From: Eudorina sp. 2006-703-Eu-15
Lineage: Eukaryota; Chlorophyta; Chlorophyceae; Chlamydomonadales; Volvocaceae
Direction: 5' to 3'
NCBI GenBank assembly: GCA_003117195.1
Contig: BDSI01000106.1
Location: 326,452-390,451, forward strand
DNA: 64,000 bases
The notes under the pieces are model-generated. The model was not told the origin of the DNA and did not search any database. It was given only the letters and a program-made list of their open reading frames with translations. Shown here in pieces: positions 1 to 64,000 of this stretch (position 1 is its first letter; each line of letters starts with the position of its first letter). The position numbers and the translations under genes are program-made.

Positions 1-1025
1 GGAGGGGGGGCCGAGCGTCTCCAGGGGTCCCCGAATCGCCTCGTGCGCGGGGCGGCGAGGGAGAGGCAAGAGGCATGAAGAAATGCAGCTGAAGGAAAGA
101 GAGGAGGACCGGTTGGCGGGCGGCGAAGCCGCCGCCGCTGCGGCTGCCGCCGCGGCTGGCCCCGGCGGCCCCCGGGAGTTCCGTTTTGAGAGCGGGAGGA
201 GGATGTGGGTTGGTGTTGCGGGGTGGCCAGGGAGGAAGAGGGCCCCGCGGAGCCGCTTGGGCGGGCAGGGCAGGGCGGGGGCCAGGGGCTTACTTATCGT
301 TTGGGGTGGAGCGGATGGCGGCACCTTGGCTGAGGCTGGTCACGGCGTCCACGGGGTGGCATCAGGGTGCGCCTTCATGCGGTGCAGTGCGTTCGTGCGG
401 TGCCAAGAGCCAGGTTCCTTAAGAGGGGACGTCACCACCGCGTGCTGCCGTGTTGCGTGGCGGCGGCCATGATTTCATTTTGACGGATCCGCGCCGTATC
501 CAGGAGTAGGACGGGGCCAGGGCGAGCCGGCCCTGCGCCTACCCGTGGCCGCGTAACGCCGCCTGGCGCCGCAATGCCCCTCCCCTGTCCGGTCACTCGC
601 GAACCTTACGGGGGCCAGGCGCGCGCACGCGGCGATTGAGGTCGAGGGATGGGGGCGCTGCGTGATGGGGGTGGGGTTTGGGCAGGGGGCCGCGCGGAGA
701 GGCGGCCCCCAATGGCGGCGCCTGTGGTGCATGGCCCCGCATGCACAGCGGCTTGGCGCGGTGCCCCTGCCGTGTGGGAGGTCGCCAGTAGTATGCTGGG
801 TTGTCCGTGTGTCCGCAGGAGCAAGGCGGGAGATCCCCCGAGGTGCATCATTCCATTGGTTTTTGTGTTGCTTCCCGTGCCCTCACGGGTTGCTCTCACG
901 GTTAATTGATTCATGGACCCGAATAATGCGGATGCGGGATGCGGAGGGCACGCTAGGGGCCCCCAGCGCCGGGGTCCCAGCACGGCCGGCACTCCGCGAG
1001 GTCATGCCCGCTTTCCTGCTGCGAA

Positions 1026-1057
<32 letters not shown>

Positions 1058-1605
1058 GAAGCCCAGCGCGTGTTGTCAAGGCGGGTTGGAAGGGGCGTTG
1101 CGGAGGCGGAAGGCGGGGGGAAGGCTGCTCGCCGCTGCGTGTTTTGCCTGTTGGGACAGTGTTGTGCAACGGACTGCGGAATCGCGAGTGCTGAAACACG
1201 GGAGGCGGGGTGGGTTGGAGGGTAGGGGAAAGGGGGCGGGTTGGAGGGGGCGCGTCATGGGGCGGGAGCCTTCCCTCCCGGGCTGCCCAGGCGCTGAGGG
1301 TCCATGCGACGAGGAGCCGGTGGAAGAAGGAGTTGTTATGTGAGTGCAAAGGGGGGTGAATCCGGCGGACGCGTTGTGCGGTGTTCGCCGGTGTTTCCCA
1401 CGACGTCGTCTTCATTGGGTGGTGCGGTGGGAAGGAGAGTTTGGGGGGTTCCGCTGGCGCGCGCTTGCAGCGTTGACGAGGGAGGGAGACGGCAGCAACA
1501 GAGCGCGCCGCGCTGTATTATTCTTTCCCCTGCGAGGGAGACGGCGAGGAGGCTGCCCGGCTGGGTGTGGCCCGGCCGGCCCCGGCTTGGCGGGGGATGT
1601 AGCAG
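1..1605. other. GC-rich stretch without a firm gene
   Basis: A plus-strand frame is open from the first bases to about 204 and holds a charged, coiled-coil-like run followed by about ten alanines. It could be the last part of an exon of a gene entering from the left, ending at a GTGGGT donor near 205. Nothing between 205 and 1605 could be joined to it with confidence. Open frames here are short, overlap on both strands, and look like GC-rich noise. No family was recognised. Confidence 0.3.
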
Positions 1606-1709
1606 TGTACAGCATTTGGAGAGATGACGAGGGCGAGGTTGAGGAGAACAACGAGAAGGCGCAGGCCGCTGGCTACGACAGCGCCGACGACAGACGTCGG
1701 CATTATTAA
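1606..1709 (+). other. Short acidic reading frame at the duplication edge, copy 1
   Basis: A plus-strand frame starting with residues YSIWRDDEGE runs to a TAA at 1707-1709. The same peptide begins at 8249 in unit 2, ending in a different frame. It follows a possible acceptor (GTAGCAG) near 1605, so it could be the last exon of a gene coming from the left. The family was not recognised. The high similarity between units is expected from the duplication and does not prove coding. Confidence 0.3.
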
Positions 1710-3847
1710 TACCGTACACCATTGTCAACCACCAAGACCAAGAGATGGCTCGATTTATTGTATGCTCCCGCGCCCCCCGAGGGAGCTATGAGACCCCACC
1801 CTTCGACAGCAACGGCGCCTTCTTTCAATGACTGTGACCGTGTCCGTGTCGTACTGTGCCGTACATTGGTGCGCCCAGCGGCCGCCGCTGCCCTGCAGCC
1901 GCCCACGCTACCGGACGGCTTCTTGGCTCCGGGGCCACAGGGCGGTGTGCGGGGTGGTGCACCGACCAGCGGGTCGCTTACCGCTTTGAGTATAAAGACT
2001 GACAAGCCATAAGACCAAACTGTGTCGTCGCTTTGGACGTGCATGGGGGTAGCGCCTGGCACGAGTTCTTTCGTGCGCGTCAAGGTGTATGTGTGTCGTG
2101 TGTGTGGGTGTTGCAGTTTACAAGGACGGCCGTGCGAGGGGGTTGACTAGTCGCGTGCCGTAGTGGGGCGTGTGGATGCGAGGGCGCGTGTACGCTTCAT
2201 CGCGGTTGGTGGAGAGGGGGGGCTTTGGCGGACGCGGCGTTGGCGGCGGACGGGGGCCCACCCCTGGACCGGCACGCCACCGCTCGCGCGTGAGCACCGC
2301 GGGGGATGGGGGCAAGGGGGGGGACACATTCAGAAACATTGAACAGCAGCGGGCAGGGCGCTGCTTTCTGCGTCACCACAATGTTAACAAAAGGAAATGA
2401 ACCCACACTCCATGACCGCCTGCCACGCGCACACGTTCTTCGTCCCTCACTCTCTGCCGCCCGATCACTCACACCAGGTAGATGATTGCAGCTCACCATC
2501 GTCGCAGGAACACTGCAGCAGGAACACTGCCCCCATGAGACCAATGCCGAGCGGGGCCCTCGCACGACCCTCCTCCTCCCTAGCTGATCCACCAGCCAGC
2601 ACCGCGCCCCGCCATCCTGCAATTGCTAATCGGTATATTATGTGTAAACGATAACTGAGCCGCGAGAAGCGGAGTCCAGCGTATTGTGTGTGTGTGTGGC
2701 ACATGGTTGGGTTGCATAACCCCATACCTGTACGGCTACCCATACGAGCCGTAGGCCCAAGGAACGTCTACACACACGTGCATAACGCTGCACAAGCAGG
2801 GAACAAGAGACTGCTGCCGCATAAGGGGAACGATTGAGTTGCGATGGGCCCACATGAGTTTCAAGAGCCTTGCTAACCGAGGCCGGGTCCCAGGCCATGG
2901 CGACCAGCATGCTAGTATGGCAGTAAATCGGTGTACAGGATATAGCCCCTATCAAGCGTAGCATAACTCTATTAACATTGCGCTCCGAACCCCAGCATCC
3001 AGTGAGCGCGTCCTCCGGCACTCCCGCCGCCGCTACAACATGTCCAGCTGCGCTGCCCGACACTCCAGGACTCCGGGTCCCGTATCTGAACGCTCCAAGA
3101 CGGACCGATCCACTCCGTTACATCCGCCCGGGCACAGAAAGTTGTTGGGTCGCAATCCTGCTGCCGCAAATTCCGATGCAACCAAACAACCCAACGAGAG
3201 GGTTGCTGCCTTCCCCCGGGCGTAATGCAGGTGACCTAACGACAAATGTGCCCCTCCGCCACACTCACCCGCCTCGTGTCTTGCGTAACTGTCCTGGCAG
3301 CGCCGCCATCACCACACCACCGCCAACAAATCAGCACAAAGGACGAAAGTACGGCATAAGTATGAGCAACACCAACGACGGCGGGAATAGGCCCACCCCC
3401 TGCATCTCTACGAGCAAACGAAATATCTTGCAACGCTGCAAGGCGTATCAAGGACAAACCATATCCTCCCAACACGCATTCCAGCGCCGCGGCCATTTCC
3501 ATTCACCTTGCATTGCCTCATGGTGCGAACCCTAAGAAATAACACGGCGACTCATCGATCGCTTGACATCCGCGCACCGTGCGTTGCTTGACGCCCGACG
3601 GCTCCTGCTGCGGCCCCAGCTGTTCCAGTTCGCTCGGCCCCGCCCCGATTCTGGACGCCCTCCCTCGCAGCGGGCAGTGTCGAAACGCGGGCGCTCAAAA
3701 TTCGCTACTTCAGGTTACATGGTGGGCGCTTTGCTCTGAAACGCCTCTGACCAGACCGAGGTGGAAGAAGATTGATGGCAGATTAGTGTCCACGGTGGAG
3801 TGGCGGGCGACTGCATGTATGCTCGGACGGCAGTGGGTTTCGCAGAT
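1710..3847. other. Downstream flank of HDAC copy 1, no gene seen
   Basis: This flank has a duplicated counterpart at 8353-10616. It contains short GT-rich runs and no convincing exon on either strand. The HDAC poly(A) signal TGTAA lies on the minus strand at 3719-3715, about 130 bases after the stop codon. The remainder is probably intergenic. Confidence 0.6.
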
Positions 3848-6533
3848 TCACAGCAGAGGCTCCGCCGGTGGAGCCGGTGGCTCGGCCGGTGGAGCCGCCG
3901 CTGTGGCCGGCTTCAGCTGCTGCGGCGGCGTCTGCCGCTTGAACCAAGCGTCCATCGCCGCGTCAATGACGGCCTTGTGCTGCCGAGCCGCCTCCCAGTG
4001 CTTGCTCTGCTCATACAGCGCGGATCGAATGGACGCGAGCGCGTTGTCGGAGACGCCATCGAGCCCCGCCGCGGCCCAGGGGTCCGCGCTCGGTACCGCC
4101 GACGCGTGCTTCGCAGGCTTGACCAGCCATGACGACAAGTCCTCGTCCTCCTGTCGTTTCTGACGGCCGGCAGGCCCCGGCTTGGGCAGCGGCATCGGCG
4201 CCTCGCCCAGCAGCACCCTCAGGCAGGCCTCCGTGGCGGCGGCAGTAGCAATCAGGTTGTAGCCGCCCTCCAGCAGCAGCACAGTGGGGCCCAGAGCGCA
4301 TAGCATGGCGGCGAAGTTGGAGAACGCGGCGGTGCTGACGGTGCAGCCGCCCAGCGGGTCGCCCTCCGCCGCGTCGAAGCCGGCGCTTACAATGACAAGG
4401 TCGGGTTGGAACTCGGCGGCGATGGGCACGATCACGTGGCGGAAGGCCGCCAGCATGTCAGCGTCGCCGACGCCGGAACCGTTCCACGGCACGTTGACGG
4501 TGAAACCCGTGCCCGGGCCGGTGCCGGTCTGGAGACAGGCGGGGGAGGCAAGGGATTTGGGTCGGCATGCTGAGCACGGGTTGGGGTGGGAGTCTGGATC
4601 GGGGACGTTGACTGGGGCCGGGTCCCAGGCCATGGTCTGGAGGCGGCCGGGCGGGGCCGGGACCAGGAACGGGGTTGCCAGGTGGGGTGAGTGCTCGGGC
4701 TTAAGAACCGTGTGACGCAGCAGATGCGACGGGGGAGCGCGCTGCAGGGCGGACTACAGGACTCCACGGAGGATCTGTACGACACAAATACAGCATGTAT
4801 ACGGCATGTGCAACAACCTGCGCTCGACGATGCACCTGACAGTGGCAATGCCAGCTCGTCGGCCGATGGCGAGCCCCGGGCTTGACACCCCTTCACCCAC
4901 AGGCAAGGCAAGCGCGACGGGCCTGCAAAAGTCGGATGCGCCGGGTGCACATACTTCACGCATCTGCTAAACCGTACATCGAACATATCTGTTTAGGTAA
5001 CCAGGGATACAACATATCGGTCTAGGTACGATAAGCCTTCCTCTTCCTCTCACCTCGTTCGCGTCGCCGCTTCCCGGGTAGAAGCAGCCATTGTCGTACC
5101 GATGAGTCGACATGTACAACACCGTGGGGTCGTTGTAGAAGATCCGCTGCGTGCCGTTGCCGTGGTGTACGTCCCAGTCTACGATCACCACTCGCCGCGC
5201 GCCCGCCGCCTGGGCCGCGCGCGCCGCCACCGCCGCGTTGTTGTAGTAGCAGAAACCCATCGCCGTCGAAGACTCAGCGTGGTGACCCGGGGGTCGGATG
5301 ATGGCGGCGCCGTTGCGCGTGACGCCGCTCACCACTCGCCGCGCGACCTCAGCGGCGCTGCCGGCGGCCACAAGCGCGGCCGCGGCTGTAGCTGCGTTGA
5401 AGTACACGTCCTGAATGTGCTCACTGAAGACCGGAAGCAAGGGCAAGTATAATGGGGCAAGGTCGTGTCTCTGGGACAATATTCAACTTGCCATGGATGA
5501 TACGTTGGTATGATTGGGAAACTGCTGTAGCCCTCATGCACTCATCACTGGTCAGCCGAGGTCGGCGGTCTGTGGGTTCGTCTATCTCCGTTTGCTTGAC
5601 AACAACGATACCGTCTGTCCGTAACACACAAGCGCCGAAGAGCGTGCAATACCTGCGTCTGCCCTCCATCGCCTCCAGCTGTGCATCCAGGGGGCCGTAC
5701 CAGGTCGTCTTGTCGCGTTGCGCGGCCAACACCGCCACCTCTGTCGCCTTTTCGATGGCAGCCAGCAGGGCCTTGTCGTGCACAGCCAGCAGCTCCTCCT
5801 TCGTGGCCTCTCGCCCTTTGTAGCGTTGGCAGCTGTGCGGCGCAGCACGTGATTGCACAGCACATCGGACCTTGAGGTGGAAACAGTGTCGGCCGGTACG
5901 ATGCGGGTGTCTAAGAGCTGCTGTCGGTACGGTGTCGGCTAAGCGAACAGAGGGCAGAATGCAACAGGCGCGATGTTTTCGCATGGGAACGCAGCGCACA
6001 AAGGCCGATCGGCGGTCAGGCAGCAGGAACGGCCTGCAGACGGCACAAACCCAAATGCATATCCTTTACCTGATGTCTTACCGATTAAGCAGCCCCGACT
6101 CCTGCAGCTTCGCCATGATTGCCGCGACGCGTTCGGGGCGCTCGGGGTGGTTTCTCCCCAGGTATACCCCCAACTGCTTTGGGTCATAGTGGCGCCTGCA
6201 GTGGTCATCATAAGCGAGCAGGACGCTCGTGGCATCGGCCTTCTTCTGCTTGGGTTTCTTCTCCACGGCCGAGCAGTCCGGCTTCTCCATCAGTTCCATG
6301 GCAGCTGCGTACAGGTCCTGGTCAACCACCTCCTGACGCAACGACCAGCCGCAGTTGGTGCACGTGGTTGTGCCCAGGTACGCTGTTTGGTTGCAGTTGA
6401 TGCATTCCCGAGGTGTGCGTTCCGAAGCCACGGGCGCCGCGGCTTTCGCGACCGGGATAGTCTCGCGTTGTTGAGATTTGGAAGCCGCTTCCTTGCAGCC
6501 GAATAACCTCGAAAAAAACGGCTTAGTGGGCAT
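3848..6533 (-). CDS. Class II histone deacetylase, HDA15-like, copy 1
   Basis: Predicted zinc-dependent lysine deacetylase of 560 residues acting on histones or other acetylated proteins. Exons (minus strand): 6533-6082, 5832-5653, 5423-5054 and 4528-3848, all with GT-AG junctions. An N-terminal RanBP2-like zinc finger is visible (C44-x2-C47-x10-C58-x2-C61), the arrangement known from plant HDA15. The deacetylase domain starts near residue 110 and shows RPPGHHAE (about residue 255), [24 protein letters not shown] and LEGGYN, so the charge-relay histidines, the zinc ligands and the catalytic tyrosine are present. The tail is short and Pro/Ala-rich. The ATG at 6533 is the first in frame before the zinc finger and matches copy 2. 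A TATATATA box lies about 290 bases upstream. Intron 3 is about 360 bp longer than in copy 2. Confidence 0.88.
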
Positions 6534-7157
6534 TTTTCTTGCAAGCGGGCTGGTACTCCGCGGCCTTTGTAAAGTCTCGAAGGGCCGCGATGGGCTAAGC
6601 ACCAACCGCAGAGTCAGACGAGACCTGCTGGACGCATTCCATAAATACATTTCATGGTACCCTGTTGATAATTGCGTCTCAACTTCCTTGTTTGCAAAGA
6701 GCGGTTGAGTGGATCCACTACGACACAACTGCTACGAGAAAACTGCGTTTCGAAGTGCACTGCACACGAGCCACGAACAGTTTCATGTTAGATGTCACCT
6801 TTTGCCTACCTCATGACTATATATAGTACGTTTCAACAGCGACAGACTGCACATAACGGCGAAGCCTGCCTCGGTTTTGCGTTGGCCATGGTTACTTAAC
6901 CAAGCCGTTCGCCCCGCGCCAGTGGTCTGTTGCACGTTTGGTCACACTTGTCAGACAGGTCGTTGCGCTTGCAGCCGTCGGTAAACGCCCGACTGACGCC
7001 GGCGCCGTCGCTCCCCGCGCCCTCGGCCACCTCCCCTTATCGTGCCGCAAATCTCGAAATCTCAACCCGGAGAACATCACCTCGCTTTCCACATGCTGCA
7101 TTTGCGTCCCCGGTCCGCTACGCTTGTTGGAAACACGACAAACACATTATGCGCGGG
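6534..7157. other. HDAC copy 1 promoter joined to duplicated FAP184 downstream flank
   Basis: The first part is the HDAC 5' flank. From about 6785 the sequence matches 17452-17850, which lies downstream of the intact FAP184 gene. At about 7157 it jumps directly into FAP184 exon 10, deleting the counterpart of about 17850-18300, including the FAP184 stop codon. No independent gene is visible. Confidence 0.65.
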
Positions 7158-8070
7158 TCCTCGATGGAGGCCAACAACGTGTCCTTTTGGACCTGCGCAA
7201 GTCCATTTGGGTTTGGCAGCACCAATCAGCGATACCGGTTACCCAAATCAGAGGTGCACAGGTACTTGACTAAAAACGTGATTAGCCGGTGTAGCCGGTA
7301 AAACCCATTCAAGTGTTGTAGCATGCCCGTAACCCAAGAGGCACCAAGCCCCATCGCAAGCCGCAGACCCAAACCCAAGTCACCCTAGCCCAAGCCCTAA
7401 AGTCCAGACCCAGATCCCACCCGCACCTCAAAGTCCTCCAACAGCTGCGGGCTGGTGATGTTGGAGCCGCTCTCCTTGATCTTACGGCCATTGGCCCGCA
7501 GCGTGTCGCGCTCCGCCTTGGCGCGTCCCAGCCGATCGCGTTTATCCGCCAGCTCCGCCTCCAGCGCCGACAGCTGGCTGGCCAGGGCCGCGTTCTCCTT
7601 CTCGATAAACTGCAGCTTCTCGCGCACGTGCGTCAGGATCTGCGGGCGGTGGATGTGGGTGTGGGTGATGGTGTAAGATGTCGGTGTTGACGTACCGTAT
7701 TCGTAATGGTGTGGGGAATTTGATCCATGCGGGTTGGGAGGAAGGCGTGACATGGTTGCAGTGAGGCTGAGGCTGAGGCTGAGGCTGGGCAGGGCCGCGG
7801 GGTCTCGTTTGTACGATGGTACCGTACCGCTTCCGAGGGAGATATCGGGGGACTGGTGCTTGCGAGGGCGAGAGAGAATGGTGGACCGGACATTCCCCAC
7901 AACAACTGGAGGCGATTGATAGCTAGCCAGCCAGCCAGTCAACCAAACAGACAGCAAGTTCAAGCGACCAGTCTGGTTTCGCAGGGGCCCAACACCCGAC
8001 CATGCCACCTTGCCGTCTAGCGACGTACTCGGCCACTCCGTCTACTGCGAGGAAGAGAGGTGGGCCCCTC
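7158..8070 (-). pseudogene. FAP184 3' fragment (part of exon 10, exon 9, part of intron 8)
   Basis: Exon 9 is complete at 7649-7437 (71 codons, frame intact, flanking AG and GT kept) and encodes the same coiled-coil segment as the intact gene, with at least two substitutions. Exon 10 survives only as about 35 bases with a 9-base deletion; the end of the coding sequence is missing. Upstream exons 1-8 are absent because the duplication breakpoint is in intron 8. No full protein can be made from it. Splicing of a neighbouring transcript into exon 9 is conceivable but nothing here shows it. Confidence 0.85.
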
Positions 8071-8238
8071 CGCGCAGGTTTGTGCGGCCGTCCGTGGGTG
8101 TATGCCGCTGGGTGCGCGGTCGCGAGTCTGGCAAGAAACCCGCCCGAACCGACCGTGGGTTATGAGCATGGGTGTGCGTGTGCGTGTGTGACTTATCAAG
8201 GAAGAAGCGAGGAGAGCTCACCACCACAGCCACGAAGC

Positions 8239-8352
8239 ATGGCGAAGATGTATAGCATTTGGAGAGATGACGAGGGCGAGAATGAGGAGAACAACGAGAA
8301 GGCGCAGGCCGCTGGCTACGAGCAGCACAGACGACAGGCGTCGGCATTATAA
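8239..8352 (+). other. Short acidic reading frame at the duplication edge, copy 2 (37 codons)
   Basis: Starts with ATG at 8239 and ends with TAA at 8352; the body begins MAKMYSIWRDDEGE. The first codons lie outside the duplicated sequence, so the ATG may be accidental. It is the counterpart of 1606-1709. The product is rich in Glu, Asn and Ala and the family was not recognised. It could be a micro-protein, a stranded terminal exon, or non-coding. Confidence 0.25.
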
Positions 8353-8404
8353 CTACCGTACACCCAGCCGTCGTCAACTACCAAGACCAAGAGAGGGCTC
8401 GATT

Positions 8405-8619
8405 CTGTAATGTAATCGTTACAAGGTGGACCCTCAGTCCCGACCGGGTGTTCCAACGGGCACAGATAGCTCGTAGGCGCCTCATCTCATGAACACCTAC
8501 CAACGACTGCGCACCCATCCTCCAGCCCCCGCGGAGCAGCCATACCGGCCAACACACCAGGTTACTAGCGCGCCAGGATCGCCGCTCCTGGAAACCGCGC
8601 CAGACCCGCCGAATCACAT
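8405..8619. mobile_element. 215-bp insertion with target-site duplication (MITE-like)
   Basis: Unit 1 has an uninterrupted site at about 1746-1754. In unit 2 the same point is split by 215 bp flanked by GGCTCGATT (8396-8404) and GGCTTGATT (8620-8628), a 9-bp duplication with one mismatch. No clear terminal inverted repeats and no open frame were found. The left end (GTAATGTAATCGTTAC) resembles sequence at about 48,485-48,525, so it probably belongs to a small dispersed family. Confidence 0.6.
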
Positions 8620-10616
8620 GGCTTGATTCATTTGTATGCTCCCGCGGCCCCCGAGGGAGCTATGAGACCCCACCCTTCGACAGCAGCGGCGCCTTCCTTC
8701 AATGACTGAGACCGTGTCGTACTGTGCCGTACATTGGTGCGCCCAGCTGCCGCCGCTGCCCTGCAGCCGCCCACGCTGCCGGACGGCTTCTTGGCTCCGG
8801 GGCCACAGGGCGGTGTGCGAGGTGGTGCACCGACAAGTGGTGCACCGACCAGAGGCTGACTGGCTTGTCAGTCATAAGACCAAATTGGTCTTTACACGTC
8901 GCTTTGGACGTGCATTTGGTAGCGCCTGGCATGAATTCTTTCGTGCACGTCAACGTGTGTGTGTGTGTTCTGTGTGTGGTGTGTGTGGGTGTTGCAGTCT
9001 ACAAGGACGGCCGTGCGAGGGGGTTGACTAGTCGCGTGCCGTAGTGGGGCGTGTGGTTGCGAGGGCGCGTGTACGCTTCATCGTGGTTGGTGGAGAGGGT
9101 GGGCTTTGGCGGACGCGGCGTTGGCGGCGGACGGGGGCCCACCCCTGGACCGGCACGCCACCGCTCGCGCGTGAGCACCGCGGGGGATGGGGGCGAGGGG
9201 GGGGGGGCCACATTCAGAAACATTCAACAGCAGCGGGCAGGGCGCTTCACCAGCGCTTTCTGCGTCACCACAATGTTAACGGTAATTGTATCTATGTATT
9301 GTGTGTGTGTGTGTTACATGGTTGAGGGTGCATACCTGTACAGCTACCCATACGAGCCGTAGGCACAAGGGCACGCAAAGTACGGTTACATTATATTAAA
9401 AACGTACGCCTAAGCGCACGTGCATGACGCTGCACAAAGGGAAACCACTGCCGTATGAAGTGAACGATTGAGTTGCGATGGGCCCACATGAGTTTCAAGA
9501 GCCTTGCTGACCGAGGCCGGGTCCCAGGCAGGCCATGGCGACCAGCATGCTAGTGTGGCAGTAAATCGGTGTACAGGATATAGCCCCTATCAAGCGTAGC
9601 ATAACTCTATTAACATTGCGCTCCGAACCCCAGCATCCAGTGAGCGCGTCCTCCGGCACTCCCGCCGCCGCTACAACATGTCCAGCTGCGCTGTCCGACA
9701 CTCCAGGACTCCGGGTCCCGTATCTGAACGCTCCAAGACGGACCGATCCACTCCGTTGCATCCGCCCGGGCACAGAAAGTTGTTGGGTCGCAATCCTGCT
9801 GCCGCAAATGCTGATGCAACCAAACAACCCTACGAAAGGGTCGCTGCCTTCCGCGGGGCGTGATGCCGATGACCTGACGACAGATGTGGCCCTCCGCCAC
9901 ACTCACCCGCCTCGTGTCTTGCGTAACTGATACTGTCCTGGCAGCGCCGCCATCACCACACCACCGCAAACAAATCAGCACAGCGCGGAGTGCATTTCTT
10001 TTGCTTCAATTGGTGTGCCGGTACCTCCCCGCATACATCTCCACTCCACCCTTGCACCGACAGCGTGGCTCTCAAGACACGGCATGACATGCAGCATGAG
10101 ACGGACCCGTTTACGAAAGTACGGCATAAGTATGAGCAACACCGACGACGGCGGGAATAGGGCCACCCCCTGCATCTCTACGAGCAAACGAAATATCTTG
10201 CAACGCTGCAAGGCGTATCAAGGACAAACCATATCCTCCCAACACGCATTCCAGCGCCGCGGCCATTTCCATTCACCTTGCATTGCCTCATGGCGCGAAC
10301 CCTAATAAAAACCATGGCGACTCCTCGCTTGATATCCGCGCACCGTGCGTTGCTTGACGCCCGACGGCTCCTGCTGCGACCCCAGCTGTTCCAGTTCGCT
10401 CGGCCCCGCCCCGATTCTGGACGCCCTCCCTCGCAGCGGGCAGTGTCGAAACGCGGGCGCTCAAAGTTCGCTACTTCAGGTTACATGGTGGGCGCTTTGC
10501 TCTGAAACGCCTCTGACCAGACCGAGGTGGAAGAAGATTGATGGCAGATGAAGAGTCCACGGAGTGGAGTGGCGGGCGACTGCATGTGTGCTCGGACGGC
10601 AGAGGGTGTCGCAGAT

Positions 10617-13186
10617 TCACAGCAGAGGCTCCGCCGCCGTTGGCTCCGCCGCCGTTGGCTCCGCCGCCGTTGGCTCCGCCGCCGTTGGCTCCGCCGCTGT
10701 CGGCTCCGCCGCCGTCGGCTCCGTCGCCGTTGGCTCCGCCGCCGTTGGCTCCGCCGCCGTTGGCTCCGCCGCCGTTGGCTGCGCCGCCGTTGGCTCCGCC
10801 GCCGTTGGCTCCGCCGCCGTTGGCTCCGCCGCCGTTGGCTCCGCCGCCGTTGGCTCCGCCGCCGTTGGCTCCGCCACCGTTGGCTCCGCCACCGTTGACT
10901 CCACCGCCGTTGGCTCCGCCGCCGTTGGCTCCGCCGCTGGAGCCGCCGCTGCGGCCGGCTTCAGCTGCCGCGGCGGCGTCTGCGGCTCGAAGCAGGCGTC
11001 CATCGCCGCGTCAATGACGGCCTTGTGCTGCCGAGCCGCCTCCCAGTGCTTGCTCTGCTCATACAGCGCGGACCGAATGGAGGCGAGCGCGTTGTCGGAG
11101 ACGCCATCGAGCCCCGCCGCGACCCAGGGGTCTGCGCTCGGTGCCGCCGTCGCCGCCATCTGCAGGCCGCTTTCCGCCAGCGGCATGGGCGCCTCGCCCA
11201 GCAGCACCCTCAGGCAGGCCTCCGTGGCGGCGGCAGTAGCGATCAGGTTGTAGCCGCCCTCCAGCAGCAGCACGGTGGGGCCCAGCGCGCACAGCATGGC
11301 GGCAAAGTGGGAGAACGCGGCGGTGCTGACGGAGCATTCGCCCAGCGGGTCGCCCTCCGCGGCATCGAAGCCGGCGCTTACGATGACCAGGTCGGGTCGG
11401 AACTCGGCGGCAATGGGCACGATCACGTGGCGGAAGGCCGCCAGCATGTCGGCGTCGCCGACGCCGGAGCCGTTCCACGGCACGTTGACGGTGAAACCCG
11501 TGCCCGGGCCGGTGCCGGTCTGGAGACAGGCGGGGGAGGCAAGGGGTTGGGGTCGGCATGCTGAGCACGGGTTGGGGTGGGAGTTTGCATCGGGGACGTT
11601 GACTGGGCCGGGGGCCGACAGCAGGTCGATGAGCGCTGGCGGGTTAACTAACACCCTGATAAACAAGTCTAACATCCGCTCACTTCGTTCGCGCCGCCGC
11701 TGCCCGGGTAGAAGCAGCCGTTGTCGTACCGGTGCGTCGACATGTACAACACCGTGGGGTCGTTGTAGAAGATCCGCTGCGTGCCGTTGCCGTGGTGTAC
11801 GTCCCAGTCCATGATCACCACTCGCCGCGCGCCCGCCGACTGGGCCGCGCGCGCCGCCACCGCCGCGTTGTTGTAGTAGCAGAAACCCATCGCCGTCGAA
11901 GATTCGGCGTGGTGACCCGGGGGTCGGATGATGGCGGCGCCGTGGCGCGTGACGCCGCTCACCACTCGCCGCGCGACCTCAGCGGCGCTGCCGGCGGCCA
12001 CGAGCGCGGCCGCGGCTGTAGCTGCGTTGAAGTACACGTCCTGAATGTGCTCACTGAAGACCGGAAGCAAGGGCAAGTATAATGGGGCAAGGTCGTGTCT
12101 CTGGGACAATATTCAACTTGCCATGGATGATACGTTGGTATGATTGGGAAACTGTTGTAGCCCTCACGCACTCATCGCTGGCCATCCGAGGTCGGCGGCC
12201 GGTGGGTTCGTCTATCTCCGTTTGCTTGACAACAACGATACCGTCTGTCCGTAACACACAAGCGCCGAAGAGCGTGCAATACCTGCGTCTGCCCCTCATC
12301 GCCTCCAGCTGTGCATCCAGGGGGCCGTACCAGGTCGTCTTGTCGCGTTGCGCGGCCAACACCGCCACCTCTGTCGCCTTTTCGATGGCAGCCAGCAGGG
12401 CCTTGTCGTGCACAGCCAGCAGCTCCTCCTTCGTGGCCTCTCGCCCTTTGTAGCGTTGGCAGCTGTGCGGCGCAGCACGTGATTGCACAGCACATCGGAC
12501 CTTGAGGTGGAAACAGTGTCGGCCGGTACGATGCGGGTGTCTAAGAGCTGCTGTCGGTACGGTGTCGGCTAAGCGAACAGAGGGCAGAATGCAACAGGCG
12601 CGATGTGTTCGCATGGGATCCGCCGTTGTGATTGCAGTGTGTCGCCCCCATCTCGTTACGGTTGGGGCAGCAGGAACGGCAGTCGCGTTCGGCCTGCACA
12701 CGGCACAAAGCCACAAACCCAAATGCATATCTTCTACCTGAAGTCTTACCGACCAAGCAGCCCCGACTCCTGCAGCTTCGCCATGATTGCCGCGACGCGT
12801 TCAGGGCGCTCGGGATGGTTTCTCCCCAGGTATACCCCCAACTGCTTCGGGTCATAGTGGCGCCTGCAGTGGTCATCATAGGCGAGAAGGACGCTCGTGG
12901 CACCGGCCTTCTTCTCTATCGCTGAGCAGTCCGGCTTCTCCATCAGTTCCATGGCAGCTGCGTACAGGTCCTGGTCAACCATCTCCTGACGCAACTGCCA
13001 GCCGCAGTTGGTGCACTTGGTTGTGTCCAGGTAAGGTGTTTGGTTGCAGTTGATGCATTCCCGAGGTGTTTGTTCCGAAGCCACGGGCTCCGCAGCTTTC
13101 GCGACCGGGATAGTCTCGCGTTGTTGAGGTTTGGAAGCCTCTTCCCTGAAGCCGAATACCCTTGAAACAAACGGCTTTGTGCTCAT
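10617..13186 (-). CDS. Class II histone deacetylase, HDA15-like, copy 2
   Basis: Paralogue of the gene at 3848-6533 with the same four-exon structure: 13186-12750, 12462-12283, 12053-11684 and 11519-10617, giving 629 residues. The RanBP2-like zinc finger, [30 protein letters not shown] and LEGGYN motifs are present. One Gly after DPLG is Glu here (GEC instead of GGC), and DANE near the exon 3 end is GANE. The main difference is the C-terminus, where about 20 AEPTA-type pentapeptides replace the short Pro/Ala tail of copy 1. Exon 1 is 15 bases shorter. Poly(A) signal TGTAA is on the minus strand at 10485-10481. Motif conservation suggests it is still functional. Confidence 0.87.
10630..10945. 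repeat. Coding 15-bp minisatellite in the HDAC copy 2 tail
   Basis: A 15-base unit (GCCGTTGGCTCCGCC on the plus strand) repeats about 20 times with few substitutions. Read on the minus strand it gives AEPTA pentapeptides. Because the unit is a multiple of three, length changes keep the frame. The paralogue has no such array. The complementary strand is also open over the array, but that is a by-product of the repeat. Confidence 0.92.
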
Positions 13187-13833
13187 TTTGCTTACAAGCG
13201 GGCTGTCACTCCGCGGCCTTAGCACCAAACGCAGAGTCAGATGAGACCTGCTGGACGCATACCTAAAATTCAGATCATATTTATAGTTGCGTCTCAACTT
13301 CCTTGTTTGCAGGGAGCAGGTACGTGGATCTACTATGACACCAACTACATGTTAGATGTTACCTGTTGCCTACCTAGCCTACCTCATGACAATAAATAAA
13401 CGGCGCGTTTCGCGCGCGAACGCAAAGTTTTTTCAATTTTATTTTGAAACGCACCGGGTGACAGATAGCGAGGAGCATCGCTCATTGGGTCAAGCAGTCG
13501 AATCCCATTCGGAACGACGGGCAGGGACGGGCAGCCACATGCAGGGCTTTCATAGGCAATATACAGCAGCACTCCTACACGTAATTTGAGGTTCGCAGAA
13601 ACATAATAACACGCTGTGCACCATACATCGCCATGACACTGGATAGTGAGGGATAGTGCGGGTAGCGGCACCCTAGCGCATCCGATGGAGGAGCACACGG
13701 GCAGCCCTCCAGGCCCTGCCGGCCAAACTATCACGTGCTGGTGGGCCGCTGGTCGGCGTGGTGTTTTGTACTGTGGATGATATAGCTAGAGGCCCCGGTT
13801 TCCCAAGGCCCAAGGTTTCCTGACCTGGCTAAA
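13187..13833. other. HDAC copy 2 promoter and left part of the 4-kb insertion
   Basis: The HDAC 5' flank runs to about 13,354. A block at 13,355-13,396 occurs again, diverged, at 17,452-17,490 and only once in unit 1 (6,788-6,826), so it flanks the insertion. A near-palindromic CG-rich stretch (GCGTTTCGCGCGCGAACGC) lies near 13,405. No gene was recognised between 13,397 and the start of the LINE. Confidence 0.5.
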
Positions 13834-16800
13834 ATGACCGGCGCCACGCCCCCAGGCCGCTCCCCTGGGGCGGACGGCATCCCGGCTGAGCTGTACCAAG
13901 CCTTCCCGGACGTCTTCGCCACGCTGCTTGCTCGGGTCCTCTCGGCTGTCGGGGCCACTGGTGAGGTGCCCGCCGGGTTCCTGGACGGTGTCATCTCTTC
14001 ACTCCCTAAGACCGGGGACCCGACGTGCCCCGCCAACTACCGGCCCATTACGCTGCTCGACACGGACTGCCGCACGCTGGCCCGGGTGCTGGTCCGCCGC
14101 CTGCTGCCGGTCTTTGGTGTCACCATCGACGCGGAGCAAACGGCGTTCCTCCGTTCCCGGCGCATTGCCGACAACGTCTGGCTGCTACAACTGCTGCCCG
14201 AGCTCCTGCGGGTGGAGGACCGCGCGGCCCTGGCCGTCTTCTTGGACTTCTATAAGGCGTACGACACCGTGGACCGCAGCTTCCTGCTGAACTGCCTGGA
14301 GGCCCTGGGCGTCGGCCCCGGCTTCCTGCAGTGGGTGCGGCGGCTTCACACGGCGCTCGTCAACGGCCACCGCTCTCAGCGCGTACCCATCACGTCGGGC
14401 GTCCGCCAGGGCTGCCCCCTCGCCCCCCTGCTGTACCTGGCCGTGGGGCAGGCGCTCCTCTCCTGGCTGAAGTCCCAGGGCGTCGGGCTGCAGTTGGGGC
14501 GTCGCCGGGTCGCCGCGTCCCAGTACGCCGATGACTGCACCCCCCTCCTGGCGGATTCAGCCGCCCTACCCCGCTTCCTGGCCCTCATGGACATCTTTCG
14601 GCTGGCGTCAGGGCAGCGGCTCAACCTCAGTAAAGTGGAGCTCCTCCACGTCGGCGCGGCGGCCCGTGGTGCAGCCCCGGTTGCTGGGGCCCTCCGCCCC
14701 GTCTGTCCCCGGCCCTCCACCGGCCTTGGGGTCGCTCTCGCCCCCTCCTTCCGCCGCCCCAGCCGCTTCCCTCGTCGCCGCCCTGCTCAACCTCCCCGCC
14801 GCCGCCGCCGCCGTCCTCGCCCGGTTGTCGGCCGTACTTCATCCGTCGCTTCCGGCTGCCGCCGCTGGTGCCGGGCCAGCCTTAGGAGGCTACGCCGCCA
14901 GCAAGGCCCTCTACCACCTGGAGTTCCTGGGGTTCCCCGCGCGCGCGGAGGTTGCCCGGCTGCAAACGTCCATCACCGCTGTCGTCGACCGGACCGCGCC
15001 CCCCAGCCAGCGCGCCGCTACGCCCCGCCTACCCGGTGTGGTCCCCGACCTCCTGGCCCTGCCGCCCGTGCTTGGGGGCTTCGGCCTCCTGCCCCTGCAC
15101 GCGCACGTACAGGCCCGGCATGCTGTGGCTGCGGTTCGGTGTGTGATGGGGGCCTGCGGCCTACTCGCCGCCGATCCCCCCCTGGCCGGAGCTCGCTCTG
15201 CAACTTCTCCGCCGTTGCCACTCCGCGGCGCATCCCCTCTGCCTGCTCGCCCCTCATGATGGTCGGGTGCTGGGGGTGCGCCCACCGGCGGGTAACACCG
15301 CATTCAACCGCCTCCTGGGCGCCCTCGCGCCGCTGGGGTATGGATTGGGGAACCGATACGTGGCACAGGAGTCAATACGCGACCCAAGTTACTTACAATA
15401 CATACCTGAATGGTGCGCTCACTGTTACGCCGCTGGGGCCGCCGGTCCTCCTGGATCCGGATTCCATCGCGGGGCCGTGGTGCTTCGTGGCCCCGCTGTG
15501 GGGCAACCCCGCCCTCCTGGCGCCGGATGGGCGCTGCCTGGAGACCTGCTACCCCGTCCTGTTCTCGCTACGGGGCCTCACCACCATCGGCGTGGCGCTC
15601 CGTTGCTGGACCGCGCTTGCTGGAGTCCGGGCCGCCCTGGACACCCTGCGCCGGCGAGGGGAGGTTCCCTCCCCTCGGGTCACGGGAGGGTACACGCTCG
15701 AGTTGCGACGTCGCGTCCTCCGCGGCGTCCTCGGCTACCAGCAGGAGCTCGGGGCGGCTCTGGCGGTCGCTGGCGTGCAGGTGGCTGACGACCTGGATGC
15801 CCTCGTTCGTCACCTACCAGTCAGCTGGGTGGCAGCCGCTCGGGGGGTGCTCGCGGGTGCAGCCGTTGCTCCAGCGGTACCTGACGCCTGGCGTGCATTA
15901 CTCCGCGGTTTGGCGTGGCAGCCGGCCCACGGTCCGCCCGTACGGCTGCTGACTCTCACTGTGAAGACGGCGACCACCATCCAACTCGGGCCGTTCCTAC
16001 ACGAACTCGCGGCCCGGCACCAGGCCTACGTCGTGGATGCGTACGGCCCCTTACCGGCCCCACCGTCTGCCCTGGCTGATTTCCGGGCTGCCCTACGGCG
16101 GCTGTGGAAGCTACGCTGGGAGAACTACCACAAGGAACCGCTCTGGCGCCTCGATCTGCATGGCATCGCGGGCTTCCCGTTGGTCGCGGCCCACGCCGCG
16201 AGGGCGCAGGGTGCTAGCTTGCGGGCGGCCACGGTGTGCCCCTATCACTGGGCGTGGCGCGTGCTGGGTTCGGCGCCACTTGTTCTGGGACTGCTTTGTT
16301 GCACGGTCGTTGGGTGAAGAGATGGGGGCTGCCATGGGGGCTGCTGTGGGCGGCCTGGACGCTGTGTTTGCACGCCACCACCTGTGGCTCGTGATCGCCC
16401 CGCCGGGTGTCCGGCAGGTTGTCTGGGATGTGGTGGCGCTGGCGCGGCCGTCAACGCATGTACCATGTGTGGGACACCTTCACGGCTATTTCACGTGCGC
16501 GCCTGGTTTCGATATCTGTGGAGGTCGCTGCGGACTTTTGGGCCCGTCTCGCGTCCTTTGTGGCGCTCGTTCTGCCCCCGCGGAACTGGAATTCCATGCC
16601 GTCAGATCACCCTTTTCTGTGTGGGGTGTCGGGGCGTGTCGTTCTTTCACGGCCTCCGGACGTTGACTCACCACCCGGGTCCCCTGGCCCGTGAGCTGTT
16701 GTGGTTCACTGCGGGTGGGTTCCCCGCCTGCTCGACACTCCTTGTGTTCATTGGTTAGCCGCATTCGCGTTGATTACCTGCCTTGAACTTTGCGAAGGCT

Positions 16801-17008
16801 GGGCGCTGGTGGTCCTTGGCTTGTTTTCATTACGTCTCTTGACTGCTATGAAGGCTGGGCGTTGGTGGTTCTTGGCTGTTTTTTCCATTGGCATGGCTCC
16901 CTGCGTGGTGCACGGCATGCCCCTGGGGTAGGATGAACAGTCCGTCTGCGCCTGTACGGCGAGCGAGCAGCTTTATTGCTGGTCCCCCTTGTAACGATCG
17001 CTTCCTAA
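13815..17008 (+). mobile_element. 5'-truncated, frame-broken non-LTR retrotransposon (LINE, L1-like)
   Basis: The first 290 or so codons after 13,834 are a reverse transcriptase: GRSPGADGIPAELY, the LDFYKAYD motif, GVRQGCPLAPLLY and the YADD box. The endonuclease part is missing, so the copy is 5'-truncated. After about 14,690 the recognisable protein changes frame repeatedly (14,690-15,260, then 15,260-15,430, then back to the first frame until about 16,240, then two more frames to 16,694), so at least four frameshifts separate the RT from its C-terminal domain. One frame happens to remain open to 16,317, which is misleading. A 3' UTR with a short imperfect tandem duplication (about 16,794 and 16,850) ends after TGTAA at 16,990-16,994. 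The copy is almost certainly inactive. Confidence 0.85.
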
Positions 17009-18111
17009 AATGAATAAGTTAATATTGCTCGCAGTGGAACCCCCACGAAGTAGCAATAATCATGACAGTTCGGGTGTTTGTCAAGGGGGCAGAGGTGGTG
17101 AGGGTCATCGGGGTGAACACACCGCCACCAACCGCCACCAACGGCCTGGTGCTCCAACTCTCCAATGACCTGTGTGGCCCACCCAGCCCATTCATCCGTG
17201 GCTCAGGCTTGATTCTGTAACCAAGTGCAGCTTTGTGCTGCCAGTGCAAGCAGTAGGGTCCTCATGTCAGATCGGATGATTTCCGGTGACACAAAAGGGT
17301 GATGATGGCTCCCAAAAAGGATCACAAAAGATCACAGCGGGCCCACCTAGAAGTAAAGCAACCCACCACACGCACCGTGAAGAACCTGAAGGGACGAAAC
17401 GCTGCCAGAACAAGCCACCCAAACATGCACTGATACCCATCGAACTCGAGCTAGATATCACCTTTTGCCTACCTCGTGAGAAATATGCGACTAATTATAT
17501 TTTCGTTTCAACAGTGACAGAGCGCACATATCGGCGAATCCTGCACCGGATCGGAGTTTTTGCTTTGGCCAAGGTTACTTGGCCAAGCCGCTCGCCCCGT
17601 GCCAGTGATCTGTTGCATGTTTGGTCCCACTCGTCAGACAGGTCGCATCTTGCACTTACAGATGTGGGTAAACGCCGGAATGACCCGGCGCTGCAGGGCG
17701 CCGTTGCGGCCCCCCCCACCTCCCCTTGTCGTGCCGCACAGCTCGAAATCTCAACTCGGAAAACATCACCTCGCTTTCGATATGCTGCATTTTGCGTCCG
17801 CGATCCTCGATGGTTGTCGAAAACACGACAAACACATAGGCGCTGCCGTGCCCGTCGCATATCGCGCATAGCGCCTTGCCTGCCGACGAACAAATGCGAA
17901 CTGAAAGCGCCGTACTGCGCGCCTGTCAGCACCACCAACCGCTTCAAAGTCGCCGCAACCCACAACCGCAGCCTTCCGCCTCCGCAACACCCTAAGGACT
18001 TCCGCGGCCCACGAGAGCCCCTGTAACGCAAACTCCATGCACAACGCGCCTCCCTGTCCTCAGCTGCCCGCGGCCTCCCTGTACCTCCCGCCGTGGCGCA
18101 AGCCCCTTCCC
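17009..18111. other. Right part of the 4-kb insertion and FAP184 downstream flank
   Basis: 17,009-17,451 shows no recognisable gene. From 17,452 the sequence is the FAP184 3' flank, also present in unit 1 at 6,788-7,157. A minus-strand TGTAA signal at 17,660-17,656 is a candidate FAP184 poly(A) signal, about 450 bases after its stop codon. Confidence 0.5.
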
Positions 18112-21100
18112 TCACACCCGCTGGCTCAACGACCGGCTGCCGGGCGCCGCCCCGGCGCTGCGTGAGCTCGCCGCCGCCATCCCCGGCGCAATGATGGCGG
18201 CCGCCGCCTGCGCCTGCTGCAGCTCCTCCGCCACGTTCATGATGCGGTTGTTGGTCCGCTGGATCGAGTCGCTCAGCTCGCTGTACTGCCGCTGCGCCTC
18301 CTCGATGGAGGCCAACAACGTGTCCCGCCTGTCCTTTTGGACCTGCGCAAGTCCATTTGGGTTTGGCAGCACCGATCAGCGATTCCCGTTACCAAGATCA
18401 ATCAGAGGTGCCCGTAACCCTAGAGGCACCAAGCCTCATCGCAAGCCGCGGACCTAAACCCAAGGTCCTAAAAGGACCTAAAACCTTCACCCTAGCCCAA
18501 GCCCTAAATCCTAGCCCAAGCCCTAAACCCTAGCCCAAGCCCTAAGCGCCAGACCCAGATCCCAGCCGCACCTCAATGTCCTCCAACAGCTGCGGGCTGG
18601 TGATGTTGGAGCCGCTCTCCTTGATCTTACGGCCCTTGGCCCGCAGCGTGTCACGCTCAGCCTTGGCGCGCCCCAGCCGGTCGCGTTTATCCGCCAGCTC
18701 TGCCTCCAGCGCCGACAGCTGGCTGGCCAGGGCCGCGTTCTCCTTCTCGATAAACTGCAGCTTCTCGCGCACGTGCGTCAGGATCTGCGGGCGGTGGATG
18801 TGGATGTGAGTGATGGTGTAAGACATCGGTATTGACATGTTCATACTGGGTGTGGGGAGGTGATCCATGTGGGTGGGGAGGAGGGCGTGAGATGGTGACA
18901 GTGAGGCTGAGGCTCGGTGCTTACGCGGGCGAGGGAGAATGGTGGACCGGACATTCCCCACAACAACTGGAAGCTCTTGATAGCCAGCTAGCCAGCCAGC
19001 CAGCTAGCCAGCCAGCCAGCCAGCCAACCAAACAGACAGCAAGTTCAAGCGACCAGTTTGGTTTCGCAGGGGCCCAACACCCGACCATGCCACCTTGCAG
19101 TCTAGCGACGTACTCGGCCACTCCGTCTACTGCGAGGAAGAGAGGTGGGCCCCTCTGTGCCGTGCCCGTATGAATGGTGGGCCCGGCGCCGTGGCCCCGA
19201 GCTGCGGCGGCTGCGGCCACCTGGGGCTGCTCCTCCAGATCAGCACCTGGCCAGCAACCACCCCCTCTGTTGATTCTTCAACGGACTTTTGCTCTGGCAG
19301 CAGCGCAGTTTGAATATGTCTACCAATTTCCTATACCCCCTTCTGCCTGGGCCGGGTTGTCCCCCGTGGTTTCTTCACCCACCCACCTGGACCGTGGTGG
19401 TGGTCTTCTTTTTGAGTTTGAGCAGCTCCTCATTGCGCTCCTCGATCTTCTCGTTGAGCGACTGGTTCTCAATCTTGAGCTGCTCAAAGTCTATCAGGTG
19501 CAGCCCCTCCGCCAGCTCCTCCTTCTGCCGCAGCGTCTGCTCGATGCGACGCAGCTGGTTAGAGAGGTGGATGTTCTTGAGCCGCACGCGCTGGACTTCC
19601 TCCTCCTTGGCAGCGTCTGCGAAGCGTCGGGATGTACGACACCGGGACCGGGGGGAGGGTCTACATCGTACAACGCGGCATGCAATAAAGATGACAGTGC
19701 GACGTTGGTGAGATGTGATGCTCGAACGCAGCCACATGCGCGGCAGACAAGCAAGCAGTTTAAACCCGTCCGCAGTGCGGCGGGGACTGGGACCTGCGGC
19801 GGCGGCGGCGCCGCCGCCGCGCAGACGGGATAGTGTCAGCGCCGGGGCGCCAACCATGAAGCCCGAAGTCCCACCCAACCCAAATTGTCCCACCCACCCA
19901 CCCGCGCATCCCCGCCGCGCTGTCCCGCCCCACTCTGACCCATCCACTCATCATGCTCCACCAACTCAGGCCGCCCCCACGCACCTTCCGACTCCAGCTG
20001 TGCCAGCAGCTTCTCGCTGATGGGCCGCGCAGTCTTGCTGTGCTCCGCCGACTTGGCGACCTCCAGCCGGAAGTGCTTGTAGGCCTTCGAGATGTCGTCC
20101 GCGCGCTTGATGCGCTCCTCTAGCTCCGACTTCATGTCGAATATGGTGGTCTGGTAGTGAGACTCCACGCTGCGCAGCGAACACGCAGCACAGCACAGCA
20201 CCGCATAGCACAGCGCCACGCACAGCACAGGCTATTGGCATGGAGTGGGATGATGATCTGTGCACAGGGAGGCCCGGCAGTGCGGCTGTTCTGTTCCGAC
20301 GTCATACAAATCGCCGACCTGGAGGAAGGACGACCTGAAGAAAGGACACAACGCCCAAGGGATACGAGGGCTTGGCAAGGGGCCTGGGCCTGCCGCCAAG
20401 AACCGGGTGCGTGGGTGGGCTGGACACACGCCTCCGTCAACCACACGGCCCTGTACGCTGTACCCCACCAACACGCAGGTCCGCCCCACATTCACGGTCC
20501 TCCACCCCACCTGTCTCGCTCCTCCAGGATTTCGATCCACTGCCGCAGCGCCGCCCGGTAGCGCGTCGCGGCGCCGTCCAGGCGGGAGAGGTCGCGGTTC
20601 ACGGGCGGCCGGCCCTTGTTCCGGAAGTCTAGGGCCATCCGCGCGCGGCGCTGAAGGGCCTCGTTGGCCTCTAGGAGCCGCGCCTGAGGGAGAGGGGAGT
20701 TATTATGCATGTGCAGCGAATGTGGAAGATCAAAAGGAACTGGAAATGCAGGGCTACAAGGCAGCGTTCAACGGAAGCACCAAAGGGAAGAGGGGAAGGG
20801 CCGCGGCGACCACAGCTGGTGCAGGCACGCGGCGAAACGGATGCGCGGACTGTGAGTCAGGCAGGTGCCACAGCCGCTGCGTTTTTACTTCATTTGCCCA
20901 CAGCCAGTTGTGCCGAGGGACACGGCGGTGCCCTTCGGAGCCCGAACGATGAGACAGCAAAGAGGTATATGACCTCCTGTCCTGGTGACGGACTGTGCCC
21001 TGCGCCCCTACATCCCACGAATGCAAGCGCCACGACAGGTTTGAAACGCGACATGGGCCGCCCCCTCGCATCTGCGTCTGCAGCGCGCTGTGCCCTGGCC

Positions 21101-22990
21101 CCTACGGTGTCTGCGCACACGGCTGTTCATCTAGTCCTTCACCGAAATGCATCCTCAAACGGCTAGACTCGTCGTTGGGTTAGCGCAGCCCACAGCCACT
21201 GCGGGCGCCGCCTGGCCTCCGACTACGGGCCTCTTTCACCAGCGCGTCCGCGGCGCGGTCCCCTGTGGCCTGGGGCCCCCATGGCTCACACACGCCCCCG
21301 AGGGAGACCGGGTGATGCCCAGAGAGAGGCCTACACGGGGCCCGGCGGAGGTCGGATACATCCGACGCGCTCTCACGTACGGTAGCGAGCACTGGAACCG
21401 CAAAGAAGGGTATACCGCTATATCCGTTTGTGTCTGGGGCGTTTTCTTTTTGGCTGCCTCTGCGCCCGCGGTCCCGCAGCCCCCTCCAGCTCCTCCGCAC
21501 CTGCTCCTGCTGCGCACGCGCTATGAGCTCCTCAATGCTGGGCCCCAGGTCCTCCTCCTCCTGCTCCTCCTCCATCATCTCCTCCTCCGGCTCCTCCTCT
21601 ACCCGCTCCTGCAGGTGCGCAAACATAAAACAAGCGCAGCCTCCGTGAGAAGGGAAGGCACACCGATTCGCTGATGCGCACACGGATTTGCCATGGGGGC
21701 GGCCCGGTCGGCCGGGGAGGCACGCACAAGTAACGAAAATGGCATGTTTGGAACTGCCACGGTACAGGTGCGTTTTCATCGAGTGAGCCTGGCCATGGGT
21801 GCCACGCGTCCTGATGAATGGACAAACCCAAAAACCCCACCTCGAGGAGCTGGGGTCGGGGTAGTGGTTTAGGGGGATTTAGGGCTGAGGAAGTGGGTTT
21901 GCGAACAGTGGGGATAGCGGGTTTGGAGATGGGGATGGTGGTTTTGGGGGCCATGGTGTCGCGCCCTTCTACATGCGCCGTCGCGCGCATGCTCCCCATC
22001 TTCCCATTGGCTTCACCCGTCCCGCGCTGAACTGCAATCTGCGAACCGGTGCGGCCCTCCGCCAACCCGAACCCCGCAAACCCATGTTACGCGTTTCGAC
22101 TTCCACTCCCATGGGTTGCTTTGGATCCCTTTGTCCCGGCCAAAACATGCCAAACACACACCATGAAGTCATCCTCGAAGCCCTCAATCTCTTGCGCGAT
22201 GGCCGCCGAGTTTGGCCGCGAGCCGCGCAAGTTGATGACCGCCGACCCAGGTCGCGAGTACCGCTGTGAGCTGCTGTCCGCGGAGCGAGACCGGTTGGAG
22301 GCCAACGCCTCCAGCCGCCCCGGCATGGGCATGTCGTCATCCGAGTCAGCGGCCCCGCCGAGGCCTGCGCCTCCCACCGCCAAGCTCCCCCGCCGTGTGT
22401 CCTGGGGCGTCCCTGCAGACCGGGTTGATGATTGGGAGGAGGGGATCGGGGTGGTCGCACGGCAGCGAGTGGCGTGAGAGGGGAGGGCAGAGAGAGGGCC
22501 GCCTGCCGCTCCAGCTGCAGCCAGGGGACAGAAACACGACCCGCGTGCCCCTGGCGTTGGATTTGTGGTTTATGCCTACGGTACCCCTCTCTTACCTACA
22601 GGCGACATGTCGTAGTCCCCCTCCCCATCGTCAAAGGTTCCTAACCCTTGACCGTCGGCGCCCTGCAGCAGTACAGATGGTGTCACCCTCGTGTTGCAGC
22701 AAGCATGGTTCCAGCTCCACACAGCTCCTTTGTTACAATGGCATGTATCTAGGTGCTGGAAGGTTTGCAAAGGCTCATCTAGAGTGTAACGCACCATGCT
22801 GTCCGCTGTCGCGCCCCGGGCATCCTCAGAACCAGCTCCCCCGTCGCCCCCATATTGATCCTGTGTAAATGTTAGACATAAGCATATTGATTCGAAGGCA
22901 CTGTGCCATTTGGGTGTTGCAGAACCGTGGTCCCACCGCGGCACATGCAAACCCTGGGCTTACCCCTTGTGGTTCATCCGCATCGGCCAT
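18112..22990 (-). CDS. FAP184: Cilia- and flagella-associated coiled-coil protein FAP184 (CCDC96/CFAP184)
   Basis: Axonemal coiled-coil protein of the CCDC96 family, which with CCDC113 forms a ciliary complex. Ten exons (minus): 22990-22964, 22860-22795, 22662-22596, 22412-22162, 21608-21501, 20683-20511, 20169-19985, 19616-19387, 18784-18572 and 18342-18112, together 516 residues. The N-terminal third is acidic and Gly/Ser-rich (exon 5 is mostly Glu). The C-terminal two thirds is a long coiled coil with the family signature around EGLHLIDFEQLKIEN, EKIEERNEELLKLKKK and LTHVREKLQF. All phases agree. The start is the only ATG of the nine-codon first exon, lying close to the divergent hydrolase gene. 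Exon 9 and part of exon 10 are duplicated at 7158-7649. Confidence 0.9.
18420..18545. repeat. Degenerate CCCTAGCCCAAG-type repeat in FAP184 intron 9
   Basis: Several imperfect copies of a 12-13 base unit built on CCCTA(A/G) lie just downstream of exon 9. A shorter version sits in the duplicated fragment near 7,370-7,405. The unit recalls the algal telomere repeat on its C-rich strand but is too irregular to be a telomeric array. Confidence 0.6.
19291..19340 (+). repeat. Dispersed intronic repeat, copy 1 (FAP184 intron 8)
   Basis: A block of about 48 bases containing GGCAGCAGCGCAGT and then ATGTCTACCAATTTCCTATA recurs in three introns of the kinase gene (53,245-53,300, 54,272-54,322 and, inverted, 54,670-54,705). 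Here it is antisense to the host gene. It is probably a remnant of a small mobile repeat. Confidence 0.6.
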
Positions 22991-23267
22991 AACTAAAGAA
23001 CCACCACCAGCGTATTATTTTAATAATACCACACTCAGAAGTTGAGACATATAATAAATACACGTTGAGGACTTTGAATGTAAGGAATGACGTTTACTTT
23101 GGTAAGGCATCAACATTTCACATTGCGTATGCGTCGAAATAAAGAACAGTCGTCAAATTATTCAGCCTATCAGCAGTTCGTCGTACGACTGCACTGGGTC
23201 AACTTTCCAATGCTATGGCAGAGAAGGATCACTGGATCAGCATGCGTAGATACGCAGCTGGCTTGAA
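22991..23267. promoter_or_regulatory. Divergent promoter region between FAP184 and the BEM46-like gene
   Basis: Only 277 bases separate the two start codons on opposite strands, so both promoters and 5' UTRs lie here. The spacer is AT-richer than its surroundings. An inverted repeat GTATTATT-TT-AATAATAC lies at 23012-23029, just upstream of the FAP184 ATG. No TATA box could be assigned with confidence. Confidence 0.5.
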
Positions 23268-26254
23268 ATGAATTTCCTCGGGCGCTGGCTCTTCCGGATA
23301 TGTTGTGGGGTGAGATAACGTGAAATCCTTACTGATTGTAGGCATGATTCAATCGTCTTACCTCAATACATCATGATAACAGGTTGGAGGTGTTGCGGGG
23401 CTGGCTCTTGCGCTGCTCTACTTCTTCCAGGAGAAGATAGTGAGTTTCCGGCATACAACGGGCCTTGACACTCACCCCTTTCGCACTGCGCCACACTTGA
23501 CTAAATGCACGCCACGCGCAGCTTACCAACACGCCCCTTCGCATGGTCCGCATGTACCTGACAGCTCTACGTGCCACGGGTCCCGGGGCTGCCAAGCGGT
23601 ATTTGGAAGTACCCAAATGAGTTCCAGCTGGAGTACGAGGTGCGGCGCCTGGACTCCCATGACACAGCCCTGCCGTCATATCTCAAACTACTCAAAGGCC
23701 CCCGGGGGCGTGTGTTGCATGGGGCCATTCCTCCAGGACGTGTATCTAACCACCGAGGATGGTATCAAGCTGCACGCGTGGCTGCTCTGGCGCCGCGGCT
23801 GGACTAAGGAGATGCTCAAGTCGCGGCCCGTCGTCATGTTCTTCCAGGTGCAGCGGGCGGCGTGCGTTCGGACAGGGGACTCCATTACCTACACCTGCGC
23901 TGGTGTGCGGTCATGCGTGCATGCGGGCCCTTGCGTCAAGCTGTGCTGAGGGAAAATCTCGACTGAATGCGCAAGTAGGCTCAAGCCATACCTGCATCTC
24001 CGCTGAATGTCTCTGACCAAGCGGTGGGTGGGCGTCAACCACCACCCCAGACGGCCTCACAGCACATCAGCCCGTGTGCCAGACGGAAGGAGAGACGTGG
24101 CGTACAGCCCGCCCGCCGGTGACGGCTGCTGAGCCCTCCCATGAGTATGGGATTGTGCGCCCACGCCTTCCGTCCGCAGGAGAACGCTGGCAACATGTCT
24201 TTCCGTCTGCCATTCCTGAGGCTGTTAGTTTACCGGCTGAACGTCGCTGTCTTCGCATTGAGGTGACTCGGCGGGGAAGGACGGGAGGGCGGGAACGGGC
24301 AGGGAATCCACGGGCGGGTAGCTGAGCTGCAGTACTGGACGCCTCGGCTTGGGATGCCTTGGTGTACGGTATAGCCTGAGTCAGATGATGGGCTGTCCCT
24401 GATGTCTGGGTTGACACGCGTGGATCTTCAGTGCTCATACACGCGCGACTAGGCACAGGCGTCCTGCAACGCTGGATTTTGTCCATGGCTGCCCAGGTGT
24501 GTTAGAGTTCCATGTGCGCTTCGTGCACTTTTGGCAGGCGGATTACCACATTACCTGACCATCTGCATCTGCCGTCTTTCATCCTGCGGCTCGTGCAAGC
24601 AAGCTTGTCAACTGTCCCGTCCCACGCTTCCGCACGGTTGCCTGACGCGTGCAGTTACCGCGGCTACGGTCTGAGCGAGGGCAGTCCCAACGAACGGGGC
24701 CTGCAGAAGGACGCGGCAGCGGGCCTGAGCTACGTGCTTTCGCGTGACGACCTCGCGACGGACAAGGTGGTGTTGTTCGGCCGCTCGCTGGGCGGCGCGG
24801 TTGCGATCCACCTGGCAGCAGAGGAGCAAGCGCGGGTAGGTGCTGTCCAGCAATGCGCGTAGCGGTGCATTAAATTGGAATACAGTAAGTCCATAGCGCA
24901 CCAGGGCACAGCGGCGGACGACCGGAATGCGTTGGGAGCCATTGGTCACACTTCGACGGTGTGGGCGACCGCGCGGACAACTGCTGCCCCGCCGGTGATT
25001 TTTCGTGGTTACGCTGTCTTGGTTGACAGAAGGGGGTTATTGATAACGCCTGTGGTTGGTGATGCGGGCCCATGGTGGTCCATGCAAGGAATCCGTGGAG
25101 CATGTCCGTGGGGCCCGTGTCTGGTGGCTCGCCCGCTGCACCTCGCAACACCGCAATGCAGAATCGGTGCGGGTCCTGGGCCCGCTGGAACATTATCCAT
25201 TGATCGATCCATAGCATGCAGACACAATCGTCACACCATGGGCCCCGGAACCGCTTGCTGGCAGGACCCAGGGCAACGACCTGGATCGGTGAGGCGGCCG
25301 TGCCTCCATAGGGAGGCGTGCGGTCCTGGGGTCGCAAGGCTGGGTGTGCAGCCGACCCCGGCCGCCCAGATTGCAATCAATGCCCTCGGGCGCTCCTCAG
25401 ATCTAGTGCGCCACCTCCCTTGCGTCGTGTCCGTGCAGGTCAAGGGCCTGGTGGTCGAGAACACGTTCACGGGGGTGCAGGACATGGTGTCCCGCGTGGT
25501 GCCGCCGCTGTCGTTGCTCATCGGCACGGGCCGGCCCTGCAACTTCCTGGTCACTAACAAGTGGAACAACCTGCAGACCGTACCCCGGATCAAACTGCCC
25601 ATGCTCATGATGGTGTCCCTGCGCGTGAGTAGCTAGTATCAGCAGCAGGAGTGGCAGTAGCATCAAGGGTTGCAGCGGGCTCCAGACCTACGAGTTTAGC
25701 GGGCCCAGCACTAGTGCATGCTTGTCGCTCTGTCCACTGAGGCGTGACCGTATGCCCTTCTGCAGCACCATGACCTGCGCGTGGGACTTTTGCTGCTAGT
25801 ATCTATGCTTGTTTGCTAAGTGAAGGGTCTGGTATGATGAATGGAATGGATGCCCCCTTAGGATGTGAATTTCTTTCCTAAGCTCCCAGAGCCTCTGTCA
25901 GTGTGTACAGGATGGCTACGAAGCTGGTGAAAACAACCCCCAGCTAGGCTGGCTGGCTATGGCCACCTCTAGTCTGCCCAAATGGTTCAACGGGGGTCTC
26001 CAGCAGAACCTTGTGTAGCCGAACTGTGATGTGAACCCAACCACCCACCTGCCCGCTGCTGTCCGCCGCAGGACGAGATGGTGCCCGCCAGCCAGATGTT
26101 CAAGCTGTACGCCGCCCAGACGTCGCCGAACTGCGAGCTTGCGGAGTTCGAGAATGCCTCTCACATGGACGCCTACGACGTGGAGCCGGAGCTGTACTGG
26201 GGGGCCCTCGCGCGCTTCTTCACACGCTACATCGACAACCCGCAGGCGCGATGA
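23268..26254 (+). CDS. BEM46/WAV2-like alpha/beta hydrolase (ABHD13 family)
   Basis: Membrane-anchored serine hydrolase-fold protein of the BEM46 family (plant WAV2, animal ABHD13); the substrate is not established for the family. Eight exons: 23268-23309, 23383-23439, 23565-23639, 23737-23847, 24180-24262, 24655-24835, 25439-25624 and 26072-26254, giving 305 residues, close to the roughly 308 of WAV2. A hydrophobic N-terminal segment (VGGVAGLALALLYFF) is followed by LYVPRVPGL, FFQENAGN (oxyanion region), YRGYGLSEG and the nucleophile elbow GRSLGGA. DEMVP and the ASHMD histidine supply the rest of the triad. All junctions are GT-AG with matching phases. The ATG at 23268 gives the short leader expected for the family. 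Confidence 0.88.
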
Positions 26255-26887
26255 CGCACTGCGGCGGCTTGCCGGCGACACACTTCTCATGTCGCACCAC
26301 GGCAACTGGCACACCCTGCCCGTGCTACTTTCTGATGGTGCTGTCGGATGACGTGCATGCGTTCCAACACCACTCGCGTCCTGGCCCGCGACTTTCGCAG
26401 AACTGCGGACCCGGCAGACGTTGCTGTGTGGCGGTTATGCATGAATGTTGATGCTCTGGCTAGGATCGATAATGTCAACGTTGTGTTTGCTTGTGCCATC
26501 GAAGAATACTGTCGCTTATTTGTCAATTATGTGACGATTACAAACTTTAATTGAATCTATCAAGTGTCTCTTTCTCCCCCTAGCCGCCCTAGTACAGGGG
26601 CAAGGTAACAGGTGTTGCCTTGTGATTGCGACGACCCCATGCTCACGCTGCCAATTCTTCATAACGTCTATTCCCAAACGACACATGAAACGCAACTGGA
26701 TAACAGGCTCGCACGAAACTCCATAGCACGTCGCCAGGGCGACAATACGCCGGCAGAAGCGTACACGGTACGTGAACCTCACGCGCAGGTACACACAACG
26801 AGTCATTTTACAACAGCGTCCTAAATGACCATTATCACAAGCGCGACAGAAAAGGCGATCGTGTTTGTCTTGTCCAGTCGTCACAGC
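26255..26887. other. Convergent 3' intergenic region
   Basis: Lies between the stop codons of the hydrolase (plus) and the prolyl hydroxylase (minus), so it holds both 3' UTRs. A minus-strand TGTAA at 26812-26808 is a likely poly(A) signal for the hydroxylase. No plus-strand TGTAA was found before 26,560. No gene is visible. Confidence 0.6.
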
Positions 26888-28679
26888 TCATTTGCAGACC
26901 TTGCACGCACGCGGGCAGTTCTCGGTCATGTAACCAGGATTCTTCTCGCACTCGCCAAAGAACGCCCACTCCGTGCACTGCTCGTTGTTGTCGTGGCAGT
27001 CCGGCGTCCCCAGGTCCAACTTCTTCTTTCCACTGCGCGCGTTGTTCAGGAAGCGAGGACGGAGAAGGACGGACCAGCGAATCAAACCGTCAGCTGTCGA
27101 AAAAACAATGCCGCGGCTGCGCTGTTCACTGCCTTCCTCTGCGCAGGATCAAAAGAGTGTTGAGCGGCAAAAGCGCGGTAGTAAAGGCGAGTGGCCCCAG
27201 GCTTATCGCAGCGCTGGGACAGGGGGGCGAATTCTCGCAACGGGGGTCGGCCGCTGTGCCACTATTTCAGAATGGCTATGTGAGGCTGACAAGAAGGCAA
27301 CCCACTGTCTGCAACGGGGGTTACTACTCCCATTACTGTACAGCCAGCCTTGCCCAACCAGCCGTGCCCGGCCATCCCAATCTGACGCCTGCTTCAAGTC
27401 AAGGCAATGTCGAGACTGCCCTTGGGACTCCCTAACTCACCCAATCGGGCCCACGTGGATCCACTTTGTGGCGCTCCACTTGTCGCCCTTCAGCGTTGGG
27501 CAGCTGCCATGTAGACTGGCGGGGTCGTTGCTGCCATCCGGCTTCAGTGAGTAGAACATGAGCGCGTCGCCGCGGACGGGCTTCACGGCCAGACCGCGCT
27601 TCGCGCACTCAGACCAACCCTCACCGCTGACCTTCTGGTCGGCGTGGGGCAGCACGGTCTCACCGCCCTCCTCGACGGTCGTCCTGAAACACGAGAGAAA
27701 CGAGACGTGGCCCATGGGCGATGTCGAACTCAGCACTGAGCGCAGCCATGAGCTGGCCCGACAAGCAATGGGCTGGAGACGCACTACACGTTTTGATCGC
27801 ATTGCCGCCGTGCAGTTGGTTTCATTGCTGGTGACATGAACGCCTCGTCATACGCACCAGACACACATCAACCGCCCCATACACACGCACACCCCGCTAT
27901 TACGCCGCACGTCGGCGCCCACGCTAACCCCATGGCAGGCAATGAAATGCGCAATGATTCATGGGGTACGCTTCCAAGGGGTACTCACAGGTACATCAGG
28001 ACGGTGACAACGCGCTGGCCGCCGTGCTCTGGAGAGGCGTTCACGGGGTCATGGAAGTAGTCATAGTGCGGCTCGTATTTTTGGCCATCATGGTAGTGCA
28101 GCACCTGAAGCCCCTCGTGGTTTTCCAGCGGAATCATCGTCACTTGCGCGACACGCTTCTCAATTCGAGAGATTACGCTGTCCTCGCCCTTCGCAAACCA
28201 CATTCCAGTGCTGGTGCGGATTTCGCTGTCAACACTCTTTCCAGACTTGTTATCGACGACAGAAGACTTGACCATACGGGGCTTTGCCTGTGGCAAGCAA
28301 CAGTCATTCGGCGTTCGGTACTGTGCAGCTTCCCAACAGTTGAGTGCCGAAAGACCCCTTCTAACGCAACCTACACGCACCTTTTCAATAATGTGGTCAC
28401 ATTCCTCGTCCGTGAGGAACCCCTTGAGCAAGAACGCACGAGGAGACCAGGACAGGTGAACCACCTCACCACGCCATTCCTCCTGTCGAACATAAACAAT
28501 TTGTTGCGTTGATATGCGCACAGTACTGCAGGCAAACAAGAGCTGAGTCGCACCTTGAGCTCGCCGAAGCCTACAGTGTGCCCTGATCCAGTTACCACGC
28601 TGCCTGTGGAAGCTGCCTGGAGTGCAGAAGCTAAAGACAGTATAACAGCTACCATAAGCACGCCCATTTGGAACGCCAT
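26888..28679 (-). CDS. Secreted prolyl 4-hydroxylase with C-terminal ShKT domain
   Basis: Fe(II)/2-oxoglutarate-dependent enzyme that hydroxylates prolines, most likely on cell-wall or secreted glycoproteins passing through the ER/Golgi. Exons (minus): 28679-28554, 28482-28381, 28287-27989, 27683-27441 and 27032-26888, giving 304 residues. An N-terminal signal peptide (MAFQMGVLMVAVILSLASA) is visible. The catalytic domain shows KPRMVKSSVVD, the metal-binding HYD in YEPHYDYFHD, the VEEGGET strand, the distal histidine in SLHGSCP and the 2-oxoglutarate lysine in KWSATKWIH. The last exon encodes a six-cysteine ShKT module ending ACKVCK, common in plant and algal P4Hs. All splice phases agree. 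Confidence 0.9.
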
Positions 28680-29169
28680 GGTTACTTTCGTCAACGCGAA
28701 CAGAGTTATGGGACAACAACGCTGCAGTCTATCATAAATGTATGTTTGATTCAATTTATATGGAATCGCATTGGACAATCGGCACCCCTACCCGTTTCAC
28801 ATCGGTTGCCCCAACGATTAAGTACGGGTACTACGAAACCTCCGTTTCCCCCAAGCCTGGTCCCATACCGCCTCTTTGAGCGAATCAGCACACGGCAGTG
28901 TAGGCATCAAACCAGTTGCCACGATAGTTGGCACGATCTTGTGACCGTGCCACGATCTGCTAGATATCATGGCATCTGATGGATGCGGAGGCAGAATGCG
29001 GTATACCGTATACGGCCCCAAAGGTTCGGGGAGTGCTGGGTTGCGCGTTCGCTGCAGATTACCATCGGAGAGGATAAATTCCGCTCAGGGCGAGTTGGCG
29101 AACTACCACCACGGGCAAGAATGTCTCCCGCGTCCGGCGGTGCCCCGTAGTCTTGGACGGCGACGGGGC
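28680..29169. other. Unassigned region between the prolyl hydroxylase and the repeat array
   Basis: Contains the prolyl hydroxylase promoter side and about 200 bp that are present next to array copy 1 but not next to copy 3. The sharp change at about 29,170 marks the left end of copy 1. No gene was recognised. Confidence 0.5.
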
Positions 29170-29722
29170 CTCGCAAGCCACCATCAGGGGTATGCCTCCC
29201 AACAAGGTCCCTGCCTTCGCGTTATCGTCCCGTCCCCCCGCAGCCCCTTTTGAGGCCACTGGTATTCGGCTAGTTATTCTGCCCTGGTTGCAGAGGACCA
29301 CGGCACACCAGACAGGTATCATGTTCCTTCAAGATGGGTTGGGTGGATCCCACCCCTGGCCATCCCTTGCTCGGTATGACTAGCTCCGCTAATCCGTAGA
29401 GCCGGCTCCAAACATCCGCCACCGCGCGCCGGGCGACCATCCTTTCTGCAACTTTGATTGCCGATCTCACCCTTCGAAGCCCGTCAAGCAAAGCCCTCAC
29501 ATGCCGTGTGGAATCTGAAATCTGCCTGGTCGCGCGCGTTCGAGGTTGGCCTTCAGCAAATGTATCGTCCGTGAACCACTGGCATCTCCTTTTCACGATC
29601 GTACGCTGTCAGGGTTGATCTACAAGAGTACCCGGATTCCTGATCGCGTTTTGCTTCATCACAGACAATCACGACCGCATTATTAAGCTGGCACTCACCC
29701 CATCCTTAAGTGTTATTATCAT
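29170..29722 (-). pseudogene. Rep-like gene 5' fragment, copy 1
   Basis: Counterparts of Rep exon 1 (29722-29699) and exon 2 (29605-29501) are intact, with the GTGAGT and GTGAGG donors. The sequence then leaves the element within intron 2 at about 29,170, so the helicase exon is missing. The only length difference from copy 3 in this part, four bases near 29,490, falls inside the proposed intron, which supports the exon model. Confidence 0.55.
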
Positions 29723-30823
29723 CCTTGCGTCGGTGGTGTCGAGGTTTATGCATGGATGAACGTTAAAGCGGACCCCAAGAGGGATCAACGGTGTGCACCA
29801 GGGCAAGCCCCAGCAGGCCCCACCGACATGGCGGCAAGACACCTCCACACCTCAACGCCGCGATAAAAAAACCCATCGGGCCATGCCCGCACCCAGACAG
29901 ACGCCAAAAGCAAGCAGATGCGCACAGCGGGGCAACAGTACCAAAGGGTTATGTCGGTTGCAGAGAGCGTCCGTGCCGTTCCTTACTGTCCTTACCTTGC
30001 TTACCTGCATGCGTCTCAATCAAGAGAGTTAATACTGCCGACCCCACAAAGGAGTTATCGGTGCCTGGCAGGAGAGCACGAGTCCCCTGATGGTGGCGGG
30101 AACTGGCGGGAAAGGGCGGGGCGGCAAAAGCGTTTGCCTGTGGCGGTTCAGTGCGGTTCACAAACATCCACAACGTGATCGCTCGTAAGTCAACGCAAGG
30201 CGCCGTGTCCCGACGCCCGAATCCCCGCTTTCCTGCTGTGTTCTCGACATTGCCTTATATCCCAGCCGGAACGATGGGCTGGCTGGGACCGTTCAGACAG
30301 CTGACACTAGCCGCTGCTGCGCGTGGACGTTGCAGTTCACATGCCATGATGCCAAGGTCTTCTGCGACGGGATGCTCGGGCTCAATGCCCAATATTCGCT
30401 GCCTGATGATAAGTTCGGGCACCTTTCACACCTGCATTCGGAGCCTGCTATGCCTGTGCGCCGAGCGAATGGCACGTTGGCACCCAGTTGGGAGGATTAG
30501 CCCTTGCGCGGCTGCCAGCGCCTTCCTCCTGGCAATCCTCGCATACATTGAGGCGACAACACGCCAGCAAAACACTGCCCAATTGGGTCATAAGATGAAC
30601 GGGGCCCCAGAGCCATGCAGCCTGGGTATCCTGGGATATATTTTCCTACGTTATGACATGACCTGCGGTGTTGCGCACCGATGCCATGCTATCAGGACGC
30701 CCACCTCAACTAAGCATGCTGCTTGGGGGCCGTGCTGCTGCGCACAAGGCCACCCCCTGCCACCCGCGGTTTGTGGACCTCGGCCCCTAGGCGCAAGAAG
30801 GCCCTACGTCAGCTAAAGGCAAC

Positions 30824-31261
30824 CTAAACAAGCAACTTGTCAACTATCAGATGCCTTGCAGCCCATACGGCGTCAGCCATGGCAAAGACTTTGCAGTTGG
30901 GGGCTTGACCCTCTCCCCGCGGTGGGAGTGTGGAGCTACCGTATACCCCGAAGCTCCCTACGTCCTCGCAGTCGTAACCGCTGTGCGCGCCGATTTTTAC
31001 AGCTATATGTGAAGGTGTGGTGCCAAAATGCATCTCGTACTTTCCAGCATAGTTTGCGAGGTCAGGCAGGGTTCCGCTCAGCCTTAGTCCCCCCTTAGTT
31101 CCGCTCCCTTGAGTGGCCTTTGATCTGAGGTGCAGGCGACAACCAACGTGCACTGACAGACAGTGTCTTCTACAAAAGACGAAGATGCAGCCATTTCTGC
31201 AGCACGTTACTGTGGCCTGTCGTGCAAGTCCACGATCGTCATGAGGAGATTGGTGTGGCAC
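30824..31261 (-). CDS. Hypothetical repeated ORF, array copy 1
   Basis: An open minus-strand frame of up to 145 codons, probably entered by splicing at the CACCTCAG acceptor near 31,125 because no ATG stands at its head; the first ATG inside the conserved part precedes HFGTTPSHIAVK. It ends HLIVDKLLV-stop. No known domain was recognised. Copies at 33499-33936, 36948-37385 and 37833-38165 differ by few residues. It could be a small protein of the element or non-coding sequence open by chance. Confidence 0.35.
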   Translation of the reverse strand: MPHQSPHDDRGLARQATVTCCRNGCIFVFCRRHCLSVHVGCRLHLRSKATQGSGTKGGLRLSGTLPDLANYAGKYEMHFGTTPSHIAVKIGAHSGYDCEDVGSFGVYGSSTLPPRGEGQAPNCKVFAMADAVWAARHLIVDKLLV

Positions 31262-31284
31262 CTGCCCTTCTAAGAAGCATCTTC

Positions 31285-31301
31285 AATTTTTGACAAAAAT
31301 T
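31285..31301. other. Perfect 8-bp hairpin repeated in every array unit
   Basis: AATTTTTG-A-CAAAAATT, two 8-base arms around one base, about 50 bases from the end of the unit. The same palindrome occurs at the matching place in the other copies (near 33,960, 37,410 and 38,298). It may be a terminator-like or nicking-site structure. It could also lie within the short frame ending KIEDAS-stop. Confidence 0.6.
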
Positions 31302-31353
31302 CACCGAACTTTGCAGAGGTTGCGATCAATTTGTCGGTTATGATTGATTGATT

Positions 31354-32192
31354 GGAGAACGATTGCAGGGCATTCGTTGACGCAGATAAGATTATAAATA
31401 TGTATAGATTGCTACATTGTATGTACGTGTGCACCAAGATCGATGAAAACTGTTGAGGCCACAAAGTCGGCGTCGACCCACCTTCGGGTTGGGCACATCA
31501 GCTGGAAGGCGATGATCCTGTTGCCACAGCCACTGTGATATCACTCGCTCCTGTATTTATCAAGATTGGATGCAATTAGGCCGAGCGGGCTTGCCTGGAG
31601 GTACAGACTTAGTACATACATGGAGGAGCCCGTCTTAGCCCGTGAAGTTGTCGATCGACACTTGGATTGTAAGCTCCCGGCGCAATCTTTGCGATCTTGT
31701 AATAATTCAATTTTATAATGAAAATAATACAGAATGAAAACATGACGGCCCATGTTCTCGCTTCCACACGACTCGCTCCGCACGTCCCCGTACTACCCAG
31801 GACTTCATCACTGCTGTTACTGACAGTAGCTCTGTTACCTTGAGGCTAGTCAGCAATGATTGTTGTACGACGAGACAGCTGTACGCCCTGCTTCCCTTCA
31901 TCGCGCCTCGCTGCCCCGCCCGCCTTCACCCATCTCGCCGCTCCTCCACCGGCCCGCCCAGCCCCACCCCGCCCCCGATCACCTCCCAAGCGGTGTCTTC
32001 TGTGTCCTCCCGCCCCTGCCCCAATCCCCGCAGTTCCATCGCTATCCCAAAGCCCCGCACCGGCGCCTGCGTCACCTCAACTCCTTGTCCGGCTGCACTC
32101 GCACCGACCCGCACTGGCACCCGCACCGCCCAGCCGCATGCTCCGCCGACCCCCGGCGGCCGTCGACCCGGCCCCGTAGTACCAGCCCATAT
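31354..32192. other. Spacer between array copies 1 and 2
   Basis: 839 bp not found next to the other copies. The left half is AT-rich. The right half (about 31,900-32,190) is a C-rich stretch with overlapping open frames on both strands but no recognisable protein. It occupies the place where copy 3 has the Rep helicase exon. Confidence 0.5.
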
Positions 32193-34029
32193 AAATCTGC
32201 CTGGTCGCGCGCGTTCGAGGTTGGCCTTCAGCAAATGTATCGTCCGTGAACCACTGGCATCTCCTTTTCACGATCGTACGCTGTCAGGGTTGATCTACAA
32301 GAGTACCCGGATTCCTGATCGCGTTTTGCTTCATCACAGACAATCACGACCGCATTATTAAGCTGGCACTCACCCCATCCTTAAGTGTTATTATCATCCT
32401 TGCGTCGGTGGTGTCGAGGTTTATGCATGGATGAACGTTAAAGCGGACCCCAAGAGGGATCAACGGTGTGCACCAGGGCAAGCCCCAGCAGGCCCCACCG
32501 ACATGGCGGCAAGACACCTCCACACCTCAACGCCGCGATAAAAAAACCCATCGGGCCATGCCCGCACCCAGACAGACGCCAAAAGCAAGCAGATGCGCAC
32601 AGCGGGGCAACAGTACCAAAGGGTTATGTCGGTTGCAGAGAGCGTCCGTGCCGTTCCTTACTGTCCTTACCTTGCTTACCTGCATGCGTCTCAATCAAGA
32701 GAGTTAATACTGCCGACCCCACAAAGGAGTTATCGGTGCCTGGCAGGAGAGCACGAGTCCCCTGATGGTGGCGGGAACTGGCGGGAAAGGGCGGGGCGGC
32801 AAAAGCGTTTGCCTGTGGCGGTTCAGTGCGGTTCACAAACATCCACAACGTGATCGCTCGTAAGTCAACGCAAGGCGCCGTGTCCCGACGCCCGAATCCC
32901 CGCTTTCCTGCTGTGTTCTCGACATTGCCTTATATCCCAGCCGGAACGATGGGCTGGCTGGGACCGTTCAGACAGCTGACACTAGCCGCTGCTGCGCGTG
33001 GACGTTGCAGTTCACATGCCATGATGCCAAGGTCTTCTGCGACGGGATGCTCGGGCTCAATGCCCAATATTCGCTGCCTGATGATAAGTTCGGGCACCTT
33101 TCACACCTGCATTCGGAGCCTGCTATGCCTGTGCGCCGAGCGAATGGCACGTTGGCACCCAGTTGGGAGGATTAGCCCTTGCGCGGCTGCCAGCGCCTTC
33201 CTCCTGGCAATCCTCGCATACATTGAGGCGACAACACGCCAGCAAAACACTGCCCAATTGGGTCATAAGATGAACGGGGCCCCAGAGCCATGCAGCCTGG
33301 GTATCCTGGGATATATTTTCCTACGTTACGACATGACCTGCGGTGTTGCGCACCGATGCCATGCTATCAGGACGCCCACCTCAACTAAGCATGCTGCTTG
33401 GGGGCCGTGCTGCTGCGCACAAGGCCACCCCCTGCCACCCGCGGTTTGTGGACCTCGGCCCCTAGGCGCAAGAAGGCCCTACGTCAGCTAAAGGCAACCT
33501 AAACAAGCAACTTGTCAACTATCAGATGCCTTGCAGCCCATACGGCGTCAGCCATGGCAAAGACTTTGCAGTTGGGGGCTTGACCCTCTCCCCGCGGTGG
33601 GAGTGTGGAGCTACCGTATATCCCGAAGCTCCCTACGTCCTCGCAGTCGTAACCGCTGTGCGCGCCGATTTTTACAGCTATATGTGAAGGTGTGGTGCCA
33701 AAATGCATCTCGTACTTTCCAGCATAGTTTGCGAGGTCAGGCAGGGTTCCGCTCAGCCTTAGTCCCCCCTTAGTTCCGCTCCCTTGAGTGGCCTTTGATC
33801 TGAGGTGCAGGCGACAACCAACGTGCACTGACAGACAGTGTCTTCTACAAAAGACGAAGATGCAGCCATTTCTGCAGCACGTTACTGTGGCCTGTCGTGC
33901 AAGTCCACGATCGTCATGAGGAGATTGGTGTGGCACCTGCCCTTCTAAGAAGCATCTTCAATTTTTGACAAAAATTCACCGAACTTTGCAGAGGTTGCGA
34001 TCAATTTGTCGGTTATGATTGATTGATTA
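32193..34029 (-). repeat. Array unit, copy 2
   Basis: A near-perfect copy of the 1.84-kb unit; only scattered substitutions against copy 1 were noticed. Its left end at 32,193 falls inside Rep exon 2, so Rep exon 1 (32397-32374) is whole and exon 2 is cut. Its right end at the ATTG microsatellite is followed directly by the intergenic part of the complete element (34,030 onward). Confidence 0.9.
33499..33936 (-). CDS. Hypothetical repeated ORF, array copy 2
   Basis: Same 145-codon frame as at 30824-31261, with Val to Ile in the FGVYGSS segment (FGIYGSS). The frame has no ATG at its head and probably starts at a splice acceptor. The family is unknown. Confidence 0.35.
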   Translation of the reverse strand: MPHQSPHDDRGLARQATVTCCRNGCIFVFCRRHCLSVHVGCRLHLRSKATQGSGTKGGLRLSGTLPDLANYAGKYEMHFGTTPSHIAVKIGAHSGYDCEDVGSFGIYGSSTLPPRGEGQAPNCKVFAMADAVWAARHLIVDKLLV

Positions 34030-34390
34030 GAGGATTTAGGAAACCATAAAGATAAAAGTTATATCTTTTATGTTTGCGGTGATATTTTTGGAAACCTCAA
34101 AGTTACGGGCCCTAACTTTGCTGAATCCAGGCTTAACCTCGCGGCAAGCACCTGCTCGTTCCGCAAAGAAACGAGCCTGCCGTACGTCGCAAAGATAAAT
34201 TTGTCACGTAATCATGCAACACATACTATGAAATGATAGGCAGAAATGCGCTGCATGGGATGCTCTAGCCGTATGACGTTTGGCGGCCTCACCAACAGTC
34301 ACAGAGAAGCCCACCCGCTCTACTCAGCCCAACCAAAGAGACCAATTTAGGTGGTGTTGATAAACACCGGTTTAAATTTGCTTTGTATAA
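34030..34390. other. Intergenic part of the Rep-bearing element with a strong hairpin
   Basis: 360 bp between array copy 2 and the Rep stop codon, AT-richer than its surroundings. It contains CAAAGTTA-CGGGCCC-TAACTTTG at 34098-34120, a perfect 8-bp stem with a 7-base loop. No coding sequence is visible. In rolling-circle replicons an intergenic hairpin of this sort often marks the origin, but the canonical nonanucleotide is absent from the loop. Confidence 0.5.
34098..34120. promoter_or_regulatory. Perfect stem-loop, candidate replication origin
   Basis: CAAAGTTA (34098-34105) and TAACTTTG (34113-34120) pair fully around a CGGGCCC loop. It lies 270 bases beyond the Rep stop codon, in the only non-repeated intergenic part of the full element. 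Assigning it as the origin rests on position and shape only. Confidence 0.4.
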
Positions 34391-35842
34391 TCACATGGCC
34401 TGAAGGTCAACCAGGTCCAGTCGGTCCGCCGTCCAGATGCCAGGCTTGGGTCCCACGTTGGAGAAGAAGATGACATGCGGCGGGTCAAAGACCTTCAGAC
34501 GTGCCTCGTACTTGCCGCATTCCACTCTGCCGTTCTTGAGCTTCTCGGCAAAGACGCACATCTCATCGATGTCCACCATGCTAGCACCGCGCGGCAGGTC
34601 GATAACCACAATGCGTTCCCGGTTGTATGTGTAAGCACAGTCGCGCTGGTTGCCCATAAGCTGAGCAGCTCCGTAGTTGCGCAGTAGGTGCAAGCCAAGA
34701 CGGCTCTTGCCGCTGTTGCCAACCACATCCTTCACCCAGATAATGGTGCGGTCATCTGTGGGAAGCAGCTGCCCCGCCGGGCCCACCAGCCTATCCAGCA
34801 CCGCTTGCTGCCAGGGACGCGGCACAAAGCCAAGCTCAGGAGGCAGGCAGGCGGTGATAGCTGCTTCGTAGGCGTGGAGACCATGATGAAAGCGGATGTA
34901 GGTCTCTGGCATGTCCGTAGCTACCCTCTTGATGCCGTGATTTCTCACAAGAAGGGCTGCATGGGTCAGGTCGTTGCGCTGCCCCTGAGCAGATTCCCAT
35001 TCACCCACCTCCCAGGGGCCGCCAGCACGCCTTGCTTGCGAGGAGACCCGCTCTTTTGCCGCGTCTCTGCTTGTGTTCTCATCTTTTTGCTCCCAGGCGG
35101 CAGGCGCCTTCAGCCATTTTTGGCATGCGCTCAGGCGCACGGACTTGGTGAATTCTACATAGCCGTTAAACTCAAATTCGCCCTCCGCAATAGAGTCAAG
35201 CTGGAATATACAACAACGCACATAATCAGGCGCACTGCCGGTTATCTGGGCGTGCGTGACAGGGGTGTGTGGGACGAGTTTCAAATGAAAGAACTCGCAA
35301 GCCACCATCAGGGGTATGCCTCCCAACAAGGTCCCTGCCTTCGCGTTATCGTCCCGTCCCCCCGCAGCCCCTTTTGAGGCCACTGGTATTCGGCTAGTTA
35401 TTCTGCCCTGGTTGCAGAGGACCACGGCACACCAGACAGGTATCATGTTCCTTCAAGATGGGTTGGGTGGATCCCACCCCTGGCCATCCCTTGCTCGGTA
35501 TGACTAGCTCCGCTAATCCGTAGAGCCGGCTCCAAACATCCGCCACCGCGCGCCGGGCGACCATCCTTTCTGCAACTTTGATTGCCGATCTCACCCTTCG
35601 AAGCCCGTCAAAGCCCTCACATGCCGTGTGGAATCTGAAATCTGCCTGGTCGCGCGCGTTCGAGGTTGGCCTTCAGCAAATGTATCGTCCGTGAACCACT
35701 GGCATCTCCTTTTCACGATCGTACGCTGTCAGGGTTGATCTACAAGAGTACCCGGATTCCTGATCGCGTTTTGCTTCATCACAGACAATCACGACCGCAT
35801 TATTAAGCTGGCACTCACCCCATCCTTAAGTGTTATTATCAT
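34391..35842 (-). CDS. CRESS-DNA Rep-like protein (HUH domain remnant plus superfamily 3 helicase)
   Basis: Best model (minus): exons 35842-35819, 35725-35621 and 35245-34391, 327 residues, the usual Rep size; all phases are 0 and donors are GTGAGT and GTGAGG. The C-terminal half is a superfamily 3 helicase: Walker A GNSGKS, Walker B ERIVVIDLPR, motif C PPHVIFFSN and a later ADR arginine. The N-terminal half has a Rep-like fold signature (NGYVEFTKSVRLSACQKWL, GPWEVGEW, GQRNDL). However, the HUH position reads EFN instead of His-x-Gln/His, and the tyrosine-Cys motif III is replaced by Arg-Val, so nicking activity is doubtful. CQWFT may be motif I. An alternative unspliced start is ATG 35446 (351 codons). 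Known relatives are in circular ssDNA viruses, algal plasmids and their integrated copies. The 5' exons are inferred. Confidence 0.65.
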
Positions 35843-36213
35843 CCTTGCGTCGGTGGTGTCGAGGTTTATGCATGGATGAACGTTAAAGCGGACCCCAAGA
35901 GGGATCAACGGTGTGCACCAGGGCAAGCCCCAGCAGGCCCCACCGACATGGCGGCAAGACACCTCCACACCTCAACGCCGCGATAAAAAAACCCATCGGG
36001 CCATGCCCGCACCCAGACAGACGCCAAAAGCAAGCAGATGCGCACAGCGGGGCAACAGTACCAAAGGGTTATGTCGGTTGCAGAGAGCGTCCGTGCCGTT
36101 CCTTACTGTCCTTACCTTGCTTACCTGCATGCGTCTCAATCAAGAGAGTTAATACTGCCGACCCCACAAAGGAGTTATCGGTGCCTGGCAGGAGAGCACG
36201 AGTCCCCTGATGG

Positions 36214-36241
36214 TGGCGGGAACTGGCGGGAAAGGGCGGGG
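36214..36241 (-). promoter_or_regulatory. Paired E2F-like motifs upstream of Rep exon 1
   Basis: On the minus strand TTTCCCGCC and TTCCCGCC stand five bases apart next to a CCCCGCCC box, about 370-400 bases before the proposed Rep ATG. Paired TTTCCCGC-type sites are typical of S-phase promoters bound by E2F/DP. The same cluster occurs at 30094-30121 and 32770-32797 in the other copies. Confidence 0.4.
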
Positions 36242-36947
36242 CGGCAAAAGCGTTTGCCTGTGGCGGTTCAGTGCGGTTCACAAACATCCACAACGTGATC
36301 GCTCGTAAGTCAACGCAAGGCGCCGTGTCCCGACGCCCGAATCCCCGCTTTCCTGCTGTGTTCTCGACATTGCCTTATATCCCAGCCGGAACGATGGGCT
36401 GGCTGGGACCGTTCAGACAGCTGACACTAGCCGCTGCTGCGCGTGGACGTTGCAGTTCACATGCCATGATGCCAAGGTCTTCTGCGACGGGATGCTCGGG
36501 CTCAATGCCCAATATTCGCTGCCTGATGATAAGTTCGGGCACCTTTCACACCTGCATTCGGAGCCTGCTATGCCTGTGCGCCGAGCGAATGGCACGTTGG
36601 CACCCAGTTGGGAGGATTAGCCCTTGCGCGGCTGCCAGCGCCTTCCTCCTGGCAATCCTCGCATACATTGAGGCGACAACACGCCAGCAAAACACTGCCC
36701 AATTGGGTCATAAGATGAACGGGGCCCCAGAGCCATGCAGCCTGGGTATCCTGGGATATATTTTCCTACGTTACGACATGACCTGCGGTGTTGCGCACCG
36801 ATGCCATGCTATCAGGACGCCCACCTCAACTAAGCATGCTGCTTGGGGGCCGTGCTGCTGCGCACAAGGCCACCCCCTGCCACCTACCCGCGGTTTGTGG
36901 ACCTCGGCCCCTAGGCGCAAGAAGGCCCTACGTCAGCTAAAGGCAAC

Positions 36948-37385
36948 CTAAACAAGCAACTTGTCAACTATCAGATGCCTTGCAGCCCATACGGCGTCAG
37001 CCATGGCAAAGACTTTGCAGTTGGGGGCTTGACCCTCTCCCCGCGGTGGGAGTGTGGAGCTACCGTATACCCCGAAGCTCCCTACGTCCTCGCAGTCGTA
37101 ACCGCTGTGCGCGCCGATTTTTACAGCTATATGTGAAGGTGTGGTGCCAAAATGCATCTCGTACTTTCCAGCATAGTTTGCGAGGTCAGGCAGGGTTCCG
37201 CTCAGCCTTAGTCCCCCCTTAGTTCCGCTCCCTTGAGTGGCCTTTGATCTGAGGTGCAGGCGACAACCAACGTGCACTGACAGACAGTGTCTTCTACAAA
37301 AGACGAAGATGCAGCCATTTCTGCAGCACGTTACTGTGGCCTGTCGTGCAAGTCCACGATCGTCATGAGGAGATTGGTGTGGCAC
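36948..37385 (-). CDS. Hypothetical repeated ORF, array copy 3
   Basis: Third copy of the 145-codon frame ending HLIVDKLLV, identical at protein level to copy 1 as far as compared. Just upstream (37518-37393) a 42-codon ATG-initiated frame beginning MATDTGVRRE ends in KIEDAS-stop. Its last 25 or so codons are also open in copies 1 and 2 behind different upstream sequence. Confidence 0.35.
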   Translation of the reverse strand: MPHQSPHDDRGLARQATVTCCRNGCIFVFCRRHCLSVHVGCRLHLRSKATQGSGTKGGLRLSGTLPDLANYAGKYEMHFGTTPSHIAVKIGAHSGYDCEDVGSFGVYGSSTLPPRGEGQAPNCKVFAMADAVWAARHLIVDKLLV

Positions 37386-37479
37386 CTGCCCTTCTAAGAA
37401 GCATCTTCAATTTTTGACAAAAATTCACCGAACTTTGCAGAGGTTGCGATCAATTTGTCGGTTATGATTGATTGATTGT

Positions 37480-37817
37480 CAAAATAATTTCGCGACGTAC
37501 GCCCGTATCCGTCGCCATGCCCTTCAGCCTTTACTTGGCCCTTGCAGGACTTCCCTATGTTATAGCGCAATTACAGCAAAATTAGTCGTGTTACTACGGG
37601 GGTCGCTTGATGTGTTTGTGAAAGCACTGAGACTGAGAAGTCTGGTTTGTTGTTTGAGTGATGGCTTGCTGATGCGCTCATAAGTTACAAAGACGAACAC
37701 TTGTCTGGGGTCGCCTGATGGCGGTGCCCAACGTGCCAGGGAGGAGCCCTTACTCGTCAATGTCCGGCTCCGTCTGGTTACCTTGTAAGTACATCCCTGT
37801 CACAAATTGCATGGGTT
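37480..37817 (-). repeat. Array flank repeat, copy a
   Basis: Repeated at 38360-38708. On the minus strand an acceptor-like TTGTGACAG is followed by an open basic frame (TYKVTRRSRTLTSKG, then FVFVTYERISKPSLKQQ) ending NFAVIAL-stop at about 37,560. The second copy differs by a 15-base in-frame insertion and a few replacements. Arg/Lys-rich N-termini occur in small-virus capsid proteins, but the match is too weak to assign that role. Confidence 0.55.
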
Positions 37818-38359
37818 TCAGCTAAAGGCAACCTAAACAAGCAACTTGTCAGCTATCAGATGCCTTGCAGCCCATACGGCGTCAGCCATGGCAAAGACTT
37901 TGCAGTTGGGGGCTTGACCCTCTCCCCGCGGTGGGAGTGTGGAGCTACCGTATATCCCGAAGCTCCCTACGTCCTCGCAGTCGTAACCGCTGTGCGCGCC
38001 GATTTTTACAGCTATATGTGAAGGTGTGGTGCCAAAATGCATCTCGTACTTTCCAACATAGTTTGCGAGGTCAGGCAGGGTTCCGCTCAGCCTTAGTCTC
38101 AGGGTCAACCCTGCAGGAAGTTGAGTGGCCTTTGACCTGAGGTGCAGGCGACAACCAACTTGCACTGACAGACAGTGTCTTCTAAAAAAGACGAAGATAC
38201 AGCCATTTCTGCAGCACGTTACTGTGGCCTGTCGTGCAAGTCCACGCTAGTCATGAGGAGATTGGTGTGGCACCTGCCCTTCTAAGAAGCATCTTCAATT
38301 TTTGACAAAAATTCACCGAACTTTGCAGAGGTTGCGATCAATTTGTCAGTTATGATTGA
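37818..38359 (-). repeat. Array unit, copy 4 (partial, most diverged)
   Basis: Covers only the right-hand 540 bp of the unit: the repeated reading frame, the hairpin and the end, with one ATTG instead of three. With the preceding flank repeat it forms a second tandem period of 879 bp (37,491 to 38,370). Confidence 0.85.
37833..38165 (-). CDS. Hypothetical repeated ORF, array copy 4
   Basis: The most diverged copy of the repeated frame. The first conserved part reads TQLPAGLTLRLRLSG instead of TQGSGTKGGLRLSG, and Ala to Val and Val to Ala changes occur, yet the frame stays open to the same stop. Persistence of the frame despite local replacement is mild evidence for coding. Confidence 0.35.
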   Translation of the reverse strand: MQVGCRLHLRSKATQLPAGLTLRLRLSGTLPDLANYVGKYEMHFGTTPSHIAVKIGAHSGYDCEDVGSFGIYGSSTLPPRGEGQAPNCKVFAMADAVWAARHLIADKLLV

Positions 38360-38708
38360 CAAAAAATTTCGCGACGTACGCCCGTACCCGTCGCCATGCC
38401 CTTCAGCCTTTACTTGGCCCTTGCAGGACTTCCCTATGTTATAGCGCAATTACAGCAAAATTAGTCGTGTTACTACGGGGGCCGCTTGATGTGTTTACGA
38501 AAGCTGCAGTCTGAAACTGACTGAGACTGAGAAGTCTGGTTTGTTGTTTGAGTGATGGCTTGCTGATGCGCTCATAAATTACAAAGACGAACGCTTGTCT
38601 GGGGTCGCCTGACGGCGGTGCCCAACGTGCCAGGGAGGAGCCCTTACTCGTCAATGTCCGGCTCCGTCTGGTTACCTTGTAAGTACATCCCTGTCACAAA
38701 TTGCATGG
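38360..38708 (-). repeat. Array flank repeat, copy b
   Basis: Second copy of 37480-37817, 15 bases longer in the reading frame. Ends at about 38,708, where unique sequence leading to the Q-rich protein gene begins. Confidence 0.7.
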
Positions 38709-38885
38709 GCCACAACGTCTCTGTAATATTTGGTTGGCGAGGCTGCACATTACTGGCTCACAGTCAGTTGGCTTGTAGCACCCTCGGCGTGCCTGTTGTC
38801 TTGCATTCTAGCTCGGAAACGTTGGGTGGTAACCGGTGAGGACACAATACGTTGATTTGCATGATGACATGTTGATGTACGTGAG

Positions 38886-41800
38886 ATGCCGATTCCCTTG
38901 TGCTTTGTCTATGCTATCACAGCTGAGGGTGGCATCGCCAAGAGCCTCTCCAAGCCGCACCAAGAATCGCTCAACCTGTATGTCCATCCTGAACCGTCAC
39001 CCGAGCTGGAGGAGAGATTACTGCGGGACTCCCAGCTACAGTGCAGAGCGACCGACGGTACTGCGCATTGCCTCGATTCCCAGCCGAGCGGAAGCCTGGA
39101 ATCCCGGAAGGATTTACAATTTGATGCACAGCCTTATTTGGCCAGTTCTCCGTCGGCTGCGCAGCGAGACTCGCGAGTCATCCCTCTGTCAACTGTCGGT
39201 CGCACCTCAGAGTCCTTCGAAGGTCAGCACACTTCGCTGATTGGATGTTTGGACTCACATTCATTACACGCGGGCAATGGGCTATCCGCACCGGATTCTG
39301 AGATCGTGTTGAGCGACTGCAACAGAAGTTCTCGGCAGCGCGTTTCGTCGGACCCCGCGGCCGAGACCGCGCTTGCTGCCGCGCAGCCAACAAACATCTT
39401 TGAGCAACAACAACAAAGTCATTCTATTCACTCACAGCAGCAGCCCGTCTATAACCAACAGTCGACCGTGTCCGACCGCGCGTGGCGAGCGCAGCAGCCC
39501 TGTCTGGACGCCGTGGACGGCACGGCCACGATTCCCGGCTCCATTGAGCCCATGCAAACTGACTACGGCGGCGGCTGCAAGAGCCCGCCCACATGCCCGG
39601 GCCGTGAAATGCACGCCGGCGGTCAGCTCATGTCGGTCCACAGCCTCAGCCTCTCCGGCCCAGATCGCGACTTACTGGACCAGCTCCTCGGCTCGGAGCC
39701 TGGCAACGCCAGCCCACCTCATATCACCCCCTCCTCCTTTCTCAACACGGGTCCCTTCGCGGACGCAACCCTACAGCCCACCCTGTCTGACTACAGTCAG
39801 CGCCCAACGCCGGCCCAGATGACCGATCCCCCCGACGCGGAGGCTGACAGCGCCGCCCGGCAGCAAACGAAGCTCGGGAGCGCCGGTCGCAGCAGCCACC
39901 CGCCACCGCCACCGCTCATTACTGCCTACAGTGAGCCTCTGCCGTTCAGCGCACCGGTCCCCCACCATCTGTCTCTGCACCCGCCGTACCCGGGCGCGCC
40001 GCCGGCGGCCTCGAGAACCTCGGCTGTTGGGCCCGGCGGCGGCGGTGGCAATGCGGCGGCGGAGTTTCCCTGCGGCCAAGACCACCAGCAGCGGCCGCAA
40101 CAGCAGCTGTCCTCGTTGCCGCATCAGCACCAGCGACAACAGCGCGGCCATGACGATTCTTCTTCAACCGGCGCTGGCAGGGATGCCAGCACGCAACACT
40201 GGGCAAGGGTTGGCGCTGCGGGGGACGGCCTGCCGGGGTTGACGCAACCGGACGCGACGGTAGCGGCGGCCGCGGCACAGCAACAAACGCACGAGCAACA
40301 GAGGCGACAGATTCAGGAGCAGTTTCAGGAGCACCATTCTCAGCAGCAACAGCAGCAACAACAACAACAGTATGAGGAGCAGCAGGCCATGTTCCAGCCG
40401 CGGCCTCGCTCTGCAACGCACTTTGGTGCGCCTTGCGGCCCATCCCGCGCGCTCGGCGCGCCGTTCGATGAGTCGACGACTGGTCTTCTGCCCCCGGCAC
40501 ACTCGGCGCCCGTGCTGGGGCGATTGTTCACCAATGCGGGGGACGCGTCGTCTCCACGAGGTGCACCCTCGCCGATGCACGTCGACGCACCCTCGAGCCG
40601 TTCCCAGGGCTTCCCAAATGTGTCGGCCGGCGGGGCCGCCGCCGCCGCCCCTCCCGGCGCGGCGGCACCACCATCTGGATCTTCGGCGGCGATGGCGGCG
40701 GCCGCAGTGGCCGGCAGCGCCGGCGGCTCCTACTCAGTGCCCATGCATTCCAGCCCGTCTGATTCTCGTGGCAAGCGGCTGCGGCATCAAGATGCCGCCG
40801 ACGCGCGGCCCAGCTCCGCGGGAGGGCAGCTGGGCGGCGGCGCACCTCACCCGCATCCCAGCGGCCCGCCCGCACCGCAGGGCGGTGGTGCGCCTTCCGC
40901 CAGCGGAGGCGGCCCGGCGGTTGGGCGGGCCAGCAGCCCCAGCAGCCGCAGCCAGAGCGCAGGTGACCCGATGAGCGTCAGCTGCATGGACGGCGCGGCG
41001 ATGTACGGTCAGGCGGCGGGCTACCCGTACTCTTACGGCGTGCCACCGCCGTACCCGATGCCTTACGGGATGCCCCCGTACGGCGACCCTTACTACTACC
41101 CGGGCTACGGATACCACCCCATGATGGAAGCGCCCCCGCCAGGCGCACCTGGCGGCCCGGATGGTTACGGCCCGCCCCACGGGTCAGTCAATGCGCCGAT
41201 GCACTACCCCGGGTTCATGGCGCCAAGACAGCGCCTGTATCGCCGCTTCGTCAGCGGGCAGCACGCCCGCCGTGATGGGTCGGGCCAGGTACCCGAGCCA
41301 CCTGCGGGGCCGCCGGGTCAGGATGGGACTGCGCCCGCAGGGGCCTCGGGCCCGCCCGGGGGCCCGGGCTCAGGCCCGTTTGCAACGGGCATGCGGCCCT
41401 CTGCGACTGGACCCCCGGCCATGCGGCAGGCCCAGACCCACCAGGCAACTGGAGTGGCCAGGCCGGCAGGCGCCAGCTGCGGCGGCGGCGGGGCGGCGAC
41501 CGCCATGGACTTGCAGAGCGCGGGGGGCTCTGCGGATCAGGCGTCTGGGGGCGCTGAATCGCAGCAAAGTGCACCGATGGCCGTTGGCGCCGGTGCTGGT
41601 GCTCAGGGCGCTGCGATGGTCGGCGGCCGTGGGGCGCCGGCCGGGGAATCGTATGTGGCCAGCGACGACATGGAGAGCGCCCTGGTGAGTGACGGGCCGG
41701 GGGAACAGGATGTAGGTAGCCTTGTCGGAGCTGCGCTGGCCGGGCCGGGGGGAGGCGCTCTCAAGAAGAGTGCAATGGAGGAGACATCGGGCGGCGCATG

Positions 41801-44019
41801 TGCCACATCTCCCCGCTTCTTGGCTGCGCCATTGTAACGGTATAGACATTTAGTGTGAGAATACCATGTGAAGCCGGTGTACTGCTGTACAGTCTGCTGT
41901 ACATGTGCATACTGATGTTTGCACGCTGTGATGGAACCGTGTGGCACTGAGTGCCGTACCGCCCTTTCGTCTTCCCTTGGCCCTTTCGCCGTTCAGTGAA
42001 GGCATGGTTCGCCCCTTGCCGTTCCTGGGTTTGGTTTTCAATGTAACTCCCAGCCGATTCCATTCTGGCTTGTTTATAGGATGAGCCCCTTTCCGTGTTC
42101 ATTCCTTGCACTTGGTCTTGGTCCTTAATCTGCTCCCCTTGCCGTGCGTGTGCGCAGGCCGCCCGCGCGTGTCATGAGCAGTTCGCCTCCGACGATATGG
42201 CGCTGCCGCTGCCGCGCTCCACCGTGGATGGCATCCGTCAGGAGCTGAGGGTGGTCACACGCGAGTTCCTGCAGCGCCGCATGGACCTGGCGCGGAGCAA
42301 ACAGATGGCGGCCGCCGCCGCCGCGGCCGCGGCGGCCAACGGAGACGCATCCCAGCCGCGCCTGCAGCCCTCGGTGAGTTGCGTGCGCGGCGCCGCGGTG
42401 TATGGGGCGCTCAGCCGTCCGCGTCCTGGACATCAGACGTTTTATGCACCTGCTTGCAAAGCGCCACCAGTTTGCAGGGTCGCATGCAATGTGTCGTTTT
42501 GCCCTGAGTGTGTCCGCGATTGTCTCCGCTCTCCATCGACGGAGGGGAGAAGGTCATCGCCTGAACATGCGCCTGATTCGATCCTCTGCCCGCCCTCCCC
42601 TGCCCGGGGCCCCTGTCCCGCGGCGTATGCTGTCCTTTCCCCCACCAGCACTCCTGGGCGCCCGGCGACACCGTGTCCGTCGCCTCCATGCACACCGCCG
42701 CCGCCACGGCGCCGCCGTACTCGCTGCCGCCTCACCCTCAACACGGCGGCGGGTCTCATCCTCGTGCCGCGACACCGTCGATGGACACCTATTGTCACGC
42801 GTCACAGCCGCCGCCGCATCAGCAGCAGCAGGCCATGCAGTACCCGCCGCCTTACGGCAACGGGGGTGTCTTCGGCGTCAGCGGCGTCACGACATCCTTG
42901 CCGTACAAGCGCGGAGCGTCTGCGAGCGTGTCTGTTGGCGGCGGGGCTGTTTCGCCGGTGCGTGCGCGGCCGGCGCCGTCGGCCCCGCTGGCGGGCTCAG
43001 GCACCCATTCCGCGCCTTTAGCTCCCATGCGGGGGAGCAGCACGGTCGGCACCGCGCCGCAGCGGCGCAGCATCGAGGGCTTTCCGGGAGACCCCAATCT
43101 GGGGCCGGCTTCCCCCCAGATGGTGAGTTCGGAGCCAGGCGGGATGGGCGGCGGTGGACCGGGCGGCCAGGCTCCTAGCGCCATGCGGCAGCTGTTCCCG
43201 CCGCCGCCCAGCGGTGCTGGAGCGCCTATGGGTGGCGGTGTTGGCGGTGGCAGTGGCCACCTGGGCGGCAAGCCGCCTTCGCAGCCACTGGGCACCGCCA
43301 CGTCCGCGGCGGCGATGGGGATGGCGGTGGCGCCGCTGGGTCCGCGGCCGGCCATGTCCGGCAAGTCCGCCGCGTCGGCAACGCACAGTGCTTCTGTCGC
43401 GCAGAACGCCCCGGTGCGTGGCGTCCAGCAGCAGCATATGCAGCAGCAGCAACAGCAGCAACAGATGCAGCAGCAACAGATGCAGGTGCAGCACCCAAAG
43501 GCAGGCGGCGGCGGGGTCATGGCCATGGGCGCATACAAAGTGGGACAGCAGGGAAGCATGGCGGCTGAGGTGGAGGATGACGGAGAGGAGGTGCACGGAC
43601 CGCCTCAGCGCAGCAGCGCTAACCGGCTGCTGGGTGGGCCACCGGCGGCGGTGTCGTCCAGCAACTGCGGGCCGTCGTCCATGCACGGACCGCCAGGTTA
43701 TTATGGTGCCAGCGTGCCGCCGCCCCCGTACGACTACCCGTCCGGCTACTACTACCCGCCCTCCATGAGCGGCTACAGTATGCGAATGTACGGCATGCCG
43801 CCACCGAGCATGCCACCGGGATACCGACCGCCGCCGGGAAGCGCTGGGATGCCGATGTACGGCATGCCGCCGCCGGGCATGCCGTACTCTGGTGCGGGGG
43901 CGGTACCGCCGCCGTGGCCGGAGTACGGGGCACAGCCGCCGATGCTGGCTCCGCCGATGAGCGGTCAGGCGGGACCAGGGTCGGGTATGCCGCCGGCGGC
44001 TTCCGGCGGCATGCCGTAG
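38886..44019 (+). CDS. Large disordered Q/P/G-rich protein
   Basis: Model: 38886-41684, 42158-42373 and 42649-44019, 1,461 residues. Both internal junctions have good GTGAGT donors and pyrimidine-rich CAG acceptors with matching phase. The protein is almost entirely low complexity: Gln runs, Ala and Gly runs, and Tyr/Pro/Met-rich stretches (PYGMPPYGDPYYYPGYGY and similar near the end). The one ordered-looking segment is in exon 2, a charged helix around STVDGIRQELRVVTREFLQRRMDLARSKQ. The composition resembles RNA-binding or transcription-scaffold proteins, but no domain was recognised. The 5' end is uncertain: an acceptor at 38,922 could join an upstream exon 38705-38828 in frame, replacing the ATG at 38,886. 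If intron 1 is retained, translation stops at 41,837 beside a TGTAA signal. Confidence 0.65.
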
Positions 44020-46592
44020 GGCGTGATGCCCATGCCTGGATGCTTCATCGGCGGCGCCGCCCGAGTACACGATGCAGCCTGCGGCAGGCCGGTGAGGACT
44101 GGGCGCTGCTTCCAGCCTGGAACCGACGTTTAATTGGTTGCGTTGATGGCTCGCGCGTTGAATGGATGGTGCACATTGCACGCAGTCGCTTGAGTTCCGG
44201 TCACATAGAGATATTTCAGAAAAGCCAGAGTCTCGCAAGTTGACGATGAGTCCTTAGGATCCACCATTGATTTTGCTTCGTCTCTTCCTCATGTTGTTGT
44301 GGTCTCTTAGCCTCTCACACGATGCCTTGCGGAAGACCCTAAGCAGATAACGTCACTGAAAAACGGGACGCAGGACATGGCCGTCGGCCATGATGGGTTG
44401 GTTGGTTGGTTTGGTGGTTGTGTCTGCGGAATGGAAGGGGGCAGCAAACAAGGAAGCTATAGGTGTGAAGATTGCTGCGAGGCCCGCACAATAGTCGTCG
44501 TTTCATGGAGCCGGCGGCCCTTCCCGTCCACGGGTTTCGAGGTGCCTTGGCGGCTGTATCGGAGAGATCGTGATTACGGGAGAACGTCCTTATCGAGCAT
44601 GTTCGGGCGTGCACTTCTCAACGAAATCCGAAAGTTTGTGTTGCATCGTCGCACTGTATTTGGTGTGCATAACCATCGCTCTCTTGGTACTCGGCGTGCC
44701 TGATTTTCTTTCCTTTGCTCTCAAGGATTTCGGTGGTCCGGGAGCCGAATTCGGGTATGAAGTGCGGCGGCGAGCCGGTGTGGTCGTGTGAAGGCCGGAG
44801 GCGCGGGGGGGACCATCGGGGCGTCCCACAGGCCGGTCATGCGTTTCGCTTCACGTACCACGCTTACCATTTGCTTTCGCCGCGAAAGATTCGCCAATAG
44901 TAATATCTAGGCGCGCGCTCTCTCTCTTCCATTGAACCACCTACCTATGTACGCAACAGGACCCTCACGCGCATCTATTGATTTACGAGACCACCTGCGT
45001 TTCAAGTTTTCATTTCCAATCTTCCTCGCCATGTTTCCGTACCCCCTTGCTTTTGGTTGGTCTTTTGGGGGCTGTTTGGGGGGCTGATGTTTGACAATTG
45101 CTCAATCGGGCCTGCATGGCAGACGCTGGACAAGCTGCGAAACGGCGGGGCCCTCGGGGGTTTCAATAAGAACGGACTGCCTGCCTCTGCTCCTCCTTAC
45201 TCCCTGGACAAACACAAGGGGAAATCATCGGTGGTGCTGTGACGAGCGCACATCCGGCTGGTATTTTTGGACTGTTATCCCATTGTTGACAAACATGTGA
45301 ATTCACCGCGCATCGGTTGTGATGGCGGGCTTCCGCATGAGCAAAGTTCTCTTTTGTAACATGTGACTCTGAGCATGCGGCCATGACCGAACGCACCCGT
45401 CCATATCCTGAGTACGGTAGCAGCAAGCGCATTAATGGCATCCTGACTCCATACGGACGCGGAGTATTGAAGCGAGCCCGACAAGGGATTATCGGTGCCT
45501 GGCATTACGTAATACAGGCGCTGGAGATACTCTCTGTCCGCTGCGGTGCCTGGGATACCTCCTCGGTGCAGTTGTGGAGCCTGTCCAGGTGCGCCATGGT
45601 GGCGCAGTTTCCTCTGTGCTGTGTATGGTGAGGAAGCGTTGGCTGTCACCGATGACCCGCGGGGTCCGCTGTAAGCTCGCGCTCTATATCCGAGGATACC
45701 CGCGGGACGGGGGCGGAAGTTCTGGCCTTCACCAAGCTGGAATGGCCAAATAACGGAAAGACACACGTGAGCACACTCACATCGGCAGGCATTTGCTGCA
45801 TGCTTCGTTTGAGCGTGTAGGAGCCCGGTGACGTCCCGAGTACCACGCAGTAACGGTCACACGATGGTACACGAGATGTGTCCTCGTGTGACCGAAGTGA
45901 CGGTCACACGGCGACACTCAAGATCGAAAATGATTCTGGTCAAGGCAAATGCCTGATGCGCGCATGCGAGCTTCATACGACGCAGACTGAACGGGCTGTG
46001 CTTGCCGACGGCGGCATCCAGTCACGTTCTCTTGGGGAAGAGGCAGTTATGTAGTGCAGTTATGTTGCACAGTTATGAGATAAATCTATCATCTTAGTTC
46101 AGTGCACCTTGTTAGTATCGCAATGCCGTATCATCAAAACACTCCGTGCTACCACCTGGAGCCTGACCTCTCACTTTTTACCAGTTCAACTTCTTGCGCT
46201 TTTTGCATGTTAGATTGACAACGAGGACAGTTACGAACGTGTGAGGTGCATCGACTCGCAGACACACAACGGGACAACACACTTCGCCCGTAGCGTGTCA
46301 CGATCATGAAAGTGATCTAATGGGCTTAGGTTCAAATAATGCTATGGGAAAACGTTTCGTAGGGACCAGTGTTGGGGCTCTGGGTCGCGTCGCGCGCAAC
46401 AGCGCTCCGAGTCGTAACATGTACGACATTGAGGACACGTCCAAGGGAGACAACTCAAAGTGAACCAACTGTACCTAGACACTTGTAAGTTACAACTAAT
46501 AGTTGCAAGTCATAACCAGTTCTTTAGATTGTTGGGCATATCTTCCTGCCACCGCTGCCAAACTACCTTCTACACCCCACACCAACAACAAA
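44020..46592. other. Gene-poor intergenic region
   Basis: No convincing exon on either strand. A TTGG microsatellite lies near 44,395-44,415. A 20-base segment around TTATCGGTGCCTGGCA near 45,490 also occurs in each array unit (for example near 36,175). A hairpin is at 45,854-45,894. It presumably holds the 3' UTR of the Q-rich gene and the SERP1 promoter. Confidence 0.5.
45854..45894. other. 11-bp perfect inverted repeat
   Basis: CGGTCACACGA at 45854-45864 and TCGTGTGACCG at 45884-45894 pair perfectly around 19 bases. GACGGTCACACGG follows directly, so one arm is repeated. It may be the end of a small inverted-repeat transposon or a regulatory hairpin; no function is evident. Confidence 0.6.
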
Positions 46593-47052
46593 ATGGTGAG
46601 GTTGTCTCAGTAAATGGGTCAGCAGTTTTGCTGTCTTCGATAGCCCTGGAAAATTTCGGCTCCTTGCAGACCGTGTCCAAGCGCGTCGCCAATGCCAAGA
46701 GTGGAAAGTTCCACCAGGGCGTCCACAAGCGGGGTGTTGCGGATGAAGTAAAGCAGGTGCGTGCTGCATTTGTGGCGACGGAGGCGTTGTTGCGGTCGGC
46801 CTTGTTGATCTAGAGCGCTTCTTCCTTATCCCTACAGAAGAAGACGAGCAAGCTGCCGGTTGGTCCGGTTATGCTTGGCTTCTTCATTTTTGTTGTAATT
46901 GGCTCAGGTGAGTCCTAAGCCCGTGCGGCAGTCGTTTATCCAAGTTGTATTGTGTTTGTTAAGAAGGCCGTCCCTTTCTGCCAATTTACCTTACCGCAGC
47001 CGTGCTTCAAATCATCCGGACTGCTACCAACCCGCGGGAACTTCCCGCCTGA
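46593..47052 (+). CDS. SERP1: Stress-associated ER protein SERP1/RAMP4
   Basis: Small tail-anchored ER protein that associates with the Sec61 translocon and stabilises nascent membrane proteins under stress. Four exons: 46593-46595, 46670-46756, 46838-46907 and 47000-47052, 70 residues. The cytosolic part shows the family pattern SKRVANAKSGKFHQGVHKRG, followed by KLPVGPVMLGFFIFVVIGS as the single membrane anchor and a short end with QIIRTA. Exon 1 contributes only the ATG, followed by a GTGAGG donor. All phases fit. Length and motifs match RAMP4 of animals and plants. A TGTAA at 47434-47438 is the nearest poly(A) signal seen. Confidence 0.92.
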
Positions 47053-49908
47053 CGTCTTTGCATCCTAACTCGAAGAAGCCTGTCGCCTGAAAGCTGTTGT
47101 CTCAATGTTAAACGCCTGTTGCTGGGACTGGCAACGAGGGTTACGCATAGACGGATATGGGTGTACATATAGAAGTGGTGACTGCATCTGCGTGACGTAC
47201 GACTGGTTTGCTGTGCCGTCGTGCGGTCCGTAGAAGGCCCCACGGCAGCGGGTAGCTGCCGTGTTAAGGATGACAGCACGCATGCGGATGGTGGACAGGG
47301 ATGGATCGGCCTGTCATGCAAGCGCATGTTTTACGTTTTCGCTATGTCAACATGATCGTCCGCGTGGTGTATTGCCATCCGGCTGCGATGAAATTTCATG
47401 ATGTTCGGACCTAGCCGATCCAGTGTACAATTATGTAAGGGAACTGATCGTTTTTGCGTGCACACTCGCTCTTTCGACGTTTTACCCTTGGTCTGAATGG
47501 GCAGTGATGTTTCCGGGCAATTCGACCCGTGCGAGGAAAGAATGTTCCATACCGTTGAGGGGGTTACCCTGGCGCCACCACGCGCATTGCATCACAGGAT
47601 TTGGGCATTCAGCAGTCAGCACCGGATCATGTCTGATACCGTCCGTACAGACTCGCGTAACATCGCTTACCATATGCCCCCCACAAAGCTGACTCAAACA
47701 GTACCGGAAGCCCCACCACTGCCATCACCCAATCACCACTACCACTAACTTGTAACTACTGGCGAAGACACCAACACTCTGCCATGGGGACAGTGCAGGG
47801 ATATAGGCGTGCCCACCAGCGGCACGCCCACCAGCGCCTGAGGTTGACTGTCAACCAACTAAGAAATAACGGCCGCATCACCGCCCTTGCCGGGGCAAGC
47901 TCGGTTGTGCTCCAACCCGCGCACGCATGCAGCGCTGCGGGGCAGAACCCAGTACGCGCAGCCGTAACAAAAGGAAGACATATTCCTTCGGCGAACTGAA
48001 GCGCAGTCCGTCTTCGCCGTGTCCGCCACCCAAGCAGTCAATGTACGACAACACCTCATACAGCCGACCGGGATCACAGGGCAAAAGCGAACCACGCATG
48101 ATGACGCGAATCCTAATACGGCGTCGACGACCAAGGATATGGAGGTAAATCTTTATGCCGCCACCGAAGAAACGAAAGCGAATACACAGCTCTCTGTCGA
48201 ACTCGAGCGCAGTCCGTTATTTCTCTTCTCAACCGCCACCCAAGCAGCCAGTGTGTCACGAGGTTTACGCATAGACGGATATGGGTGTACGCATTAACGC
48301 GTAGGAGTGGTGACTGCATCTGCGTGACGTACGACTGGTTTGCTGCGCCGTCGTGCGGTCCGTACAAGGCCCCACGGCAGCGGGTAGCTGCAGTGTGCAG
48401 CATACATCACAGCACGCAAGCGGATGGCGGACATGGATGGATCGGCCTGTCGTGAAAGTGATTGTTTTTATTTTCGGCTGTACGGTTGTGTAATGTGACC
48501 GTTACTAGGTGGACCCGCATCCCGACCGGTTATGTAATCAATCTGACCGTTTTCATCGCGACACTCGCACCCGCTGATCTTTCGGCGTTTTACCCTGCCT
48601 TTGAACGAACGGGCAGTGTATGCTTCCTATTATCAGGACGTTCGGCCGGTGCAAGGAACAAACGTTCCATGCCCAAATGGGGATAGCAGCCCGGCGCCAC
48701 CACGCACACCGCATCGCACGAGTCCGCCATTGCTGTTGCAGCTCGGGGGTAGGTCACGTGCTCAGGTGCTCAGGTGTGTGACAGGGTCGCGTAACATCGC
48801 TGCCGCGTCGGAAGACGCCACAATCGATTGCCTGTCTGCACCGGCGTACCAACCCTCAAGGTGCAAACCTGTGCAAAGCCGAAAATCACCGGCCACTCAC
48901 CTTCGGCCCGGCTCTCCATCCCCAAACACCCCACACTGCTCCGCACCACAACAAGCGGGGTTACGAGGCGTGGAAGAGGAACGGATTACCGTACCAAATT
49001 ACACTGCTGACGTGCCACAGCGACGCATCGCGGTCCGGACCACCCCACCATAAGCCCCGCAAAGAAATGGATTTAGAGGCCCTCCAACAGTACGCTTGAT
49101 GGCTCTGGAAGCCTTATTCTGGGATGAGGTCGCGTTCTCGTACGCACTAATGCGGTCTGGACGCGAACACTAAAAAGTCTAAAATCCACTACGTTTTGCC
49201 TATCATGATAATCACGATGCGACCACTGCGCGCCGGCCCGCGCCTAGCAACCGCCTTACTTGTCATAAACAGAAAGGTCCGCCCGGAGGACGCTGCTGCC
49301 ACCCACACGCTGAACGCCGGGCATACGTACGCCGGCTAGCGGAGCCGGAGCGCAACGTATACGCAGAGCTCTATCTACCGCCGCAATCACGATCACCACC
49401 TGCGAGGTTCGTGAGATGAGGAGCAGCGCTGGGAGAGCATGCGTGCAGGAACGCAGCAGCCCGCCCTTTCCACCGCCTGAGGGTTCCCGTCAACCTAATA
49501 CGATGGGGCGACCCCGTCAATACCCCTGCCGTGGCCAACTCGGGTCGTGTTCGAACCGCCCGGGCCTGAGGCGCCGCCGCCGCCGCCGCCGCCGCCGAAG
49601 AAACGAAAGCGAAGACGCAGTCCTTCGGCGAACTCAAGCGCAGTCCGTAATTACTTTCCTCAACCGCCACCCAAGCAGCCAATGTACGACAACAACTCAC
49701 GCAGCCTACCGGGATCACAGAGGAAAAGCGAAGCACGCATAATGAACGAGAACCGACGTCCAAGGACAAGGAGGGGTTTTCTGATAATTGTCAAGCTTTA
49801 CTCGCTGTCTGTGAGCAACAACGTGAAGCAACCCTTAACTGTATCACCGCCACCACCACGGAATACACAGCGCCGCGCGCGCCGCGCGGCGCGGGGTATC
49901 AACACCCC
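47053..49908. repeat. Diverged tandem repeat region, no gene recognised
   Basis: Two blocks share the same order of segments. Segment 1 is at 47,138-47,320 and 48,262-48,450; segment 2 at about 47,405-47,720 and 48,525-48,960; segment 3 at about 47,930-48,150, partly 48,160-48,260, and 49,560-49,790. Segment 1 copies are close; the others are strongly diverged. Segment 3 keeps a plus-strand reading such as PPPKQPMYDN and PGSQRKSEARIM in more than one copy, which hints at an old coding repeat. The region ends next to the kinase stop codon. Confidence 0.5.
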
Positions 49909-52216
49909 TCACGCCTGCCGGTGCGGCTCCGGCTCCACGCCCGCTCCGGCCTGCCGCGCTGCCACGCCGGGTCCCGCGGGGCCCTCCGCGGCCCCGCCCG
50001 CCAACCCGCCGCCCCCGCCCGTTCCTCCGCCGCCCCCGCCCAGCCCCGCCCCGTGCCCCGGCTGCCCCATCTCCCTGACATTGGCCAGCCTCTCCAGCAC
50101 ATGCCCCATGGACGGCCGATTCCGCGGGTTCTCGTCCACACATTCCCGTACAAGGGCCTGCACAGCCGGGTCAATGCCGCCAGGCAGGCGGTCCTGCAGG
50201 CGCAGGATGCCGTGTACGACCTGGAAATCCACCTGGGCCTTGTTCAGTCCGCCGTACAGCTGGTCGTCCACCCAGTAGGCCAGCTGGTAGAGGATGACGC
50301 CTGCGGGCGGGTGGGGTGCAGGCGGGTGGCCAGGCGGGGTTGATGAACCGCCTGATGAAGCGCGCGGCAGGTCCATGGATGACGTCCAGAGCCGGCGGAG
50401 GGCGAGGAAGGCGGTCTGAGTGGTGACCGGCGAGGGGCTGGTTAGGGACAAACTGACCCGGGGTCGATCCATCGCTGCAGGTCACGCAGCGCACCCCAGC
50501 CGGTAGCCCACGCCGTTGCCCGGGGCCCTGGGGCCCAGTGGGGCCCTATGAAACCGGGGAGGAAGTTGGGCACTGCGGCGCGCTGTCCCCCCCCCCAGCC
50601 TGCAAACAAACAAACCTGGAGGCTGCGGCCGCGGTACTAATTTTCCGAGCTCGCAAGGTAAGCAAAGCCTGAGCTCGCAGGCGGGTGCCGCGGCCGCAGC
50701 TCCGAAACCCCGTTCCGCCCAGGGATAAGGGCGCCGCTCGAACATGTGAGCACAAGGGCCGACGAGCCCCTCGCTGTTAACTGCCGTACTCACCGTACGA
50801 GTACACGTCCACCTTCTCGTCGTACGGGAGCGCGCGCAGCAGCTCCGGAGCCATCCAGAAGGCGTGTCCCGCTGCGCTGCTGGACTGTACGTCATTGCCG
50901 GCTAGGATGCGGCTCAAGCCAAAGTCGCAGATCTGAGGGAAGCCAGTAGTGCCGTACGCACGAGGAAGGAGTACAATGCATGTTAATGTCTTTGTGTGTG
51001 GGGACCGGGCTGTGTGGTTTGCGTGAAGGTAAGGTCAGGGAAAGGGTGGGGTTGTGCCACACATTCGGGACGAAAGATGGCGGCTAGCGAACATGCGGTC
51101 ACGTGACCTTGCCAACACAAGCCACGCAGCGTCCGTCGAACTAGTCCGGCGGTCCGAACGTATCATCCGCGCGACCCCCACCATCACTGAAAAGCCGCTC
51201 CCGCTCCTCGGGTGGGACACCGCTCCGCGGCGCGAACCGGCCGGTGCCCTCCCCTTCCCTGCCTACGCCTGGCGGCCAGAGTCGGCGGCGGCCTGTCCGC
51301 CATGGGCAGCGTGCCCGGCGTCGGCGGCGTCGGCGGCGGAGGGTACGGCGAAATCGGCGGCCTGACGCCGCTGTCCAGTATGCACCTGCCCGTCGGTGTC
51401 ACCGTCGGCGCCGCCGGCGGCGGCGGCGGTTTGACCGGCGGCGGCCCTCCCCTCCCCACACACACAGGCAGGCAGGATGCGGTGCCGTTCAGAGCTCCCG
51501 GCATTGAGAGCGCACCCCGGGGGAAAAGGGGCGGGGCCGACCCCCAAGCAGGAGGCCAACCCCACACCCAACCCACCCAAGACCCAGACCCCCCAGGGTG
51601 GGATGGGGCACCACGGCACTCGCCTTGACGCCTAGCGCGGGCGCGGCCTCCAGCAGCACGTTGTTGGGCTTTAGGTCCCGGTGGATGACCCGGGGGCCGG
51701 GCAGGCCGTGCAGGAACGCCAGCCCCTCGGCCAGCTGCCGGGCGATGCTCGCGCGCCGGGAGGGCGTCAACCAGCTCCGCCGCAGCCGCTCCGACTGCAT
51801 GACCGCCTGCGAGAAGGACCGAGGAGGTGCGAAGGGGACCGAAAACACACACGCACAGCCAGGCCTTATGGGTTTTGGGTTTTGATTGCCTGGAGCGCCG
51901 CAGCAGCAGCCGCTCCGCTTTCCGGAGCAGAAAGGAAGGGGCTGGGGTTCATGTCGTAATATGCGGTGCCGTACTACCGTACCTGCAGCGTGTGCGGGTA
52001 GTAAGCCATCACCAGGCACATCCCCTCGCCGGGCAGCCTCACGCTCCCTAGCATCCGCGCTATCCGCTCGTGGGGCGGCAGCGCCGCCAGGATCGCCACC
52101 TCACGCTCCAGGGACAGCGCCTCCCGCACCGCCTCCGGCTCCTCCTCCTCCTCGTCGTCCTCCTCCTCTGCACGCCGCGCCGCGCCGCCGCCGCCGCCGC
52201 CGACGTCCTTCACTTT

Positions 52217-52248
<32 letters not shown>

Positions 52249-55200
52249 AGCTGCGGCTGCCGGGCCGCCGCCGCCGCATCACCTGCTTGATCGCCACTCG
52301 GACGCCGCACCAGGTGCCCTCGAACACGGCCCCGAAGGCGCCCTGCTCGATAAGCCGACCGCGGACCAGCTGCCCCGCGCCCACCCGCCACCGCTCCGCG
52401 AGCAGCGGCAGGTGCTCCACGTCCGTCTCCCGACCCCGACCGACGGCGACGCCGTCGACCTCCCCGCTGTCGCCCTCCGTGTCCCCCTCGTCCTCATCCT
52501 CGTCCTCATCCTCGCTATCGTCGTCGTCGTCGTCATCATCGTCGTCCTCCGCCGCCTCCTTGTTGGCATGGCGCTTCCCAGCGGCGGCGGCGGCGGCGTG
52601 TGACGTCAACGCCGCGGCAGCGGCGGCCGCCGCCGCCGCCGCCGCGGCCTGAGCCTGAAGCTCCTGTTGCATCTGCTGTTGTTGCTGTTGTTGCTGTTGT
52701 TGCTGCTGTTGCTGTTGTTGCTGCTGTTGCTGTTCCTGCTGTTTCTGGCGGCGCTTGCCCTTCCGTGCGCCGGCGCGTTGGGCGGCCTGGGCGGAGCGCA
52801 GTAGTCGGAAGATGGCGGCGTGCTGGCCGGCGTACTGCTGGGCCTCGCGGTCCAGGGCGTCGGTGGCGGAGGGGTCCAGACCTGTCCAGCAGGGGGGTAT
52901 GGGCGGTGCACGGGGGCATGGGCGGTGCACGGGGGCATGGGCGGTGCACGGGGGTATGGGCGGTGCACGGGGGTATGGGCGGTGCACGGGGGTATGGGCG
53001 GTGCACGGGGGTATGGGCGGTGCACGGGGCATGGGCGGTGCACGGGGTATGGGCGGTGCACGGGGCATGGGCGGTGCACGGGGGCATGGGCGGTGCACGG
53101 GGGCATGGGCGGTGCACGGGGTATGGGCGGTGCACGGGGGTATGGGCGGTGCACGGGGGCATGGGCGGTGCACGGGGGCATGGGCGGTGCACGGGGGCAT
53201 GGGCGGTGCACGGGAGGACCAGAGAGGGGAGGAAAGGGGGGAGGGGTACAGGAAATGGGTACATGACACTTTCAAACTGCGCTGCTGCTGTTGCTGCTGC
53301 TGCTGCTGCCAGCGCGACGGTCCGACTGGAAAGAAACAGTACAGGTAAACCGCAGATCGGCAGCGACGACGACGACGATGAAAATAGGGGGAAAGAAAGA
53401 GAGGCGGGCGGCGGGCGGGAGAAAGGACAAAGGGGTGGGCAGCCAGCTCGGCGTCGGGCACCGCCCAGCTGCGCCACGGCGCCACCTTGCAACGAAAGAC
53501 TGTCACCGCCATGATCGCCAACCGTCAACTGCCAACCACTTATCGGTGCCCGCCAGTCTGTCAGCAGCCAAGGACACACACCCCACTGGCCGCAGCAGCC
53601 GTCAGAACATCAACCCCACACGGCCAATCCGGCGCAGCCCATGCCGCAGCCCACGGAGCAATCCCAAGTGCACCACAAGGGCCCGCACCGCCGCAGCCGT
53701 CTCACCTCGCTCCAGCAGCAGCTGCACCATCGCCAAGCTGCCCGCCCGGGCCGCCAGCATCAACAGAGTACGGCCGCGGGGATCCCGGATGTTCAGTACG
53801 GCACCCGCGTCCGAGAGGACCCGTACGATGACCACGTGCTCGTGGCTGCGCCCGTACTTGGCTGCGCGCGGAGGGGAGGGTGTTGCACCGCCATCCCCCA
53901 TCCCGCCGTCCGCGGGGTGAGCGAGGGGCGAGGTCAAGTTGTTGCGGTCGGGAAAGGAAGAGGGGGCGCACGGACCGCCGTCTGCGTCTCGGGGATGGGC
54001 CTACCCCTTCTCCCCCAGGCGCGCGGGCATCCGTACCTTACCTTACCCATCTGTGGCGAAACAATCCGACAGCCGCAGCCCGCACAGCCATCCAGGGGGG
54101 TTCAGGTCAGGTCAAGTCAGGTGGGGGCGCGTGACCTGCCACCCAGGCCTCAGCAGCCGCGGCTGCCCCTCCCCAGAACAAAACCTTCGGACCCCTCCGG
54201 ACCGGCCCCCTATCTCCCCCGCCCCGCCCCGCCCCACATCCCATCCCCACCCGCCCCCACCCCGCCTGATACTTGCTCTGGCAGCAGCGCAGTATAGATA
54301 TGTCTACCAATTTCATATGCCGCACCCGCCCCCACCCACCCCCCGATCCTCACCTGCGAGCATGGCCGGTGTGGAGCCGTACTTGGTGCGCTGGTCCGCC
54401 TGGCAGTTGAGCGCTAGCAGCTGCCGTACCGCCTCGTCCTGCCCCGCCAGCGCCGCGAAGTGCAGCGCCGTCCAGCCGTCCACGTCGGGCTCGTCGGGCG
54501 AGAAGCCCTTGGCACGCACCAGCTGCTGCAGCACCCGCACGTTGCCGGACCAGGCGGCGAAGTGGAGGCTGGTCAGGGAGGGCTGTGCGCGGGTGGGAGG
54601 GAGGGAGGGAGGGGGGGGCGAGGGCACGGCATGGACGGGAGCGGCAGGGTCACGGTCGGGGAGGGGGGGAGGATATAGGAAATTGGTAGACATGTGGCCA
54701 TTGGTAAACATTTATACAGGGGGGAGGGTGCGGGGGAAGGTATGGCATATATATATATATATGTTTTTATATGGAAGATCTGCCAAGATATGGCAGGGCA
54801 GGGAGCAAGGGCACGCTCGGTGCCGGTCAGGCTGATTGTTTCACGGGCTGGGGCAGCAGCAGTCGGGTGGTGGCACACGGGGACTTTCCGGGCTTAGCTG
54901 TGCCCCTTGCATGTCCGGTGTCCACACGCTCCTGCTCTGCCTGCCTGCCTGCCTGCCAACACACCCCGCCGCCTCGCTGTCACCCACCCGCATCCCCCGT
55001 ACACCGTACACCGTACACCCCCACAGCCACCCACCTTGCACAGCCAGGGGGTCTCCGGGTCCTCGTGGAGCATCTGTTCGCGGATGAGCATCCCATCGAG
55101 GTTGGAGGTGCAGGAGGGGCACGTGTACGGCTCCGCAGGGCCCGTGGCGGCGGCGGCGGAGCCACCGCCGCCGCGGCCGCCGGCCACCCTGGAGCAGCAC

Positions 55201-58200
55201 CGCCACTTGAACACGAAGCCGCCGCACTGCAGCCCCAGCACGGGCGTCAGATGCGCATTTGCGGGAAGGCCCGAAAGGCGGCCGCAGTAGCGCCCTGAGG
55301 GGGTAAGGAGGGGGCCGCGTAGGATGCGGGCGGGCGGGCGGGCGCGCGGGCGCGCGGGGAAGGGGAGCCATGGCCATGGGTAGGGACCGGATAGGGTGAG
55401 CTCGGTGGCGAGGATACGGTAGCGTAAACCTAGCCGGCATCCCCACAGCCCTGCACCCCAAAGTTGTCACTGAGTAAAGCACATGCGCACCCCACGCCCG
55501 CACGCTCATCCCACCGTCCGCGCCCCACCGTTCAGTGTGAAGGCGACGCTGCGGCCCCGGCGGTTCCAAAACAGCGCCACCGTGTCCCCGTTCCTCGCCT
55601 CCAGCCGCGCCGCCGTCCCTAGATCCTGCGCCAGGACACCCCCCCGGAACGCCTGACCGTCCCGGATACACGCCACGTGGGTGTGGGGGTGGTTGATGAC
55701 CGGACACGTGGCCACGATGATCGGCTGCGGCGCACCGCCGCCGCCGGCGGCAGCGGCTGCCGCCGCCGCGGTGCGGTTCGACGCCGCGGCCGCAGCGGCG
55801 GCGGCTCCGCCGCCGCCGGGCATCAGCGCGCGGTCCTGTGCCGTACCCGCCCGGGTAACCGCGGCGGCGGTGGCGGCGGTGACGCTGGCGGCGGCGGCGG
55901 ATGCGACGGCGGCCGCTTGGCCGCCGGTGAGGCTGCCGCTGCCGCTGCTGCTGCTGGTGGCGGCGGCGAGGACCTCGGGCGGAGGGCCCAGTCCCAGCCA
56001 GACGTGGCCGCCCCCGGTGCCTGCGTGGGTGCATACGTGCATATCTTTTTGTAAGCGGAAGAGAGCGGGAGAGACAAGGAGAGGGAGAGACAGAGAGGAG
56101 GAGGAGAGACAAAGAGAGGGCAACAAGGCATATACATATCACGCTGATTCGCCAGACGATCATCGGGACGCGCCCTACGGCCGTTCCAAAAGTATTGACC
56201 GTGGCAACTGACACACGTGACAACTGAGAACTAACACGCGTGGCAACTGACACACATGGGTATAACTGCGCGGAAAAGGGGGGCGTGGCGGCGTCAAGCC
56301 GAGCCAGGGGCGCAAGGACCCCTCTTCTGACTCCGTGATGGGACCCGGCGGCGGCTCTATGATGTCGCATGGCCGCTGCCGGCTGCACGGCACCACTGGG
56401 GACGGGCCCCGCAAAGCGCCGTACACCCACCGCAACCACCAGCCCGACCAGCCCCACCACCACACACCAACCACACCCACGCCTCACCCGCCTCCACCAC
56501 CACCAGCTCCGCCACCAGCCAGCCGGTGTTGGGATCCGGCTCCCCCGGCCAGTGCAGCCAGGCCCGCCCGCCGGCGGCGTGGTTGGCCGACTGCGTGCGA
56601 AACACATCGCCCGACTCCTCCCAGTGTACGACACCCGGAACCAAGGACGTGCCGGTGGGCTGGTGGCCCTGCGGCGGCGTCGCGCCGCCGGGGCTGCGCA
56701 GCGGCAGCAGCGGCGGTACGGCACGGCTGGACGAGTGGCTTCCCGTAGTCATGATGCCGGAGGAAGCCGCGGCGGCGACGGCGGCGGCGACGGCCGCTTG
56801 GTGTTGGAGCGGTGACGGCGAGGGCAGCATCTGTCTGGCGGAGGGTGGGTGCTGTGCCGGCGGCGGCGGCGGCAGCAGCGGCGGCCGGCCGGAGGGAGGC
56901 CGCGACGGGAGCGCGGCGGTCGCGGCGGCGGCGGCGGCGGTTGCGGTGGCGGTGCCGCCGCTGGCGGCCGCGCGGGAGGGCACGCGGCCCGCCGAACCGC
57001 CGGCGCCGTCGACCGTCTCCGAAGACGACGTGTCCGCGAGCGGGGTGGCCTGCGGGAGCGGCTGCGCCTGCGGACGGCAGGTGGCGGCGGTGCGGAAGTG
57101 CGGACAGCTCTAGTTGAACATTTTGACTGCGCTTCGGAGCCGTTTCGGGAACGCGGCTGCGGCTGCCGCGCCGGCACCCGCGCCTCGGTTCGAGGTCGCT
57201 GCCACAGCGGTTTTCTTTTACACGCACAGGTTTCTTTGCTAAAAACACACACACACACACACGGGCGGGTTGCAATTCTAAACACACACACACACGGGGA
57301 GGTTCATGTCCTCGCCAAACACATTACCCTAGTCTCAAATGCCGCGCGCCCACCCACCGCGCCGACCCACCCAATGCCGTACACCCACCGCGCCGACCCA
57401 CCCACCCAATGCCGTACACCCACCGCGCCGACCCACCCACCCAATGCCGTACACCCACCCACCCACCCACCACGCCGACCCACCCACCCAATGCCGTACA
57501 CCCACCCACCCACCACGCCGACCCACCCACCCAATGCCGTACACCCACCCACCCACCGCGCCGACCCACCCACCCAATGCCGTACACCCACCCACCCACC
57601 GCGCCGACCCAGCCAACCGCCGCCGCGTTGAACGGCTGGTACGCCACCGTCGGCGCCGGCGCGCGGCCGCCACCCGGCGTCGGCCCCGCCAGCACCAACA
57701 CGCCGCCGTGGTGCCCCTGCGGCGGCAGCGTCGCCAGCAGCGCCTCCGCCAGTCCGTGTCGGTGCAGCAGGATGGCCCGGTTGAGCGCCGAGTAGCCGCA
57801 GGGGCTGTTGATGGCGGACACGATGCAGAGGCCCGCGGAGGGCTGCGCGGGGTTGACGACCTGCGGCCCCGGCGGCCCCGGCCCGAAGGACGAGACGGCG
57901 CCTTGGGACACCTGCCGCGGCGGCGGCTGAGGCGGCGGCGGCGGCTGGAGCTGAGGTTCTTGGTGCGCGGTGGTGTGGGTGGAGATAGAGTTGTTGTTGT
58001 TGTTGTGGTGGTGCGTGTGGAGAGCAGACGCGGTGTCGAAGGGAATGCAAAGGTGGTGCTGCTGCGGCGGCGGCGGCGTCGGTGGCGGCGGCGGCGGCTG
58101 CTCCGCGACCGGCGGCAGGGTGTCACCATTGATCTGCATAATTGGGTAGCCGGCGGCGCCGCCGCCTGCAGCAACGTCATCGGCGGCGGCCTCCGCCGGC

Positions 58201-61200
58201 GCCGATGCCGCCGGGATGTCGATCGCCGGCGACGGCGCGAACGGCGGCAGCGGCGGCTGCGAGTGCGGATGCCACGCGCCCTGGCCCGCCGCCGCCGCCG
58301 CCGGCGCAGGGCGCTTTGGCGCGAACGGTGACGGCTTCGAGCCCGTCGCGAACGGCGACCTCTTGGTCGTGGAGGGGACCACGGGGACGGCGGCTGTGCC
58401 GGCGGCGGAGCTGACTGCTGCTTCGGCCGTCGCGGGCGCGGTCGGCGCCGCGGCGGCGGCGGCCGCCGCGGCGGGCACCGTCCCCGCCCCCTGGCCGCTG
58501 CCGGACGTCACGTGCGTCGCGCCGCCGGACGTGGCTGTGGCCCCGGCCCCACTATCCGCCGCGGTAATAATGTACGACGCCGTCGTGGCAATCGTGACAG
58601 TTGGCGCTGTCGACGTCGCGTCGACGGCTGCGGCTGCGGCGGCGATGCGCGAGGGACCCACGGCGGCGGACGTGCCCAATGCTGCGGCAGCAGCGGTGCT
58701 GGTGGCGGCGGCGGCGGCGGAGTCAGCCGTCGTCGCTACGGCCGTTGCCGTCGGCGCGGCGGGCTGGAACGGCGAGATGCGATGGGACGCGGGCTTGCCG
58801 AACGGTGACGCGCGGGTCGGTGTGGCGGCGGGCCCAGCCAGCATCTGCGCGGCGTAGGTCAGAGCCACCGACGGCGCCGCCGCCGCAGCAGCACCTGCTG
58901 GTTTCCCATCTCGAGCTGCGTCCTCCGGCGCGGCGAGTAGCGGCGACGGCGGCGGCGCCGCCGCTGTTAACCCAGCGCCGCCGCCACTCGCATGTGCGTG
59001 CTGTTGAGGAGGCGTCACGGCCTCAGCCGACTGCCAACCCACGGGTCCACCATTGCAGGCGAGGCCGTTGCGCTGCCCGTCGTCCGGCGGCGGCTGCGGC
59101 ACCACCGCCGCCGGAGCAGCCGGTGCACCAGGCGCGGACGCGGCCGTCGCCGGAACGACTTGCGGCGGCAGCGGTGCCGGCGGTGCCGCCGCCGCCGCGC
59201 CCGCTGGCACCGCGTCCAGAGTGCTACCGAAGCCCACCGCCGCCGTCGGCTGACCCGCGACGCCGCCAAGCCCGCCGTGCTGCGATACGGCACTCAACGG
59301 CCCGCTATCTGCCCCGGAATCTGGCTGCGGCTGCGGCTGCTGCGAGAGCGGTTGTTGTTGTTGCAGCTGCGTCTGAGCCAGCCCGCCAGCGGGAGCCCTG
59401 CCGTCCGTCGGCGCAGGCGCCTTCCGCGACCCTGCTCCCCCGGATGCCGCCGCCACCACGCCGCCCGACCCGGCCTCGGGGGTCGCCGCCTCCGGGGCAC
59501 CGTTGGCAGGAGGCAGGGCCGGCGGCCCGCCTCCCGCCGCCGCCGGCGGCGGCGGCGGCGACGAACGCTTCGGCGGCGACCCAGTTCGGGTCTCGGCGGC
59601 GGCGGGTGACGCGTAGGTTCCCGACGACAGGAGGTGGGAATGGTGCTTGAGGGCCAGCGGCGCCGCTGCGGCGCCGCTGGCGGCTCCACCGCCGTCGCCG
59701 GTACTAGCCAGGGCATTGACCACGGCCGGCGGCAGCCCGCTGTTGCGCCGCATCGGCTCGTGCAACAGCCTTATGAAGGTCTGTAGCACCGCTAGCGCCT
59801 GAGACTCTTCCAAACGGGTGCTGCTGTAGCCGCTGCCGCAGCCGTTGACGCAGCTGTTCAGTCCCGCTGCAAACATGCCGCTGGGGCCCTGCAACGGATC
59901 CACCATCAAGCTTGCAGCGGCGGCGGCGGCGGCGGCCGAAGCGGCGGCGGCGGCTCCGCCGCCGCCGCTGCCGCCGCGCGGCGCCGACCGGGTCGACGCC
60001 GTGCGCGCGGGGCTGCTGATGCTGCGCGCCTCCTCCGACTCCGTCCCCGTCGCGTCCGTCGCCCATTGCGCGTCGTCCAGGTTCTGCACGCCGCTACCGC
60101 CGCCCACCACGCTGCTGCCCGTCCGCGAGTCGTCGCCCGCCACCGCCACCGCAAGGTCGTACGGCGTGCGCCCGCCAACATCTTTCGCATGTGGGTCGGC
60201 GCCCAGCTCCGAGATCAGCAGCTCGATCGCACTCACGTCGCCGCGCCGTACGGCACAGTGAAGCGGCGTCCAGCCCTCGCAGCCCGCCGGCGCGTGCGGC
60301 GCCGCCTCCGCCCGAGAGTCCACGGCGCAGCCGCCCGACACCAGCGTCCGCATCGCCTCCAGCCGCCCCGTCGCGGCCGCGAGGTGCAGCGCGGTGAAGC
60401 CCTCCGCGTCGCGCATCTGCCGCTGCTGCGCGGTCGAGTGGCCCAGCAGCATCCCGATCATCGCCGTGTCGCCGAGCAACGCCGCGAGGTGCAGCGCGGT
60501 GCGCCCCAGCGGGCCGCGCGTGTCGAACGGGAAGACGAGGTGCAGCAGCCGCCGCGCCGCGTCGACGGCGCCGTGCTGCACTGCGACATGCAGCGCCGTC
60601 AGGCCCGCACAGTTGGGCCGCAGCAACACGTGCTGCGCGGCGCGGAAGCCGTGCTGGTTGACGGCCGACCGGAAGAGGACCTCGATGGCCGCCGTGTGGT
60701 TGCCGGCGGCGGCGAGGTGCAGCGGCAGGGAGCCCTCCGGCGGCGACGATGCGACGGACTGGTCCGCGCCCACCTTCAGGAGCAGCCGGCAGCAGTCCGC
60801 ATGGCCCAGCGCCGCCGCCTGGTGCAGCGCGGTGCGCCCCAGCGCGTCGATCGCGTTGACGCCCATCGCCGCGTGGCCGCCGTGGTGCGGCGACGCGGCG
60901 CCGGGGGCGGCGCCGCCGCCGCTGCTGCTGCGGCTGCTGCTGCTGCTGCTGCCGCTGCCCAGGTCGGCGGCGGCAGCGCCCATGAGCGGCAGGAGCTGCC
61001 GGATGGTGGTCAGGTTGGCGCGGGAGACCGCGTAGTGGAGCAGCGACCAGCCGCGGGCGTCGCGGAGGTGGAGCAGCTCGGGCTGCGGGCGGCTTGAGAT
61101 GGTGATCCCCAGGAAGGCCACGGCCACGCTAGTGAGGCTGCTGTGGCCCAGGATAAGGCGCAGCAGGTTGTCGCTGCGTTCCGCCGCGAGGTGGAGCGGC

Positions 61201-61484
61201 GACGGGCGGGCGGGCTGCGGCCCGGGCGCTGTGGCCAGGTCCCAGGGGGAGCCGGGCGCGCGGGACGGCTCGCCGCCGGGCTTCCGCAACGGCCTCGTGC
61301 GCTTGCTGGCGTGGTCGAGCAGCGCCTCGACAGCGTCCACGTTTCCGGCAAGAACTGCATGATGAAGAGGAGTCAGACCGGCCTGGTCGCGGACGGTGGG
61401 ATCGGCGCCGGCCCGAAGCAGCTTCTGCAGCGGCTGCTGATGGAGCACCGCCGCGACGAGTGCGTCGGGTCCCACTTCAGGCAT
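49909..61484 (-). CDS. Ankyrin / SPRY-like / ankyrin / TKL-type protein kinase, about 2,400 residues
   Basis: Ten exons (minus): 61484-57600, 57067-56488, 56020-55529, 55294-55035, 54582-54354, 53861-53706, 52881-51983, 51806-51624, 50932-50794 and 50300-49909, 2,404 residues. The first donor could instead end the exon at 57618; both keep phase. Residues 1-500 hold about ten ankyrin repeats (GRTALHQAAALGHADCCRLLL and similar). A long Ala/Pro/Ser-rich region follows, then a SPRY-like domain over exons 2-4 (GDVFRTQSANH, GDTVALFWNRRGRSVAFTLNG), a CPSC segment and three more ankyrins in exons 5-6. Exon 7 carries poly-Gln and acidic runs before the kinase: GAFGAVFEG, VAIK, HRDLKPNN, DFG and WMAPE, so the kinase should be active. 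It is probably a RAF/TKL-like Ser/Thr kinase with scaffold modules. Exon 8 uses a GC donor. Confidence 0.82.
52896..53215. repeat. Minisatellite in kinase intron 6
   Basis: About 17 copies of an 18-19 base unit (GGCGGTGCACGGGGGTATG, with variants) lie between exons 7 and 6. Long open frames run through it on both strands because the unit lacks stop codons; they are not taken as coding since exon 7 starts at a clear acceptor just inside it. Confidence 0.9.
53245..53300 (+). repeat. Dispersed intronic repeat, copy 2 (kinase intron 6)
   Basis: Contains ACAGGAAATGGGTACATG and CAAACTGCGCTGCTGC, the reverse complement of the block at 19291-19340 with several changes. Confidence 0.5.
54272..54322 (+). 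repeat. Dispersed intronic repeat, copy 3 (kinase intron 5)
   Basis: GCTCTGGCAGCAGCGCAGTA followed by ATGTCTACCAATTTCATATG, closely matching 19291-19340 in the same orientation relative to the plus strand. Confidence 0.6.
54670..54705 (-). repeat. Dispersed intronic repeat, copy 4 (kinase intron 4)
   Basis: Reverse-complement partial copy containing ATAGGAAATTGGTAGACAT. It lies in the opposite orientation to copies 1 and 3. Confidence 0.55.
57335..57603. repeat. Minisatellite in kinase intron 1
   Basis: Six copies of a unit of about 35-48 bases containing AATGCCGTACACCCA and CCGACCCACCCACC. It follows exon 1 directly and offers several GTGGGT donors, which makes the exact exon end ambiguous. 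A (CA)n run lies just beyond, near 57,245-57,295. Confidence 0.9.
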
Positions 61485-63410
61485 TACAAGTGAGTTATGT
61501 GTTTTTAATGAGGATCAGCGTTAGGCCGCCGCGCCGCATGCTCCAGCCTTCGTCGCTGCTGTAGGGTTCCGCGTGACCGGCGTGTTCGGCGTGAAGGAAT
61601 TTCTGCAAACATGCTGTCGACCTGCATGCCGACCATGTTAGGCCTATTATAGGTTTACGGGCGGTGCCACACACATTTTACCTAAGGGCGTAGCAGCTGA
61701 AAGAGTCTGACAACGACGGCAGTGTCGAGTAAAATGAAGATATTAAAATACTGAGGTATTATTAAGACAGGAGGAGTTATACACCTGCCAGCGTGAAGGC
61801 AGAATGTAATGGCAACGACCGGTACGACGCATACTGACGCATATTGGTATGGGCTTCAGGTTTTCCAGCAATTGCTTTATGTGTGGTAACGCATAGAGCG
61901 GCGAACGTTTCGACGTTGCGCTGCGCACAGCAAATACCAAATTTGTATGTTTCAATGCGCATATGGCTCCGACACGTGGGGTGAAGGGAAAGTCAGCTGA
62001 TTGGTTACATAACCTGATTCAATCCCACCTGTAAATGTATGTAAGTGAGACGGCGATCGGGCATAGTGCTGCTGTTGTGTCAGGTTATGTCTGAGGAAAA
62101 GTAATGGCACTTGCAGGACAACAGGTATATTTATTACCGCATCGTCCTAAACACATCTTCAGCTATGAAGAAACCGTGATAAACGTCGCCGCGTTCCCCA
62201 AGCCGTCTTGCAGTAGCTGGTGCAAGAGGGTACAACAATTGCTTGACCCTTCCTGAGTCCGTTGCCGTGCTTGTAACACCGGTCATGGAATGGGACTCAA
62301 CTTCGTAGTGAAAGACACGTTTCCTGCACATGGGTCCTGCGACCGTACTCCGGAAACCGTACGACGGCGAGCGGCTCCTAGCGGCTCTTCTCTACGTTAG
62401 CTGTGTCCGACAGGTTGAGTGCACCCATCCAGCCCGCAAAAGAAGGCAAGGGCCACAATAAAGAATGCCGGGCTGGCACAGGGGTGACTCTCTGGTCGTG
62501 ACACGCTTGGGCATGAGCCTGCATGAAAGCTTCCACAATGCACATCCGTGTGACGGACGCATTGGAAGAGTACGCATGGCGTACACATAAATGGGATACT
62601 TTTGGGATGCCCGAGATTCGTCTAGACTGCACCCAGGTGGTACCACCGCCCTCAGCTTCTTTCAGAGGTTGCCAAGGAACGCTCGAGTATCGAACTCGCG
62701 TCAGCGATACGTCATATGATTACCTCTACCATGTACTACATACGGTTACGTGAAAAGTCACGTAGTGACGTACCGTGACACATACAAGTCATGTAGTACT
62801 ATGGACCTGTGAGCACTTGTGTACGACCTGAAGGCCTTGACTATGATAAAGTTGGCCACCGTACATTTCAGCCCAATGCAGCTTGTGCACACGATGCAAG
62901 ATGCTGCATAGGTCCTGAGATCCGGCATGGCTGCCCGCTGCGTCGCCATGGAGGAAGAACAGCACCTGCGGAGTAGCGCAATTCACATTTGGCCCCCCGA
63001 AACCAAACATTTTCCGCCAAGCACCACCCGAGGTTGTTCTGTCCTGCTCAAGTCACAATCGCGCGTCGTGAAGCCGAATGCGGCCCTCTGCCGAAATGCA
63101 TTGCTCCGCCGTGCATGCGCGGCGGTCGTCACTCACCGAGCCATCCCCCATCCGTGACGTCCCTCGCACCGCAAGGGGACCCAAAAAGCCAAGATCGCGG
63201 GGCGTGCACCCCGCCCGCGGCCCCGCGCGTCCTGCGCAGAATCATCCCACCTGCCACCAACCGGCGCTGAGACCTAAAATAGTGCGCAATGGCCTCACGT
63301 CCTGCCGTACGTCGCCTATCGTTAGGCCGATCGCATCACTGCGGGGTCTAGACCTGCCTGCTGCCTACTCCTGCACGGAAGCCCGCGCCCCCGTCCCACC
63401 CCTCCTGCCG
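61485..63410. other. Intergenic region with possible unrecognised small exons
   Basis: No family was recognised. A minus-strand ATG at about 63,010 opens a 15-codon frame (MFGFGGPNVNCATPQ) ending at a GTGCTG donor, and hydrophobic frames appear near 62,400-62,480. They may belong to a small spliced gene, but the parts could not be joined. The region also contains the upstream flank of the kinase gene and the 3' flank of the katanin-like gene. Confidence 0.3.
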
Positions 63411-64000
63411 CTAAAGCTGCGCCAACTGCGACGCCAGCTCCTGTGCGCGCGCGCCCAGCCCTTCGCTCTGCTTTGCGAGCTTGTTGAGCCTGGGAATCAA
63501 CGTCTGCAGCGACAGCTTAGCCTTGTTGGCGCGCTCACGCCGCTCCTCGAAGCTCAAGTCGATGCCCACGCCCCGCGCCGCGGGCGAGCACAGCTCCCGA
63601 ATGATGGGACCGAAGAAGCGCACGTGCAGCGACACAACGTCCAGCCCCACCTGCAACTGCCGGTCCGCGGACAGCGACAACACGACGTCCACCACCGACA
63701 CCACCTGCAGCAGGCGGATAGGGGACAGCACATGGCCACCACCGGCCGCAGATTACAAGGCGCGAGGACGGCGCAATTTGGTTTCGCAGAGAGTGTCGAC
63801 CCCTTTTGTTGCTGTTGGTCCTGCTGTTGCTGCCGCTTCCTGACAAAAGCCAGTCAGCCGCACCTCACGCGCCCGTCGCTGCAGCCGGAATCCTATGCAG
63901 CGCGGATCTCCTACCGCGACACGTACATCAGCAGTGTTGCCGACGAGGCTGCTCCACCCCGGTGTGCCCACACATCCGGACGGCAATGCCTGTTCCTCCA
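63411..64000 (-). CDS. Katanin p80-type subunit, C-terminal con80 region (partial)
   Basis: Last exon 63704-63411 (98 codons, stop TAG). It matches the con80 domain of katanin p80 (KATNB1; PF15 in Chlamydomonas), which binds the p60 ATPase and targets microtubule severing: LSADRQLQVGLDVVSLHVRF, FFGPIIREL, GVGIDLSFEERRERA, then a helical tail ending SQLAQL. A preceding exon ending at 63,864 (GAG before GTGCGG) and open to the window edge is in the right phase but weakly supported. The WD40 part, if present, lies beyond 64,000. It could be a KATNBL1-type protein rather than full p80. Confidence 0.72.

Follow-up and report, generated by a model that had tools for sequence, protein, structure and literature searches.

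This locus raises the question of how a gene for a Rep protein, the hallmark enzyme of CRESS viruses, whose nicking activity is central to their replication, came to lie in the nuclear genome of a green alga, and of what such a protein could do there. In the window, by which we mean the whole 64,000-nucleotide stretch of Eudorina sp. 2006-703-Eu-15 DNA analysed here, the minus strand reads as a CRESS DNA virus Rep from position 35293 down to 34391, in a frame of 300 codons plus stop without an internal stop. The explanation we favour, and regard as probable, is that a small inverted-repeat DNA element of the algal nuclear genome would have captured the Rep gene of an unclassified lineage of CRESS DNA viruses, that the captured gene would have lost its HUH/Tyr nicking activity and kept its SF3 helicase, and that the helicase would have been held by selection until the element had reached four or more places. 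None of the copies found in this assembly is still intact, the one in the window having lost its first nine codons together with the 5' end.

The earlier note on this DNA, made from its letters alone, had recognised an SF3 helicase of the CRESS-Rep type in 34391-35293 of the minus strand, and this identification holds: GNSGKS, VVIDLPR and VIFFSN are all present in a frame with no internal stop, and the match to CRESS Reps is beyond chance. A protein search with the window frame returned 50 homologues at E ≤ 0.01, the top one (E 1.3e-70) being 49% identical across 79% of the query; the longest contig measures 1.0-4.85 kb for 49 of the 50, and 32.7 kb for the other (P0045). Homology to CRESS Reps spans the nuclease, the linker and the helicase, as seen in the sequence search and in the full-length tree. 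The sole Pfam match was a sub-threshold one to Viral_Rep (E 0.0099), and a sequence search of the PDB gave a weak match to the Rep nuclease domain 6h8o (E 4e-4); PHROGs gave no relative of the window protein, and a scan of IMG/VR with A1, P0051, P0053 and P0001 gave no confirmed relative. An AlphaFold model built from 53 sequences (mean pLDDT 92, pTM 0.67) has Reps as its nearest viral models, the best match being a Cressdnaviricota Rep (E 1.6e-25), and its N-terminal part was matched by Foldseek to 6h8o, the nuclease domain of FBNYV M-Rep, with a TM score of 0.77 by target. The remaining PDB matches of the model were loose (TM by query 0.22-0.37) and included SF3 helicases, among them papillomavirus E1, AAV Rep68 and poxvirus D5/E5, and other AAA+ proteins, among them MCM and RuvB.

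It was also correct that a CRESS-Rep-derived gene resides here in the nuclear genome of a photosynthetic eukaryote. At least 68 matches to the light-harvesting family PF00504 were listed, many of them as adjoining pieces, as introns would give, and the window also has histone deacetylase, reverse transcriptase and ankyrin ORFs. The copies of the gene that we found lie on chromosome-type contigs, as against the small circular genome of a CRESS virus.

What had been proposed upstream of the helicase did not stand. Two mini-exons (35819-35842 and 35621-35725) had been joined to the helicase exon to give a spliced protein of 327 residues, and GT-AG dinucleotides do occur at both introns, the phase fits and the joined exons make 327 codons plus stop; exon 2 has WFT, faintly like the WCFT of viral motif I. 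However, both exons lie beyond the end of a repeated element at 35293/35294, in a flanking unit (35294-37478, 2185 bp, which also includes a high-copy repeat at 35868-36071) that is 99.6% identical to a local copy without the helicase part at 29170-31354, and that is partly present once more at 32193-34028, again without Rep helicase. Elsewhere than on the window contig, a DNA search of the genome found this unit represented by the 35868-36071 repeat and small bits only. Moreover, other copies of the gene give the N-terminus in frame and free of introns: the four on contigs C46, C139, C701 and C91 read MSSNRARCW-FFHLK... from an ATG in the window frame, and in C46 and C139, which keep the gene start in one open frame, it begins MSSNRARCWFFHLK..., aligning with viral N-termini, for example MAQGKYWCFTLNNP. 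The beginning is identical in C701 and C91, which are frameshifted after it. The window keeps the frame from FFHLK onward and, because it has lost the nine codons upstream, the supposed exons are unrelated flank. Chance often allows GT-AG dinucleotides at proposed joins of this kind, and we find a three-exon host gene encoding a 327-residue spliced Rep hardly credible. The longer stop-to-stop open frame listed for the minus strand at 34391-35452 (353 codons) was also rejected as a gene, its first ~50 codons being flank.

A eukaryotic transposon, the other guess of the earlier note, proved apt, since the Rep frame sits in an inverted-repeat element with copies elsewhere in the genome; that first reading had overlooked the element, its copies and the loss of nuclease motifs. 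Comparison of the DNA of the window, C46, C139, C701 and C91 revealed a common block with sharp edges at 34028 and 35294, and past 35294 the other four copies go on with a sequence of their own, which the window copy does not. The repeated element that bears the Rep frame measures about 1.85 kb and has 18-bp terminal inverted repeats, the 18-mer TAGAGGATTTAGGAAACC standing at one end and its inverse at the other in C46, C139 and C701, with 0-1 mismatches to the pattern. In the window a remnant persists at 34028-35293, with the Rep sense on the minus strand; its left end is the 3' terminal inverted repeat (34028-34045, TAGAGGATTTAGGAAACC on the window plus strand), and its 5' side is lost at 35293/35294. 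TA is found on both sides in C46 and in relatives on C278 and C15, although it is inseparable from the repeat, and C139 has AA/TT at one end; the copies examined showed no target-site duplication beyond this possible TA. No second ORF of transposase size was found in the element, the longest other stop-to-stop frames being 121 aa (5' part, C139) and 68 aa (3' part, window), which suggests that a transposase acting on the ends of the element probably moved it in trans. On C6 the first 350 bp of the element occur at two places, the match going no further, and no Rep match was among those listed there; the element ends therefore seem able to move without the Rep gene.

Inverted-end pairs differing at two bases enclose 7.9 kb on C278 and 9.2 kb on C15 (59502-68663), and may mark longer relatives of the Rep element. 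The one on C278 (19007-26935, with L069 as its first 3.5 kb) is a candidate 7.9-kb element with ends TAGAGTCTTTAGGAAACC, whose frames include a weak, sub-threshold match to the P-loop family AAA_25. A palindrome of ~135 bp (88% between arms), much longer than the usual CRESS origin hairpin, lies upstream of the Rep start in C139 (L024 5764-5898), is also present in C701 and C46, and is found as a half in C91. The NANTATTAC nonamer was absent from the 1287-bp part of the C46 element that was searched, which contains only TATATTAC.

The earlier note had described a protein of normal Rep length. Its helicase is complete, but all three nuclease motifs are replaced: FFHLK stands for WCFT in motif I, E-F-N (35165-35173, minus strand) for the H-x-Q that most relatives have in motif II, and R-V-S-S (35039-35050, minus strand) for the Y-x-x-K that most have in motif III. 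EFN recurs in every other copy that is still in frame there (C46, C139 and C91), and RVSS in C46 and C139, the frames of C91 and C701 being shifted before motif III. The former HUH nuclease domain (about residues 1-105; 34979-35293, minus strand) keeps its fold in the model with the catalytic residues absent, and from its residues we infer that the window protein would be inactive as a nuclease. The window keeps, on the same strand, Walker A (34703-34720), Walker B (34589-34609), SF3 motif C (34457-34474) and the arginine (34421-34423) of a DR pair that is invariant in the alignment (columns D343 and R344), which we take to be the arginine finger. Of the columns invariant among 29 relatives (12 close ones, with P0010 left out, and 17 further ones), it retains 38 of the 41 that fall in the helicase but 2 of the 9 that fall in the nuclease (Fisher p 4e-5), and 6 of 7 between the domains. 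Compared with the 12 close relatives, the window protein is 57% identical over the helicase and 31% over the nuclease, the corresponding mean identities of these relatives among themselves being 57-79% and 50-60%.

The search for Rep copies covered the assembly of the window's genome (181 Mb, 3033 contigs; the best candidates were scored) and gave matches on the window's own contig (C106), on C46, C139, C701 and C91, and, as a fragment, on C3. C139 and C701 are 98.9% alike over 7084 columns including their flanks, and were therefore counted as one insertion. Each of the five Rep copies that we found is defective today: the window copy is cut at its 5' side, the gene of C46 is split by a 6.67-kb insertion, the copy on C139 (303071-305764, 2694 bp including an 845-bp insertion) has a frameshift and an S-to-N change in Walker A, that on C701 has two frameshifts, and that on C91 is scrambled. 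As no intact complete frame is found among them, any function may be past, and in this strain the line of coding elements may have died out.

Several other candidates were discarded in the course of this comparison. A circular permutation of C91 at the palindrome was rejected, as C91 has a segment inserted and is scrambled; the extra 4 bp in C139 are part of a short tandem repeat and not a transposon footprint; and 8 of the 19 genome matches, confined to residues 1-54 (on C59, C154, C5 twice, C138, C24, C121 and at a second place on C106), are other repeats and not Rep. The fragment on C3 (L011 730-1761) comprises 181 bp of Rep helicase, 100% identical to window 34432-34612, and lies in frame inside a reverse-transcriptase-like ORF (identified by eye), ~30 residues after the YADD motif; it looks like a patch copied during repair.

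Few differences separate the copies, which are thus recent. The window and C91 differ by 10 changes at 171 synonymous sites and by 7 at 564 nonsynonymous sites (pN/pS 0.21, p 0.0015), a signal that comes from one pair of copies and 17 changes; the window differs from C139 by 1 synonymous and 2 nonsynonymous changes, one of the latter in Walker A, and from C46 by 1 synonymous and 0 nonsynonymous changes. Summed over the three distinct insertions, C701 being omitted because it duplicates C139, differences amount to 21/2567 in coding and 29/839 in 3' noncoding DNA (p 4e-7), and third codon positions carry 12 of the 21 coding differences (p 0.02). The pair C46 and C139 differs at 2 of 682 coding against 8 of 553 5' noncoding columns. 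C91 and C139 show no such contrast (18/757 coding, 3/139 5' noncoding columns), and the 3' noncoding stretch may just mutate more readily. Taken together, the gene was probably under constraint after loss of the nuclease, the constraint being placed after that loss because the readable copies share it.

The same observations could be read as those of an ordinary endogenous viral element in neutral decay, its copies hitch-hiking in a transposon and its motif losses due to drift. That all five Rep copies found are defective and that copy number is small would fit such a history, as would the comparison of C91 with C139, which are as different in coding as in 5' noncoding DNA. Nevertheless, decay would strike both domains alike, yet the invariant positions were kept very unequally (38/41 in the helicase, 2/9 in the nuclease), the window frame has stayed open across 300 codons, and pN/pS is 0.21 between the window and C91, both of which have lost motif II; we consider neutral decay unlikely. 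A helicase that served the element, aiding its replication or transposition while a transposase made the cuts in trans, would explain why a conserved helicase sits inside a mobile element, and its ends are similar to the ends of the longer candidates, among which one codes for a further P-loop protein (judging by the weak AAA_25 match). It would explain less well that C6 carries the 5' end twice, with the match stopping after 350 bp and no Rep match listed there, and no transposase was identified; this too is a reading to which we give little weight. Much less probable still is a transposon moved by its own Rep, which would nick and mobilise the element by a rolling circle as in Helitrons or viruses. 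Such a mechanism could be argued from the Rep homology and from the ~135 bp palindrome that C46, C139 and C701 carry close to the 5' end. However, Helitrons encode a HUH Rep with an active Tyr together with a Pif1-like helicase, and to our knowledge they have no terminal inverted repeats; in the element studied here HUH and Tyr are missing wherever the sequence is readable, the helicase is of SF3, inverted repeats are present, and the searched part of the C46 element has no NANTATTAC nonamer.

Under the explanation we favour, capture followed by loss of nicking, the protein would most likely still have oligomerised or formed rings, bound ATP and interacted with DNA, but left it uncut. Its most likely use would then have been interference with related CRESS viruses, as a natural dominant-negative Rep, and this virus-inhibiting role is our first, if tentative, choice; a helper role for the element would come next, and appears to us rather doubtful. 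The fuller version, in which a transposon-borne dominant-negative Rep poisons related CRESS viruses and the same loss took place separately in a second lineage on long DNA, is speculative and in our judgement improbable.

We collected 67 related proteins, three of which (P0031, P0037 and P0061) have no nuclease domain. Among the 64 with the domain, compared in a MAFFT alignment in which some protein rows were possibly entered gapped and then realigned, both motifs are found in 57 (P0050 with H-x-H), and HUH and Tyr are missing in 7 (P0045, P0051, P0052, P0053, P0062, P0066 and P0067). The only relatives whose longest contig exceeds 5 kb, P0045 (32.7 kb), P0051 (30.6 kb), P0053 (27.3 kb) and P0062 (7.3 kb), are all HUH/Tyr-less, and none of the 57 with intact motifs has a contig above 4.85 kb (Fisher p 5.5e-5 for motif loss against contigs >5 kb, in a test chosen after the data were seen). 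The last protein search scored the best 7994 candidates, those sharing most words, and the collection is therefore no full census of relatives. P0066 and P0067, whose N-terminal part is so diverged that alignment there is doubtful, are distantly related Rep-like SF3 proteins (315-324 aa) in which neither HUH nor Tyr can be recognised, and may represent a further nuclease-less group.

In the full-length tree (48 rows) the window is placed beside P0001-P0011, 11 Reps on contigs of 1.1-3.6 kb, with support 98/91 and away from the P0045 clade; its position in the helicase-only tree is without starred support. When the five nuclease-dead rows were held as one clade, the AU test gave p 0.07 for the full-length alignment, whose tree favours two losses but does not firmly reject a single clade, and p 0.75 for the helicase alone, where the held tree was higher by 16.9 log units and two losses are not favoured. 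Overall, two separate losses of the nuclease seem likely. P0045, P0051, P0052, P0053 and P0062 are like the window Rep in that HUH and Tyr are absent and Walker A, Walker B and motif C present, but they are longer (392-466 aa; longest contigs 4-33 kb), and the first four form a clade separate from the window in the full-length tree, from which P0062 was left out.

The alga also carries a second CRESS-type Rep, on C308 (L028, a 37-kb contig), a 249-aa frame with HLQG, YCKK and GAPGVGKS whose two copies (3564-4313 and 5934-6683) lie within a minisatellite-like repeat at a spacing of 2.37 kb. It accounts for the hits to PF00910 and PF02407. Two different CRESS-type Reps thus reached this genome, this one with its HUH and YCKK intact.

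By its way of working, as far as this can be read from sequence, and leaving descent aside, the window Rep fits the type of captured nuclease-dead Rep known from apvRep and U94. The avipoxvirus report derives the captured apvRep-2 and apvRep-5 from CRESSV3/Draupnirviridae and describes HUH as inactivated in all avipoxvirus Reps with a nuclease domain, among which only apvRep-2 keeps Tyr; apvRep-2 and -5 keep the helicase Walker motifs, and purifying selection is reported for avipoxvirus Reps (PMC10193959). The window Rep is like these in being CRESS-derived, with nuclease motifs inactivated and the helicase kept (PMC10193959). It differs in lying in a cellular genome and a transposon, whereas they lie in large dsDNA viruses, and in its unclassified donor lineage, which is named for avipoxviruses; furthermore, as described there, their arginine finger is not fully conserved, and apvRep-5 is a helicase only. 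The same text presents HHV-6 U94 as a captured Rep with inactive nuclease motifs and several helicase functions kept (PMC10193959). U94 is a parvovirus-derived herpesvirus gene, unlike the window Rep, and the nuclease-dead, helicase-kept state is common to both.

In cellular genomes, Rep-like genes of eukaryotes were described in 2011. The green alga Micromonas is listed there with one circular-ssDNA-virus-like gene, and Tuber melanosporum has a geminivirus-like transposon in which a Rep-like gene lies in a repeated element with 37 bp terminal inverted repeats and, as given there, no obvious target-site duplication (PMC3198968). A Rep-type gene inside a repeated inverted-repeat element is thus common to Tuber and the window; the Tuber transposon differs in having transposase ORFs, a geminivirus-like Rep and 42 Rep genes or remnants (PMC3198968). 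In maize, dominant-negative Rep transgenes suppress replication of maize streak virus and confer resistance (PMC4148390), so that there too a mutated Rep blocks a related virus, but it is an engineered geminivirus Rep and not a natural one (PMC4148390).

In the open-access literature, searched by titles and the beginnings of abstracts, and in which Replitron papers are scarce, we found no report of a CRESS Rep with a dead nuclease that is carried by a transposon in a cellular genome. As far as these searches go, a nuclease-dead Rep with a conserved helicase inside such a transposon is new, and so is the second nuclease-dead group on long contigs. This case would extend to cells what avipoxviruses and HHV-6 show, namely that nicking is lost and the helicase kept, and it allows one to test whether inactive Reps have been retained again and again, as decoys or as helicases. 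Through it, an algal genome is connected to a CRESS clade that we otherwise met on public contigs only.

The surroundings of the Rep element in the window are themselves repetitive. Positions 29170-38709 form a local array of a 2.2-kb unit (29170-31354, 32193-34028 and 35294-37478), together with a diverged partial pair (36933-37815 and 37818-38709), and the Rep element is lodged between two copies of the unit. Rfam over window positions 28000-40000 and a tRNA scan were both empty. The ~200-bp repeat at 35868-36071, which is SINE-like and is also found near 29744 and 32423, has at least 37 copies elsewhere in the genome at 87-91% identity, among the 40 best of 2012 candidates that were scored. 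Further away, two ORFs matching the C-terminal part of the histone deacetylase profile, at 3848-4753 and 10617-11978 (minus strand), lie ~6 kb apart and are perhaps a tandem gene pair.
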